Shown: positions 1-64,000 of the stretch, piece after piece
Numbering within the stretch: position 1 is the stretch's first letter
Layout: the number at the start of each line of letters is the position of its first letter
Source: Aedes albopictus
Lineage: Eukaryota > Arthropoda > Insecta > Diptera > Culicidae
Reading direction: 5' to 3'
Assembly (NCBI RefSeq): GCF_035046485.1
Contig: NC_085137.1
Span: 481,548,252-481,612,251, forward strand
Length of the DNA: 64,000 bases
The notes under the pieces: model-generated
The model's input: the letters and a program-made list of their open reading frames with translations, nothing else
Databases searched by the model: none
What the model was told of the DNA's origin: nothing
Program-made: the position numbers and the translations under genes

Positions 1-269
1 AGCTACCGCTCTGGCTTGAGCAGCGTCGGTCAAAGAGGAGCAAAATTTGATTCGTCCGGGGGAAAACGCTTCATTTTGCAAGCACTGGGAGTAAACGAAG
101 CTGGCAAGCACTCACCTAAGATTCACGACTTCACTGAGCTTTATGCATTTTGGTGAAAAACGCATTTTCACGACTGACAGTGGTGCTTTTCAGGAACAAT
201 GAAGCAACTATTGATTTAAGTTTATGATGAATAACACTGTTCGACAAAATTTTACAAAATTTGGTGTTT

Positions 270-704
270 TTTTTATTCTTGATCACTTAACCTAATTTAC
301 AGCTCTATTGTCCACTGGGGCACTACGTGAGCAATTTCAATTGACAGCTGCACTTACATTTTTGTACAGCGCCTAGATTCTATTCTACTTTATCGAATTG
401 GTTGCCTTTCTGCTGCTTTCACTTTTTCTACTTTATACCTAGTAGAATGATGAGCACAAGGATGATGATGGATGGCCGTTGTTCCTTTCCAGTCCGATTG
501 GGGGTCCATTATGAGTAGCAGTTCGCCGATGTCCAGGTATCCGGGTCCGTTTGAGCCATGGGGCTCAGAAGAGGGTCAGTGTCAGTTGCTCTCGGGGGAA
601 AAGCAACTGATGAAAAATTGCAAGTGCCGGGGCTGGGAATCGAACCCATGACCATCCGCATATGAAGCAAACGTGTGACCAACTACGCCACGGGCCCCGG
701 CAAA
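270..704 (-). mobile_element. tRNA-derived SINE (family A), complete with target duplication
   Basis: Read on the minus strand, the head at about 700-600 has a tRNA-like pol III promoter: A box TGGCGTAGTTGG and B box GGTTCGATTCC. A unique body and an A-rich tail follow, seen as the T run near 270. A 13-bp direct repeat AAAATTTGGTGTT flanks it at 257-269 and 705-717, so both ends are fixed by the target duplication. Related copies lie at 27,530-27,655 and 51,463-51,840. The family resembles tRNA-type mosquito SINEs such as Feilai, but I do not assign the name. Confidence 0.8.
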
Positions 705-717
705 AAAATTTGGTGTT

Positions 718-1216
718 ATGGGATGAGAAAAAAAATAACAGCGGTTTGGGAGCCTAGGAGTGTCATAGTGAAAGAATTTTTGAAAAATGTTGGACCGGGC
801 CTTCACAGTTTATGACCGAAGTTTGTATGGAGAACTTGGGGTGTTCAACTGATATGCGCATTAGAACGTTCCGTGCATATATTTAGGCGTTTTCGGTATT
901 TAGGATTGTTCGTTGTCTAACGCCTAAATATATGCAGCACAGGAGGGCCCATATAGCCGAGGCGGTAGACGCATGGGTATTCAGCATGGCCATGCTGAGA
1001 GTGACGGGTTCGATTCCCGGTCGGTCCAGGATCTTTTCGTAAAGGAAATTTCCTTGACTTCCTTGGGCATAGAGTATGTTCGTGCCTGCCACACGATATA
1101 TGCATGCAAAATGGTCATTGGCAGAGGCAGCTCTCAGTTAATAACTGTGGAAGTGCTCATAGAACACTAAGCTGAGAACCAGGCTTTGTCCCAATGAGGA
1201 CGTTACGCCAAGAAGA

Positions 1217-1247
<31 letters not shown>

Positions 1248-1405
1248 CACATCGCGTTCTAATGCACATATCAATTGACCACCCCACGTTCTCCATACAA
1301 ACTTCGGTCCTTAACTGCGAAGGCCCAGTCCAATATTTTTCAAAAATTCTTTCACTATGACATTTCTGAGGTCCCAAACCCCTGGTTTTTTTTTCTCATT
1401 CTATA
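718..1405. repeat. Foldback element with imperfect inverted arms
   Basis: The arm at about 718-878 is repeated in inverse orientation at about 1,252-1,405. Shared words include GTCATAGTGAAAGAATTTTT and CGAAGTTTGTATGGAGAAC. The loop between the arms was later invaded by a family-B SINE, and a family-A SINE inserted just outside the left arm. No coding capacity is seen. This is probably a non-autonomous DNA element, class not determined. Confidence 0.65.
942..1239 (+). mobile_element. tRNA-derived SINE (family B)
   Basis: The tRNA-like head GGCCCATATAGCCGAGG carries an A box (TAGCCGAGGCGG). B box GGTTCGATTCC follows at about 1,007, with a longer A-B spacing that suggests a class II (Leu/Ser-like) tRNA ancestor. 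The tail is a (GA)n tract at 1,213-1,239. Target duplication ATATGCAGCACA occurs at 930-941 and 1,240-1,251. Other copies: 12,111-12,402 (-), 16,102-16,380 (+) and degenerate pieces near 17,000 and 20,930. Confidence 0.82.
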
Positions 1406-1407
1406 AC

Positions 1408-1565
1408 GAGATAATTTTTCGGCAATGGCAGTCTGAGTGGTAAGCAAACACAGTTGTTGCTCCTACGTCCGACGTTTCGGTTCTTTATTGAACCGAAACG
1501 TCGGACGTAGGAGCAACAACTGTATTTGCTTACCACTCAGACTGCTATTGCCAAAAAATTATCTC
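1408..1565. repeat. Short near-perfect palindromic element (P4)
   Basis: Two arms of about 77 bp (GAGATAATTTTT at one end, AAAAATTATCTC at the other) are separated by only a few bases. The core contains CGAAACGTCGGACG, a word shared almost exactly with the palindrome at 26,335 (P5). No target duplication is evident. It has no coding capacity, and transcripts of either strand would fold into one long hairpin. Confidence 0.75.
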
Positions 1566-1896
1566 GCCCATCGAAAGTTTCAGTCGTAAACAATAGTCAT
1601 CATTCTATAGCAAAATTTAGTGTTGAACGGTGAAATCACTGCTATTATAACCACACTAAAATACACTTCCCGCACCTCTACTAGTTCTTCATGAATGAAA
1701 ACTCATGATTGTTTTAATTGTTTTAATTTTTGGCTTGCTTCTTACTCACGAAGCAGGCGGGTGCAAATAAACTCACACCAAACCACGGCATAAAGATCAA
1801 AAGGCAGGCTAGTAACCTATGTAAACATCAATTTCGAATGTAAACATGTAACGTCGTTCTTATCGTCCTTTCACTTCATCAAATTGGTGTGGAGTA
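1566..1896. other. No gene seen
   Basis: AT-rich spacer between repeats. CAAAATTTAGTGTTG near 1,612 resembles the word at 257, so this may be the outer edge of the 718-1,405 foldback. Nothing else is supported. Confidence 0.4.
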
Positions 1897-2170
1897 CTAC
1901 CGTCTAGCCCCGTTAGTTTGACCGCATCTAATCTGAACACTTTTTAATTTGACTCCCGCTAATCTGCACATCGTTTAAACTGAAAATGGTTCAAACGTCA
2001 TTCTGCTCATGGAACGGGGTGAAACGGAACGGATAATCAAAACAAAACAACTCACTCAAAGTGCAAATTTTCGGTAATACCAATCCGTGTGGTCAATTAT
2101 GAAATTTCAAATAACTCAACGTACATATGTACAGAGCGGTAAATTATTGGTTAAATTGGGAAAAAATCCA

Positions 2171-2242
2171 CAGCTCAGGTGAGATTTGAACTCACGACCC
2201 TTATTCGCTAGACAAGTGCTTTACCAACTAAGCTACCGAGCT
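2171..2242 (-). tRNA. tRNA-like cloverleaf (AGC in anticodon position), probably part of a mobile element
   Basis: The 72-nt sequence folds as a standard cloverleaf. It has a 7-bp acceptor stem (AGCTCGG with CTGAGCT, one wobble), a 4-bp D stem GCTT/AAGC, a 5-bp anticodon stem CTTGT/ATAAG with loop CTAGCGA, and a T stem GTGAG/CTCAC with loop TTCAAAT. The anticodon position reads AGC, but the acceptor does not look like a typical insect tRNA-Ala. A second, divergently oriented copy lies 262 bp away, so it is more likely a tRNA-derived mobile unit than a housekeeping tRNA. Confidence 0.45.
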
Positions 2243-2503
2243 TACGTAGTTACCCGTCGTATCAAACAGAATGCGAACGACGCGTTTGATCGCCTTCCAG
2301 GTAGCATTGTTCTTCCTCTACAAGTGGTTGAGGAAGCGTTGCCTGTACGATAGGCAAACAGTTTCAAACAATAAACAAATCGCTTTCGCTCTTCGTACAT
2401 ATGTACAACAGAGATGGTTATATTTGCGGTTTAGGGGAAGATGATATAGATCGATGAGATTAGAATTGAACCTTATGACAACTAGGTTGCCGGGTCATTA
2501 ATT

Positions 2504-2575
2504 GGCTCGGTAGCTTAGTTGGTAAAGCACTTGTCTAGCGAATAAGGGTCGTGAGTTCAAATCTCACCTGAGCTG
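2504..2575 (+). tRNA. tRNA-like cloverleaf, mirror copy of the one at 2,171
   Basis: Almost identical in inverse orientation, with acceptor GGCTCGG/CTGAGCT (7 bp, two wobbles) and the same D, anticodon and T arms. The compensated fold is intact in both copies. The two are divergent, with heads facing inward and tails outward. The following tail (GGATTTTTTTCCCAATTTAA) contains a T run that could end pol III transcription. Confidence 0.45.
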
Positions 2576-2781
2576 AGGATTTTTTTCCCAATTTAACCAA
2601 TAATTTACCCATCTGTACATATGTACGCTGAGTTATTTGAAATTTCATAAAAACAAAACAGCAAAAAGGGTTGCCATCATTGTATTTTTCGCTGTCCACA
2701 GGCTTACTAGAAGTTCAAATTAAAAATGAACCCCGTTGGTTTGCATGAGGAGTCGGTCAAACCTACGGGGGTAGACGGTAG

Positions 2782-3103
2782 ATCATTTTGGTCCCGCCTT
2801 TGAGCGGTTTGAATTACGTCATCAAAAAACTGTCAGATTTTCGGAATGTATCACATCACCAGCGGCGTTATGGTCGCGAATTTTTCCACAGTCAAGTTCG
2901 CAGATTGTGAACAATTCTTGGTACCCATAACGTAATTTATGTTTAGTCCTTTACTGTCAGATCGGTGTAACACGCTAAATATAATTTACACAAAAGATAA
3001 TTCACACGGAAAAAATACACGGTAATGAATATTATTGGGTATCGGACTTGACACACAAAATTTAATGGTACTTTGGTACATCCAGGTCTTGAAATTAGTC
3101 TAT
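2782..3103. other. No gene seen
   Basis: AT-rich spacer up to the LTR retrotransposon target site. No ORF, tRNA or repeat structure was recognised. Confidence 0.4.
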
Positions 3104-3108
3104 GGTAT

Positions 3109-3588
3109 TGTCGTAACCGGATGGGACAGCGAATGTTCCATCTTCCGGTTGGTGTTCTTCTAACTCCTCAGCTGTGTCACGCTGATTGGCCGAAAGGACG
3201 TAAGCTCCCGCCAAACCGTCTTCTGACACATTTTCGAGATTGCGCTCCATAAGGCGTCCGTTGTCGTTCACTATCCTCGTTAAACTGACTGTACTGAAAC
3301 CGCCAACCTTGTTGGGTACCTGCTCAAGTGCTGAGCGAGAGAATCTCTCCTTTTTTCATGGTGAACACCCAACTCTTGTTTCTTGGCTGTTTGCCCTGCT
3401 TTCACTCTCTTTCTCTTCTGCCCTCCATTTTGCTGTTTCAAAATGTCTACACAATTAGCTGAACGTAAAAGTGCACGTTCTTGAACATTTCAAGCGTAAC
3501 ATTTAAAAAGACACAAGATATGAAGCGTAACCAATAATTTATTTTTCGATAACCAATTAGTTCTATACTGACAAGCCCATATTCCACA
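3109..3588 (-). repeat. 3' LTR of the retrotransposon
   Basis: Same 480-bp sequence as the 5' LTR at an exact offset of 8,116 bp; I saw no difference on reading. The polypurine tract abuts it at 3,589. Confidence 0.95.
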
Positions 3589-3610
3589 ATCACTGTCTCC
3601 TCTACTCTTT
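3589..3610 (-). other. Polypurine tract
   Basis: Immediately upstream of the 3' LTR the minus strand reads AAAGAGTAGAGGAGACAGTG. This is the usual plus-strand primer position and composition. Confidence 0.7.
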
Positions 3611-5568
3611 AAAACTATGTATATTACTGACAATGATATATTGAAAATGCCATGTTTCGAAAAACTTCTATGTTCAATTACCAAAATAAAAAGTAACAAA
3701 ACTACTCAAAAATGTTATGCTGACTATTCCTTCAAAATTTACCACAATTTCTTTAACGAGAACTTTTAAGATCCAACATTTTTGCTTAGCTCTCTGGACA
3801 ATGATGAAAACATTCGAGATGGAAACAGGCGGCGAAAAAAAAACTCCAGATGCATAATCAATTGGATTTCTAACTTTTGAAAAATGTATCGATTTTTTTT
3901 ACTACATTACATATTATTATATACAAAAGAGCACATATTTCTGAGCCACTATGTTTTTTTCCAGATTTTTTTTAAAACTTTATTTTAATACCGTAAATTA
4001 ATTCCAAAGAGATTTTTTTTTTAAATCATCTTTTCACAGCTGGGCAACTGCTTGACAGCTCCGCCCAGTACAAAATCCGACAAAGGGTGATTTATCAAAT
4101 CGCTCTTAACCAAATGATTTTGATATGGTTCCCGGGCACCAAAATTCATGAAAATCTGGATTTCGGTGCAGATTTAGAATATGAAATTATTTATTATGCC
4201 TCTCAAGGAAAATTAGAATATGGCAATTATCTGCCTCTGGCTTCCAATATAAGCGCGATAGTTACTAATCATAACAGCGTCATTAGATTCTAATAGTATA
4301 GAGTTGTCCAAAAAAGTCTCACGAAACCTACTGCAAGCCTATCCATATACGTGAGAACAATAGATGTTTACAAAGTTCTTACAGATAGATTAACACGGGA
4401 AATCTGAACACAAACCACTACCACATAGGAATTTGGATTGATCAATTTTATTCCCTTATGTGGGGTTTGACAGCAAGCACACTCATTTCACTGAGCCACT
4501 CTTGCCGTTCATCACAATTACATTTAAAAATATCTGTCACTTTGCGAAATCCACATGCTTTTTATTTTATTTATTTTTTTGTTTTGCCTTGAGATTGTCA
4601 CTGTGGCTGTATGCCTTGCGAGCGTACGGTCGCCACCGGACTCTATTATTTTCTTAATTAATTTTCTTAATAATAAAAGATAAGCGCGACAATATCTCTA
4701 CCCCGTTAAAGCCAAATCAAGACTCAATTTTGACTGCATGAGTTTTTCCGTGTGTGCATCACTCCCTCTTGAACATCACTCACCTTGAACATCATGGACC
4801 AAACGATGAATGAAGCAACACTCGCGTCTAAAACGTCAAAGTCAATTTCTTCCCGATCCCGAACCTTCAAAACAAAACAAAATCACCGCGGTGGAAAATT
4901 TTCTGCAGTAATCGCGATTTCTATTTGAAATATTCCCTATAAACTTGAGGACAATCTACCCGAAGATTAAGAACCGAGAATTGAGAGCTTCTCATGTTAC
5001 TGGATGGTCTGCTGCACGGATGAAACAAGGATTTCGAGCGATGTTTCGCCATGAATGTTGGGGTACGAAGAACGAAGGACTATGTTGCGGTCGTTGTGGT
5101 AGATGCGATGCTACCTTCCCGGCCAGGATATTTCGCTGAAGATCTGATACCTGAACGACAATGTGTAAAAGGATGCTCGGACATCGTGTTGGAATGAAAG
5201 AAGTCGCTCGATAATAGAGACAAGCAGAAATGGAAGAAACGAAGGGAGAAATGCTCCCACCATACAAAACAAGCCAACGTCCAACCGTGATGTGCCTATC
5301 ACCTATCGAACAATCAACAACACTCGTAAGTTCAGCATATTGTGTATTTAGCTTTTTTGGTCTACATTGAAAGTATTTTATGTATGTTCTGAAAGAATTT
5401 CGTACAGTAGTGTTCGCTTCTATTCATACACTTGATACAAAACCATGTCTTTGTATTTGGTGGGCTTCGTGATGTTTCGTTTAGGCCTCGCTCGTAACGA
5501 TTGGTCCCCCACCTGCTGTACGTTTTCATTTATCGTGTCATCCGCTTCACCTATAAGAATAGCTTCAG
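3611..5568 (-). other. Long 3' untranslated region of the retrotransposon
   Basis: About 2 kb between the pol stop and the polypurine tract. It holds only short open frames in all six frames and no transmembrane or fusion-like protein, so no env is called. It is AT-rich apart from a more balanced part at 4,940-5,330. Its size is unusual for a gypsy element. It may hold an old insertion or regulatory sequence. Confidence 0.5.
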
Positions 5569-8500
5569 TTAAGATGTTAAAATATAAGACTCATCACCTA
5601 TGTGACCTGTTAGAGTTTCGTCGGCATTGAAAACATCTGACTTCTGTTTGTCTGTCGGACCCGGGGTGGTCTCGTCGGGTGAGTCCTGAACAGCCCTCTT
5701 AGCATCTTCTACATTGCGCGAGTACACTACTCCTCGGTCGCTCCGAACGACCAGTTTCGCGCCGTCTCTAGCCAAAATCGTGTACTTCTCTATTCCGAAA
5801 GTTGGATCGGACTTAAGCCGCTTCTGCTGGGCAAGAACTACTCTGTCTCCTACGGCTAGATTCGACTCCTTGGCTCCTCGTTTTGAATCCGTATATCTCT
5901 TGCTCTCTTGTTTTGAAAATGCATCTTTTTCTCTTATTTCCTCACGATCTAGATCGTTGTCAGCACGAGCTTCCCATAGACAAGGAAACGTGCCACGATA
6001 CTTCCACCCGACTAGTAATTCAAATGGCGTGACTCCTAGCCTCGAAAGGGGTCGCACCTTGTTATGATAATGCACATATCTTTCAAGTGCGATTCGCCAG
6101 TTGCAGTTGTCCAATTTGGAAGCAGCCAGAGCTTTTTTTATACCCTGGTTTTGCCTTTCAATTGCCCCATTAGACTGAGGGCTCATTGGAATGGACTTTT
6201 GAATTGCAATACCTCTGTTTTTCCACGTTTTGACGAATAGATCGCTTTGGAAAGGTGGTCCGTTATCGCTTTGTATGATCAACGGATACCCCCATACCAG
6301 GAAGATTTTGTTCAAGGCATCGATCGTTGATTCGGCATTGATCGCTTTCATTTCCATTACATGTAAGTATCTGGAGTACACATCCACCACCACGAGAAAT
6401 TCTCCGAATCCAAATTCTTTATCCGTGTAGAAATCAATTTGGATAATTTCCCATGGCCCTCTAGGGAGTTCTCTATTTGTAAGCGGGATCGGTGGGTTTT
6501 TTCTGGAAAGCAAGAGACACGTTTCGCAGGCCTTAACGTATGCTTCAACGTCGCTACTCATGCCTGGCCACCAGAAGTATTCACGCATTATTCTTTTAGT
6601 TGATGATACTCCCATGTGGCCTTGGTGGGCTGAGCGTATGGCTGTATTCCGCAATGCTTGGGGAAGAATCACTTGATCGTTTTTGAATATCGTAAATCCA
6701 AGAGAACGAAGATTTCTGGATTGGGACTCGTACCGTCGAAGTCCACTTTCCCACTGACCGGTTTCAATGGCCGCCTTGACGCTGCAAAGCTCCTTATCCT
6801 GTTCTGAAGATGATGCGATTTCGTCCCATGTTAGTTCCATCGCACCCGTATCCAGGAAATACAGCAAGTGTTTATCATCTGTTTCGTCGTCAAAAGACTT
6901 ATCCGGAGGATTCTGCACCACCAGTCTTGAGAGAGCATCCGCAATGTTCATGTTTCCTGGAATTCTTCTTACGGTAAAACTGTACGGTTGCAACTTTAAT
7001 GCCCAGGCCTCAGCTCTGGTTACAGCGCGCCTGCCGATTCGGTGCAGGCCACCAAAAATAAATTCGTTAGCCTCAGCATCGGTCCTTATGGTGAAAGATA
7101 TGCTCATAAGGTACATTGAGAATTTCTCAACCCCCCAGACCATCGCCAACGCTTCTTTCTGCGTCTGGGGGTACTTTTGTTCCACGGGAGTTAACGTCTT
7201 CGATGCACAGGCTATTACTCGCGGTTGATGGTCTTTGTCGAATTGAACTAAAACTGCGCCTAAGCCAAAGGGGGACGCATCGACGTATAGTTCTGTTTCG
7301 TCAAATCTGCTATAGTATCCAAGTGAGGTAACGGTTTTCCACGCATCGTTTTTCAAAAATTCGAATTCTTTCTCCAAATCGTTGTCCCAATAGAAATGGT
7401 CACCCTTTGCCAGTTCTCGCAATCTCCATGTCCGTTGAGCCCGATGAGGAATGAATCTCTCAATGAAATTAATCAGACCCAAAAAACTTTTTACTTCTGC
7501 GATGGTTGCGGGGCTTCTGAAGTTCTTGAGTGCCGCAATCTTGTCATCTGCCAATTTCCACCCATCGGAGGATACAAGAAATCCTAAGAAATCCACAGAT
7601 TTTTGCCCGAATTTACACTTTTCTTCGTTGATCATCACGTTGTGGTTTTTCAAACATTCCATTACCTTAGCAAGGTTCCGGTCGTGTTCCTCCTTGGTTT
7701 TGCCGAAGATCATCATGTCATCTAAGTAGTTAACTACTCCTTCACACCCGGCGAGCACGACTGTCTGTAATACCTCCTGAAATATATCAGGGGCATTGCA
7801 GAGGCCAAATGGCAGCCTCTTGTACCTGTATATTCCATCGCCAGCAAAAAAATTGGTAAGATGGCGCGAATTTTCGTGTAGTTCTATATGAAAAAACGCG
7901 TTCTTCAGGTCAATGGTTGAAAACCATTCCGCGCCGTGGAGCTCCATTAGAATTGTCTCGAACGTTGGCATCTTGAAGGGGGTCCTATGAATACTTCGGT
8001 TAGGGCCCCTGAGGTCTATTACAAGGCGTATATCATCCCTGCCTTTGGGCACTACAAGTAAGGACGAGCAAAACGAGCGATCCATATCGGGGGTGACTTC
8101 CTCTATTATACCCGATATCAACAAATCGCTAAGCTTCTGCTTGGTTAGTTCCTTAAATGCTATAGGGATATTGGTATAGACATTTCGAGAGGGTGGCATA
8201 TCCGTGTTGTATTTCAGCGTGATTGGTGGCACATTGAATTTAGGAAACTCTGCAGGTCGAGATGCCGATTCAACTAGAGCAATGTTCGAATTGCCTCGGT
8301 TGAATGATAAGCGTTGGTATCGCACAGGCACGGTCAGTCCGATGTCAAGCACACTATATCTTACGGCTGTGTTGAAACCCAGCAGTGCTCTCAGTTCATC
8401 CACAACGTAAAACTTTTCAACCATTACGGGTCGGTCTTCAGAGACAAACAACTCTGCTGAAAACACAGCAACGACTTTAATAGGGTCGTTAGAGCCATAT

Positions 8501-8757
8501 CCTTTCAATGGTTGATCAGTATTGGAGCTTAAAGCCAGTATTTTGGATGACGCTAACTCATCAGCTACGATTTTGCTGAACGATAACTTCGTTACCGTGT
8601 TCACCTGGGCACCTGAGTCAATCATGAACTCGATGTCTATGCCAGCCACCTTGGCTTTAATGAGACAGCTTGAGTCTGAAATTACTGGAGGGTTGTTTGT
8701 GTGTACGTTGTCCACCTTGAGGCTATGTGGATCGATATTCAATGCCGGAATTAATTC
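5569..8757 (-). CDS. pol: Pol polyprotein: protease, reverse transcriptase, RNase H, integrase
   Basis: No ATG lies at the start of the frame; the apparent first codon at 8,742 is TTG, and the frame is open back to 8,790, so Pol must be made as an extension of Gag or from another RNA. Numbering from 8,742: aspartic protease DSGA (42-45); RT with FSTIDLKNAF (Asp 278) and the YLDD box (339-342); RNase H with YVDAS (Asp 488), Glu 530 and IADALSR; integrase zinc finger His 706/His 709/Cys 739/Cys 742; and a DD35E core Asp 770, Asp 826, Glu 862 with exactly 35 residues between the last two. The length, about 1,060 residues, and all catalytic residues are intact. No chromodomain is seen. Confidence 0.95.
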   Translation of the reverse strand, partial: ELIPALNIDPHSLKVDNVHTNNPPVISDSSCLIKAKVAGIDIEFMIDSGAQVNTVTKLSFSKIVADELASSKILALSSNTDQPLKGYGSNDPIKVVAVFSAELFVSEDRPVMVEKFYVVDELRALLGFNTAVRYSVLDIGLTVPVRYQRLSFNRGNSNIALVESASRPAEFPKFNVPPITLKYNTDMPPSRNVYTNIPIAFKELTKQKLSDLLISGIIEEVTPDMDRSFCSSLLVVPKGRDDIRLVIDLRGPNRSIHRTPFKMPTFETILMELHGAEWFSTIDLKNAFFHIELHENSRHLTNFFAGDGIYRYKRLPFGLCNAPDIFQEVLQTVVLAGCEGVVNYLDDMMIFGKTKEEHDRNLAKVMECLKNHNVMINEEKCKFGQKSVDFLGFLVSSDGWKLADDKIAALKNFRSPATIAEVKSFLGLINFIERFIPHRAQRTWRLRELAKGDHFYWDNDLEKEFEFLKNDAWKTVTSLGYYSRFDETELYVDASPFGLGAVLVQFDKDHQPRVIACASKTLTPVEQKYPQTQKEALAMVWGVEKFSMYLMSISFTIRTDAEANEFIFGGLHRIGRRAVTRAEAWALKLQPYSFTVRRIPGNMNIADALSRLVVQNPPDKSFDDETDDKHLLYFLDTGAMELTWDEIASSSEQDKELCSVKAAIETGQWESGLRRYESQSRNLRSLGFTIFKNDQVILPQALRNTAIRSAHQGHMGVSSTKRIMREYFWWPGMSSDVEAYVKACETCLLLSRKNPPIPLTNRELPRGPWEIIQIDFYTDKEFGFGEFLVVVDVYSRYLHVMEMKAINAESTIDALNKIFLVWGYPLIIQSDNGPPFQSDLFVKTWKNRGIAIQKSIPMSPQSNGAIERQNQGIKKALAASKLDNCNWRIALERYVHYHNKVRPLSRLGVTPFELLVGWKYRGTFPCLWEARADNDLDREEIREKDAFSKQESKRYTDSKRGAKESNLAVGDRVVLAQQKRLKSDPTFGIEKYTILARDGAKLVVRSDRGVVYSRNVEDAKRAVQDSPDETTPGPTDKQKSDVFNADETLTGHIGDESYILTS

Positions 8758-9574
8758 CTGAAAATAATAGTTTTCTTTATTTTCCAGATTCTACCTGGGT
8801 GAATAATCTTGTAACCACATGACTAAGAAGGATGATCTTAAACAGCTGACAAGTACCCACCGAAGAACGAAGATGGCACAAAAATAGCCTTCATATGAGC
8901 ACAGACAAATAGACGTTTCACTACGAATATATTGCACTAAAAATCATTCTGCAAAAACATAGTGTCAGAATCTGAATGCTACTCACACTATGTTTCGAAA
9001 AGCACTCTGTATGTTGCAATGGAAAGTAAGAAACGCAGTACAATGTCACGAGTAACTGATTGACGAACTACGGAATATTCGAATCCAGCTTTGACACACT
9101 GACCTATAGATAACAACAAACAACTATTTGTCCGTAATACAAGTAATATACCGTAAATCCTCGAGGCTGCACGATATCATTGGAAAGTTTTGTTTGTTTT
9201 TTTTTTTTGATTTCACTACGAATTAATTATTTTTATATTTTTTTTTTTTACTTCTCAGTTAAACAAAGTTAATATTCAATAATATGTACAAAAAAATGTC
9301 AGATTATTTTTAATATCTCGTATAAGATAAAGGGTTCGATATTTTTAATGAAAATATGTAGCTTAAATCTTTCACTTTTGCTATCATTTTATTAGTCATG
9401 TGGTTTCAAGGTAATACATAGTCGTTATTCTCAGGTGCAGTTTTAGAATCAATTTCAGCATCAATAAAAACATAAAAAAAAACAACTGACTATTGGAATT
9501 CAGTTTAGTCAGTCATCGTCAAAATTAACTCTGAGAATACGAGTCTACTCTGGATCTTCTTCGGCTTTTCGTAC
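8758..9574 (-). other. Gag-pol spacer, candidate intron 2 (817 nt)
   Basis: AT-rich, with long T/A runs, and no reading frame continues gag or leads into pol. On the minus strand it ends CTATTATTTTCAG at 8,758. Joining codon GAG (9,577-9,575) to GAA (8,757-8,755) keeps phase 0 on both sides and enters the pol frame. The pol frame itself is closed upstream by TAG at 8,793-8,791. Donor GTACGA is moderate. It could instead be a degenerate insertion. Confidence 0.5.
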
Positions 9575-10807
9575 CTCGTTAGCAACCTCATCATCCATCC
9601 TTGGGTTTTCGATGGCCGCAATTTTCCTCGGTACGCTCCGATCTTCCGAATCAGCCGGTCGTTTCCATGGTCGGTTCCAAAATTCCGACATTCGCTCTGA
9701 CGTACACATTCGAGCGATGTGACCCGTTCGACCACACGTGTGGCATGCTTTGCTGGCGTTTGGACACGTGGATGATTGATGAAAAATACTACCGCACCTC
9801 CAACAGCCGCTGCCGTGCTGGCTGCTACCGCGCTCGTTTCGTGACATTCCTTGGTTGAAACCTCTTCCTCCACGTCTCGAGCCGCGACTACCTCGTGCCG
9901 CTCCCCTAACACGCCAATTACCACGCCAATTTGATCGAAAAAGTCCTTGCGCTTGAAGCTCTTGAGGATTTTGGGCAATCATTGCGACAGTTGCCGGACC
10001 ACCGCGACTGCGGGTCCTTTGGAATTCCTCCTCAATTACCTGTTCCTGCTCATGTTCTCGTACTTGATCAATTAGACCCTTCATGCTGCCCTGTTTCACC
10101 CAGTTTCTACGTGCCAAGATGCGGATGCGGCTGTCACTTGCACCCGTGGTAACTACTCTCACAACCGCTTCCATTTCTTCATCATTTCCGTAGTTGCACA
10201 ATTTGGCGGCCGAGGCAACGCGACGAACAAATTCGACACTGGATTCTGACGGCAGTTGGCACAAATTCATCAATTTTCCTCTTTGTGACAGGATATAGTT
10301 TCGCGATCCGAAATAGTCATCAAGCCGGGCCAAAGCGTTTGAGAAAGGAGCTGTGTGTTCGTCGGGCATCGCTGTGGTGGAATCGGTTGTACTGAAGATT
10401 TCACGCAATTTGGCACCTGCTTTGATTTTGAACACACCGAACTTCGCTTTCTCGTCTGCTGAATTGACCAGCTGCAGAGAAGCGACAAGCGTTTCTTTCC
10501 AGAACTCATACGCCCGTTTATCGATCTCCGATTCTCCTTCCGCTGGTGTGCACTCTGGTATGTTCAAAGTTCCCAGGGTCCAGTTGCTCATCGTTGAAAT
10601 GAGCATCGCTTCGCTTCTCGAATCGGGGATTTCTTCCGGCGTTGTGCTTGATCGAACATGCCGAAGAGTGTCAGCCAAACTCTGCTCGGCGGAGAGTCGT
10701 GTTACCTGCTCCCCTAGATAATTATTCTTTTCAACAGCTTCCTTTAATTCTTTAAGCAGCTTTTTCTTCGAAATTTTCCTGGAAGGAAAAAAACAACGCT
10801 TTTTCAT
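9545..10807 (-). CDS. gag: Gag polyprotein
   Basis: The open frame is 420 codons from ATG 10,807; on the splicing model the true exon starts at 10,778. The N-terminal part is a lysine-rich helix with coiled-coil potential. The central 200 residues look like a gypsy-type capsid (FSNALARLDDYFGSRNYI, then LCQLPSESSVEFVRRV). Near residues 335-368 are two CCHC zinc knuckles, CWRCGSIFHQSSTC and CHTCGRTGHIARMC, which bind RNA. Two knuckles occur in Mag-like gypsy elements, but I do not fix the lineage. A candidate donor GAG|GTACGA lies at 9,575/9,574, ten codons before the stop. Confidence 0.92.
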   Translation of the reverse strand: MKKRCFFPSRKISKKKLLKELKEAVEKNNYLGEQVTRLSAEQSLADTLRHVRSSTTPEEIPDSRSEAMLISTMSNWTLGTLNIPECTPAEGESEIDKRAYEFWKETLVASLQLVNSADEKAKFGVFKIKAGAKLREIFSTTDSTTAMPDEHTAPFSNALARLDDYFGSRNYILSQRGKLMNLCQLPSESSVEFVRRVASAAKLCNYGNDEEMEAVVRVVTTGASDSRIRILARRNWVKQGSMKGLIDQVREHEQEQVIEEEFQRTRSRGGPATVAMIAQNPQELQAQGLFRSNWRGNWRVRGAARGSRGSRRGGRGFNQGMSRNERGSSQHGSGCWRCGSIFHQSSTCPNASKACHTCGRTGHIARMCTSERMSEFWNRPWKRPADSEDRSVPRKIAAIENPRMDDEVANEVRKAEEDPE

Positions 10808-11187
10808 TTTTTCTTGCTTTTTTCACAAATTTAAACATTTTCATTCTTTCGTTCCACTCTCTTTTATTAAAATGCAAAATTTATTTCCCGTATGTTCTAA
10901 TTATTGTTTCAACTTTTTTTTTTTAAGCATACTCTGTTCAAAACTTTATTTTTTTTTTTCAGCTCGTCTTTCCTATCGATTTAGTTAGGTCATTTTTCGG
11001 ACAGAGCTCCGTCTATTTCCACCGGAGTCTGATTTTTCTTTCGATCTCCGTCTATTTCCACCGGAGTCGATTTATTTTTACAGACTTCCGTCTATTTCCA
11101 CCGGAGTCTTTTCTACGAGCTCCGTCCATCTCCACCGGAGTCGTTTCAAGTATAGTTTCTTTAGTTACACTTTTCACCTATACTTAC
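10779..11187 (-). other. Candidate intron 1 in the retrotransposon leader (409 nt)
   Basis: Donor GTAAGT at 11,187-11,182 is the full consensus. The acceptor ends at 10,779 after the tract TTTTTTTCCTTCCAG. The acceptor lies inside the annotated gag ORF, so the first ten codons after ATG 10,807 would be intronic; they translate a pyrimidine tract, typical of accidental coding. All four leader stem-loops lie in this interval. Confidence 0.55.
11007..11142 (-). repeat. Four leader stem-loop repeats
   Basis: The plus-strand unit CTCCGTCTATTTCCACCGGA recurs at 11,007, 11,046, 11,086 and 11,120 with variable spacers. In the element's RNA each unit can fold as CTCCG-loop-CGGAG, with an 11-nt loop rich in GGAAATAGA. 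The loop is conserved in three copies; the copy at 11,120 has two changes, and the one at 11,086 differs at its first stem base. Position between primer-binding site and gag is where dimerisation and packaging signals normally lie. Confidence 0.8.
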
Positions 11188-11366
11188 TTTTTCGACGAAC
11201 CGGCGGAACTACCGGCTGCGCCACTGTCGTAACCGGATGGGACAGCGAATGTTCCATCTTCCGGTTGGTGTTCTTCTAACTCCTCAGCTGTGTCACGCTG
11301 ATTGGCCGAAAGGACGTAAGCTCCCGCCAAACCGTCTTCTGACACATTTTCGAGATTGCGCTCCAT
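11188..11366 (-). CDS. Candidate first coding exon of Gag, starting inside the LTR
   Basis: From ATG 11,366 an open frame of 60 codons crosses the end of the LTR and the primer-binding site. It stops only at TAA 11,186-11,184, and that stop overlaps a consensus splice donor: GTAAGT at 11,187-11,182. The peptide is acidic (ERNLENVSEDG, TAEELEEHQPEDG) and ends in a Gly/Ser/Ala stretch followed by lysines. If spliced to the acceptor at 10,779, the last two bases (AA) plus the first base of the next exon (G) make a Lys codon in the gag frame. No domain is recognised. The alternative is a short uORF. Confidence 0.55.
11208..11224 (-). other. Primer-binding site, tRNA-Ser type
   Basis: One base after the LTR the minus strand reads TGGCGCAGCCGG. 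This matches the complement of a tRNA-Ser 3' end (TGGCGCAGTCG) with one difference, the primer class used by several insect gypsy-type elements. The site is also translated as part of the leader ORF that ends at 11,184. Confidence 0.7.
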
Positions 11367-11704
11367 AAGGCGTCCGTTGTCGTTCACTATCCTCGTTAAA
11401 CTGACTGTACTGAAACCGCCAACCTTGTTGGGTACCTGCTCAAGTGCTGAGCGAGAGAATCTCTCCTTTTTTCATGGTGAACACCCAACTCTTGTTTCTT
11501 GGCTGTTTGCCCTGCTTTCACTCTCTTTCTCTTCTGCCCTCCATTTTGCTGTTTCAAAATGTCTACACAATTAGCTGAACGTAAAAGTGCACGTTCTTGA
11601 ACATTTCAAGCGTAACATTTAAAAAGACACAAGATATGAAGCGTAACCAATAATTTATTTTTCGATAACCAATTAGTTCTATACTGACAAGCCCATATTC
11701 CACA
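11225..11704 (-). repeat. 5' LTR of the retrotransposon
   Basis: Read on the minus strand it starts TGTGGAATATGGG and ends GGTTACGACA, the usual TG...CA termini. U3 spans 11,704-11,403 if the initiator at 11,402 is the start site. The first AUG downstream (11,366) lies inside the LTR itself. Confidence 0.95.
11369..11404 (-). promoter_or_regulatory. Predicted Inr + DPE core promoter of the LTR
   Basis: On the minus strand the word TCAGTT matches the arthropod initiator TCAKTY exactly, with the A at 11,402. At +28 to +33 lies GGACGC, five of six matches to the downstream promoter element RGWYVT at its strict spacing. This is a TATA-less arrangement known from insect retroelements. It would put the first AUG at +37, giving a 36-nt 5' UTR with no upstream AUG. 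Confidence 0.55.
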
Positions 11705-11849
11705 GGTATCACCTTCTAAATATTGTACACCGTGCACCAAACTCACACATTGCACAATGGGCCAGATCACGAATTTAGGAGGAAAACATTATTTTACCAT
11801 GAAGATGATGTTTTAGAGGTTAAGTGTCTTCGGCAATATTGTTACTATT

Positions 11850-13415
11850 TAAATGGGCTATAATTATATACGTCTTAAAATAAGGGTGGTCCAGTAAAAT
11901 ATCAAAATGTTTTTTTAACTTTTTCAGTTTTCAAGTTACCTTAAGGCAATGTTTGGAAAGTTGTTCTTCTATTTATTTAGAGTAACTTTGCCGAAGACAC
12001 CAACTTTGTAGGATATTTGTGTATTGCACTAGAGCGATTTTCAATAACACTAGTTTACAGCATTTTTGAACTCGGTAAGCTGATGATCGTTTTTGGTGTA
12101 GAATCATGCCTCCTCCTCTCTCTCTCTCCTCTTCTTGGCGTAACGTCATCACTGGGACAAAGCCTGCTTCTCAGCTTAGTGTTCTATGAGCACTTCCACA
12201 GTTATTAACTGAGAGCTTCCTCTGCCAATGACCATTTTTGCATGTGTATATCGTGTGGCAGGCACGAAGATACTCTATGCCCAAGGAAGTCAAGGAAATT
12301 TCCTTTACGAAAAGATCCTGGACCGACCGGGAATCGAACCCGTCACCCTCAGCATGGTCATGCTGAATACCCGTGCGTTTACCGCCTCGGCTATATGGGC
12401 CCTAGAATCATGCCCTGAGTTCGAAAACGCGAAGGAAAAAAATTACAGTAGAGCGGAATTTTTTTCGACTTTCCATACAAGGTTGATGATTTGAAATCGA
12501 TTTTTGTTCTATTTTTAAGCAAAGTCACTCACTTCACACATCTCATTCTCCGTAATCAATGCTCCGATTGAGCTGAATTTTTTACTGTAACTCGCCTACA
12601 TAAGATATGTCAAATAAACGTTGAGAAAGATTTTTTAAATTGTTTTTTTCTTATTGAAAAAAATACATTTCTTCATATATTTTTAGAAAATTTGCTAAAA
12701 TTTAAGGAGATCGTCCCCAAAACTCGCCAATATCTTGAATTTCATCAGCCTGACGCAAAACCTGCATTCAGATGATCGAATTGTATTTTATTCAGCTTTT
12801 AATTTATGGAAAAATATTTAAATTTGGTTGAACAAAACGCAAGATTTTTGAATTTTATTAAATTCCATATCTTAAAAAGCTGTAAAACTCGATATTGAGC
12901 TAAAACTCAAAAACTGTTCTACTTTAAATTTTTTGATGCACGGTTTCGAAATCAGCGCTAAATTATGCTTCAAAAATTTTGGTCTTTGACGGAAGTTCAC
13001 GACTTTCGTTTTATTTTGTAAACTAGTGTAATTATGGTTGAGTGGACCCAAAAATTCGGTTTTTCCGAATAACTTTTTTGTATTAAATTCTACGTACTTT
13101 CTGTCTTCTACAAAGTTCAAAATTTGATCAATACGGTTATTTTCAAACAAAACTTTTGAAAATCCATCAATTCGTTGATGAGATATGTTAATTTTTCTAA
13201 AAAGACGAACTTTTTCAATGTCATTTACTTTCAATGGGGGAAAATCGGGGATATAATTCTTGCAGGATTTGAAAGATGTACTAATGAGGATCACACTGTG
13301 CAATGATGTTTTGATGATCATGGTGGATTCCTTTTGCAATATTGCATTGAATAATGTGATTTTTGAATAGAAATTCACAATTTTATTTGGAATATTGCTG
13401 TTCATTGTGAGAAAT
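11850..13415. repeat. Interspersed repeat R1, copy A (hosts a SINE)
   Basis: The segment around 12,050-13,030 is repeated at 46,130-46,835. Its two ends (11,860-12,060 and 13,090-13,400) are repeated in inverse orientation at 18,930-19,515. The minus-strand frame at 12,872-13,405 (177 codons) lies wholly in this repeat and has no recognisable domain. Probably an old non-autonomous element of about 1.3 kb before the SINE landed. Confidence 0.6.
12111..12402 (-). mobile_element. tRNA-derived SINE (family B) with an empty-site match
   Basis: The head is at 12,402 (B box near 12,330) and the GA-rich tail at 12,111. Target duplication TAGAATCATGCC occurs at 12,099-12,110 and 12,403-12,414. The homologous repeat at 46,185-46,200 has the same site without the SINE, which confirms both ends. 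Confidence 0.88.
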
Positions 13416-14149
13416 TAAACATAATCAATATGAAATCCAATCAAGTTTTGTCATATTTTTCATTATTTTGCCACATTCCAACTGGAACTGACACTACTCT
13501 CAGCTTGTTGAGCTTCAACCAATAGTTATAATCAGAGTTTAAAATTTTCATTTTCAATGAGTGTAATTCAACGTGAATTTTGGAAATTCTTAACTGAGGG
13601 ATCAAAATAAAATTCATTTCTGAGAATGAATTTTTTCACTTATTCATTCATTTTTCTGTAACTGACAATTTTCACTGAGAAATAAAACTGGACCGTAACT
13701 CCCGATTATACTTCCAATCACCTCAAAACTTGTGTATAATAGTTAATTAGAATAATAATTATGTTCTCTATTTGTCCATTATGTCGGATTGTGCGTCTGT
13801 CAACAGAAATTGGACATTTTACGACGTGCGAAAAAATATTCGTGACAGAGTATTGAATGAAAAAATAGAGGCATTCAGCTGACAATGAATGTGGCCAAAC
13901 ACGAATGAAAAAATGAGAATGTCAATCTTGACTTTCAATCTTCGAATTTTTTACTCTCTGGTCATAATTGGCTCTCACTAAACTATACATTTATTTATAC
14001 AATTTGATGAACCACCCTACTGTACAGTTGAACTGTTGAACACAACATTTAAAAAACTGATTCAAAATAATTATTTGCCTTTCCAATTATTATTTCAATT
14101 TTTTTTCTCTGAAGGTTGTTTAGAGTACTGACTAAATGACACATTCCAG
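13416..14149. other. No gene seen
   Basis: AT-rich sequence with loose direct repeats of TGAATTTT-type words around 13,550-13,640. No ORF or known element was recognised. Confidence 0.35.
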
Positions 14150-14754
14150 CGTAACGGGACACCGCGAGGAACTAACTTTCGTGATCAAATGACGTCTGCA
14201 ATCGAATGCAATGTTCATGATCATATGGTTTAACAGGTTTTATAACAAGCTTATTAGATGTACTTCCTGATGTAATACTTGTTCTATGGGGTTTTGGTTC
14301 CAATTTACTTTATATAACATGTTACATTTCGTAACGGGACACCATCGTAGATATCTTCTTTTTAAAAATTTCAAACTGAAATGCGTATATTAGCTCTGTT
14401 ATGAGGTTTTGAATAATAGAGTCTTCAAGACATTTCTTCTTTGGATTGATGTGAACAAGATTGCCGAAGTGAGTTTTACTGAGAAATGTATAGTTTCGGA
14501 AACATTCTTGATTTAGTTTTGGGAGCGCAGCGTTACGCTCGCGTGAAAACAGTGTTTTGCTAATGGTGTCCCGTTACGGCTAAAGGCATCTAGTTGTAGA
14601 TCAAATGCTTTGCTAGATAAAATGTTGGTGTCTTCGGCAATGTTTTTCAGACAGATGGTAGCTGTCCGATAGGACACAAATAGGCCTTCAAACCCGCTCT
14701 TGCCCTATGGTGGCCATCGGAATGGGCCCTGGGGAACCTGTTTCGAGGTTTATT

Positions 14755-15650
14755 TAACCTTCACGTACCCGATTCCCGACAACTCATTTTCAAAATGCTG
14801 GCAGTTCGTCAATTTTATCCGATTTTTTTGAAGTCGCCCTCAAATGGTCATAAATTGGTGCGAGTTAATTATACTCAAGTGGCCGTTAAATATTCGGAAC
14901 CATTCCGGCGATATTCCGGATTGTGCAGAGGTCATGGGGTTGTCAAAATGGCTAAAAGTGATTATTTCGAGTGTTGTTATGTTTGAACCATCGATTTGCA
15001 GCGAAATTTTTATTGCGAACAGTGAAACACAGCTGCTGTAACCAGATTGGAATAAGTTGGCCCATCCGAATCCCCGTGACAAGTTCCGCGGGGCCCCATT
15101 GGGGACACTTCTGGTTTTCAGCCTAAACATGCCGTGCGACATATCAATCTTCATGATTTCGAATGACTGAGTCAGAAACGATAGACTGAAGTATGTATCA
15201 AATAATTTGTCCACCCCGGAACATATAGCACAGGTTCCACAGGGATGTCATCGGGGACATTTCTAGTTGGCAACCAAAACATGCTGAGCGACGTGTCAAT
15301 CTTCATGATTCCGAAAGAATGGGATAGAAAAAAAATGACTTAAGTATGCATCAACTAATATGGCCGCTCCGTAACACCTGGAGCAGGTTCCGCGGGGGCC
15401 TCTAAAACACAATAGCACACATGAAATAATCACTTTTAGCCATTTGGCAAAACAGATCCCTTCCCCACCTCCTGACCACAGTACAACCCGGAATATCTCC
15501 CAAATGGTTCGGAATAATACATGGCCACTTAAGTGTAATAAATAAGCACCAATTTATGATCGATTGAGTGACTTAAAAAAAATCGGATGAAGTTTGACGA
15601 AATGCCAGTATTTTGAAAATGAGTTATCGGGGGTCGGGTACGTATCTCCA
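14755..15650. mobile_element. Inverted-repeat element with tandem core
   Basis: The arm at about 14,770-14,985 matches the inverse of about 15,420-15,645; shared words include ACAACTCATTTTCAAAATG in one and its diverged inverse in the other. Between the arms a unit of about 154 bp is repeated just over two times, starting near 15,060, 15,213 and 15,366, with GTTCCGCGGGG and ATCAATCTTCATGATT as landmarks. ORFs here are repeat artefacts. Confidence 0.6.
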
Positions 15651-16101
15651 AAACTATGGTTGTGCGACGTATCTATCTTCGCGGTTTTTCCACATTCTAC
15701 ATTATAATGATCCGAAGAAGATTTAATGATACAGTGCGGACCCGATTTTGTCAGCCCCATTTCGCGACGAACTTTTTGCTCTCATTATCTAACGGTCAAA
15801 TATTGACCAATTTATTTATGATCATCATCAAACTACTGCTGAAAGACAGAACATAGAGGAATAAAAAGTATGAATATCTGTTTAGATTTTTGAGGGGAGC
15901 AAAAGAAGTGTTCCGGAAAGGGGCTGTCAAAATCGGGTCACTTATGTATCTATAGTACATTCTTCCAACACAGTCTTTTCAAGCATATGTCGCATGTTGC
16001 TTTAAATAATCCTTTATTTTTATTTTTACATTTTAAAGGGGATTTTTCTTTTAAACTATGTTAGTTTTGGGGAACCGTTAACCCTTATGTGGCCGACAGG
16101 G

Positions 16102-16380
16102 CCCATATAGCCGAGGCGGTAAACGCACGGGTATTCAGCATGACCATGCTGAGGGTGACGGGTTCGATTCCCGGTCGGTCCAGGATCTTTTCGTAAAGGA
16201 AATTTCCTTGACTTCCTTGGGCATAGAGTATCTTCGTGCCTGCCACACGATATACGCATGCAAAATGGTCATTGGCAGAGGAAGCTCTCAGTTAATAACT
16301 GTGGAAGTGCTCATAGAACACTAAGCTGAGAAGCAGGCTTTGTCCCAGGGAGGACGTTACGCCAAGAAGAGGAGAGAGGA
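16102..16380 (+). mobile_element. tRNA-derived SINE (family B)
   Basis: Same head, B box (GGTTCGATTCC) and GA-rich tail as the copy at 942. Target duplication GGCCGACAGGG occurs at 16,091-16,101 and 16,381-16,391. Confidence 0.85.
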
Positions 16381-16391
16381 GGCCGACAGGG

Positions 16392-18002
16392 TATCCGGGT
16401 ACTCAGCTCCCATTTAAAAAGCACGGTGTAGAAAAAAGCAAAAAGTTTGTCGGACACATAACGATTAAACTCGCGGCTTGGTCGAGGTTAGAGAAAACAA
16501 TGTTTTATTTTGGAAGCGATGGCATTATGGGGGCTTTCCGTTGATATTTAGCTAACGACAACCAGTAACAATTCAAACAAACGGATTTCGAGAAGAAAAA
16601 AAGGTTGACAACCAAAACGACAAGAGGGAGATCGCTAGACTTTTAATCAATGGTTACTAATTTATGTAGTCACAAAAAGTAATGCAATGCCATTTTCGTG
16701 ATGCATTATTTTTATTTTTAATAAGAATATAAGCTTCAAAATATGTTTGTCGTCATAAAAGTAAATTATGCGGTGATTAATGGGATAAAAAAGGAATGTC
16801 CACCATAACTTCGGGATTTTTATGTTTTGAACGTTATGTGATTCTATAAGCCTTTTTATACATCATGGTGGTAATTCATAGGACATGTTGAAAAGGTTAT
16901 AGCATTCAAAGAGTATGCTGTCACAACAAAACTCAATAAAATATCATTCGTTATACTGATCTATCAGAATTCCTGCCATTTCTTTACGTAGATTTCGTAG
17001 AGCTGAGAAGCGGGCTTTGTTCCAGTAGGGCCGTTACACCAATAAGGATTATGTACACCTACAATATCATTTCATCATGGTTACAGTTTTTTGGTTAAAT
17101 ATTTGATCAAACCAAACTTATTTATCCACTTATGAATGTCTTTAAAATTTTCGTAACGGGACACCACGTCTACGTACCCATTGTAACGCCTAAGATAATG
17201 CGTCGATCAAGGTAACCCATGTGTTGGAAGAAAGGTCTCCACGAGTACTAAGAGAATCCTGAAAACTATTTTTCTAAAGTTCGTAATAAATTAGTTATTA
17301 CAACAAATGTGCTATTTTCGTAACGGGACACCATTAAATAGCGGCTATTGCAAAAAGTGCTTAAAACATATCTAAACCCATTTTTATAAAAAGTTGCCTT
17401 TGGGTGTATAAAATATACATTATTATACTACATTTACAAAAAATAGGTATAATATTATTAAACTTTCATATGCAAGCAGGCATATTTGAAACTTATCAAT
17501 GAAAAATTTCATTTTTCTTACATAAAATGCTATTATTTCACCTAACTATTTAAATAAGTTACCAGTCAAATTTTAAGTAAAACAAATGGTTTTCCTAAGA
17601 TTGAATCTACCCTTTTTCATATGCTGGAAAACTTGGGGCAAAACAACCACTTTGAAATTTACCACCCTTGGCGTAGAAGTGCGTGGAATGTGTCAAATGA
17701 TCAATTATGTACCTACATACATTCCATATGCAGTATTTAGTATCTAAGCTTACTTGTGCTAAACTATGTTAGGTATTTATATAATATGTACATAGCTTAG
17801 AAATGTATAAATTGTATAGACTGAGATAATATAATAGTCAAACGTGTATCTTAATAGTTTCTGAAATCATTAGTCCTTAAAAGTATTTTTAAACATCCTC
17901 AACTAATAGCTGAGGAACTGAACTGAAGTCCTAGCTAAGTGTGTTTCAGATATGATATCGAACCGTGAAAATATGAATGTAACATTTACTATATGGTTTA
18001 TA
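16392..18002. other. AT-rich, repeat fragments only
   Basis: A 3' fragment of a family-B SINE is visible near 17,000-17,045 (AGCTGAGAAGCGGGCTTTGT). Two CGTAACGGGACACC words are present. No gene was recognised. Confidence 0.4.
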
Positions 18003-18922
18003 CAGGGGATACTCAAAATAACTGGGACAGGTAAAATTTTCAATTTTCAAAAAATATTCAACTCGCTGTAACTTTTGAAAAGGGCATCAAATATTCTCAA
18101 ATTTTTACTGTAAGCTCATCAACTAGTTGTATATCAGTGGTTCAAATTTGGAAAATATCGAATCATTCTACACGAAGTTATAAAGATTCTAGAAAAGGGT
18201 ATAATTATTCGATAGCCAACTTTGAGCTGTTATATCTCCGGATTCAATGAACCGAATGCAATGAAATTTTGATCATTAATGACTAATATAATGAACTTTG
18301 AAAAACAGTTGACTCAATTTGAAATTATTAGTAAGAAAAAAGTTATGGCGATTTCATTTATTCCATGTTTTTTCAGTAAATTTATCTATTTTTCATATGC
18401 ATCCCAATACTTTTTTCAATTTAATTCCGGCTATTTGGTTGCTTTCCTTTGAAACATAAATATATTCAATTCAATTAGAGGGAATTTAAATGAACTATAA
18501 TTACTATCCCGAATTTTGAAATTATGATGAAGTTTTGGATAAATTGATGTTATATTAGAAAAATAATCTATTCGAAATAATTTTCTTTCGTGTGAAGAAT
18601 TTTAAGTTTAGTCAAATGTTTTTAATAGCTCATTATATAAGTCATAAATGATCAAAATTTCATTGCATTCGGATCATTGAATCCGGAGATATGACAGCTC
18701 AAAATTGGCTATCGGGTAATTATACCTTTTTCTAGAACCTTTATAACTTTGTGTAGAATGGCCCGATCTTTTCCAAATTTTGACCACTGATACACAACTA
18801 GTTGATGAACTTACAGTAAAAATTTGAGAATATTTGATGCCTTTTTAGAAAAGTTACAGCGATATGAACATTTTTTGCAAAGTGAAAATTTTACCTGTCC
18901 CAGTTATTTTGAGTATCCCCTG
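18003..18922. mobile_element. 920-bp TIR element, CAGGGGAT family
   Basis: The ends are inverted repeats starting CAGGGGATACTCAAAATAAC, extending for more than 150 bp with divergence. They are flanked by TA on both sides (18,001-18,002 and 18,923-18,924). No transposase. TA duplication and TIR form fit a non-autonomous Tc1/mariner-type element. A relative is at 38,440-39,363. Confidence 0.8.
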
Positions 18923-18929
18923 TATATTT

Positions 18930-19515
18930 GTTACATTTAATTTCTCACAATAAAGAACAAACTACCGAATAAAATTGTGAATTTCCATACAAAAATCGCA
19001 TTACTCAATGCAATTTTGCACAACGAATCCACCACAATCCACCAAAACATCGATGCACAGTGTGATCCTTAGTATGGCATCTTTCAAATCCGCAGGAGTT
19101 GTATCCTCGTTTCCCCCCTTCAAAGAAACGGCATTCGAAAATTTCGTCTTTTTTGTAGGAAAATTAACATATCTCATCAACGAATTGATGGATTATCAAA
19201 AATTTTGCCTGTTATTATCAGATCTAATACTTTCTGGAAGATGCAAACTATGTAGAATTTAAAAAGAAAAAAAAATCGAATAAAACGAATATTTGGGTCC
19301 AATTTTCCAATTTAAAAAAAAAATGGCTCTAGCGCAATATATAAATGACCTACACAATTGGTGTCGTTGGCAAAATTTCTCCAAACAGATTGAAGAACAA
19401 CTTTCTGGAACATTGCTTTAAACTAATTTGAAAACTGAGAAAATTAAAAAAAATATTTTGATATTTCACTGAGCCACCCTAATTTTAAGACATATAGAAT
19501 TATAGCCTACTGAGG
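18930..19515. repeat. Interspersed repeat R1, copy B (inverted, internally deleted)
   Basis: Matches the two ends of copy A (11,850-13,415) in opposite orientation but lacks the roughly 1-kb centre. The 84-codon frame at 19,008 is the counterpart of part of the 12,872-13,405 frame. Confidence 0.55.
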
Positions 19516-20050
19516 CAAACATTTCTTAAGAAATTCATTACAACGGTCTTATGAAAAATTTCATGAGAAAGCTCTTATGAAAATCATAAGATATTGTATG
19601 AAAAATTTATCCCGAAAAGCCAAACTTATTATTGCACTCCAACCGTTCCAACTTTCGAAGCGTCGATGGGCACGTGAGTAAAGCACGCGTTCTCCGATCT
19701 CGACGTCCCTTGTTTTATGTTGCGCAAAAATATTTCATAAGATGTCTTATGAAATGATTTCTTATGTCGAAATTTCTTAAGACAAGCTTATGCCCTTCTT
19801 AAGCCTTGTGCTGGCTTCTCACTCGCCCCCTCGCTCCATAACCTTAATCACTAGCCTAACTGGAGATCCCAGATGGTCAGAGTATTACATGGAAATGTAT
19901 TAAATTGTGTAAATAAAAGTGCCAAGTGTTTTCAACTTCCTAAAACTCTATTATTGCCCTGTGCATTTTTCGTTCAATAGTGGAAAACGTTTGGCAGATT
20001 GGCAGATGTGCAAAATATGATAAATTTAAAAACTTCGTCAACTACATACG
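19516..20050. other. No gene seen
   Basis: Contains imperfect repeats of CTTATGAAAA and TTTCTTAAGA words around 19,540-19,800. No ORF of note. Confidence 0.35.
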
Positions 20051-20200
20051 CAGATCTATATATATAAAAATGAGTTCGGAGTTCCTTTGAGGCAACAAAA
20101 CTCTCGAACGGGTGAACCGATCAGCATGACTCTTGCACGGTTCGACTCCTATTCATGGTGGCTGTGTTTATAAGTATAAAAAGTTACGAAAATCAACTAA
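20051..20200 (+). mobile_element. Possible Helitron-like 5' terminus
   Basis: The sequence TCTATATATATAAAAATGAG followed by GTTCCTTTGAGGCAAC resembles the 5' end of Helitrons (TC then TATATATAAAAAT). The expected 3' end (hairpin plus CTRR or CTAG) was not located, so this is tentative. Confidence 0.3.
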
Positions 20201-20924
20201 AAAAGTACAAAAATTTATAAAGTACTGATTTTTCATGACCTTTCTTTTTCAAACTAGAGTACCGTGCTACAATGATCTTAACAATTGTCAAACCACAACA
20301 ACTTGGCAAGACAAAGTTTGCTAGTTTTGTATATGTTTTTCAGTGAACAAATTAACCCTAATAAGATTGCGTAATGAATATCTGAAATACAGTATAGAAA
20401 TTTTGTTAAAGTTTTATAACTTTGAGATTGCTCAAAATTATAGCGTTTTTAACTGAAGTTATAGCAAAGTTATGAACAATTGAATGAAAGATTATTTTGA
20501 CGAAAATATCGCTGCACGAAAATTTTTTGATACACTGTATATGACATCTAACATAGATTCGTGAAGAACATTACTCTCGGTGTATTTTTTGTGGATGTCC
20601 TTCAAATATCCTGAAATAACCTCGAAGACTTTATTTCAATCCAATGAGTTACATTTTTGAAAGAAAATGGTAGAAAAAAATTAGTTTTGTTTTTTCGTAC
20701 GCTCTTATCAAAAGTTAGATGAAGAATATTTTTGAACATGAAAAGCTAAAATGGGCGAAATTTCATTTGAATTGAAGAAGGTCGTGTCTACGCGACTCGT
20801 GCGTTGCGTTGAGCTGGAGGAAAGCTCGAAACTAGTATCAAAATCTACTGATTCACACTAAAATCGACCTTTTGCAAACCATCCTCCACCCCCTCCTCCT
20901 AAAACCGTGACGTTATTTGAGCAT
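20201..20924. other. No gene seen
   Basis: AT-rich. No coding or repeat structure was recognised. Confidence 0.35.
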
Positions 20925-21140
20925 GGCCTCTCTTACTTATATGTGTATATCTTTCACGGTCAGTATTCTATGAGCACCTCTTCTACTGTTATTTATAAAC
21001 CAAAAGCTTTCTTTACCAATTTTCCTTTTTCATTGGTATATCGTGAGGGAGGCACTCTGCCCAAAAAAGTCACAGAAATTTTTAGTTTGAAAAGTTCCTG
21101 CACGATTGAACCCAGATAGTTTCGGCGTCTACCGCTTTGC
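20925..21140 (-). mobile_element. Degenerate SINE, family B
   Basis: Follows the family-B body in inverse order: TATTCTATGAGCACCTC, then GGTATATCGTGAGGGAGGCA, then a decayed B box near 21,105. It is far more diverged than the other copies, so an old insertion. Confidence 0.55.
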
Positions 21141-21945
21141 TCATAAATACTTATTTCATTTGAACTTTGATATCTCAGACTAGACTGATAAGTCATCATA
21201 AGACGCAAAACAAAAACTCATTACGCTTATTCTGCTGTACAATATGCGCAGTCCCAAATCGCCAAAGAATGTAATCCTACACCATGCTTACTAAATACAG
21301 CAGATCAAAAGAGCCCTTGGCAAATTGAAATTTCTCCACTTGGAACGAGAGAGCAATGTTACACATTACGTGAACCATTCTGAAACTGGAATCTACGGTT
21401 CATCACGGCTCTTCCAAGCAGAACTCCGTTTAATTCAGTCACTTGGTTGGTTGGTAAAGGTTGGTAAGGTGTGAGAATGAATAACCCCGATGCTTTCAGA
21501 TTTAACGACCTCTCGTGCAGTGCTCACTTGTTGTCTGTGGTAGACTTGCCTTCTTAAACATTCTTTTCTCTTTGTTATTGTTTTGTGCGGGCTTCTCATC
21601 TGCACTTACCTCTCTACATTTCTCCGCAGAGTGCTTGAGGTGAATTGAGTCTCATAACCGTTTCTTCGGTTGATGTATTGCAACATTGGTAGCACCGACG
21701 GTAAACCTGATTCGCTATGGTCCACACATAACAAAACACACTTTTTTCATTTTTTTTTATTTTGATTTTTATCCAAGTCTTCTATAAGTATTATCGTATT
21801 TATTGAGCTCCAGCCAGTGCTGAAAATGTAATTTCGACATATCTAGATTCAATCACCTACAGTTCAATTTAGAATTTTAACCTGAAAATATGGTATTTGA
21901 AAAACTTGTGCGGTCAGTCCAGTTCTACAGAAAGCCACGAAAAAC
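21141..21945. other. No gene seen
   Basis: Mixed composition, with short open frames only. No feature was recognised. Confidence 0.35.
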
Positions 21946-22210
21946 CCTTTTATACCTTTCAATTCCGCTCTAATTGCTTATCGTTTGACAGATACGCGTA
22001 TTTCGACTACCACTTGTAATTTTCCTCATTGTCAGTTATCCAGCAGTGGATCCACTGCTGGATAACTGACAATAAGGAAAATTACAAGTGATAGTCGAAA
22101 TACGCGTATCTGTCAAACGATAAGCAATTAGGGTGGAATTAAAAGTTACAAAACTGATTACACTCATTCGAAGAGGGTATTCTGCTTAGAGGCTTCGAAA
22201 AGTCGGAAAA
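21946..22210 (+). mobile_element. Palindromic element P1, copy 1
   Basis: Arms meet near 22,050 (CAGTGGATCCACTG). Both carry the core GACAGATACGCGTATTTCGA or its inverse. A non-palindromic tail follows on the right (GAGGGTATTCTGCTTAGAGG). The other copy at 49,898-50,172 has the same tail on its left, so it is inverted. No ORF. Confidence 0.7.
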
Positions 22211-23950
22211 AGAAAAACTCGCTATATCTCCAATATTCAAGGTAAATGTCATCGACTACCTTCAAAAAATGCCAATTGATATTAATGATACCTAAATATT
22301 TGATGTCAGATGCTATTTTGTTTTTGTCGCCTAATTTCATTTATTGGCTTATAGTGCATGATGCGGTGTGAAAAATCATAAATCCAGCAGGCCCAACTCG
22401 ACGACTTCGAGAGCCAAAAACAAAAAACACAAAAGAAAACACCGAAACATCCATGTTGGCCGGGTCGTGAACTTACACGGTGCCTTACATTTTTCCACCA
22501 CACGCCACTTTTCTCAGAAGCCTTTGTTGGTAGGTAGGTACGGGCAGAACATTGTTGATGTTGCTCGCTTTATGTTGCCTCTGGTCTTGGCATCGCGACT
22601 TCGGTGAAGAGCATTAAGAGCAAAACGGTTACGCAGTCAGGTGCATGCTTTATGAGTATTCTTTTAATGCTGATGAAGCTGCTAAGCCGATAATGCCGTT
22701 ATGGGAATTAATGCTCACGTAATGCCACTTCGGATGGTTATTCGAAAACGTTGTTGGTATTAAATGGCTGAAAGTGAATTTGTTGGACATTGAATAATAT
22801 CGATTTTCCCAAGTTGCCTAGTGATGGGATTATTAGCTCTTGAATGCAACTATATCATAATATTACTCAGTTATCAGTTGTACCAGTACACTCCCAAATT
22901 CAATGGAGTGAGATCAAGCCATCCCACTATCAGCGTCAAGCCATTCAAACACTGCTGTCGCTCATAGTATTACTCAATTCAATGGAAGAAGATACTTTGT
23001 GAAACCAATCTGCAATTTTGTTTCATCCTTTTGAATGCTTGCAGACACCGAATCAAACAGATGATGATTCGTTTGATGGTGCAAACATGAAGAATATAAT
23101 TTCGGCGTGGATTGTGTCTGGTGCTAAATTGAATATTAGGTATGGTTTTATATTCATATTTGTTACTGCAGTTTTTTATGGCGGAAAAAGTTATAATCCG
23201 ATCACATAGTTGAGAAGATATATTAAAAAGGGATTGAATAGAGTTCCACAGTTTTATACGATAAGTTCTTTTTAATCATTAAATGTTTATAAATTTCCAT
23301 AGTTTTATTTTGATGTTCAATGAAAAAATATTTTTGTTAGAAGTGAGCACACATGAATAAAAAAGAACTGGATCAATCGACGCCATAATCGCTTGTGTTT
23401 GAATAGGATGAATATGGGAGTGTGAGATAATTTATGGTACTCATACCCTGTATGAGTGTTGTTCTGCTAACGTGATTATTATTATACTTAGTTTCTATTT
23501 TCTGCTCGGAAAGCGATGACTCATAACGTTGGCGACAATACAGCAATCAAACCAATCCGACTGATTCAAAAAATCTTACAAAGGGGAGTGGGGTCTCGAA
23601 AAATCGTAAAGAATACCTTACGTAATAAATGGACAGCCCCCAAAGCCTTTAGGCATTCGTTGGTGATTCAGTCAAGTAAGAAAATTGATTGTCTTGTTTA
23701 AGACATTTCTTGAATATTAAAGTTTGGGATAAATGAAGATTTATTAAATATGTTATTATATGTTAATTACATACGTAGGTTTAAGAGCCTTCATTATCAG
23801 AAAATTATTTTAAAAATGTTTTCTATGGAGCTATCTTAATCGACCTTTCGCATTAGGATTTTGCTTGACCCAAACCATACTTTACGCCAGCGAGCTGTTC
23901 CCAATGCGATACAAAATGTTAAATATGGTTTTTGAAATGAAGCACTTATG
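22211..23950. other. No gene seen
   Basis: The part at 22,360-22,620 has more balanced composition and may be unique sequence, but its open frames (under 80 codons on either strand) show no domain. The rest is AT-rich. Confidence 0.35.
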
Positions 23951-23954
23951 TAGT

Positions 23955-24096
23955 TTTTGGTGTGGCTTCGTGGTCGTGCGGCTAGTGTCACCAAGCATTT
24001 AGTCGCATCATGCTTGGGGCGCGGGTTCGATTCCCGCCGCAGCTGTCAGGAAAAGTTTTCGGCTGTGCCACTGGGCGTTACATGCTAGTCCGTTGT
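23955..24096 (+). mobile_element. tRNA-derived SINE (family C)
   Basis: The tRNA-like head GGCTTCGTGGTCGTGCGG leads to a B box GGTTCGATTCC at about 24,024, followed by a short body ending GCTAGTCCGTTGTC. The 3' boundary coincides with the next TIR element. Confidence 0.6.
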
Positions 24097-24350
24097 CTAC
24101 ACACTATTTCTATTTCGCTGGAAACCAGCAAAGTTTTGCTGGTTTTTGCCAAGCTGTAAATACAGCAATCCATCCAGCAAAATATTTTCTGCTGAATCTC
24201 CAGCAATGTGTATTGACAGCATATTTTGCTGGTTGACCAGCAATTTTGTCCGCGCTCGATTCCAGCTGTTTTTTTTTTCAAAAATGTTTACAATTTGTCA
24301 AGTTTTATAAATAAATGGTTTAATCGGCAATTTTCTGCTAGCCAACAATA

Positions 24351-25473
24351 GAGTAAAGTGGGGCAAAAGTTCGAGTGGGGCAAGAGTTTCTTTTGAAGTT
24401 TTTGAGCTTAATTCGAATTATATCTTTCAGGTGTCAAGGTTGTTCGAAACCTTTTTGAAAAAGAGTCTTTCACTCCAAAAATTATGAAAATTGATCACTA
24501 TTTCGAAAAGTTATGACAAAATGTTGGTTTTTTATCAAAAAATTGTAATATGCGATCGTCCTTCCAACGCATGGAATGGAATTATAATGAAATCGAATTC
24601 GATATTTTATGTTGTGGCGTAACTAGGTATATCTTGAAGATGCTTTAGCATGTATAACTTTTTGCAAAAAAGATTTGGAAATCATGTTTTACACATAGTG
24701 GGGCAAAAGTTCGAATTGTGGGGCAAGAGTTCGAGTCATGTGGCAACTTTAGGTAAAACCCTAAAATTCTGCAAAATGTACATAGGGTCTGGGACCATTT
24801 GGGCAGGAGCACCTATTTTGGGCACTTGCTGCTCTAACTCAGTCAATTTCAAGCCGATTGACTTGATTTTTTGTACTTGTCTAGATGCTGTGCGTATCTG
24901 ATCGTGTCTCGAAAATCAAGTCAATCGGTTTGAAAATGACTGAGTTATAGCAGCAAGTGCCCAAAATAGGTGCTCCTGCCCAAATGGTCCCAGACCCTAG
25001 TATATCTAAAAATGATGGAATCAGTGTGAAAATTCGATCAAAGTTGAAAAAAAGTTGTTTTATCTGAATTTGGCGGAAAACTACTAATTTTTGGTGAAGT
25101 AAATTTAACCCTGATTTAGGTAAAATCCAGATCAAACTTTAAAGTGTATTCTAGTTCGAACATCAAATATTAATTGGTTTTAGGTATTCCAATTACCAAA
25201 GTGTCGAAATAGTGAGCTACGGTTGGCAAAATATTACAAACACTAGATTCGAACTTTTGCCCCAGTGGTGGGGCAAGAGTTCGAATTAGACACACACATA
25301 CAAAAAGTGTTGTAACTCAAAATTGAAAAGACATTTGGCGTAACTTTGTTCAGTAAAATTTTAGCTCATGGATGGTAGAATCACCACACGGTATTCATTT
25401 ATTTATATCTGTTTCGATTTCTTGAAAAAATTTGAAGTTTCGGCTAAGGTCGAACTTTTGCCCCACCTTACTC
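24351..25473. mobile_element. 1,123-bp TIR element, GTGGGGCAAAAGTTCGA type
   Basis: The ends are GAGTAAAGTGGGGCAAAAGT and its near-inverse at 25,450-25,473, with TA on each side (24,349-24,350 and 25,474-25,475). The words GGGGCAAAAGTTCGA and GGGGCAAGAGTTCGA recur at 24,361, 24,700, 24,721 and about 25,270. No transposase. Confidence 0.75.
24785..24997. mobile_element. 213-bp TIR element
   Basis: Almost fully palindromic: GGGTCTGGGACCATTTGG at the left and its exact inverse at the right, flanked by TA. The inner word AACTCAGTCAATTT is shared with the equally long element at 43,537-43,749. Confidence 0.8.
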
Positions 25474-25766
25474 TACTGAAAGGCAGTTATTATCCATAAC
25501 GGATGCGGTGCTTTCCATTTCGGGCTGCAAGAGGCTTTTTGTCGGAATTCCTTTGGATTCTTGGTGATCCAGTGTTGTGGAGGGAATAAGTGCGCAACAT
25601 GTTTTCCCGAAAAGTGCAAGTGTTTGACAACTGATTTTCTGGTGATCAATTGCAATCATGACTGACTTATCAGTTACCATTACTGATGTTTCAGCAAATA
25701 GAAATTTTCTGGTTGCGTCTCAGCAATTGATTTTGCTGGATGAGAAATCCAAAATTTGGTGTGTAG

Positions 25767-26334
25767 TGTCGTGCTTCTTTCAAAGAGCGAATAGCTCACT
25801 GGAAGTACTAAACGTGTCCGTGTCTTTTTTTTCCCCTTATCATCCGATACTGTTTCCAAACAGTTTTCGAACCGTGGGCGTTTTTAATAGCACATAAGCT
25901 GCATGATTTTCATGTATCTAAAAGTTTTCATCATAATTAGTTAAAGTTCAAATATTCGAGGAAAACTTGATTTTGTTTAGTAACCTAATAGTTCCCTAAT
26001 AAGTTACCAAAAAAATTGAAATCTCCTTTATGACAATCACCTGATTTTTGTAGACTCATCTGAAATGCTTAATTCATTTAAAATATAGCATCGTTTAGAA
26101 AAAAAAATGGCGTGAAGAATTAGCCCTTAAGGCGAAACTGGAAGCATTTCCTCATTTTTTGGTTTCTGATTTTTTATGCGGATGCAAATATTATTTTTCT
26201 TTTATGTCCGAGAACTTTCATCGGGTACGAGGAGGGGGGGGGGTTTGAACAAAAATAAACGAGGAACAAACAAAAATAACTATTGAAAAATTTAAAGTAA
26301 TAATCACTGATTGTTGAAACGACCGACGGATTGG
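25767..26334. other. No gene seen
   Basis: AT-rich, with a G run near 26,235. Nothing was recognised. Confidence 0.35.
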
Positions 26335-26466
26335 CAGAGTTATCCCTCTATGGCTGGCTTTTCGGTCCGGATAAATTATAAGCGGGGTGATACTATTTCA
26401 TCCGACGTTTCGACCCCGCTTATAATTTATCCGGACCGAAAAGCCAGCCATAGAGGGATAACTCTG
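26335..26466. repeat. Palindromic element P5
   Basis: The 53-bp arms at 26,335-26,387 and 26,414-26,466 appear to be exact inverses. The 26-bp loop carries TCCGACGTTTCGA, the word also found in P4 at 1,408. Confidence 0.8.
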
Positions 26467-26474
26467 TTTCACTA

Positions 26475-27291
26475 CTGTCGTGCGGGGCTACTTTTGAAAT
26501 ACGGGGCTACTTTGGACACTTTTGAATATGGATTTTTTGAATTTGAAATATCGTTCAAATCTGTTTGATGTCTTTGGGACTTTTATGACGCAATATTTTC
26601 CCCTTCATTTGGTTGAAATTGTTTTTCAAACAAACTCTTTACTGCTTGTCAGGAGGCGAAAAAAACATCGAATGAATCATAAAAATATACATAACGTATC
26701 AGAACATTTGCTCTGTAAGCATTGTTTCTGCAGTTCATAAATTTCAAAGGGTTGCTCAATTCGTGCAAGAAGTATCGACGTAGCATATACAATCGAATAT
26801 TTGTATGGATACACAATATAAATGACCGTTTCACCTAAATAATGGAATGATGGCCCCCAGACAGCCTTTTAGTCTATATTAAAATATCACGCTGCTCATA
26901 AAACCAAAGGTAGCACAGAACCACCTAAAAACGCATATATTTATTGAAATAATGTATGATACATTTATGATATATTTATTGAAATAATGTATACTACAGT
27001 ATTGGTACAAAGTAGTATTCTAAATAAACCCGGAATTTTAACTGCAGTTTTGTTTTAATTATGAATGTCCAAAGTAGCCCCCCTCTGGTTCTATATGATA
27101 TGTCTCCGATTGATGTATGGACAACTTTTTTGTTTATGGATGGATTTAGTTCAAATTTTGCATGCATCCTACATACATACTCACAATTATTATGTGTAAA
27201 AATTGTGGAAATACATTCACTACTCTGGGAGTTATAATGTCATAAAGTTGAAAAACCATTAAAAAGTGTATAAAGAAGCCCCGCACGACGG
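26475..27291. mobile_element. 817-bp TIR element with GTCGTGCGGGGC ends
   Basis: The left end CTGTCGTGCGGGGCTACTTT is mirrored at the right by GCCCCGCACGACGG. TA flanks both sides (26,473-26,474 and 27,292-27,293). No transposase. It lies directly next to P5. Confidence 0.75.
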
Positions 27292-27529
27292 TATTGAAAA
27301 AAATATTTGTCTACTATTGAAAAGGCGAAAAACTTTAATATGTATTATGGAATTTTTGATGGGGGGGGCTGACATAAGGCAAAATTGCGCAATGGTGCAC
27401 GACTTCACAAATTGACTCACACATAAAACATAAGTTTGATACAATACGGCACTAAACATAAAATTTGGCCTGCTACCCTGAAGGGTAAAAAATTACGATC
27501 ACAGGATGCAATGATGTACGATTCCGGTT

Positions 27530-27655
27530 TATTCGGGGTGTCAGCTGCTTTCGGGGGGAAGAGCAACTAACGAAAAATTGCAAGTGCCAGGGCTGGGATC
27601 GAACCCATGACCATTCGCTTCTGAAGCAAACGTGTGGACCACTGCGGCACGACTG
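27530..27655 (-). mobile_element. SINE family A, partial
   Basis: Contains the head and the first body part only: inverse B box GGATCGAACCC near 27,597 and AAAAATTGCAAGTGCC. Truncated compared with 270-704. Confidence 0.7.
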
Positions 27656-27659
27656 GTTA

Positions 27660-28149
27660 AATAGGTTATTACTTAAAGAAATTTCTCTCTTCCAATAAAA
27701 ATAATTCAATAAATAAGCGTCTTAAAAAATAAACAAATATTACTTTTAGCTCTGTTAATACATAGTCAAATGGTATGATGTTCAATGAAACAATATAAAA
27801 CTTATACTTCAAGCAGTTCTCAAAGAAAATATTACAGTAGATTTCCTGACTAGTCCAATTTGCAAATTCTTGAGAAATTCATAGAGGTTTCTGTCAAATT
27901 CCAAGGAAAACTATAAAAAGTGATCTGTTGAAATCCAATAAAAGTCCTGGAAGAATTTGGGATTTCTACAGGGTTTGGTCAGGGTTGTGTCACGAATTTT
28001 TACTGGGACTACATCTCTGATTTCTCCAGTGATCTTAAGATTTATCCAGAAACTTCTCGTCCTCTACGGATTTTCCTATGGATTTCTCGTGGGAACTTCT
28101 GCTTCACCCATGAAAGCATACCGGGTTTCTAGAGGCAGTAGTAGTCCAG
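27660..28149. other. No gene seen
   Basis: AT-rich. The part at 27,840-28,130 has GGATTTCT/TCCAG words loosely like the minisatellite at 47.9 kb. No gene. Confidence 0.35.
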
Positions 28150-28756
28150 GGGCTTGACGAACCTCCCCTTCCTGCGAGGCAGGTGGCAGCCTAGAATTCT
28201 TTCCTAAGCGAACCATATCCACACAACAGTGTGGACCTACCACGGCAGGTGACCGAGCACCGGGGCATACGGATTGCTCAAGCGGAGTAAGCCTAGGCGT
28301 GACGTGGCCTCTTCAGAAACTCCACACATCCGAACGCAACTATGTAGAAACGACCTTGTACCGATTCCAAAGTGTCACAGCCCAGCTGTGCCACGGGCAC
28401 AACAGGTACGACGCCAGAAAGTTCCTGATTATGGTGTACTGATCTTGTTTTGTGATTGGAAACTGAGATGGCAGACGTTTGGGTAACTATACACAAGTGA
28501 GCTGGTAGCGACGGTATTCTATCCTCTCAGTAAGGTCAGGTGACACTGACTTAAAACGGTGGATGGGCTAATGTCGGCGCTGTCTTCCGTCCCATAAAAT
28601 CGTTATAACTCCTGATTGACGCTGATCCGGCTCTGAGCTCAGTCCCCATAAGGGTCTATGCCAACCCTCGAGTGGCCTTCCTGCTTGCATAGATAGCCAC
28701 CAGGATCAATGGCAACTACTTCATTTGCAGTGAGAGATTGCGGCTCTAAGGGCCGA

Positions 28757-28840
28757 TTTCTTCACCCTGGCTTAGGCGTTAAGCCAGGTTTAACTATATG
28801 GGTAAGCCTGGCTTACGAGTTAAGCCGAGGTGAAGAAAGC
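28757..28840. repeat. Small hairpin insertion in the LINE 5' region
   Basis: An imperfect palindrome with ends TTTCTTCACC and GGTGAAGAAA. The flanks GCGGCTCTAAGGG (28,740) and GCGGTTCTAAGGG (28,841) look like a 13-bp target duplication with one change. Confidence 0.5.
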
Positions 28841-29574
28841 GGTTCTAAGGGGGATCCAACGGAAAACACAACTATTAAATCCATGAACAACAACAATGCA
28901 TTGTTGCAATGTGATGAAGAGTGGAGAGGCAGAGGGAACGGTTTTGAACCCGTTCGCGCGAAGAAGACTGGCGAGATCACCACTACGAGGGGCTGGTGAA
29001 CCCAACAGCGAGCAGATGTCAAGTAGATCATCAGGATAAGCACGAGGCGGCGTAGCACCGGCCGAAGAAGCGCAGATGAGTGGCGCGGACCTCACGCGGG
29101 CGCTGAACCGTAGCAGGAGCGGGCTTCCGAGGATGTTAGTAGTTGCCAAACTGCTGGATGAGCTGATCGGCTACACGAGCGGGCGGACTACCATCAGCAA
29201 AGAACCTGAAATAGGGCATGCTGAAGCTCTGCAAATTGCTGGCTATGGCCAAGAAGGAGTATGATCTCCTGGTTGCTTCTTCTTTGCTGACAGCGCGACG
29301 ATGGCGCACGAAACGCAGCTCGCCAGAGGCGTAGCGGAGAGGTTAAACCGCCCTACGAATCTGCCGAGAAGACGCGCCCCCCGGCGGCAAGAAGCGCCTG
29401 ACAGAGAAAAGCGAAAAATTGGAGCGGAAGAAGGAGACGGCCAGTGCGAGCTATCAGGCTCCTAAGTCTATTGCGAAACGCGCAATGGGTTAAGGGAACC
29501 AAGCCCCAGGAGGTCGTCTCTCACCGCTGGACGCGGATGTAAATAGCATCAGGCGTACCAGGACTGGAGCGATA

Positions 29575-31030
29575 ATGCTAGTGCTAAAGGAAGTGGCCAA
29601 GAGGGGCACCTTCTACAAGGCACTACCTCAAAGGGGACTGGCCGAAAAAATGCAGGTGAGAGCCCTAACGGCGGAGGCGACTCTCCTTTGTAAAAACCTG
29701 GACGAGATCACCGAGGCAGAGGAGCACGCAGCTGCACTCAAGCAGCAGTGCGAGGTAGATGCACCAAGTTCATCGATATCCGTCTGTGGGAGGGCCCGGC
29801 AGGCACGCAGATCGCCATAATTAAGCTCCCGGTAGAGGAGGTGAACAAGGCTACTACAGTCGGCAAGATCAGAGTTGGCTGGTCAGTGAGCCTGTTTAGC
29901 ACTTATGAGCCGCCAGAGGCGTGCTTCGAGTGCTTCAGACAAGGACACAAGTCGTGAACATGACAGGAGCAAACTCTACAGGAAGTTGTAACGGTTCGTA
30001 GTACCCCCTCAGTAGGTTTGTGAGAGTTTGTCGCGGTCTACAATAATATTCGTCTGTTTGTTAAATTAAATTCAGGAAAGTGTTTGTGTTGTGTGCTTCC
30101 ACTCTGTGTTACTGGTCACCCGAAAAGGACGCAGCCATAAATAGCAGCTACCATCATCCTGCCACATTAGCCACCAGATGACTCTGCCTTGTCTGAAACA
30201 TGGACGTAGACGGTGGTAGCGAAGGAAGGCCATTATGATCTTGGAGATCTTGGATCGACCGAAGAAACGGGCATTTGCCCAAGTGATCGACACTAGTGAA
30301 GTTCGATGCGAAGTGTCCACTGTGTGTCTATTGTGTGTGTAGGAATCTAAGGACATAGAACCCCGTAGTATCACCGTGGTTTTACCACAAAGCAAGAGGT
30401 GAACCCTAACCCTAGAATGGGTCACCCTCCGCCGTGAAGACATCCGGCGAAGACTTGGGCAGATGAAGATCCGGCCATTCGCTACTCCAGGCCGAGGACC
30501 AACCTGAGGCCCGTTCTCCAGCGATCGCAGACACTCCGGTTCGATTGGGCGGCAAAAGTCGCAACGGACATGGGAGAAGAGGAAGGACGATGAAGAAGAG
30601 GATCGGTGGATGATGGCGGCAGCAGGAGAAAGGGGCCCCGAAGAAAGAAGGTCAGATTAGAATAAGAAAGTGGGTAGAGTAGGGTGAAGGTAGATAGCTA
30701 GAAGATAGACAGAAAGTGCACAAAAGTTAGCCAATAAACAGGAGTGTGAAAAGGCAATCCAAGTGTTTTCCTGAATCCGCGAAATAGAAAGGATAAGCGT
30801 GCCGACCTTGAGATGTGAGGTCATAATACAGAGTCTCGTTAGCCGCTGGGAAGGGTCACCTTCTGTGACCCTCTCCTCAGCCAACGGTAGCTGTGGCCTA
30901 ACCGCCATTAGTTACAAAGTGCGGTGTTGAAGGCCACATCGCCAGGCAGTGCAACTCGGCACCAAAATGCCTAATTTGCACGGCAAACAAGGGTCACATG
31001 ACGGTCGGGCCTAAGTGTCCAGGCACGTGA
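29575..31030 (+). pseudogene. LINE ORF1 (Gag-like, zinc-knuckle protein) remnant
   Basis: Frames at 29,575-29,820 and 29,748-29,957 overlap with a frameshift. The second contains VEEVNKATTVGKIRVGW followed by the knuckle start CFECFRQGHKS. After the solo LTR the frame resumes at 30,917 with KCGVEGHIARQC and CLICTANKGH. In R1-type LINEs this protein binds RNA. The LTR landed between two knuckles. Confidence 0.7.
29987..30916. mobile_element. Solo LTR (930 bp) inside the LINE
   Basis: Begins TGTAACGG and ends TTAGTTACA, so it has TG...CA termini with a 6-bp inverted end. It is flanked by the 4-bp duplication AAGT (29,983-29,986 and 30,917-30,920). AATAAA lies near 30,733. It has no internal coding sequence and is not related to the 480-bp LTR. 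A solo LTR from homologous recombination is the natural reading; the parent family is unknown. Confidence 0.7.
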
Positions 31031-31229
31031 GAAGGTCGAACCAACCGACGATAATGCAGGTTACATAGTCAGTCTCGGAGTCAAGTACAGATATCGCCCT
31101 ACTATCGGATGCATAACACATCCCTCCCGAAAACCGAATAATGGATAAGGCCAAGCTACCGGCGATCTGTATGAGCGGTCGTTTTCCGGTCCAGGATATA
31201 TATTCCCCGAAGGCTTCACCAAAGTGAAA

Positions 31230-31750
31230 ATCAACGGGGTGTACTACTGCAGTTGTTATGCCTCTCCCTGGTGACCTATAGACCAGTTCTCGTCTATGCT
31301 GGATTCGTTGACAAGCGCACTAGTGGGATTGAGTCCCGTGGTCATCGGTGGAGACTTCAACGCCTGGGCGGTTGAGTGGGGTAGCTGCTTGATTAACACG
31401 AGGCTCTACTCGAAGCTACGCCTAGACTGAACGTAGATGTCGAGAACATAGGTGACAAAAAGCTTACAGTACGAACGGGGCAGAATCCATCATTGACGTG
31501 ACTTTCTGGAGCCCGGGTCTGAAGCCTAGCTCGGACGGGAGGGTCAACGATGGATACACCCATAGTGACAATCTGGCGATTCGTTGAGGAAGACGGTCAC
31601 AACCGTAGGTCATCGACCGTTGTCCGGGATTGCTGAACTCCATCTTTGATAAGCCGTCTTTTGTAGAGCAATTGCATATGCAGGGTAACAGCGACGATCT
31701 ATCCAGCGATAATCTACACGGCTTAGGCTTAGGGTTCAGCCGTGCATGTG
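31230..31750 (+). pseudogene. LINE endonuclease remnant (APE type)
   Basis: Frames read GVYYCSCYASPW, then VVIGGDFNAWAVEWGS near 31,335, then DVTFWSPGLKPSSDGR and YTHSDNLAIR near 31,500-31,580. GGDFNAW and SDNLAI are catalytic motifs of APE-like endonucleases in R1/LOA/Jockey-group LINEs. Stops and frameshifts break the frame. Confidence 0.75.
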
Positions 31751-31760
31751 ACACCGCAAT

Positions 31761-34667
31761 AAGGGTATGCGGTATGGGATTTTCTCAAAGCGATATGAAA
31801 CGAAACGGTATAATTTTTTTTTTGAGACGATGCGGTACGAAACGAAACGAAATTTAAAAAAGTTTCGTGAGATCGATACGAAATCCGGATTCACTCGGTA
31901 TTTTTCGAAACGAAACGAAATTATCGTAAAAATTCCGCGGAATCTTGTACACAGTTCAAAAAATGTTACTTCATATAACCTGTGACAAAAGGACCCCGTC
32001 ATATCACACCCATGCTTGCATCACTTTTTGAATTTACAGATTGCTTTCATTATGTAGCTAACATTCAACATTCCATGCAAGGAATTGTATAATGTAAAAT
32101 TCTGTGAGATGGAGTAGAAGTTTATATGTCAAATTTGTTTACGTCGGGTGAAATTTTCAGAAATTTTTGCTGTGTAGGTATATTTTTTTGTGAAAATTGG
32201 TACTGTGTGCTTACATTTTTCATTTACTGAAAGATTGATGTTTCTAAAACTTGACTGATTACGGAAAATAAGCAATATGGTACTCATGGAGCAATTATTT
32301 TTATTTCTTAACCGACTTTTTCATCTACTCACGGTTTGAGTAGGTTTGTCGTTTTATCTTACTTCTTTAAATATTCAAGAAAAAAATTTTTTTTGGCATT
32401 TGGTTCGAGCCTCCTGTCGAAAATATGCCTTAGTGCATTAGGAAATTTGTGGAGATTTAATTATATTTCAAAGTCCCTTCATAAGGTTTGCACCTGAATT
32501 ATGTCAAAATACTCCTTTCAGATCGAAAAACTTTATATCAACTGCCAGTTTTTTTTTGTTTTTGGTACATGTTAGACTCTTTTACTTCCAAGAAAGTCAC
32601 CCCGGATAATCTAATTTCCGGATAATCGAGCCATACTTTTTTTATTTTATTTTTAAGATTTATCAATCAAAAACAGTTCGATAAACATAGAAGCAAGCTA
32701 GTATGACATTATAGTCCTTAAACTCAACGGCTGGCATGATTATAACCATATTTGTTGAGAATGGAATTTTGGCCGAAAAATCTGCATAAAAAAAATAATT
32801 ATCAAATAGGGTGAATCTGATTTATTGGTGTTGCATTTGACATTTGCTACATCTTTTGTCATACTGCCATCTAAAATTGATCAAACAAAACGAAAAAAAT
32901 ATTTGGTCCCGGGATAATCGAGCCATTTTTTCCGGATAATCGAGTCCGACCTGTATTTGCAAAGATATTTTCCCAAAGTTATCTCTTTGGTGTAATTCAA
33001 TGTTTTCTAAGAGCATCGTTTTCCAAACTTGAGCCTTGCGACCCTTGTCTATTTTCACCTAGCTCAGGGGTTTTCAGATCATGCACCACCTTGACAAGTG
33101 CATCCGGCATTTAAATAATTCTGCTTTCGCTTTAAAACTCATTATTCATCATTCATTGTTTGACCTATCACATAATCTCGAAGAATAATGGACCAAAAAC
33201 TCTATAGAAATGAAATCCCATAACGTTTCTTCGAGCAATTGCCACTTACAGTACCAAATATACCATTAGGGATGTATCTTCATGAAAGTAGCTGCTATAA
33301 ATCTTAGATTCACTTAAAGTAGTTTTCTGCAGTTTTGCAGTCTGCAGTGTTGTCCGTTGTCAAATGTTAATGTAGAGGCCGCAAGATCGAAAACGGTGTA
33401 ATTGCCTTTTTTTTCTTTTGACCAACAAATACAGAAAAAAATTACTAAACACTTCTTGTCAGGAATTTGCCAAAGTTATGAAAATTAAGCTTCCAAGGAT
33501 TTTGCAAGGAATTTACTATAGATATCTCCAGAAATGGCCTTTAAAAATGGTTAGCACTTATTGAGGGGAAGCGCAGGAGTTCGCCAAGGTTCTAATTGAG
33601 AATCAATAAAAAGTGTACCACCAATTTAACAAAATTCCCTGTATTAATCTGCTTAGGATATCATTCAGGATTCCGAACGATCTTGGCCAAAAAATCCAGA
33701 AATATTCCCAGTCCAAGGAAAATATATTGCAATCCGACACAGCCACGGGGGGGGGGGAGGTTTCAGGGTTAAACCCCCCCCCCCCCCCCCCCCGAGCCAA
33801 AATTTGAGGAACTAATTTTCAGTATAAAGCGCTTTGCAACGAAAAAAATTTTCGGCTGCGCCACTATTTCCAAACTACGAGTACAATTGCTCATTACTGT
33901 TTTCAAAATTTTAGAGTCAAATCAAAAAAGGTATCATTGATCGTTGAAAACCCCTCCCAGAGACAATTTCTGGCTACACCACTGCAATCCGAGTTACACT
34001 GTTACTCGTACTAAGCTTCGAAAAAAAGGGAACGACGTAAGTTTTTAGAACCCAAAAATGTCGGAATATCCCACAAAAATCGGTACCCACTGAAAAGACG
34101 ACAAAGCTTTTGCGGGTTTTACCGGATTTTTTCGTTTTTTTTTTCGGCTTTTTGCGATATTTCGGCTTGGGAAAGCTAGTGTCCCAGGTCGAAAAATACT
34201 TAAAACAAAATGCAAATCAGTGTCACAATCACATCAGCATGGGAAAAGCATGTTTCACGGGCGAGTGTGTGCACTTGAGAGTAGCTTTGAAAAATATCAG
34301 TAAGTAAAACTGAAGTTAATTTGAATTGCATGGTTCGACAATAACCAAAAAGCATGCCACGTAGTGATTTATTTCCAAAAAGTGCAGTGCAATTCAGAAT
34401 GTTTGAAAAACCCTGTACTAGGTTTCGTAGAATAGAAAAAAGTAAACGATTAGCATTCACACTACTGTTTTCGAAATTATTTGGCAGTTTCGCGGAATTC
34501 CATTTTGTTTCGTCAATAGGAAGTTTTTGAAGGCGAAATTTTTAGAATTTGACGAAACGAAACGAAATTCAAAATCAAAAATTTCGCCTAGTTAAATTCC
34601 GTGGAATTTCGCGGAATTTCGTTTCGAGGGGTATTTGGCGAAACTTTTCGGTATACCGCATACCCTT
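31761..34667. mobile_element. 2.9-kb TIR element with 10-bp target duplication (Mutator-like?)
   Basis: The ends are AAGGGTATGCGGTAT and its inverse ATACCGCATACCCTT. Target duplication ACACCGCAAT occurs at 31,751-31,760 and 34,668-34,677. Near each end CGAAACGAAACGAAAT-type words cluster (31,797-31,925 and 34,553-34,640). A 9-10 bp duplication is typical of Mutator-like elements. No transposase ORF is seen; the interior is AT-rich with a G10...C17 tract at 33,748-33,794. Confidence 0.7.
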
Positions 34668-34749
34668 ACACCGCAATGCAAAGGTGATCCCTACCCAGAA
34701 ATGGACGCAAACCGGTATAACTGAAAAAAAAAAAGATTATGGTACGTAA

Positions 34750-35015
34750 GCGGGCGTGCTTCGAAAATCTCTGCCAGGCAGCCAACACGTTCCCTTGACT
34801 ACAGAGTAGTCATCGCCAAAACGAAGGGCGTCAGGACCCCCAGAACGCCTCCCGAAATGCTGCAGGAGATCGTGGAAACATTGTTCCCGCGCCACGATGC
34901 AAGATCATGGGCCCACGTCCGCTATGGACAAAGCGAGGTCGTCTCGGTGACGAACGACCTCATCTCAATAGCGAAGCCGCTTCAGTTGAACAAGGGTCTG
35001 TATGATATCCCAGTT
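34750..35015 (+). pseudogene. LINE ORF2 fragment before the RT domain
   Basis: One frame reads YRVVIAKTKGVRTPRTPPEM and EIVETLFPRHDARSW, a pattern seen between endonuclease and RT in R1-type LINEs. It ends abruptly at about 35,015, where AT-rich DNA begins. Confidence 0.55.
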
Positions 35016-35640
35016 TGAAATTTGGTTGAATGAATACACCTCACAAAATAATAATCTCTTTTTTGTCAAACTTTGACGCTTTGCTTCAAGTAGGTACTTG
35101 AACCTTGAAAGGTTATAAAATTTCGTTCTTTACTATTATTGCCTACGCTTCGTGGAGCAAATGTCGAGTATGCAGGAGATATGCGGTATACCGGTACTCT
35201 ATACTCTATAGAGATATCACTTGAGACAGCATTGCTGAAAGGATGTGTACGGGTATGGGGGTTGGGGGGGGGGGGTGGACAAGTGAGATTTCGTTACTTC
35301 CATGGTTTCCAGAATCGTACTTATCTACAACGAAAATGGCGGTCCAATTTACGGATAGTCTGCAGTACTTGCCAGTGCCGAATATTCCGCGGGAGAGAGG
35401 ACAACTTAAGACGGTAGCGGACGGAACGCTTACCATTTAATAGAGAGTATTCATATACGGTCCCCTTCCTCTTCGCTCCTAATGGGCGTACCGCAAAGGT
35501 AAGGAAGAGAGAGAGAGACTGAGATTTTAGTGGGTCGATCCCCACATAACCCGAGGATCTACCTCTTCAGTATCTGATTAGCAGGTTTCCTCATTCTGTA
35601 AAAAATGTATGAACTGAGAGCTTATTTCGTAAACTTCATT
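35016..35640. other. No gene seen
   Basis: Contains a G run at about 35,262-35,275 and a short (GA)n at 35,506. Short open frames only. Confidence 0.35.
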
Positions 35641-37115
35641 TCATATCATTTCATATATTTAGTATTACATGAAATTCAAGATAAAACTCAATCAACAATA
35701 TTTCTCCATAATACACGGTTCGTGGCTGCCGTTCTTCATCCTCAGTCACGTCCAACACTCGCCAGATCACGCTCCACCTGGTCCGCCCATCGTGCTCTCG
35801 GCGCTCCACGCCTTCTTGTGCCAACCGGATCAGTTGCAAACACCAGCTTTGCAGGGTTGTTGTCCGGCATTCTTGCAACATGCCCTGCCCACCGTATCCT
35901 TCCGGCTTTGGCCACCTTCTGGATGCTGGGTTCGACGTAAAGTTCAGCTAGCTTATGGTTCATCCTTCTCCGCCACACACCGTTCTCCTGCACACCGCCG
36001 AAGATCGTCCTTAGCACGCGTCGCTCGAAAACTCCGAGTGCTTGCAGGTCCTCCTCGAGCATGGTCCATGTCTCGTGCCCGTAGAGGACCACCGGTCTTA
36101 CATATTAGCGTTTTGTACAAGGTGCATTTGGTGCGTGGGTGAATCTTTTTAGACTACAGCTTCTTCTGGAGCCCGTAGTAGGCCCAACTTCCGCTGATGA
36201 TGTGCCTTCGAATTTCATGACTCACGTTGTTGTCAGCCGTCAGTAAGGATCCGAGGTAGACGAATACCTCCACCACCTCGTAGGTATCCCCGTCTGTCGT
36301 AACATTACTACCCAGACGGATCCGGTCGTGTTCGGTCCCGCCTACCAGTATGTACTTTGTGTATGTACCAGTCCGACCTTTGCTGCTTCGCGTTTCAGGC
36401 GGGTGTACAGCTCTGCCACCGTTCCAAATGTTCTGGCGATAATGTCCATGTCGTCCGCAAAGCACACAAATTGACCGGATTTTGTGAAAACCGTACCCCG
36501 GCTGTTGAGCCCGGTTCGTCGCATCACACATTCCAGAGTGATATTGAAGAGTTGGCATGAGAATCCGTCACCTTGTCGCAGTCCCCGAGATAAGAATTAA
36601 CAGGATAGTTAACCCGAAACCCTTACGCAGTTTTGCACACCGTCCATCGTTGCTTTAATCAGTCTAGTCAGCTTCCCAGGAAAGCCGTTTTCGTCCATGA
36701 TTTTCCATAGCTCTGTGCGGTCGATACTGTCGTATGCTGCTTTGAAGTCGATGAACAGATGATGCGTTGGGACCAGGTATTCACGGCATTTCTGGAGGAT
36801 TTGCCGTACGGTGAAGATTTGGTCCGTTGTCGACCGGACGTCGATGAAGCCAGCTTGATAACTTCCCACGAACTCATTTGTTTTGGGTGACAGACGACGG
36901 AAGATGATCTGGGATAGCACTTTGTAGGCAGCATTCAAAATAGTGATCGCTCTGAAGTTCTCACATTCCAAATGGTCGCCTTTCTTGTGAATGGGGCAGA
37001 TTACCCCTTCCTTCCACTCCTCCGGTAGCTGTTCGGTTTCCCAGATCCTGACTATCAGCCGGTGATTTCGTAAACTTATCATTTTTGAATACGTACATGT
37101 ATGTGTAGCAGACAA
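35641..37115 (-). pseudogene. 5'-truncated LINE with reverse transcriptase, frameshifted
   Basis: Minus-strand frames in order: 37,115-36,609 (168 codons) with VICPIHKKGDHLECENFRAI, FRPG-like GFIDVRSTTDQIFTVRQIL and the catalytic box HLFIDFKAAYDSI; 36,527-36,342 with the second catalytic box FADDMDII; and 36,092-35,742 with VLYGHETWTM, FERRVLRTIFG and GHVARMP of the C-terminal domain. At least two frameshifts separate them. The 3' end near 35,645 has a GATATGAAATGA-type tail. It lies just upstream of the tetraspanin ATG exon, in its likely 5' intron. Confidence 0.85.
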
Positions 37116-37264
37116 AAATATTCTTTATGTATTCCATAGAAAATCAAGAATATTCCATAACGAAAACTCCTGGTTCCTCAGGCGATCCAATCAAATTGTT
37201 TTTCATTTATTAACGACTCCACTCTATCTAACGTTCTTTTCCATTTCTTCTGCTCCACAGCACC

Positions 37265-39596
37265 ATGGGTAGTTCCGGCTACACGTGCATACGACGGACA
37301 TTCTGCTCGTTCAACGTTCTAATATGGGTAAGCACTACTATGTGAACAGAACGGTCATTCATCAAGGATTAAACTTTTATCAAAAAAATCACAACTAAAC
37401 CCTGCTTGCTTGCAGCTCTGCGGTAGCTGCTTCCTGGCCATCGGCGTGTGGCTACGATTTGCCGCACCCGGCTATGCCACCCTACTGCCAGACCACGCTG
37501 CCCTCAGCGCAGACTGCCTATTCATGACCATCGGCGTGATTAGTTTCGTGATAGCATTCTTCGGCTGCTGCGGTTCGTGGTTCCAGTCGCGGTGTTTCTT
37601 GATAATTGTATGGGATTTGATTGGGATTAGCTTTTACTGTGACTGTATTTAAGTTTTCAATTTTATTTCATAGTATTTCACTCTGGTGGTGTTGCTGTTT
37701 TTGAGCGAGTTCCTTTTGGGATCGCTGGCATTTGTGTTCCGGGGAGGAATCGGACGGATGATGGTTCACGAACTGAAGTACGGCATCGAAAAGCACTACA
37801 ACGTGTCGGATCGAGGTGGAATTTTTGCACCCTCGGTGGCATCCATCTGGGACAAGGTGCAAGTTGAGGTGAGTTGGTAGTAGTTGACTATATTGAAATA
37901 AGTGTTATCCAAGATTTTAGATTAGTTTATCAGAAAAAAATGAATTCTGGTCTATAAAATTTAATATAAAAATGACTTATAGATCTATAGTTTCAGCTTA
38001 AGTGGATTTCACGGCTCATATTCCACAGCAATTAATTCGTATTTCCCATTCCAGCTGCAATGTTGCGGTGTCAGCTCGTACGAAGACTGGTACGACATCA
38101 GTGCATGGCCGGGCGAGCGGTGGGTCCCGCGGTCCTGTTGCCGACCGCGCTACGGTTCTCTAATGCTGGAAGGCTCGGGTGACGATCTGCAGAGCGCTGA
38201 TTGCCGGAAGTAATTTTCGTCGCGAAATTTTCGGTTGAGCGTTATGAATTTTTATCAATTGATTCTGATTGCTTTCAGAGCTGGCGACCCGTCTCTGCTG
38301 TGGGACAAGAGCTGCGGCCAGATTCTCCAGATGTGGTTCGTCCAAAGGCTACACGTCGTTGGGACGGTTGGTCTAGTCATAGCATTTCTACAGGTAAGAT
38401 GATGAAGATTTCAGTAACAAATTTTGAAAACGACGTATACAGGGGATGGCCAAAATGTTTGGGATAGGCAACTTTTTTTTCTCTCACAAAAAAATTCAAC
38501 ATGCAATAACTTTTCATAGAGTGCATCAAAAAATCTCAAATTTTGACTGTTTGTCAACCTATTATATGTGCATCATTGGTACAAATTTGGGTTCGATTGA
38601 ATAATTTTTCGCGAAGTTAGAACCGTTCGGGTAAAACACTATTTTTTAGACAACTCATTTTTGAGCTGTCATATCTCGGAAACCAGTGAACCGAATTGAA
38701 TAAAAATTTGAACGTACACTAACAATATGTAAATGCTTCACAAACTATTCAAACATAGGTACTTTTTAAACGGGGAAAAAAGTTATCATGGATTGACACT
38801 TTTTGGATTTTTCTCGAAAAAAATGTAATTTTTTTACATCAATGTCAATAAATTTTAGTGTTGATATCCAAAGATTTTCCACTTCTGTTCTCAAACTATC
38901 TCTAATCAGATAGCTTAGAGTCTATTTAGATTGAAGGAAGACCACATTTAATAATTTTTGTGTGGTATTGTAAGTTTGACTTATTTTCCTCTATATGGGT
39001 AAAAATTTCAACCCGGTACAACTTAATTCGCCGTGAGAAAATATTACATTTTATAACGTCGTATTAAGTATCAATATATTGTTGATAAACGTTAAAAAAT
39101 TCATTCAATTCGGTTCATTGGTTTCCGAGATATGACTGCTCAAAAATGAGTTGTCTAAAAAATAGTGTTTTACCCGCACGGTTCTAACTTCGCGAAAAAT
39201 CAATCAATCGAGCCCAAATTTGTACCAATGATGCACATATAATAGGTTGACAAACAGTCAAAATTTGAGATTTTTTTATGCACTCTATGAAAAGTTACAG
39301 CATGTTTAATTTTTTTGTGGGAGAAAAAAGGTTGCCTATCCCAAACATTTTGGCCATCCCCTGTAGTTAATGCTACACCATTGCTTATATGTCGTTTTCA
39401 AAATTTGTTACTGATTTGTTGTTTTAAGATTGAGTCATGAGTCCCTGCGTTCTTGCAGCTATTCGGTCTGATATCGTCGATGTTACTGTTCTGCACGGTC
39501 AAGCACAAACGATCGTCGAAAACCTACAAATCGTACTCGCCCTCGGTGGACACGACCCTAAATCGGAACAGCACCGGAACCTACCTGGACGATTGA
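37265..39596 (+). CDS. Tetraspanin, six coding exons, 285 aa
   Basis: Exons 37,265-37,327, 37,416-37,607, 37,674-37,868, 38,055-38,209, 38,279-38,393 and 39,459-39,596 have GT-AG borders, and every phase agrees. The protein has four membrane segments (near residues 15-38, 57-77, 86-108, 228-253). The large extracellular loop carries the signature CCG (153-155), a second CC at 178-179, Cys 200 and Cys 214, which pair as disulfides. The end HVVGTVGLVIAFLQLFG resembles the TSPAN4/TSPAN9 (insect Tsp5D-like) group; the subfamily is my judgement. Tetraspanins organise membrane partners such as integrins at the cell surface. An acceptor-like CTCCACAG just before CACCATGG implies an upstream 5' UTR exon. 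Intron 5 is swollen by nested mobile elements. Confidence 0.95.
38412..39413. mobile_element. 76-bp palindromic MITE split by a larger element
   Basis: Halves at 38,412-38,439 and 39,364-39,413 together match the intact 76-bp elements at 61,044 and 61,867 (ends CAGTAAC and GTTACTG). Target duplication ATTT occurs at 38,408-38,411 and 39,414-39,417. It lies in intron 5 of the tetraspanin. Confidence 0.85.
38440..39363. mobile_element. 924-bp TIR element, CAGGGGAT family, nested
   Basis: The ends CAGGGGATGGCCAAAATGTT are perfect inverses at their start, and long subterminal arms follow. TA duplicates flank it at 38,438-38,439 and 39,364-39,365. It is a relative of 18,003-18,922. No transposase; a Tc1/mariner-type mobilisation is likely. 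Confidence 0.85.
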
Positions 39597-40253
39597 TATT
39601 GATGTCTGTCTCGATTACTATTGCGTATGTAGGTATCGAGATCACTCCACAATATGGCTTTACGAAATTCACAATCCTCGAAGATCACGTAAGACACCAC
39701 GAACCACAACAACGAAGCTGAGCAGTGGATAAATATACTCGTATTTATATCAAAATCATTACTATTTTACACATGTACTATTTTAGGTTAAACGCCGAGA
39801 TGCTGAGACGCTGAAATCGAATCCTTAGATTAAGGAGATGCTGTGCCAAAAATCACGAAGATAGTTGTTTGTATTTTAAAAAAACCCGAGATTAAATAAG
39901 AGTATTGTTAATTTATGGAACGCTAGGTCACCTTAGAAAGTAAGGATAAGGATATCACTACAAAAGTAGAACGAACAAATTGGTTAAAAAATAAAATGTA
40001 TTTACAAAAGAATCCAGTGATCGGGAGAGTCTCCGACCTAGCTTTCGATAGATCGCGCTTAGATTTTAGACCTTATATGATACAATTGGTTTTTACTACC
40101 TTATAGATCTATGTATTTATAAATAGTATATCCGACTGCCGAAGTCGAAGCAAAGCATTCCAAAGTAGCACAACTTGTATTTACATGGTAATTCTCAGAG
40201 ATAAATGAAATAAATCAACCTTGTATGTACTCCATATCGTCATTCCGTGTAAC
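39597..40253 (+). other. Tetraspanin 3' UTR and intergenic space
   Basis: AT-rich, with no ORF. A poly(A) signal AATAAA lies at 40,209-40,214, about 610 nt after the stop, only about 45 bp from the end of the convergent gene. The 3' UTRs of the two genes may abut or overlap. Confidence 0.5.
40209..40214 (+). terminator. Poly(A) signal, probably of the tetraspanin
   Basis: AATAAA within TGAAATAAATCAACC. An alternative AATAAA lies near 39,988. Confidence 0.45.
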
Positions 40254-43200
40254 TTATTCCAGCTCTATTATCTTGGATCCGAGGTCGTTCAGTGTTTTCG
40301 TAAACTTTTTGTTGGCCTTCCGGAAGAATTCTCGGGGTTTCTGAAATTGGTTATTAAATATTATCAATACTTCGTTACATGACAAAAACATTGCCATCTT
40401 ACATTCAGAGCCGCATTAATCTGTTTAGCGAAAAAGTCCACTGCGTTGACAATGGACAACCGGAGGGCTTCGTAGTCTTCGATTGGGTTTGGTTCGTAGT
40501 CTTTGGCTGTTGCCTTGTCTACGACAGCTCCAGGCTATAGTTCAAGAAAAAAAAAATGTTAGTATTCAACATTACATTACCATGGTCGTACTCCGTATAG
40601 TTTACGTTCAAAAGATTCACGATCTTTTGCTGCACTTTGTCGTACATCGACAGGATCTTCGAATGGATGCCTTCCTTTTCCTGGACGGCGTCTTTGTCTT
40701 CGGATTTATTGTGGATCAAACCGTATACCTGTGGGGATCAATTCGAATAATTAGTGTTATCGTCATCGGTATTGCCGCCTTTGAGGCTGAAGAAACCGTC
40801 ATTAATTGGGGTAGGCGGGGCAGTATGGACATTGGACACCCTCAATATTTTCAAACGTTCGAATTCTTTTGCACTTTCAATGCAGGGAGCATTTACTCCA
40901 TTTATCTGCAATGTAGTATCAGCAGAGGAACATTCGAAATTAGAATTATATCTGACTTTACACAAAAAGTTTTTTGTGTATGAAAATTATAAGTTTCATA
41001 CCATTTAAAATAAGGTTTTATGAGAAATTGTTCTACGCACAGCATGTACACAAAAACACATTTTTTTTTCAAAACACTCCGAATGGGGCACGTTCGGTGT
41101 AGTACTAGATTTGTAGTAATGAGCTGAATTTTTGTATGGTGAGAAGGTCAATAGGACAGATCGGTAAAGTACTAGATTTGTAGTAATGAGCTGAATTTTT
41201 GTATGGTGAGAAGGTCAATTCTCCGTTTCTGCAATGAAATGGTGCAAAAAGCGTGGGATTCCTTGCCTAATTTTATGCTGTTTGAGCAAAACTTTGGGTA
41301 ACAGTGTTGTTGTTTTCTCCATTTCTTGCAACATAAACAACATAGTTATCCAAAGTTTTGCTCAAGCAGCATCAAATTAGGCAAGGAATCATAATACCCA
41401 CGCTTTTTGCACCATTTCATTGCAGAAACGGAGAATTGACGTTCTCACCATACTAAAATTCAGCTCATTACTACAAATCTAGTACTTCACCAATCTGTCC
41501 TATTGAAATTAACTGCACATAATTGACCTAGTTTTGTGTATTATTCATCCGAAAAAGTTGTTTTGCTTCAGAAAACAGTTATAGGGTACACGCAACCTGA
41601 GATTGGCAGATTCTAATACAATTGGGTATGAAACATATACAAATATTGTATTAGGGCCTTGCAAATACAAAAATTGGTAGGTGGCAGTATACCAAAAATT
41701 GTATTGGCTTCCTAGAATCTGGAAAAGGAAAATTTCGCATGTGTGCGTGTGCTCTCTGTCGCACTGGTTTCTCATTATTAAATAATTTTGTTCTATTTTT
41801 AGACTGATCATGGCAGCAGCGGCGGCATCAAATACCAATACATGTTTAAAAAGAAATACGGGCGGTGGCGGGAATCGAACCGAGATACTATCATGGTGAT
41901 ACTCAGTATCCTGCGCTCTAACCAGCACGGCTATAACTGCACATGAATAGACAAGAGGCTGAAAGCCATCATGATCAACACACACGTGGCTTGGTGATGG
42001 AAGTGATACAGCCGCCACACTGCACAATGGGTCCAGAGCCGTATTTGCGAAGACAAAACTGTTTAAGCTTCAGCTTTAAGTTTTTAGACACATATTGTGT
42101 TTTAGAAAGTTTATTTTCAATTGTTGACCCTATTCCCTATTATTGTTATGTTAGGGTGGTTCGTCTGGTTAAACTGATTAAAAAATCTGCTTTCTAATAA
42201 TTTTATTTGCGATGCCATGATGGATGGTGATGGATCGTTTAATTAGAAATTCCACCAATAAACGGCAAATTCTAAATTTCATATATCTCAGGACTCTCAC
42301 CACTTAGAAAGTTGGTGTCTTCGACAACGTTGTTAAGTGAGTCAAGGGCTTACAGTTAATGGTCCACTAGGCGGCGCTAGTTACACATTTGCAAAATCAT
42401 TCAAATGATTGATATTTTTTGGTGAAGTAATCAACAAGCTGTAAGTTTGTTTTCTTTGAACGTGTCTAAGTCAAGTCAAAGGTTTTTCAAAGAGCTATGT
42501 ATTAGTCATAATTGAGGGGCCCAGAATCAAAGGGGTGTAGGTGACGATTTTGTCGATTTTGAGCTGTGCATAACATAAAATTCTTCAGATTTCAAGCTTT
42601 CAGGAACTTTTTTAAGATTGTTTCTACGATGATTGGTAAAATTACAATAAATCATAGAAAATTGGATTGATTTTGAAGCTCCATACATTTTGTATGGGAT
42701 GAAAAATTGGTCAAAAACATTAAACCTCATTTACTCGAAAGTGGGTTTTTGTCACTTACACCCCTTTGCTTCTAACCCCCTCAATTGTGCAATGTCGCAT
42801 TTCATTCGGTTCACTTGATCCAGAGATATAGCAATTAAACGAAGAACACTCAAATATGAACTACTTTATTAGAGTTGATCCAATTTAATGTAAAGTTATA
42901 CAATCGAGCCCAAATTTGTACCGTTTATAGCTTACTAGTTGTGCAACTGGCAGGAAAAAAATTGAGAATATTTGGTGCTTTTTTGAAAAAGTTATAGCTT
43001 GCTGAATATATTTGAAATAATAAATAAAAGTTGCATGCTTCAATTAATTCGTAACTAGCGCCGCCTACTGACAGAACCTTGAACCAATCAACTAATCAAC
43101 TGAGCGGCCGTAACCAACCTAACAACATCGCCGAAGACATCAACTTTCTAAGTGATCTGAGTCCTGAGATATATGGAATATAATATTTGTTTGCTTACTA

Positions 43201-46200
43201 GCGCTGTGGAATTTTGAATCAAACGGCTCATCATTTGTTAGTTCTTGACCAGCCAAATAATATTGCCGAAGACACCAACTCTCTAAGTAACCAGGATGAT
43301 GAGATATTTGGTATAAACATTTCATCAGTGTTACGTCTGTTTGTCTCTGGTATGACAGATATCACAGACAGCAAGACGTAGCACTGGCGAAATTTCCATA
43401 CCGTACATCTTAGCACCATGATTACTTAAATATTCGGTATACTTGGCAAAGTTGTTAGGCCAGCCAAGGTTTTACTAGTGATGGGCCGTTTGATTCAAAA
43501 TTCCACCACTAGGTAGCGCTGACGATAAATTAATTAGGGAATCGCGCCACTTGGGCGGTGGTTCTATATTCGTCTGTTTTCCACTATAACTCAGTCAAAT
43601 TTGAACCAATTGGCACAACTTTTGGAATGTGTTGAGATAGGTATAGTATCTACCCGAGTACAACATTTCAAGTCAATTGGTTCAAAATTGACTGAGTTAT
43701 AGTGGCAAACAGACGAATATAGAACCACCGCCCAAGTGGCGCGATACCCTATTATATTCCATATATCTCAGAACTCTGATTACTTAGAAAGTTGGTTTCT
43801 TCGGCAATGTTGTTTGGTTTATTAAGGCGTTTCAGTTGATTAGCTGATTGGTTCAGGATTCTGTCAGTAGACGGCGTTAGTTGCAAATTAGTAGAAGCAT
43901 GTATCTTTTACTTATTTTCTCGAATATATTCAGCAACCTGTAACTTTCTATAATGTGTAGGGAATGTTCTCAAATTTTATCTGCTAGTTGCACAACTAAT
44001 TAGCTATAAATGGTATAAATTTGAGCTCGATTGGATAGTTTTACATGAAGTTGGAGCGACTCTAGTAAAATGTTTCATATTTGAGTGTTCCTCGTTAAAC
44101 TGCTATATCTCTGGATTAAGTGAACCGAATGAAATGAAATTTTGCACATTTATGACTAATATATAGCTCTTTGAAAAACCTTTGACTTGACCTTAATATG
44201 TTGAAAGAAAACTAAATTACAGCTTTTTGATTGCTTTACGAAAAAAAAAATTCATTTCCATAATTTTGCAAATGTGTAACTTGCGCTTCCTTGTGGCAAA
44301 ATTTCGAAACAAGTGGACCATTAACTGTAAGCCCTTGACCTACCAAACAACATTGTCAAAGACACCAACTTTGTAAGTAACCAGAATTCTGAGATATATT
44401 AAATTTAAAATTTGCTTGACCTCTAGCACCGCCTAGTGGTATATACAAAAGCATGCTAAGTTTTAAAAATTGCATAAAACATTTTTAGCAAGTTGTATCC
44501 TTTTATAAAGTCCACCAAAACTATTCAAATTTTGATTACTTGTTCCTCAACGAGTTTGATTTAATTGGTGCAAATTTGGGCTTGATTGATTATTCCACTT
44601 TACACGAAATTAGAGCCCTTCTATCTATATCTAGTTTTTGACTTCCGTTTATCAAATTACTGTACCTTAGGACTAAGCGAACCGAATTAAATTAAATTTT
44701 GAATGTTTGTGACTAATGTATTGGTCTTCATGTATCGTTGGACTCGACTAAAATATGACCAAAGGCAAAAAAGTTGCAATTTATTGAAAATTTTTCAAAA
44801 AGTTCTAATGATTCGAATGTTTTATCCAAGGGCTGAAAGTCTCTTGAATACAGACAAATCAATCAAATCAATCGAATGTTTTATTTTTGTAAATTTGCTA
44901 TAACATTGTAAAACATTCTGATATTGTATAGAGAATAATTAATCAGCAGCCAGTGTGGATAAGCCACACTTGATTGACCGTAACCATTTCACAATAAGGC
45001 TGATACAAATTTTATTTTGACTTTTTGTCTCCCCCCCCCCCCCCCCCTTCAAAAATTTTTGGCTGGATTTTGCATTTTGAGGGGGCAGACAAAAAAATAT
45101 TTATCAAAATTTCGGGTCTTGCTCGAAATTCTTTAACAAATCCGATGAGTTTTTAATATTTTTCAAATTAAATGCTTTATTATTTTTATCCCCCCCTCGA
45201 CCAGTCAAAGAGTGGTGGGACAAAAAGTGAAATAAATATTTGTAACGGCCTAATGAAAAAAAAAAAGAAATGACAGAACTTGGCAGAAACATTTTTGTCT
45301 TCGTAAATACGACTCTAGACCCATTGTGCACTGAAAAGCCCGCATCCAGCAGGTTGCTGTTTGCAAGTGGAAAATTCCATGTAGACAATAGGACGCGAAG
45401 CTCAGCAGCGAAGCGAAAGTTATTTTTAGACGCAACCCGGTTCAACTTCTCGGGTTTGAATGGAGGTGTTTGTGTGTAGTGGTATGGAAGCTATGGAACC
45501 GTGTAGCGCATCTTAATACAACGAATGGATTATGATTTATCACATTTTCTGTACGTTTTTAATACATAAATTGATAGAAAAGGCATATCTCAATTTTTGG
45601 TAGCTTTTCTTGTTTTGCGTGTAGAAGCTTCAGTTTTGGCCAGCCCCGACTTTTGGCCATAGTGCGGTATTCCGCCTGTTACAATCTAAATCGGCATATA
45701 TTTATTTTTTACTAGTAGATTCTAATATGATATGATGATTACACTGCCGTGAATCGCATATATGTCCCATTTGCATAGGAAATCCAGCAAAGATGGGACT
45801 GATATGCGATTCACGGAAGTCCAGCTGTGAAAACCATACATTTTGATTAAAAACTGGAAGAAAAAAATAATTTTCCTTAACAAATCAGCTCCCATAACTC
45901 TATTTTGGCCAGGGTGCTTCTAATTTGGCCACTCCCATAAGAAATACACGTGATTGGCCAAAATAGGTTACCAAAGCTGAGAATATGGCCAAAACTGCGG
46001 CAATGCTTCTATTTTGGCCAGTGCCACTTTTAATACAAACATCAAGTATTAGCTTGATTTCTGCATTTTTCTAATAAAGTATGGATCGAAACCTTTCATT
46101 TAACACATTGGTAATTTTCATTGGATTATTGATTACACTAGTTTACAGCATTTTTGAACTCGGTAAGCTGATGATCGTTTTTGGTGTAGAATCAAGCCCT

Positions 46201-49200
46201 GAGTTCGAAAACGCGAAGGAAAAAAATTACAGTAGAGCGGAAAATTTTTCGACTTTCCATACAAGGTTAATGATTTGAAATCGATTTTTGTTCTATTTTT
46301 AAGCAAAGTCGCTCACTTCACACATCTCATTCTCCGTAACCAATTTTTCGATTGAGCTGAATTTTTTACTGTAACTCGCCTACATTTGATATGTCAAATA
46401 AACGTTGAGAAATAATTTTTAGATTGTTTTTTTTCTTAATGAAAAAAATACATTTCTTCATATATTTTTGGAAAATTTGCTAAAATTTTAGGAGATCATC
46501 CCTAAAACTCGCCAATATCTTGAATTTCATCAATCTGACGCAAAACCTGCGTTCAGATGATCGAATGATATTATATTCAGCTTTTAATTTATGGAAAAAT
46601 ATTTAAAATTGGTTGATCAAAACGCAAGATATTTGAATTTTTTTAAATTCCATATTTTTAAAAGTTATAAAACTCAATATTGAGCTAAAACTCAAAAACT
46701 GTTCTACTTTAAATTTTTTGAAGCACGGTTCCGAAATCAGCGCTAAATTATGCTTCAGAAATTTAGGTCGTTGACAGAAGTTCACGACTTTCGTTTTATT
46801 TTGTAAACTAGTGTTATTTTTATAAAAATGATTTCCCTTAGACTGGCCAAAACCAGTGCCCGCACCCTAGGTGTAAAACATGTTCAAAATTCACAAAAGT
46901 CTTGTGGTGTCCATACTGCCCCATGGGTGAGAATAGTTTTCACTGATCCTTGACATGCAATGTATAACTACCCATCATAGTCTGTTGAAGTTTTGATCCC
47001 AGGGCTATTCTAAGGCTTCCAAAATACTCCGAAATTTTTGTCACAAATCCAACATCCTATACCAAATTTTATACACGATGAATCATCACAGAACATAGCC
47101 TACGGTATCCAGAAAGCCTCAAAGCACTCCTAGAAAATTCATGGTACATGAATTGGGTGATCTAGGTCATCCAAACTACTCTGGAATTCATTTTCTTAAG
47201 ATCTACAACATCTACATACCGTCATTTGTGTTCACTCTGTTCAAGAAATTTAGTCACGTTGATGTCCACTAGACCTCACAAAGCTACGAGCAACTCGATA
47301 TTGTGGTAGCTGGACATTCCTTGAATTACGAATGGCCTCCAATACACTTTGAATTTTGGGTTACGATATCTACATACTGTATCATGCTTAAATTGTTAAA
47401 TATATTCGTGGAATGTAGTCTATACTGCTGATGGAGCCTCAGTGCACAACTATAATGCTTCTGGTACATTCGTGCGATATTCCTGGCATCCCAAACTATT
47501 TTGAAATTAGGACCTCCAAGATATACAGGCTCTACTCTTGTTTCTGTTCACTCTATCGGCATAATTCTTTCACGATTGTGTCTGTTGCACCTCATAATAT
47601 GTATTATGAGTATCTCTATGTGTTGCTATTAGGGTATCCGCTGGCATACAAATGGACCCAATGTATTTTGAAGTATGGGTCGCAATATCTATAAATCTTA
47701 GGATATTTATTTTATCATAGTGAATGCTCGCGGAATATAATCTACGCTACTCTTAGAGCCTCGGAATGCAATTCTGATAACTAAGCAACATTCACTTGGT
47801 GATCTAGTTCACCCAAACTATTCGGGAATTGAGACCTTCAAACTCCAGAGGCTTTACTCTAGAATCTCTTTACCTTATCGGCGTAGTTCCTCCTAAAAAT
47901 CCTTCAGAAATTCCTGCAAGAAGTTCACCAAGAATTCCTCAAAGAATCTTTCCAGGTATCCCACTAAGAATTTCTGCCAATAACTCCTGGAAGAATTCCT
48001 CCAGGAATTTTTCCGGAAATTCCTCGAACATTTTTCCTGGAGTTCCGTAAAGAATTCAACCAGAAACTCCTACAAGAATCCTTCCAGGAATTTCTCCAAG
48101 AATTCCTTCGAGAATTCCACCAGGAATTTCTTCAAGAATTTTTCCAGATATTACTCTAAAAAATCTGCCAAGAATTCCTCAAAGAATCCCTCTAGGTATT
48201 CCTCCAAGAATTTCTCTAGGAATTCCTCATAGAATTCTGCCAAGAAGTTCTCCAAGCATTCTTCCAGGAATTCCTCCGATAGTTTCTCCAGGAATTCCTC
48301 CAAGAACTTCCCTATGATTTTTTTTCCAAGGATCTCTCCAGGAATTTCTCCAGAAATTTTCCTCCAGAATATGCTCCAGGATATATTCCAGAAATTCGTC
48401 TAGCAAGTATTCCTGCAATTCCTTCAGGGATTTCTCCAGGATTTACTCTACGATTTTTTTCTGGAATTTCTACAGGAATTTCTCTAGGAATTGTTCCGGA
48501 AAATACTCTAGGAATTCCTACAAGAGATATTTCAGGAATTCCTCCGGGAAATACTTCAAAAATTCCTCCAAAAATTCCTCCAGGAATTGCTCTATCAATT
48601 TCACCAGGAATTCCTCCACAAATTCCTCCAAGAATTATTTCAAGAAGTACTCCAGGAATTCCTACAAGGAATTTTCCAGAAGTTACTCCAGAAAATAAAA
48701 ATTAAAAAAATTACTTTGAAAACTCCTCCAGCTCAAGGAAGTCCTTCAGGAATTCCTCAAGGAAATCCTTCAGGAATTCCTCTAAGAATTTCCCCCGGAT
48801 ATGCTTTTGAATTTATTTCACAAATTTTTACGTGAACTCTACCAGAAAGTATTCCAGGAATTCCATCAGCATTTTCTCCAGAAATTTCATCAAGAAACTC
48901 TTGGGGAAATTCCTGGGGGAGTTCTTGCAGGAAATCTTGGAGGAATTCCTGAAAGAATTTACCGAGAAATTCCTGGAGAAATTCCTATAGAGATTCTTGG
49001 TGGAATTCTTGAAAGAAGTCTTGAAGGTATTCCTGAAGTAATTCATGGAAGGGAATTCTGGAAGGATTTCTGGATTGTTGGAGTAACTCTTGTCGGATGT
49101 CTTGAAGGAATTCCTGGAGGAATTCGTGAAGGAATTCCTGGAGGAATTTGTGAAGGAATTTCTGGAAGAATTTCTGAAGGATTTCCTGAAAGAATTCCTG

Positions 49201-52200
49201 ATGGTATTTTTTTTTAAATCCTTTTATGTATTCCAAGAGTAATTTATAAAAGAATCCCTGATGAAATTGCTGAAGGGGTTCTTAGAGGAATTTTTGACAG
49301 AAGCATTGAAGCATATCTTGGAGGCAAACACTCTTGAGGAATTCTTGGACTTGCTGGTGGAATTCCAAAAACTATTTACATATTTAGGAATTCCTGGAGC
49401 AATTCCTGAAAGAGTACCTGGAGGAATTTCGGAAGCAATTTTTGGCGCAATTCCTTAACAATTTTCGGAGGAAACTCTGAGGAAAGCCCTGAAGGAATTC
49501 ACGGACGAATTCTTAGAGTAATCCCAGGAGTACTTTCTTGATGAATTACTAAAGGTTTACAGAAGGACCCTGGGGTATTTATAAAAGAATTTCTGGAGGA
49601 ATTCTTGAAAAAAAATCTTAAAAAAATCCTGGAGAAATTTCTAGAAAAATTCTTCTTGGAGGATTTCCTGAAGTAATTTCTGTTGGAATTCCAAATGAAA
49701 AATTTCTTCACAATTTCCTGGGGGAATTTCTGGAGCAGTGCCTGAAAATAATCTTGAAAGAATCCCTGGGGTAATTTTTTGATGAATTTCTGGACGATTT
49801 CCTGCAGGTTTCTGGAGAAAGATTTTGAGGAATTCGTTGAGAGCTTCATGTGAAAATTCTTGGAGGGATTCCTGGAGAAACTCTCGGAGGAATCTTGTAC
49901 CGACTTTTCGAACCCTCTAAGCAGAATACCCTCTTCGAATGAGTGTAATCAGTTTCGTACCTTTTAATTCTGCCCTATGTTGCTTATCCTTTGACAGATA
50001 CGCGTATTTCGACTACCACTTGTAATATCTCCCTCAGTGTCAGTTATTATATAGTGGATAACTGACACTGAGGAAGATTACAAGTGGTAGTCGAAATACG
50101 CGTATCTGTCGAAGGATAAGCAACATAGGGCAGAATTAAAAGGTACGAAACTGATTACACTCATTCGAAACTCGGAGGTATGCTTGGAAAATTTCTTGGC
50201 AAATGTCTACGAGGAATTCCTGGAGAAACTCTCGTAGGAATTCCTGGAGGAATGCTTGGAGAACTTCATGGCAGAAGTATATGAGGAATTCCTGGAGAAA
50301 TTCTTGGAGGAATACTCAGAGGGATTCTTTGAGGATTTTTTGGCAGAATATATAGAGTAATATCTGGAGAAATTCTTGAAGAAACTCCTGGAAGGAATTA
50401 TTGGAGAAATTCCTGGAAGGATTCTTGTAGGGGTTTCTGGTTGAATTCTTGGAGGAACTCCTGGAAGAACTTTCGAGGAATTTCTGGAAAAAAATTCTTC
50501 AGGATTATTGGCAGAAATTCTTAGAGGAATACCTGGAAAGATTCTTTGAGGAAATTATGGAAAGTCTTGGAGAAATTTCTGAAGGATTTTTTTTGAGGAA
50601 CTACGCCAATAAAGTGAAGAGATTCAAACTTGTGGAGCTTGAAGGTCTCATTTCCAGAAGAGTTTGGCTAAGTTCATACAAAGAAATAAAAAAGTCATGC
50701 ATGATATTTATCAAAAATATTTTCCCTCTTCCAAAATCTTTGTTCATAAAATGATTAATTGTTTTTTTTTTTGATAAATTCTGTCTCAACAAGTTCGAAT
50801 AATCGATGTAAGTGTTATTGCAGTTTTCAACGCATTTGATTTTTTTTGTAATTTTATAATTGATTATACGGCAAACAAGATTTTTTTTCAGATTGGCATT
50901 CAGCTACCAAAAAACCTAGACAAACACTACATTAAATTAGATTACCAACCACGTAACAAACCTTATTTAGTAAACTTTGCACGAACGATTTGTGTAAGTG
51001 AGTGGCAATTTCAAATTGTAGATAAAAAACGAAAATTGTTCTAACTTGACTCAATTAATAAATGATCTGAAGACGGCCGAATGAAGTAGGCCGAAACGTT
51101 ATGCCAAATCGATTTGGTAAGAATTATGTCAAAGAAAAAACTCTACAATGCTGAAACATGGTATTTCGAAAGTTTTAGACAATTTCGCAGGGTCTCAGGA
51201 ACGATACATGGGGTCCGTTGGGGTTTTAGGGAGGTTTCGGAGGCATTTCAGGAAGATTCAGATGATTTTTAGAGACCCCTTTACAAAAACCTTTGAAAGG
51301 GCCCGGAAATGCCTTGAAACCATGAAAACCTCCATAATCCCATTGAAATGCCTTCAAAATCCCCATGAATCCTCCGTTATTCCATTGAAACGTCATCATG
51401 ATCAATTTGAAATGCCATTGAAACGATGGAATCTCCGTAATACCATTAAGGCCAACGAAACCTTCACTTCGTAAGTGGATGGTCATGGGTTCGATCCCAG
51501 CTCCGGCACTTGCAATTTTTCGTCACTTGTTCTTCCCCCCGAGAGCGGCTGGCACCTGACCCTCTTCAGAGCATATGCTCCAACCTGGATATCGGCTAAC
51601 GGAAATTCATAATGGACCCCCAATCGGACTGGAAAAGGAATAAGAGCCACACATCAACATACTCGTGCTCATCATTCTATCATGGACAGGGTAGAAAAGT
51701 GACAGCAGCGGAAAGGCAACCAGTTCGATATAGTAGAATAAGAATAGAATACATTAAGGCGCTGTAGAGTAAGAGTTAGAGTAAGTGCCAATTGGAATCG
51801 CTCACGCAGTGCACTAGTGGACAAAAAAGCTTTAAACTAGTGATTGAAGAATATAAATAAAAATGTCCCTGAAGCCCCTTGGAACCCTCTATTTTGGGCT
51901 CTCAAGGCACTTCCTGAAGGCCTCTTGGTCCCCATTTCAAATGCCCATGATCAAGAACCGAATGGCATAAAAAAAGGTTCCAGTGAAATTGAAAAATCTT
52001 ACTTTCCCATAATTTTCACCTCCCAATTTTCATGCTACTAATGTTTGGCCCATAGGCCTGATTTTTGTTTCGTAGACAATCTCCTTGTAACATATGATCA
52101 ATAAAATGTGCTATCAACACAAAGTTAGGTTTCATGTATCTAGATAATGATACCTACTATTTTTCAGATCAGATCATTTATCTACAGATCAAGGAAGCAC

Positions 52201-55200
52201 AGCAAGAGCAAAGACAAGATTTCATTTTAAACAGACCGTAAAGAAGGAAATAAACCATAGGCGGAAGGTCGAAACCATGTGCCAAAAACTTGGTTTAGCA
52301 GATCAGTCAAGCGTTGCCGATCGTAAATGGCTTTGAAGGAAATTCGTGTGCTTTAATTTTGCGCATGTTGACGCGAAACCAGCTAAAAAATTTCTATGCA
52401 CATTTTGCACATGCTGGCTGTAAAAAATCATATAAATAATTTATGTTTTTGCCTTTCTCGTGCACCAAGGTGTACCGAAAGGCTATATGTTCACTCCAAA
52501 AACGAAAATTGGATAGAGCCCCCGGAGAGGTCAAGTCTTATATACCAATCGACTCAGCTCGACGAGTTGAGATGATGTCTGTGTGTATGTATGTGTGTGT
52601 GTATGTATGTGTGTGTGTGTATGTGTACAAAAAGGTCACCTCATTTTTAGATAGTAAATATGATCCGATTTCAACGACCGATGGTTCATTCGACGCGGCC
52701 TATTGTCCCATTGTTTCCTATTGAAAATGGTTCAGATCGGTCCAGCCGTTCCGGAGTTATGGCCATTTAGGTGTTCCGGACCGGTACCCCAGGAAGGGGC
52801 CAGATATAAAAATGCAACAAACCAATGCATGCGACCCATCAAACCACGGCATTTTCGATTATCTGATGAACGGTCAACAGGAAAATAGTCTCACTGAACC
52901 GGTAGCATTCCGGAACCGGTTCCGGGTGTCCCGCCGAAAGTGGCCAAATATAAAAGTGAACCAAACCCATGCATGCGACATATCAAATCGCCGCTTTTCC
53001 TATGACCTGATGAACGGTAAACAGGAAAATAGCCTCACTGAACCGGTAGCATTCCGGAACCGGTTCCGGGTGTCCCACCGGAAGTGGCCAAATATAAAAG
53101 TGAACCAAACCCATGCATGCGACACATCAAATCACCGCTTTTCCTATGATCTGATGAACGATCAACAGGAAAATAGTCTCACTGAACCGGTAGCATTCCG
53201 GAACCGGTTCCGGGTGTCCCGCCGGAAGTTGTCAAATATAAAAGTAAACCAAACTCATGCATGCGACACATCAAATCGCCGCTTTTCCTATGACCTGGTG
53301 AACGGTAAACAGGAAAATAGCCTCACTGAACCGGTAGCATTCCGGAACCGGTTCCGGGTGTCCACCGGAAGTGGCCAAATATGAAAGTGAAGCAAACTCA
53401 TGCATACATACCTAATTGTGCGGTTAGCAAGAAACTAGACTAAGCCCACATTAGAAACTAATTGTACATCTGTCTCGCGGAGAGTGGCCGAATGTAAAAA
53501 AGAACCAAACCAATATTCGCGACACATCAAATGGCTTCTTAGGTATTCTGATGAACGAATAACAAGAAAAAACATCTCAGATCATAATTGGGAAAACAAA
53601 TAGTGTCCCGGGATCGGTTCCGGGTGTTCCTCCGGAAGTGGTCAAGTGTGGAAGGAAACCGAACCCCATGCATGCGACACATCAAATCGCGGCTTTTTCG
53701 ATAACCTGATGAACGGTTTTCAAAAGAAAGCCTTAGATTACGTTAGAGACCACCGGTAGTGTTCCATAACCGGTTCCGTGTGTCCCGCAGGAATTGGTCA
53801 AATGTAAAAATGAACCGGTTTAGAGTGTTCCGCCGAAAGTGGACCAACATAAAAATGAACCAAACCCATGCTTGCGGTACATCAAATCGCTTTTTTGTCA
53901 GTAACCTGATGCATGGATAATAACCAAATAGGCGCAGTCCACAGAAGTTACTACCGGTAGCTTGACCGGTAGTATTACTAGTTCTGGGTAATCTGTATCT
54001 GATAACAGTTAGTATTTACATAAGCTCAGACCACGCTACCGGTAGTGTTCCAGAATCATTTCCGAGTGTCCCATCGTAAGTGGTCTAGTATAAAGTATAC
54101 CAAACTCATGCATGGCACACATCAAATCGTGACATTTCGATAACCTGATGAACGGTTAGCAAGAAAATAGGCTCAGACTACATAAGAGGCTAGCGGTGGT
54201 GTTGCAGAAGCAGCGTTGAGTGCTTCAATGGAATTTCGAAAGTGAACAAAATCAATGCAAGCGATAGATATGTGTAAGAGAACCAAAAACCTAAAAAATA
54301 CTAGAGCGATCTCATCAAACCACACCATTTTAGATTCCTGAGATGTTAACATACAGTAGGATGGGTCAACGTTGTATGGAATTAAAATTTTAGCGCATCA
54401 GCCCCGAACATTTTTTTAAAATCCCCTTTTACGTCTAAAATTACTGCGCAAAATTTTGCTGCGACTGGAGGGCGAGCTCTGTAATGCGTTTAAAATATGA
54501 ATAAGATTTAATATTGGCAATTCAAATTACAACATTACAAATTTTACATGAATCTCGTAACCAATGATAATAAAATATAGCCTAAAGTGTGCAGAAAAAG
54601 AGCTTTGTCGAAGACCTCAAAGTGACCTGTGAAAAAAGTTATATCCTAGCTTGTCAAGCAGTCAACTGAGAGAACTGATATTTTCAGCTCTGTCTATACG
54701 TTGAACATAACATCGGAATAAGTGCCCCAGTTCGATGATGATTTTGATAAAATTTTCGTTTTTCTAAATAATGTATTCTCAGGATTCAGAAATTCGTAGG
54801 TGGTACAGTCCCAGACCGCTGATATGAGAATTTCCTCCTTCTCATCCGTTATCAAGGCACAGAGCTTTGAGGCTGATCACTGACTCTAAGGCAAGATTGA
54901 TTGCGTCGATGGAATGATCATGAGTACATATTCAACGAGAAAGGAACTATCACCACTAGGTGGATTAATCTGGTTTTTTATCTGTATTAACGAGATTTTT
55001 AGCCGTAGACTAGTTTATCTCGGGACCCACGCTTTACTTCCTTTCCGAAGGAAGAACCCACATTTTGTGAGTTTGTCGGGAGTGGGATTCGATCCCAGGT
55101 TCTCGGCGTGATAGTCAAGTGTTCTAACCATCACACCAGGTCCGCTCCATAATAACTTATGTTCTTGAAGTATCGAAAGAGCATTATTCTTGAAGACTGA

Positions 55201-56280
55201 TGTAGCAATCACGTAACACAGTACAGCATGTAAAATATAATTGCATTGACCATCAACCATAACAATAAGAGCACGTATCTTGTCATCCATGCTACCTAAT
55301 TATTACTACGAGTGAGCTAGAAATAAATATCATTTTTAGCTCTGTGTGTTGTATGAACGACGAGATCCGGGCTTTTGGTATTTTCACGGAAGCCATTGAT
55401 TGTAACGGCTATGTTTGGATTCACTCAAATATTTATGTTCCTTAAAAGAATAGAAGCGTGTACACGCGGTTACATAGAAACATGCTTATGATAAGTAAAA
55501 AGAAAATCGTGTTAAATACTGTTCCTTTGAATTCCACTAAGAATTTGCATCCGTTGACAGATACGTATTTCGACCTTAGCTTTAAAGTCCTCAGTCGAGT
55601 CAAGTACAAGACACTGAAGACGACCTTACAGTTGAGGTCGAAATACGTATCTGTCAAAGGATGCAAATTCTTAGTGGAATTCAAAGGTACAGTACTTAAG
55701 CCGATTTTCATTTTACTTACAGATATTCCCCTAACAAGCACAGGTTCATCATCATCATGTTTATGATCATTTTTTTGTGTATTATCGAGATTGTTAGCCT
55801 GATGAGCAGCGGTTTCACTTATACCTAGTTTTATCCATGATTTTGATATCATTAATCGGGGCCAATCTCATTGCGTGTTGCTTAAATTCATGAATAACTT
55901 CTCATCCTCAATTGCGTTTCCAAATTTTAAAGCAACCAAGATTATCTGTTAGACAGGGCCGCCTGTGTCCTTAATAACGTGGGAAATTGTCAAAATTATT
56001 TCACACACATGCAATGCGCGCACATTTTTTTTACCCACCATATTTACTATCGACAGTTAAACCAATCGATGCAATTCACCCAAATAGCAATTGCATAACC
56101 ACCTACCTTGGCATCGCCGATCTGTGTCTCTTTGGTCAACTCCACGTCTTGCCTCCGTTCGGCCTTGTCGCTTTTCGGCGTCTTCGAGCTGTCCTGTGGT
56201 CTGCCATAACTGGAATGGGCTTGCTGCATCAATATCACTACAAGGCATAGCATGGCCACTGCTCTGCATTGGAAGATCAT
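40254..56280 (-). CDS. Predicted secreted protein of unknown function, large first intron
   Basis: Exon 1 (56,280-56,107) encodes a signal peptide with hydrophobic core VAMLCLVVILM, then a charged stretch ending GDAK at donor AAG|GTAGGT. Downstream exons: 40,905-about 40,840 (acceptor TTGCAG; donor uncertain), 40,728-40,606, 40,534-40,403 and 40,340-40,254 (ends LGSKIIELE). All these borders are phase 0. The last three exons are well supported: GTAAAC and GTAAGA donors, CACAG, ATAG and TTTCAG acceptors. If one gene, the protein is about 193 residues and rich in Lys, Asp and Glu, without recognised domain. The roughly 15.2-kb first intron is full of repeats. A TGA at 40,740-40,738 lies in frame between exon 2 and exon 3. 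Linking exon 1 to the rest rests on phase and the missing start downstream. Confidence 0.55.
41149..41505. mobile_element. Foldback element with partial end duplication
   Basis: Arms of about 150 bp end in CAATAGGACAGAT and its inverse; shared words include TAGTAATGAGCTGAATTTT. The first 50 bp are present again just outside (41,099-41,148) as a direct duplication. Confidence 0.65.
41865..41945 (-). mobile_element. tRNA-like SINE head
   Basis: On the minus strand TAGCCGTGCTGGTTAGAGCG is followed by the B box GGTTCGATTCC. The body is short or not recognised. The 160-codon minus frame across it is an artefact. Confidence 0.5.
42280..43185. mobile_element. TIR element R2, copy 1
   Basis: The ends share CATATATCTCAGGACTC followed by CACTTAGAAAGTTG, inverted at the right end. 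A 273-bp element is nested inside. Copy 2 lies inverted at 43,752-44,420. Internal words (GAGCCCAAATTTGTACC) recall the arms of the CAGGGGAT family. Confidence 0.6.
42512..42784. mobile_element. 273-bp TIR element nested in R2 copy 1
   Basis: The ends TTGAGGGG and CCCCTCAA continue as AAAGGGGTGTA and its inverse. The inverted R2 copy (near 44,150) is continuous at this site, which confirms an insertion. Confidence 0.65.
43323..43400. repeat. Short inverted element, ACGTCTGTTTGTCT type
   Basis: GTGTTACGTCTGTTTGTCTC faces a decayed inverse CACAGACAGCAAGACGTAGC. It is related to the ends of the 263-bp element at 62,064. Confidence 0.45.
43537..43749. mobile_element. 213-bp TIR element, twin of the one at 24,785
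   Basis: The ends GGGAATCGCGCCACTTGGGC and a near-exact inverse are flanked by TA. It has the same length as the 24,785 copy and the same inner word AACTCAGTCAA. Confidence 0.75.
43752..44420. mobile_element. TIR element R2, copy 2 (inverted)
   Basis: Matches 42,280-43,185 in opposite orientation without the nested 273-bp element. Confidence 0.6.
44421..44985. other. No gene seen
   Basis: AT-rich, with vague similarity to R2-type words (GCACCGCCTAGTGG). No gene was recognised. Confidence 0.35.
44986..45256. mobile_element. Foldback element with C-run and CACTTTTTGTC arms
   Basis: AATAAGGCTGATACAAATTT at the left is mirrored at the right by GTAACGGCCTAATG after AAATATTT. A run of about 18 C follows the left arm and CCCCCC precedes the right. 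Confidence 0.55.
45257..46129. other. Repeat fragments, no gene seen
   Basis: A hairpin at 45,748-45,825 has arms CCGTGAATCGCATAT/ATGCGATTCACGG. TTTTGGCCA words recur between 45,630 and 46,030. No gene was recognised. Confidence 0.4.
46130..46835. repeat. Interspersed repeat R1, copy C
   Basis: Corresponds to 12,050-13,030 of copy A without the SINE, with over 90% identity by eye. Truncated at both ends. The intact site at 46,190 marks the pre-SINE state. Confidence 0.7.
47040..47880. repeat. Degenerate ~320-bp tandem repeat
   Basis: About 2.6 units. The landmark CCAAACTA recurs at 47,171, 47,491 and 47,813, and TTCACTCT...TCGGC words keep the same spacing. ORFs are artefacts. Confidence 0.55.
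47881..50595. repeat. 12-bp minisatellite (GGAATTCCTCCA), 2.7 kb, with polarity switch
   Basis: Hundreds of degenerate units of AATTCCTCCAGG. Up to about 48,890 the plus strand carries TTCCTCCA; after that it carries the inverse TGGAGGAA. Because 12 is a multiple of 3, long frames appear on both strands (EFLQEFLQ-type repeats); they are not genes. A P1 palindromic element is inserted at 49,898-50,172. Confidence 0.9.
49898..50172 (-). mobile_element. Palindromic element P1, copy 2
   Basis: Arms meet near 50,051 (TATATAGTGGATAACTGAC). It has the same core GACAGATACGCGTATTTCGA as the copy at 21,946. The non-palindromic tail (ACTTTTCGAACCCTCTAAGC) is on the left, so the element is inverted relative to copy 1. 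Confidence 0.75.
50596..51462. other. No gene seen
   Basis: AT-rich. At 51,065-51,110 the sequence CTGAAGACGGCC...GGCCGAAACG resembles the core of the palindromic elements (see findings). No gene. Confidence 0.4.
51463..51840 (+). mobile_element. SINE family A, nearly complete
   Basis: The head is truncated before the A box; B box GGTTCGATCCC is at about 51,487. The body and the end GCGCTGTAGAGTAAGAG match 270-704 in inverse. An A-rich tail follows. Confidence 0.75.
51841..52439. other. No gene seen
   Basis: Short open frames only; nothing was recognised. Confidence 0.35.
52440..52811. repeat. Repeat leader module with (TG)n tract
   Basis: Begins GCCTTTCTCGTGCACCAAGG with a partly self-complementary GTGTACCGAAAGGC. 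A TGTGTATG microsatellite lies at 52,578-52,625, leading into the 144-bp array. Arrangements of this type are widespread in mosquito repeats; the element class is unknown to me. Confidence 0.5.
52812..54260. repeat. 144-bp tandem array
   Basis: Four near-identical units, with landmark CATGCATGCGACA at about 52,826, 52,970, 53,114 and 53,258, then decayed units to about 54,260. Each contains GGAACCGGTTCCGG, a palindrome. The unit is 48 codons long, so a repeat frame of 190 codons stays open; it has no start context or domain and is not called as a gene. Confidence 0.85.
54261..54959. other. No gene seen
   Basis: Mixed sequence without recognisable features. Confidence 0.35.
54960..55140 (-). 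mobile_element. tRNA-derived SINE (family D)
   Basis: On the minus strand the head GTGTGATGGTTAGAACACTT leads to the B box GGATCGAATCCC near 55,090, and the body ends AATCTCGTTAATACAGATAA. Fragments of the same body occur near 55,778 and 56,937. Confidence 0.6.
55493..55755 (+). mobile_element. Palindromic retroposon-like element P2, copy 1
   Basis: The palindromic body (arms share GACAGATACGTATTTCGAC and inverse) is followed by a unique tail ending TTCATCATCATCATG. Flanks CATGCTTATGAT (55,481-55,492) and CATGTTTATGAT (55,756-55,767) are a 12-bp duplication with one change. A simple-repeat 3' tail plus long target duplication is a retrotransposition signature. Confidence 0.7.
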
Positions 56281-56435
56281 TTCTGGGGTCCTAAAATTCT
56301 GAAATTGTCTATCATCAAAATAGATGTGTCCTCGATCCGAATTTCCGATGCAACCACAAACTTTACTCGACACTCTAGGTAGTCGTTAATGCAGCAGCAC
56401 TCTAATTGATCCTAATTCGAAACTCTAGCTTCCAC

Positions 56436-56470
56436 GATCAGTACCTCCGATTGTCAACGGCGAACTGACC
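56436..56470 (-). promoter_or_regulatory. Predicted Inr + DPE promoter of the secreted-protein gene
   Basis: On the minus strand TCAGTTC matches the initiator TCAKTY with the A at 56,466. GATCGT at +28 to +33 matches five of six DPE positions. It would give a 186-nt 5' UTR before ATG 56,280. Confidence 0.4.
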
Positions 56471-56799
56471 GCAAACACCTCGTCCAAAATCTAATGGATT
56501 CATCTGCGTGAGGGGTGTGAAATAGAGAACTCGTTGCGCCGAAAAAGCGTGCTCAGATATTTCGGCAGCTTTTCGGTGTGGTTCATTGACGATCCGAGTC
56601 CGATGATAATTATCTAACGCGCACAACCCGTACGCGAGAGGCGATGCAGCATCAAACAATGTTCATCCGAAGCATGCTGCTCTGCTGCACAAAGGCGGTG
56701 ACGAATCAGAAAACTAATAATTCGACTTGACATCGTTTTCGGTGCGCTTTTTTGGCAGCTTGTGTGATGCGCTCTTAGAATGCATATTTTGATAGGTTT

Positions 56800-57695
56800 T
56801 AATTTGATCTGATATCACTAACTCACAAATTAAAAACTTTTATCAACGACTGACATCAGCTCACCAGAATTGAGTTTCATTTTTTTATGAAATTGATAAT
56901 CCAAGACTGTTTGAAAAAGGATGTTATTATCATTATTTATCTTTATTATCGAGATTTTCAGCCCTCGGCTGGTTCATCTTGTAAAAAGAAGGATGTTATC
57001 CAATGATGGAAATCTAGTGATCATGATCAGATTTCGAATGTGTCGCGGTCGAACGGCATCGCGCGATCATAGCAACAACGATAACATTTTGTCGTCAAGC
57101 ATCATAACAAACTTCGGTCCGAGAAGAATGATTCGCTCGGCATGTGCGGGCGCGATGCGATCGTTATCATGAAGTCGAAATGATAAATTAGTGATTTCAT
57201 TCACTTTTTGAGCATTCTTGGTGATTTAACTTCCAGATATGCTTATGAACGTATCATTTCGATTCATGAATGCGGCTTACGGGTGCATACGTGGCAACAA
57301 TGTGATGAATAAAATTTATCATGACTTGTAACATGATCCGATAACGGGTCATCACGCGATAAAGCGTGCATCAGATGCTTTGATTGTTCTGTGATACGAG
57401 CACGGTGTGAGGCGTCGGCATCATGCTACTGCAAGAACAAGGCTATCTTGGATTATTCGTATCCTGTATCATTTATCGCTTGAAGTGATTTTCTGCCATC
57501 CTTGATGTTATCTTAAATTCTATTAACTTGCGCTTTGATGAACCGATTCTATATATTTTATCATACATTTTTGAAAGGTAACACTGCTCAAGTGGAGTCA
57601 AATATGTCAAATAGATTTTATATTTTAATTTTCAAATAAATTGAACTTGATTTCAGCAGCATTTCAATGTGTATCATAGACACAAATTGATAGTA
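56800..57695. other. No gene seen
   Basis: AT-rich with GATCATGATC-type words near 57,000-57,170. No ORF with a domain. Confidence 0.35.
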
Positions 57696-57707
57696 CCAAT
57701 AAGCAAT

Positions 57708-58245
57708 TTGATGTTCGTTACGACTGTTGGTGTTTGAACCGGCAGAGGGGGTGTTTTCGGCCTTGGCAGTCTCTAAACGTGATGATGATGATTAACCTGG
57801 GCTTGTTAGGGGAATATCTGTAAATAAAAGAAAATCGGGTTAAGTACGGTTCCTTTGAATTCCACTAAGAATTTGCATCCTTTGACAGATACGTATTTCG
57901 ACCTCAACTGTAAGGTCGTCTTCAGTGTCTTGTACTTGACTCGAAGTCGAGTCAAGTACAAGACACTGAAGACGACCTTACAGTTGAGGTCGAAATACGT
58001 ATCTGTCAAAGGATGCAAATTCTTAGTGGAATTCAAAGGAACCGTACTTAACCCGATTTTCTTTTATTTATTAGTCTCTAAACGTTTGCAAAAACGATTA
58101 TTGCATTTTGACCCGATGGTTTCGGTTATTTATTCAACCATTTCCAAGGATTAAATAAATAACCGAAACCGTCGGGTTAAAATGCAATAATCGTTTTTGC
58201 AAACGTTTAGAGACTGCCAAGGCCGAAAACACCCCCTCTGCCGGT
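57708..58245 (-). mobile_element. Palindromic element P3, interrupted by P2 copy 2
   Basis: Arms CCGGCAGAGGGGGTGTTTTC (57,739) and inverse (to 58,244), with centre near 58,140. The left part outside the palindrome (57,708-57,738) looks like a tail. Flanks CCAATAAGCAAT (57,696) and CCAATAAACAAT (58,246) are a candidate 12-bp duplication with one change. Confidence 0.65.
57781..58072 (-). mobile_element. Palindromic retroposon-like element P2, copy 2
   Basis: The 250-bp palindrome 57,821-58,070 appears near-perfect. The tail is on the left (GATGATGATGATTAACC), so it has inverse orientation to copy 1. A 13-bp exact target duplication AGTCTCTAAACGT occurs at 57,768-57,780 and 58,073-58,085. It landed in the left arm of P3. 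Confidence 0.8.
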
Positions 58246-58257
58246 CCAATAAACAAT

Positions 58258-59284
58258 GATATTTTAATTTCAAAGGGGACCCAGAAGGTTTTAGGGAGTT
58301 TCAGGAAAACTTCAGGGTGGTTTCACAGAGATATCAAAGCGCTTTAGTGCGTTCCCAATGGCAATGGAGTAGTACGACATGCATTAAATACTAGGCCTGT
58401 CCACTTTTGTAAAAATGTTCTCTGATTCTCAAGTCCACCCCATATTTTGATTGGCATCCAAAAAGAAGTAACTGGTCAAAATTTCAGCCAAATCCATTAA
58501 AATTAAGAGGTGCATCAAATCAATTTTTTGATTTTCGACATTTTGCTGCAGACGCCACGCGCATGCATGCGATTCCACCGATCCCGTTATCGTACGATCA
58601 GATGCGTGCGTGAGAATGTATGGGAAAATGGAAGGTCGCCTAACGTTTTCATCGATATATCATTGTTGCGGTCAATGCACACCTAATTTTTTTTTATTGT
58701 TTTGAAAAGTTTAGGCTCTCAGGTTTCTAATGATGAGTTCGGATTTGAAATCGGTGGTTGCGAACACAGCGAAAATCGCGATTTAATGATAAAATTAAAA
58801 ATGGCGATCAAATCCAAGATGGCTGCCAACAATTTTTCAACTTCAAATGAAAGGTCTATATTTTCCCTTGATAGAAACGTGAAGTTTGTATATGTTACAA
58901 CATTAAATTTTGAGATATTATGCGATAAATTAGGTGCAATTTGATAAAAAATCGTCATTTTTGTCACCTTGTCAGCCCCTTGCCGAAGCGAGGGGTCCAT
59001 CAATTTACCCGAACCAAAGTGGTTTTCATCCTTTTTTATCATATTCTAGCGAATAAGCAAGAAAAATTTGAAATCCCAGACTTTATGTAAAAGGCGGCCT
59101 AGTTTCAGCGAGAATTACTCATTGCATCCCAATTTAGATAGAACCTATTTTTTACCACTTCCACAAGCATTAACCAATTACTTCTATGCTTCTTCACAAT
59201 AACTTTTTAGTGAATTCTAGTATTTCTTGTACTTGTTTTGCAAAACATGAAGTTTATCATGTGACAACGTAGATAGGTTTCGGA
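58258..59284. other. No gene seen
   Basis: Open frames at 58,702-58,944 (+) and 58,719-59,042 (-) overlap on opposite strands, with no domain. The sequence is AT-rich; probably repeat-derived. Confidence 0.35.
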
Positions 59285-59520
59285 AACAGTCAAGGATTGT
59301 CCTCTTCCCCGAGGGATACAGGTTCTCAGAATACCATTATTAAGAGTAGCCAATGTGGCCAAACAGTGAAACAACTTCCAGTGAACTTATTTGGCATAAT
59401 TATGAAGAATGATATAATCGCAAAATATACTGTAAAACCAATCAGCAATTTGCCTCTTCCCCGGGGGACCAGGATCCGGAACGCCACTGAAGGTGGCCAT
59501 AGGTGCTGAAACTACTACTA
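59285..59520. repeat. Degenerate ~155-bp tandem, two units
   Basis: CCTCTTCCCCGAGGG (59,299) and CCTCTTCCCCGGGGG (59,453) head two units with similar following sequence. A related pair lies at 62,510-62,740. Confidence 0.5.
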
Positions 59521-60739
59521 ATGTACGTATTTATTAAATTAATGAAAGATGGTCGCAAGACGGTAAAATTAGCCATACCATACCTCCTTATTCAGCAGCG
59601 GTCAAACTGTACCGCGATTCCGTTTCGGACAAGGTTTCGGATGTGCAACAATTTCGTTTTTCTTCCAAAACAATATGCACTACCGCACCAACAATCTGAA
59701 CTGAACAAAGTAAACAGGAATTATAACGGGACTTAATTTCTAATTGGAACGTCTTGACTGGGCACACTGAAAAACGAAGGTACCTAAAAGTAAGTTCATT
59801 CCACCCAACTTCGAGGTTGCGTGCGGGAAGCCAATTTTGAGTTGCTGGAGTCGATGTTTAGGTAGGTAGTTTGCATTTAGGCGTATACGGCCAAAGTACC
59901 TAAAGTCAAGGTTCTTTTTACTCAACCGTCAGTTAAAATTACTCAACTTTCGGTACTGTGCCACTTACTCAATTTTGGCTTCCCGCACCGAACTCTCAAA
60001 GTTGGTTTGTTTTGCTATTCACTCTCTGACAACAATAAAGAGAGTGAATGAAACAGGATGCAAAAAAGAACTCAAAAGTGAGTTTAAAAATACTCAAATT
60101 TGGGTTCTCTTGTTTTTCAGTGCACACTGAAAAATATTTTAACCCAGAGAATAAGTTTAAAATACTCAAATTTGGCTAAACAGCTTTTAGTTTTTACTCA
60201 GCATTGGGTTGTTTTTCCCCTCGCCCCACACGAATGTTGTCAAAAACTAAGAGAGAAGCACCGACACATGCGTGCTGCTCCGTGGAAGAAGCCAAATTTG
60301 GGTTATCTTGACTAAACCCAAATTTGCGTCAAATAAAGCCTCCGCTGGGTGAAAATAACTTACCACTGGGTGAAAATTTTTGCCGCGATCAAATGAGAAC
60401 TACTTAGTGACCACTATCGCGGTTTGACGCAAATTTGAGTAATTCCACGGAGGTGCTGGATTGCGTCAAAAGAACTTAAATTTGGGTTGATTTGTAGTTC
60501 CGCGCAGATGGTACGAACCTAGGTATTTACATATTCTCAGGTAGTCTTAGATGTCAAAACTGGCTGAGCGGCCATTCAATTTTTCACCGTGAGAAATTCT
60601 GAAAACAAATCCCCCGCCTCCTCAAATTCCTTTGAAATTTCGCTTCCTCTGCTTTTCTCCACAAACTAAACGTCATGCTCAACCCCGAGCTCAACCTTAC
60701 AATATATAAAAACCGTGGTACGAACAAGAATCTGCAGGC

Positions 60740-61170
60740 GATGAGCCTTTGCACGAATCTCGCCTACTGCTCACTCCCACAGAAAATTTGAAAACAGCGC
60801 GCAAATTTGACTTTTAAGCTAGTATGACACTCTTTGACCAATGCCAAATATTTGACCACTTTTGACAGTTAAATTTTGACCAAGGTGTACATGGCAAACA
60901 AAAATATTTGTCACTCTCGAAAAACGAATAGGGACAAACAGAGCCAAACAACCTGCCAAAATTTATCTGTCAAAAGTGGTCAAATATTTGGCGTCTGGGC
61001 AAAGAGTGTAATAGCACCCTTACTGTGCGCGCTGTTTTCAAATCAGTAACAAATTTTGAAAACGACGTATAATCAATGCTACACCATTGATTATACGTCG
61101 TTTTCAAAATTTGTTACTGAAATGTTCTGTGGGAGTGAGCAGGACAGGGCAAATTCGTGCAGAGGCTCAT
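60740..61170. mobile_element. Foldback element containing a 76-bp MITE
   Basis: Left arm CTGCTCACTCCCACAGAA (60,767) and right arm TTCTGTGGGAGTGAGCAG (61,125) are inverses. A second inverted pair GCCAAATATTTGACCACTTT lies inside. The MITE at 61,044 split the right arm. Confidence 0.7.
61044..61119. mobile_element. 76-bp palindromic MITE, copy 1
   Basis: Ends CAGTAACAAATTTTGAAAAC and exact inverse, with centre CAATGCTACACCATTG. Target duplication AAAT at 61,040-61,043 and 61,120-61,123. Confidence 0.9.
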
Positions 61171-61866
61171 GGGAGCTTTCCCAGAACTGTCAAACGAAAG
61201 CATAACAAGAGATGCTAGGCGAAATGCATTTTACTTTTCGAGAGCGCCTGCACGGAACCGCCAAACTACCCAAAATTGAGTTCTTTTGACGCAATCCCAT
61301 AGTTCCGCCCAATAAGCCAAATTTGAGTAAATCGATTAAACTCACACTAGGTAAATTGCCTTTACCTCCAGCAAAAAAATATACTTAAGAGTAGGTAAAT
61401 TCAACCCAAGACCCCCCCTCATTCAACCCAAATTTGAGTATACCTACATTTACTCAAAATTGGCTTATTGGGCTCATGGACCCCCATTGGGTAGATGCAT
61501 CTCTGTTTGTTTTTGACAACATCGGTGGGGAAAAGAGGGAAAACAACCTAATTTTGGGTAACTAGTTTATTCGATATACTCAGCTTTGAGTAAAATCGAC
61601 CCAAAAATTAGGTAGTTTGATTTCTCCGTGTGCGCATGCATTTAATACACACCTAAATAATTTCATTCATTTTGTGGGTTTGTAAACCAGTTGAGTTTAA
61701 ATTCTGAATTGCTTGCTAATAATTATTGGATGAACAATGTCTGAAATTTCAAGCGATTAATTGGCTGAACGCTGATTGAAATTTCAAGCGAGGTAAACTT
61801 TATGGTTTCGAGTAGAATATAACCCCGTGATTTGGTTCGATAAGCGCTGCTCCTGTGACATGAATT

Positions 61867-61942
61867 CAGTAACAAATTTTGAAAACGACATATAATCAAT
61901 GGTGTAGCATTGATTATACGTCGTTTTCAAAATTTGTTACTG
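61867..61942. mobile_element. 76-bp palindromic MITE, copy 2
   Basis: Same element with the centre inverted (CAATGGTGTAGCATTG). Target duplication AATT at 61,863-61,866 and 61,943-61,946. Confidence 0.9.
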
Positions 61943-62063
61943 AATTATCCATTACGATCGGTAGAAACCCTGCTGGAATATTTTATAAGTGCATGGTCCA
62001 ACGCAAACTATGGAAATGAAAAGAAGTGGAAAAAGGAAGAAACGCAAAAGTGAAACGCTAATT

Positions 62064-62326
62064 CACAGACAAACAGACGTAACACCTTGAACAATTTTTA
62101 TGGAAATCCATCGCCCAGTTCACACTACCATCACCTGGTGGAAAAGTTGCACGAATCACTGTGTTGTGCAATGTCGTCAACAGAAGGCACTAGTGTGAAA
62201 CGTCAAACGCATAGAAAAACGATGCGCGCGCCTCTGGTTGTGAAAGCTACAACTATGAAAATTTAAAATGATCGTTAAAAGCGTGGTCGATGGAAATTTC
62301 GCAAGTGTTACGTCTGTTTGTCTGTG
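62064..62326. mobile_element. 263-bp TIR element, CACAGACAAACAGACG type
   Basis: Perfect 22-bp inverted ends beginning CACAGACAAACAGACGTAAC. Target duplication GCTAATT at 62,057-62,063 and 62,327-62,333. No ORF; the superfamily is unassigned. Confidence 0.85.
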
Positions 62327-62479
62327 GCTAATTCCAGAGAGGAAGTGATGCTGAAAGAGTGGCTACCTTGGAAGTCATTCTGTTAACTATCTTTGAACCG
62401 CACGGTCCATCTTAGTACGCGCGCGTAAATTTTTGACTGTTTCTTAAATTTGGAAAAACTACGAACCTAATTTGTGGAT

Positions 62480-62760
62480 ACGACAGACGGGTTTTAAAAC
62501 CATCGGATATTTTCCTCTTCATGAGGGGAACCATAATCCCGAAATGGTCCTGAAAGTGGCTAATGAAGTAGAAAAGTTCCGAAATGACTTCTAATGGACG
62601 AATTTTAGAATATCATGAAAAATTATGTGTCGATAGATTGGTTTCAAAAACATCCCCAAATTGTCCGCTTCCCCAGGGGAACTATAATTCCGGAACGGTC
62701 CTAAATGTGGCCAATGTGGCCCATAGGAAGTCAACATGAACTCTAGTTAAGTTATTCTAA
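62480..62760. repeat. Degenerate ~155-bp tandem, two units
   Basis: GAGGGGAACCATAATCCCG and AGGGGAACTATAATTCCGG head two units, related to 59,285-59,520. Confidence 0.5.
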
Positions 62761-63132
62761 TAAATTATGAAATTATGATAAGCTGTGAACTTATATAATC
62801 CTTGTTAAGACTTTTCGCCACCATTTCTATGGAGCCGCATCACTTCAAATTGTGTAAGGAGGCAAAAGTGGGATTCAGTGTCCCACTTTGGCTCCTTACA
62901 CTCCTTGAGACCACATTTTTTTTTCCGAAACGCCACTAACTACTCTTAAGAATTCCTTGAGCACTCTTTTGCTATTTCTCTTACAAGATAGTGATAAAAA
63001 TAATAATAATGACACAATAAATGTTGCTCTAGGATCCCTTAGCCCAAAATAAACCGGGAATACGACAAGCCTGTAAAGATTTTGGCTCATATAATTTGCA
63101 TAATACACCACCCTGGAAATACCAACTCAATC
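62761..63132. other. No gene seen
   Basis: A short inverted pair GTGTAAGGAGGCAAAAGTGG/CCACTTTGGCTCCTTACAC lies at 62,853-62,901. Nothing else. Confidence 0.4.
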
Positions 63133-63808
63133 GTACACGCAGAAAAATGGCGCTTGTTTAAAATAATAAAACGCATGGTTGATATTCAAACTGAGAAGTT
63201 ACTTATTCCAAAGTTATATTTAATTGTTTTCATTTAGAGTTTATCGATAAAAACAACCGATAACCATCATTTCATATAATGTCAAAAATTTCATTTGTTT
63301 CAACAAAATAAAAACCATAAACAAGGTCCGAAAGCACTCACACATCTATAAAATGCTTACACCAACATCGCCACAACGAAGAAGGTGCAGCTTTGACCGT
63401 AATGGATAACGCGCAGGTACTCACGACAGCATCCTAAAAAAGTTGATCGGTTTCGCCTTTTTTGTCTTTTTTTAGTCGTTCTCCTCCCCATCCGCTTACC
63501 GACGGTCTAAAAATAGATTTCCGAGCTGCCGCAGTTGCTGCCGTCACCAACACAATAACATTCCGGGTTTGTTAGTGGCAAAAGTGCAGTCGTTTGAATC
63601 AATCCATTATTTCATGTTGAAAATAATAAATCTCTGTTTGTTTTAACAAACTGTCAAAAATTTCGACAAATGAAAATATTTGTATTATCAAACAATAGAA
63701 CAGTCCAGTTTAAACTAGAAATCAGTTTGTCGCTATAGTAAACTGAAAAATCGGTTGATTTGAACTAGAATTTGATTGTGTTTACAATTTATTTTTCTGC
63801 GTATACAG
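63133..63808. mobile_element. TIR element with TACACGCAGAAAAAT ends
   Basis: TACACGCAGAAAAATGG at the left faces ATTTTTCTGCGTATAC at the right. AT-rich interior without transposase. Element ends of this type are common in insects; the class is open. Confidence 0.5.
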
Positions 63809-64000
63809 GTGTCATATAAAAATATTTTGGTAATCATACAACAAGTTTTACAACGATCGATGGGGAGGGGGGGGGGGGGGTGATCAAAATATCATTAGAA
63901 TAATCTTATTGGACATGGACAGCTCCTAAACAAATGTACTGCTGTTATCCACAGAGCGTATTTTTTACTGCTCATAAAAACTTTTTTCTAATGAAACATT

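Follow-up and report, generated by a model that had tools for sequence, protein, structure and literature searches.

In Ogre, a plant Ty3/gypsy element of the Tat lineage, an intron is spliced from a subset of the transcripts, which enables synthesis of the full polyprotein (PMC6317226), and in Culex elements of the Mag lineage the primer binding sites (PBSs) are mostly of the Ser or Leu type (PMC3286476). Gag/pol splicing is thus already known from Ogre; a combination of 3 to 4 introns with a splice-dependent Gag was not found described in the literature excerpts consulted. Likewise, introns in mosquito Ty3/gypsy elements were not found described in the consulted portions of the open literature (including PMC3286476, PMC5248466, and PMC12992720), and element splicing was not found in the accessible text of PMC3286476, where the sole occurrence of “splic” is a host gene name. 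Here, we describe an element within a 64,000-nt stretch of Aedes albopictus DNA (hereafter, the window) for which, judging from conserved sequence signals, the host spliceosome very probably acts as the expression switch of a recent, structurally complete Ty3/gypsy-type element.

The element spans positions 3109-11704 on the minus strand, as delimited by a pair of long terminal repeats (LTRs) and a target site duplication, which corrects the interval 5569..11404 given by an earlier, sequence-only reading of the window. The 5′ LTR (11225..11704; 480 nt, TGTGG...TACGACA) and the 3′ LTR (3109..3588; 480 nt) are identical at 480/480 positions, and the duplication ATACC is found on the 5′ side (11705..11709, where the 5′ flank ends in ATACC) and on the 3′ side (3104..3108). 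An LTR-less element was ruled out, the 3′ LTR being located below position 4500, outside the first-scanned interval 4500-12500, and the identity of the two LTRs, together with the perfect target duplication, led us to reject a domesticated host gene. The PBS (TGGCGCAGCCGGTAG; 11209..11223), which we take to be of the tRNA-Ser type, adjoins the 5′ LTR, and transcription is predicted to start at 11402, where a TCAGTT initiator is accompanied by GGACG at +28 to +32, presumably insect core-promoter motifs. Pol displays the domain order reverse transcriptase, RNase H, integrase that is typical of Ty3/gypsy elements (Metaviridae), with Ty3 being the nearest solved relative (best structure match 7q5b, Ty3 Gag-Pol; E 2.2e-81). 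The element is a structurally complete, recently inserted Ty3/gypsy-type LTR retrotransposon of Aedes albopictus. The 3′ noncoding region (3589..5419) has a polypurine-like end and lacks a recognizable env gene, a 143-aa ORF (the largest on the element strand) and a 63-aa ORF being without Pfam matches; compared to L024, a related locus holding part of this region, it yielded a single 102-nt match of 75% identity. Searches of viral contigs with Pol, the Pol alignment, and the Gag alignment produced no confirmed relative, and two bacterial loci from a genome contig search, matching the integrase at 26-29% identity, are irrelevant.

The sequence-only reading had proposed an ORF that starts inside the LTR, crosses the PBS, and is joined by splicing to gag, followed by a second splice from gag to pol, and all of these signals were located where it had placed them. 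Coding exon 1 (11188..11366; 179 nt, phase 2) extends from the LTR ATG at 11366 across the LTR end and PBS to the donor AAA|GTAAGT at 11187, as in yeast Ty1, whose Gag likewise initiates within the LTR and whose PBS falls inside the ORF, although Ty1 relies on +1 frameshifting and has no intron. Intron 1 (10779..11187; 409 nt) ends with the acceptor TTTCCTTCCAG at 10779, within the gag ORF, and its removal yields a Gag of exactly 470 codons, in agreement with the previous estimate of about 470 residues; the LTR-encoded N terminus is supported by comparison among copies. In all 7 copies considered (the window and L011-L016), both the donor (GAAAAA|GTAAGTAT) and the acceptor (T-rich YAG|GAAA) are kept, and exon 1 of L011-L016 is 179 or 191 nt long, in phase 2 throughout. 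In the predicted frame, exon 1 dN/dS amounts to 0.31 (window/L014), 0.39 (window/L016), and 0.32 (L014/L016), values resting on small counts (12-17 synonymous and 14-25 other differences), whereas shifted frames give 0.74-1.57; L015 was left out, being 97% identical to L016 in this exon. For the window/L014 pair, dS in exon 1 (0.36) equals that in exon 2 (0.35). In the nucleotide alignment, L015 and L016 equal the window in exon 1 length, but the aligned exon shows four small gaps, with no gap length divisible by three. Several copies are damaged, with a stop in exon 1 of L011, a 1-nt shift in gag of L013, and a stop in gag of L015. Collectively, the sequence comparison indicates that exon 1 is evolving as protein, under codon-level constraint.

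Exon 2 (9575..10778) encodes most of Gag, including one zinc knuckle that reaches the Pfam cut-off (PF00098), and is followed by intron 2 (8758..9574; 817 nt), which separates gag from pol and is bounded by the phase-0 donor GAG|GTACGA at 9574 and the acceptor ATTATTTTCAG ending at 8758, both kept in 7/7 copies. If intron 2 is retained, Gag would be read to its C-terminal tail, VRKAEEDPE plus stop (9545..9574). In diverged copies, intron 2 ranges from 764 to 1392 nt, and in L017 it is 139 nt long, with the sites kept. At the protein level, the donor 2 signature [KEQ]V is found 5-12 residues before the stop in 43/48 gag tails, after dropping 11/59 rows without an anchored tail, compared to a mean of 14.3 and a maximum of 27 in 2000 shuffles; the acceptor 2 codon signature was recovered in only 14/49 unannotated pol ORFs. 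As recognized previously, the pol frame has no ATG and is closed upstream, opening just 11 codons ahead of acceptor 2; a pol-frame ATG is missing between the upstream stop and the acceptor in 9/9 loci and in 26/28 survey rows (exceptions, L041 and L043). Where gag is intact, the gag/pol spacing in the survey varies from 61 to 763 nt and the two frames are the same in some rows and different in others, so that a fixed frameshift could not bridge gag to pol.

Scored with a splice-site matrix, donors 1 and 2 rank 2 and 5 among the 485 GTs of the element, and acceptors 1 and 2 rank 1 and 9 among its 585 AGs. Such ranks speak against chance, which the sequence-only reading had already called less likely given two junctions that both fit phase, and the comparative evidence is far stronger. 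The alignment of other genomic copies proposed by the sequence-only reading was carried out: L011-L016 keep the four intron 1 and intron 2 splice sites and their phases (6/6) although the introns themselves diverge, three of these copies being only 85-88% identical in gag; L019, with no readable splice architecture, was left out of the splice-site counts. A gag-protein survey of the same genome, likewise scored with splice-site matrices, extended the comparison to 30 rows from 29 places and about 14 sequence groups, down to about 43% identity, many rows being near copies of one another. Around the gag start, the AG with the highest score falls in gag phase in 30/30 rows, and its counterpart at the pol start falls in pol phase in all 28 rows with a pol match. 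The PBS was not found in 9 of the 30 rows; in the other 21, a phase-2 donor follows it in 18 (not in L057, L059, and L060), and the chosen donor is at least 168 nt from the acceptor in the 21 rows with PBS and acceptor 1 placed. A phase-0 AG|GT precedes the gag stop in 20/30 rows. Among the ten misses, copy comparison does place donor 2 in four (L037, L039, L042, and L048; three places), where the script had halted at a preceding stop or shift; L058, L060, and L064 carry internal gag stops, and L061-L063 have open gag frames without the motif.

Gene models are consistent with the same exon structure, bearing in mind that such models could derive in part from computation instead of transcripts. 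The LTR/PBS-type N terminus (D-x-G-A) is present in 12/18 NCBI/nr gag models from mosquitoes and absent from 6/18 (a 13th match, P0044, falls inside gag and was not counted); in P0001, P0002, P0009, P0013, P0024, P0025, and P0033 it is joined directly to the exon 2 start. Eight of the 120 listed pol relatives, all NCBI models, also contain gag, and a further gag profile search returned 59 proteins, 5 of them new.

Exon 3 (5607..8757) encodes a protease motif, reverse transcriptase, RNase H, and integrase (PF00078, PF17917, PF17919, PF17921, and PF00665). Pol had been assumed to end at the stop of the pol ORF at 5569, which is probably not the case, because a third intron, missed by the sequence-only reading, lies beyond. 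With intron 3 (5551..5606; 56 nt; donor CAG|GTCACA, acceptor TTCTTATAG, branch-like CTTAAC) removed, Pol would probably regain a conserved C terminus, RPKRNITKPTKYKDMVLYQVYE plus stop, encoded by exon 4 (5420..5550). An alternative donor at 5597 was rejected in favor of 5606, since in L024 it would come after an in-frame TAA. On the same matrix, both intron 3 sites have low ranks (donor 104 of 485 GTs; acceptor 24). The tail is matched by 26 of the 120 listed relatives at E ≤ 1 (best E 1.9e-10) and is fully identical (43/43 residues) in L021-L023 and 77% identical in L024; 13 of the 15 most similar pol ORFs lack it. Excluding the truncated P0066, the other 12 of these stop shortly past a Gly codon, as judged by eye, one of them (P0059) being 100% identical to the window; the next residue is K or E in 7/12, as G|GTAAG or G|GTGAG donors would give. 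In a related family (L033/L027), the Pol end contains two introns, with donors GTAAGG and GTAAGA, both in phase, whereas in P0062, P0071, and more distant relatives the frame runs uninterrupted into the tail, and intron 3 is therefore not shared by all. No pol end was obtained for L025, L026, and L029-L031, and L032 has no tail.

These observations suggest the following expression model. Transcription would begin in the LTR, and the first RNA exon would be read from the LTR AUG, in frame across the LTR end and PBS. Removal of intron 1 would join exon 1 to gag, and, with intron 2 retained, the resulting 470-residue Gag would end at the conserved stop 9 codons beyond donor 2. Removal of introns 1, 2, and 3 would generate a Gag-Pol fusion of 1554 residues. 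Thus, the earlier proposal of Gag-Pol production by double splicing holds in that a spliced Gag-Pol fits the conserved sites, frames, and gene models, but a third, small splice is needed. Because Gag-Pol requires splicing of intron 2, the Gag/Gag-Pol ratio would be set by splicing frequency rather than by frameshifting. In fully unspliced RNA, 8 AUGs, including that of the LTR, precede the gag start region, making it poorly suited for Gag or Pol synthesis and best read as the genome copy. Intron 1 further contains an array of four hairpins (11003..11144), with loops mostly of GUGGARAURGA, as a candidate packaging or export signal that might tag unspliced RNA, the weakest step of the model. In the array alignment, 95.6% of cells are paired and 3 pairs show changes in both partners (covariation 0.232 vs 0.110; 0/500 shuffles); the minimum-energy fold of the leader region differs from four separate hairpins, and each hairpin by itself folds only weakly (z −0.9 to −1.9).

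In the window, an in-frame ATG at 10806 (AAAAATGAAA), upstream of the gag acceptor and not weighed in the sequence-only reading, could allow Gag synthesis from unspliced RNA, with intron 1 a mere leader and the LTR frame a chance ORF. Different in-frame ATGs occur in this region of L013 and L015, so a shorter Gag could be made from unspliced RNA in these three copies. However, such an ATG is lacking in 7/9 other loci and 24/30 survey rows (6/30 have one), seven AUGs in addition to the LTR AUG precede 10806 in unspliced RNA, and exon 1 displays protein-level constraint, rendering this explanation very improbable. Pol might similarly be translated from unspliced RNA by reinitiation or from an internal entry site, with the 817-nt spacer being an inserted element; imperfect 30-nt inverted arms (8800-8829 / 9389-9418; best score 16 vs 9-13 in 25 mononucleotide shuffles) may reflect a decayed insertion. 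The nearly uniform lack of pol-frame ATGs before acceptor 2, the conservation of donor and acceptor across spacers of 139 to 1392 nt, and the existence of fused Gag-Pol gene models argue against this possibility, to which we give slightly less credence still.

Separate Pol production in the foamy virus mode, from an RNA spliced from donor 1 directly to acceptor 2, would use sites that both exist; yet, by phase arithmetic, this junction is out of phase and meets a stop within three codons, and the 8 annotated relatives are Gag-Pol fusions, which leaves this mode with hardly any probability. That intron 3 stays unspliced, with Pol ending at 5569 and the downstream tail a relic, is unlikely, although less so: the window copy has a weak donor 3 and the integrase domains finish ahead of the tail, but the conservation of the tail in L021-L024, the well-formed in-phase introns of the related family, and the direct continuation of distant families into the tail speak against it.

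If splicing is the expression switch, the persistence of the introns calls for attention. Introns would be expected to disappear when spliced RNA is reverse transcribed, yet these elements keep 3-4 of them, with exact sites and phases, across large sequence distances. We tentatively propose, with somewhat less than even confidence, that throughout a radiation of mosquito Ty3/gypsy elements the full-length RNA, unable to yield Gag or Pol, serves only as genome, all proteins are produced from RNA spliced at 2-4 introns, retention of one intron sets the Gag/Gag-Pol ratio, and a covarying hairpin array present solely in intron 1 restricts export or packaging to unspliced RNA, so that several introns persist. 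Such elements would offer a clean natural system for the separation of genome RNA and mRNA in a retroelement, inform on unspliced RNA export and packaging choice in insects, and show how splicing can replace frameshifting. By extension, K02A2.6-like or uncharacterized mosquito gene models that join gag-like exons are likely to be spliced retrotransposons rather than host genes.

Among mosquito elements, cqgypsy_24, 25, and 66 from the Culex Mag lineage resemble the present element in having 5-nt target duplications, two ORFs, and 5′ UTR tandem repeats, and the PBS is of the Ser type in cqgypsy_24 and 66, as presumed here, and of the Arg type in cqgypsy_25; the agreement with the Mag lineage is limited to PBS type, target duplication length, and 5′ repeats (PMC3286476). 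As in Ogre, an intron appears to separate the gag-side and pol-side ORFs, but the Ogre intron follows the protease, whereas here it precedes it, the protease motif DSGA being located downstream of acceptor 2; an LTR-encoded start, a leader coding intron, and a 3′ pol intron were not found mentioned for Ogre in the available portion of PMC6317226. Cer1, a Ty3/gypsy element of C. elegans, similarly keeps splice signals and needs export of unspliced genome RNA but differs in that its spliced RNA encodes CERV and the unspliced retroelement RNA is described as Gag/Pol mRNA (PMC10309623). Foamy viruses likewise require splicing for Pol expression (PMC7828637) but make Pol separately from Gag, in contrast to the Gag-Pol fusion predicted here. 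Finally, as in BARE1 and copia, splicing would tune Gag versus Pol, with separated RNA pools in the case of BARE (PMC3735527); in those elements, however, the spliced RNA encodes only Gag and the unspliced RNA the polyprotein, whereas here both products would depend on splicing.

The element on the minus strand (3109-11704) is a complete LTR retrotransposon. Its LTRs (3109-3588 and 11225-11704) are direct repeats of 480 nt, which start with TGTGG, end with ACGACA and are identical over their full length, pointing to a recent insertion, and ATACC flanks the element on each side. Pol carries reverse transcriptase, RNase H and integrase domains in that order (Pfam), with Ty3 as the nearest solved relative, and one Gag zinc knuckle reaches the Pfam cut-off. 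Two repeats that look tRNA-related (944-1217 and 12129-12403; 96% alike, opposite orientation) lie one on each side of the element, and long inverted repeats enclose 2 tRNA-Ala genes (2171-2242 and 2503-2576) that point in opposite directions. Elsewhere, the window contains a reverse transcriptase fragment (36609-37124, minus strand; RVT_1, E 2.8e-14), arrays of 12-nt units around GGAATTCC with ORFs of more than 120 aa on both strands (47900-50581), and a tandem array of 4.3 copies of a 144-nt unit, mostly open as a 219-aa ORF (52792-53405).

The sequence-only reading had proposed that two in-frame splicing events express gag and Gag-Pol, and all of its coordinates agree with the sequence. Exon 1 runs for 179 nt from the ATG at 11366, inside the LTR, to 11188, spanning the LTR end and the primer binding site (PBS; TGGCGCAGCCGGTAG), and the acceptor at 10779 places it in phase with gag, yielding a Gag of 470 codons. 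The donor at 9574 and the acceptor at 8758 are both in phase 0 and delimit 817 nt (intron 2). This span also holds 30-nt inverted arms (8800-8829 and 9389-9418) that are 83% complementary; the best inverted-arm score is 16, compared to at most 13 in 25 shuffles.

Among the gag matches from a genome search, 11 in all, 4 are at 99-100%, 3 at 85-88%, 2 at 68%, and 2 are short; the 5' pieces of the 10 other than the window copy were compared. The four splice sites are kept in all 6 of L011-L016. In the 3 diverged copies, introns 1 and 2 differ by many indels, with intron 2 measuring 764, 1392, and 789 nt and exon 1 measuring 191, 179, and 179 nt. In nucleotide alignments, exon 1 of the window differs from that of L014 by one 12-nt gap and from those of L015 and L016 by four small gaps that cancel out. 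In the predicted frame, exon 1 dN/dS is 0.31 (window-L014), 0.39 (window-L016), and 0.32 (L014-L016), compared to 0.74-1.57 in the two other frames; part of the LTR is therefore selected as protein, in support of the suggested LTR-encoded Gag N terminus. The stops in exon 1 of L011 and in gag of L015, and the shift in gag of L013, are expected for decaying copies.

The arrangement extends to more distant families. Both copies at 68% (L017 and L018) have acceptor 1 as TTGTTACAG, donor 2 as AAG|GTAAAC, and acceptor 2 as ATTTTCAG, with an intron 2 of 139 nt in L017. A protein search yielded 99 gag places; 30 of the 99 are given as loci, L042 and L048 being one place, and form about 14 sequence groups by our own count. 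Among these 30, with splice sites scored by frequency matrices, the top-scoring AG near the gag start is in gag phase in every case, a phase-2 donor follows the PBS in 18 of the 21 with a PBS, and a phase-0 AG|GT precedes the gag stop in 20. Of the 10 in which none was found, 4 do have donor 2 by direct copy comparison and 3 carry stops within gag; L061-L063, with open gag frames, do not have donor 2. At the pol start, the top-scoring AG is in pol phase in all 28 loci with a pol match, only 2 of which have an ATG ahead of it. Fixed recoding between gag and pol is ruled out, because the two frames are the same in some loci and different in others and, where gag is intact, lie 61-763 nt apart.

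Protein relatives carry traces of the same junctions. Of 58 gag relatives, 18 are NCBI/nr models, and 12 of these start with a D-x-G-A segment, as the LTR end and PBS would encode, which 7 fuse directly to the exon 2 start. One relative, P0010, matches the donor and acceptor read in L020 except for one residue past the junction, and this agreement identifies L020 as a copy of its family. A similar N terminus, free of gaps, also occurs in P0041 and P0180, unannotated contig ORFs that hence represent spliced RNA or intron-free forms. Gag tails show K, E, or Q before donor 2 and then V in 43 of 48 cases, these being the three residues with NAG codons, followed by GTN. Since the Gag tail and stop past donor 2 are also kept, the intron 2-retained and spliced forms both seem to be in use. 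Of 73 pyrimidine-rich codon runs in unspliced pol ORFs, 14 are followed by Q, compared to 3.8% overall; this is the signature of a CAG acceptor, and it is present in only 14 of 49 pol ORFs.

A third intron is predicted at the Pol C terminus. The window pol ORF ends at 5569, and a tail resembling RPxR..KP..(F/Y)KDM.LY..YE, which closes many relatives, lies in a different frame at 5420-5550; the window's tail is matched by 26 of 120 relatives. A 56-nt intron (5551-5606) would join the two in phase, and both of its splice sites are conserved in L021-L023 and in L024 (donor GTTAAA in the last), while L032 keeps the donor and lacks the tail. In L033/L027, a 111-nt exon separates a 55-nt from a 97-nt intron (donors GTAAGG and GTAAGA), all in phase, and L034/L028 have the same sites. 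Because the window donor is weak, this is the least certain of the predicted introns. Directly after the tail lies a minus-strand ORF of 143 aa (4995-5423) without a Pfam match. Farther into the 3' region, 81 nt of open sequence (4784-4864, minus strand) are bounded by a strong acceptor, with the exon start at 4864, and by AAG|GTGAGT at 4783, which scores highest of all donors in the element; this stretch may be an additional exon or one captured from the host.

Intron 1 contains four tandem hairpins (11003-11144), which are absent from spliced RNA. Folding of the region is more stable than in all 200 shuffles tried (z -3.95), though the minimum-energy structure does not consist of four separate hairpins, and these singly reach z of only -0.9 to -1.9. 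The 28 hairpins compared come from seven sources, and 20 of them are distinct; L011 and L017, being near copies, were excluded. Pairing holds in 95.6% of cells, and three pairs have changed on both sides. The covariation score is 0.232 versus 0.110; none of 500 shuffles attains 0.232, nor do slid versions, which score at most 0.086. The structure was derived from the very sequences that were scored, and related sequences can outdo shuffles of this kind. In L018 the 11-nt loop is retained on a different stem, L020 has no hairpins, and L019 has no such array.

We infer that the predicted splice sites are used and that retention of intron 2 would set the Gag to Gag-Pol ratio. Unspliced RNA would serve as genome only, because 8 AUGs, including that of the LTR, precede the gag start region in it; no AUG lies between the predicted transcription start (11402) and the ATG at 11366. 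The intron 1 hairpins may serve packaging or export.

In the portions of the literature searched, we found no description of introns in such mosquito Ty3/gypsy elements; elements of the Culex Mag lineage that carry 5' repeats have been surveyed by counting ORFs (PMC3286476). For intron 2, Ogre is the closest functional precedent (PMC6317226), and one aspect each is shared by BARE, copia, Cer1, and foamy viruses.
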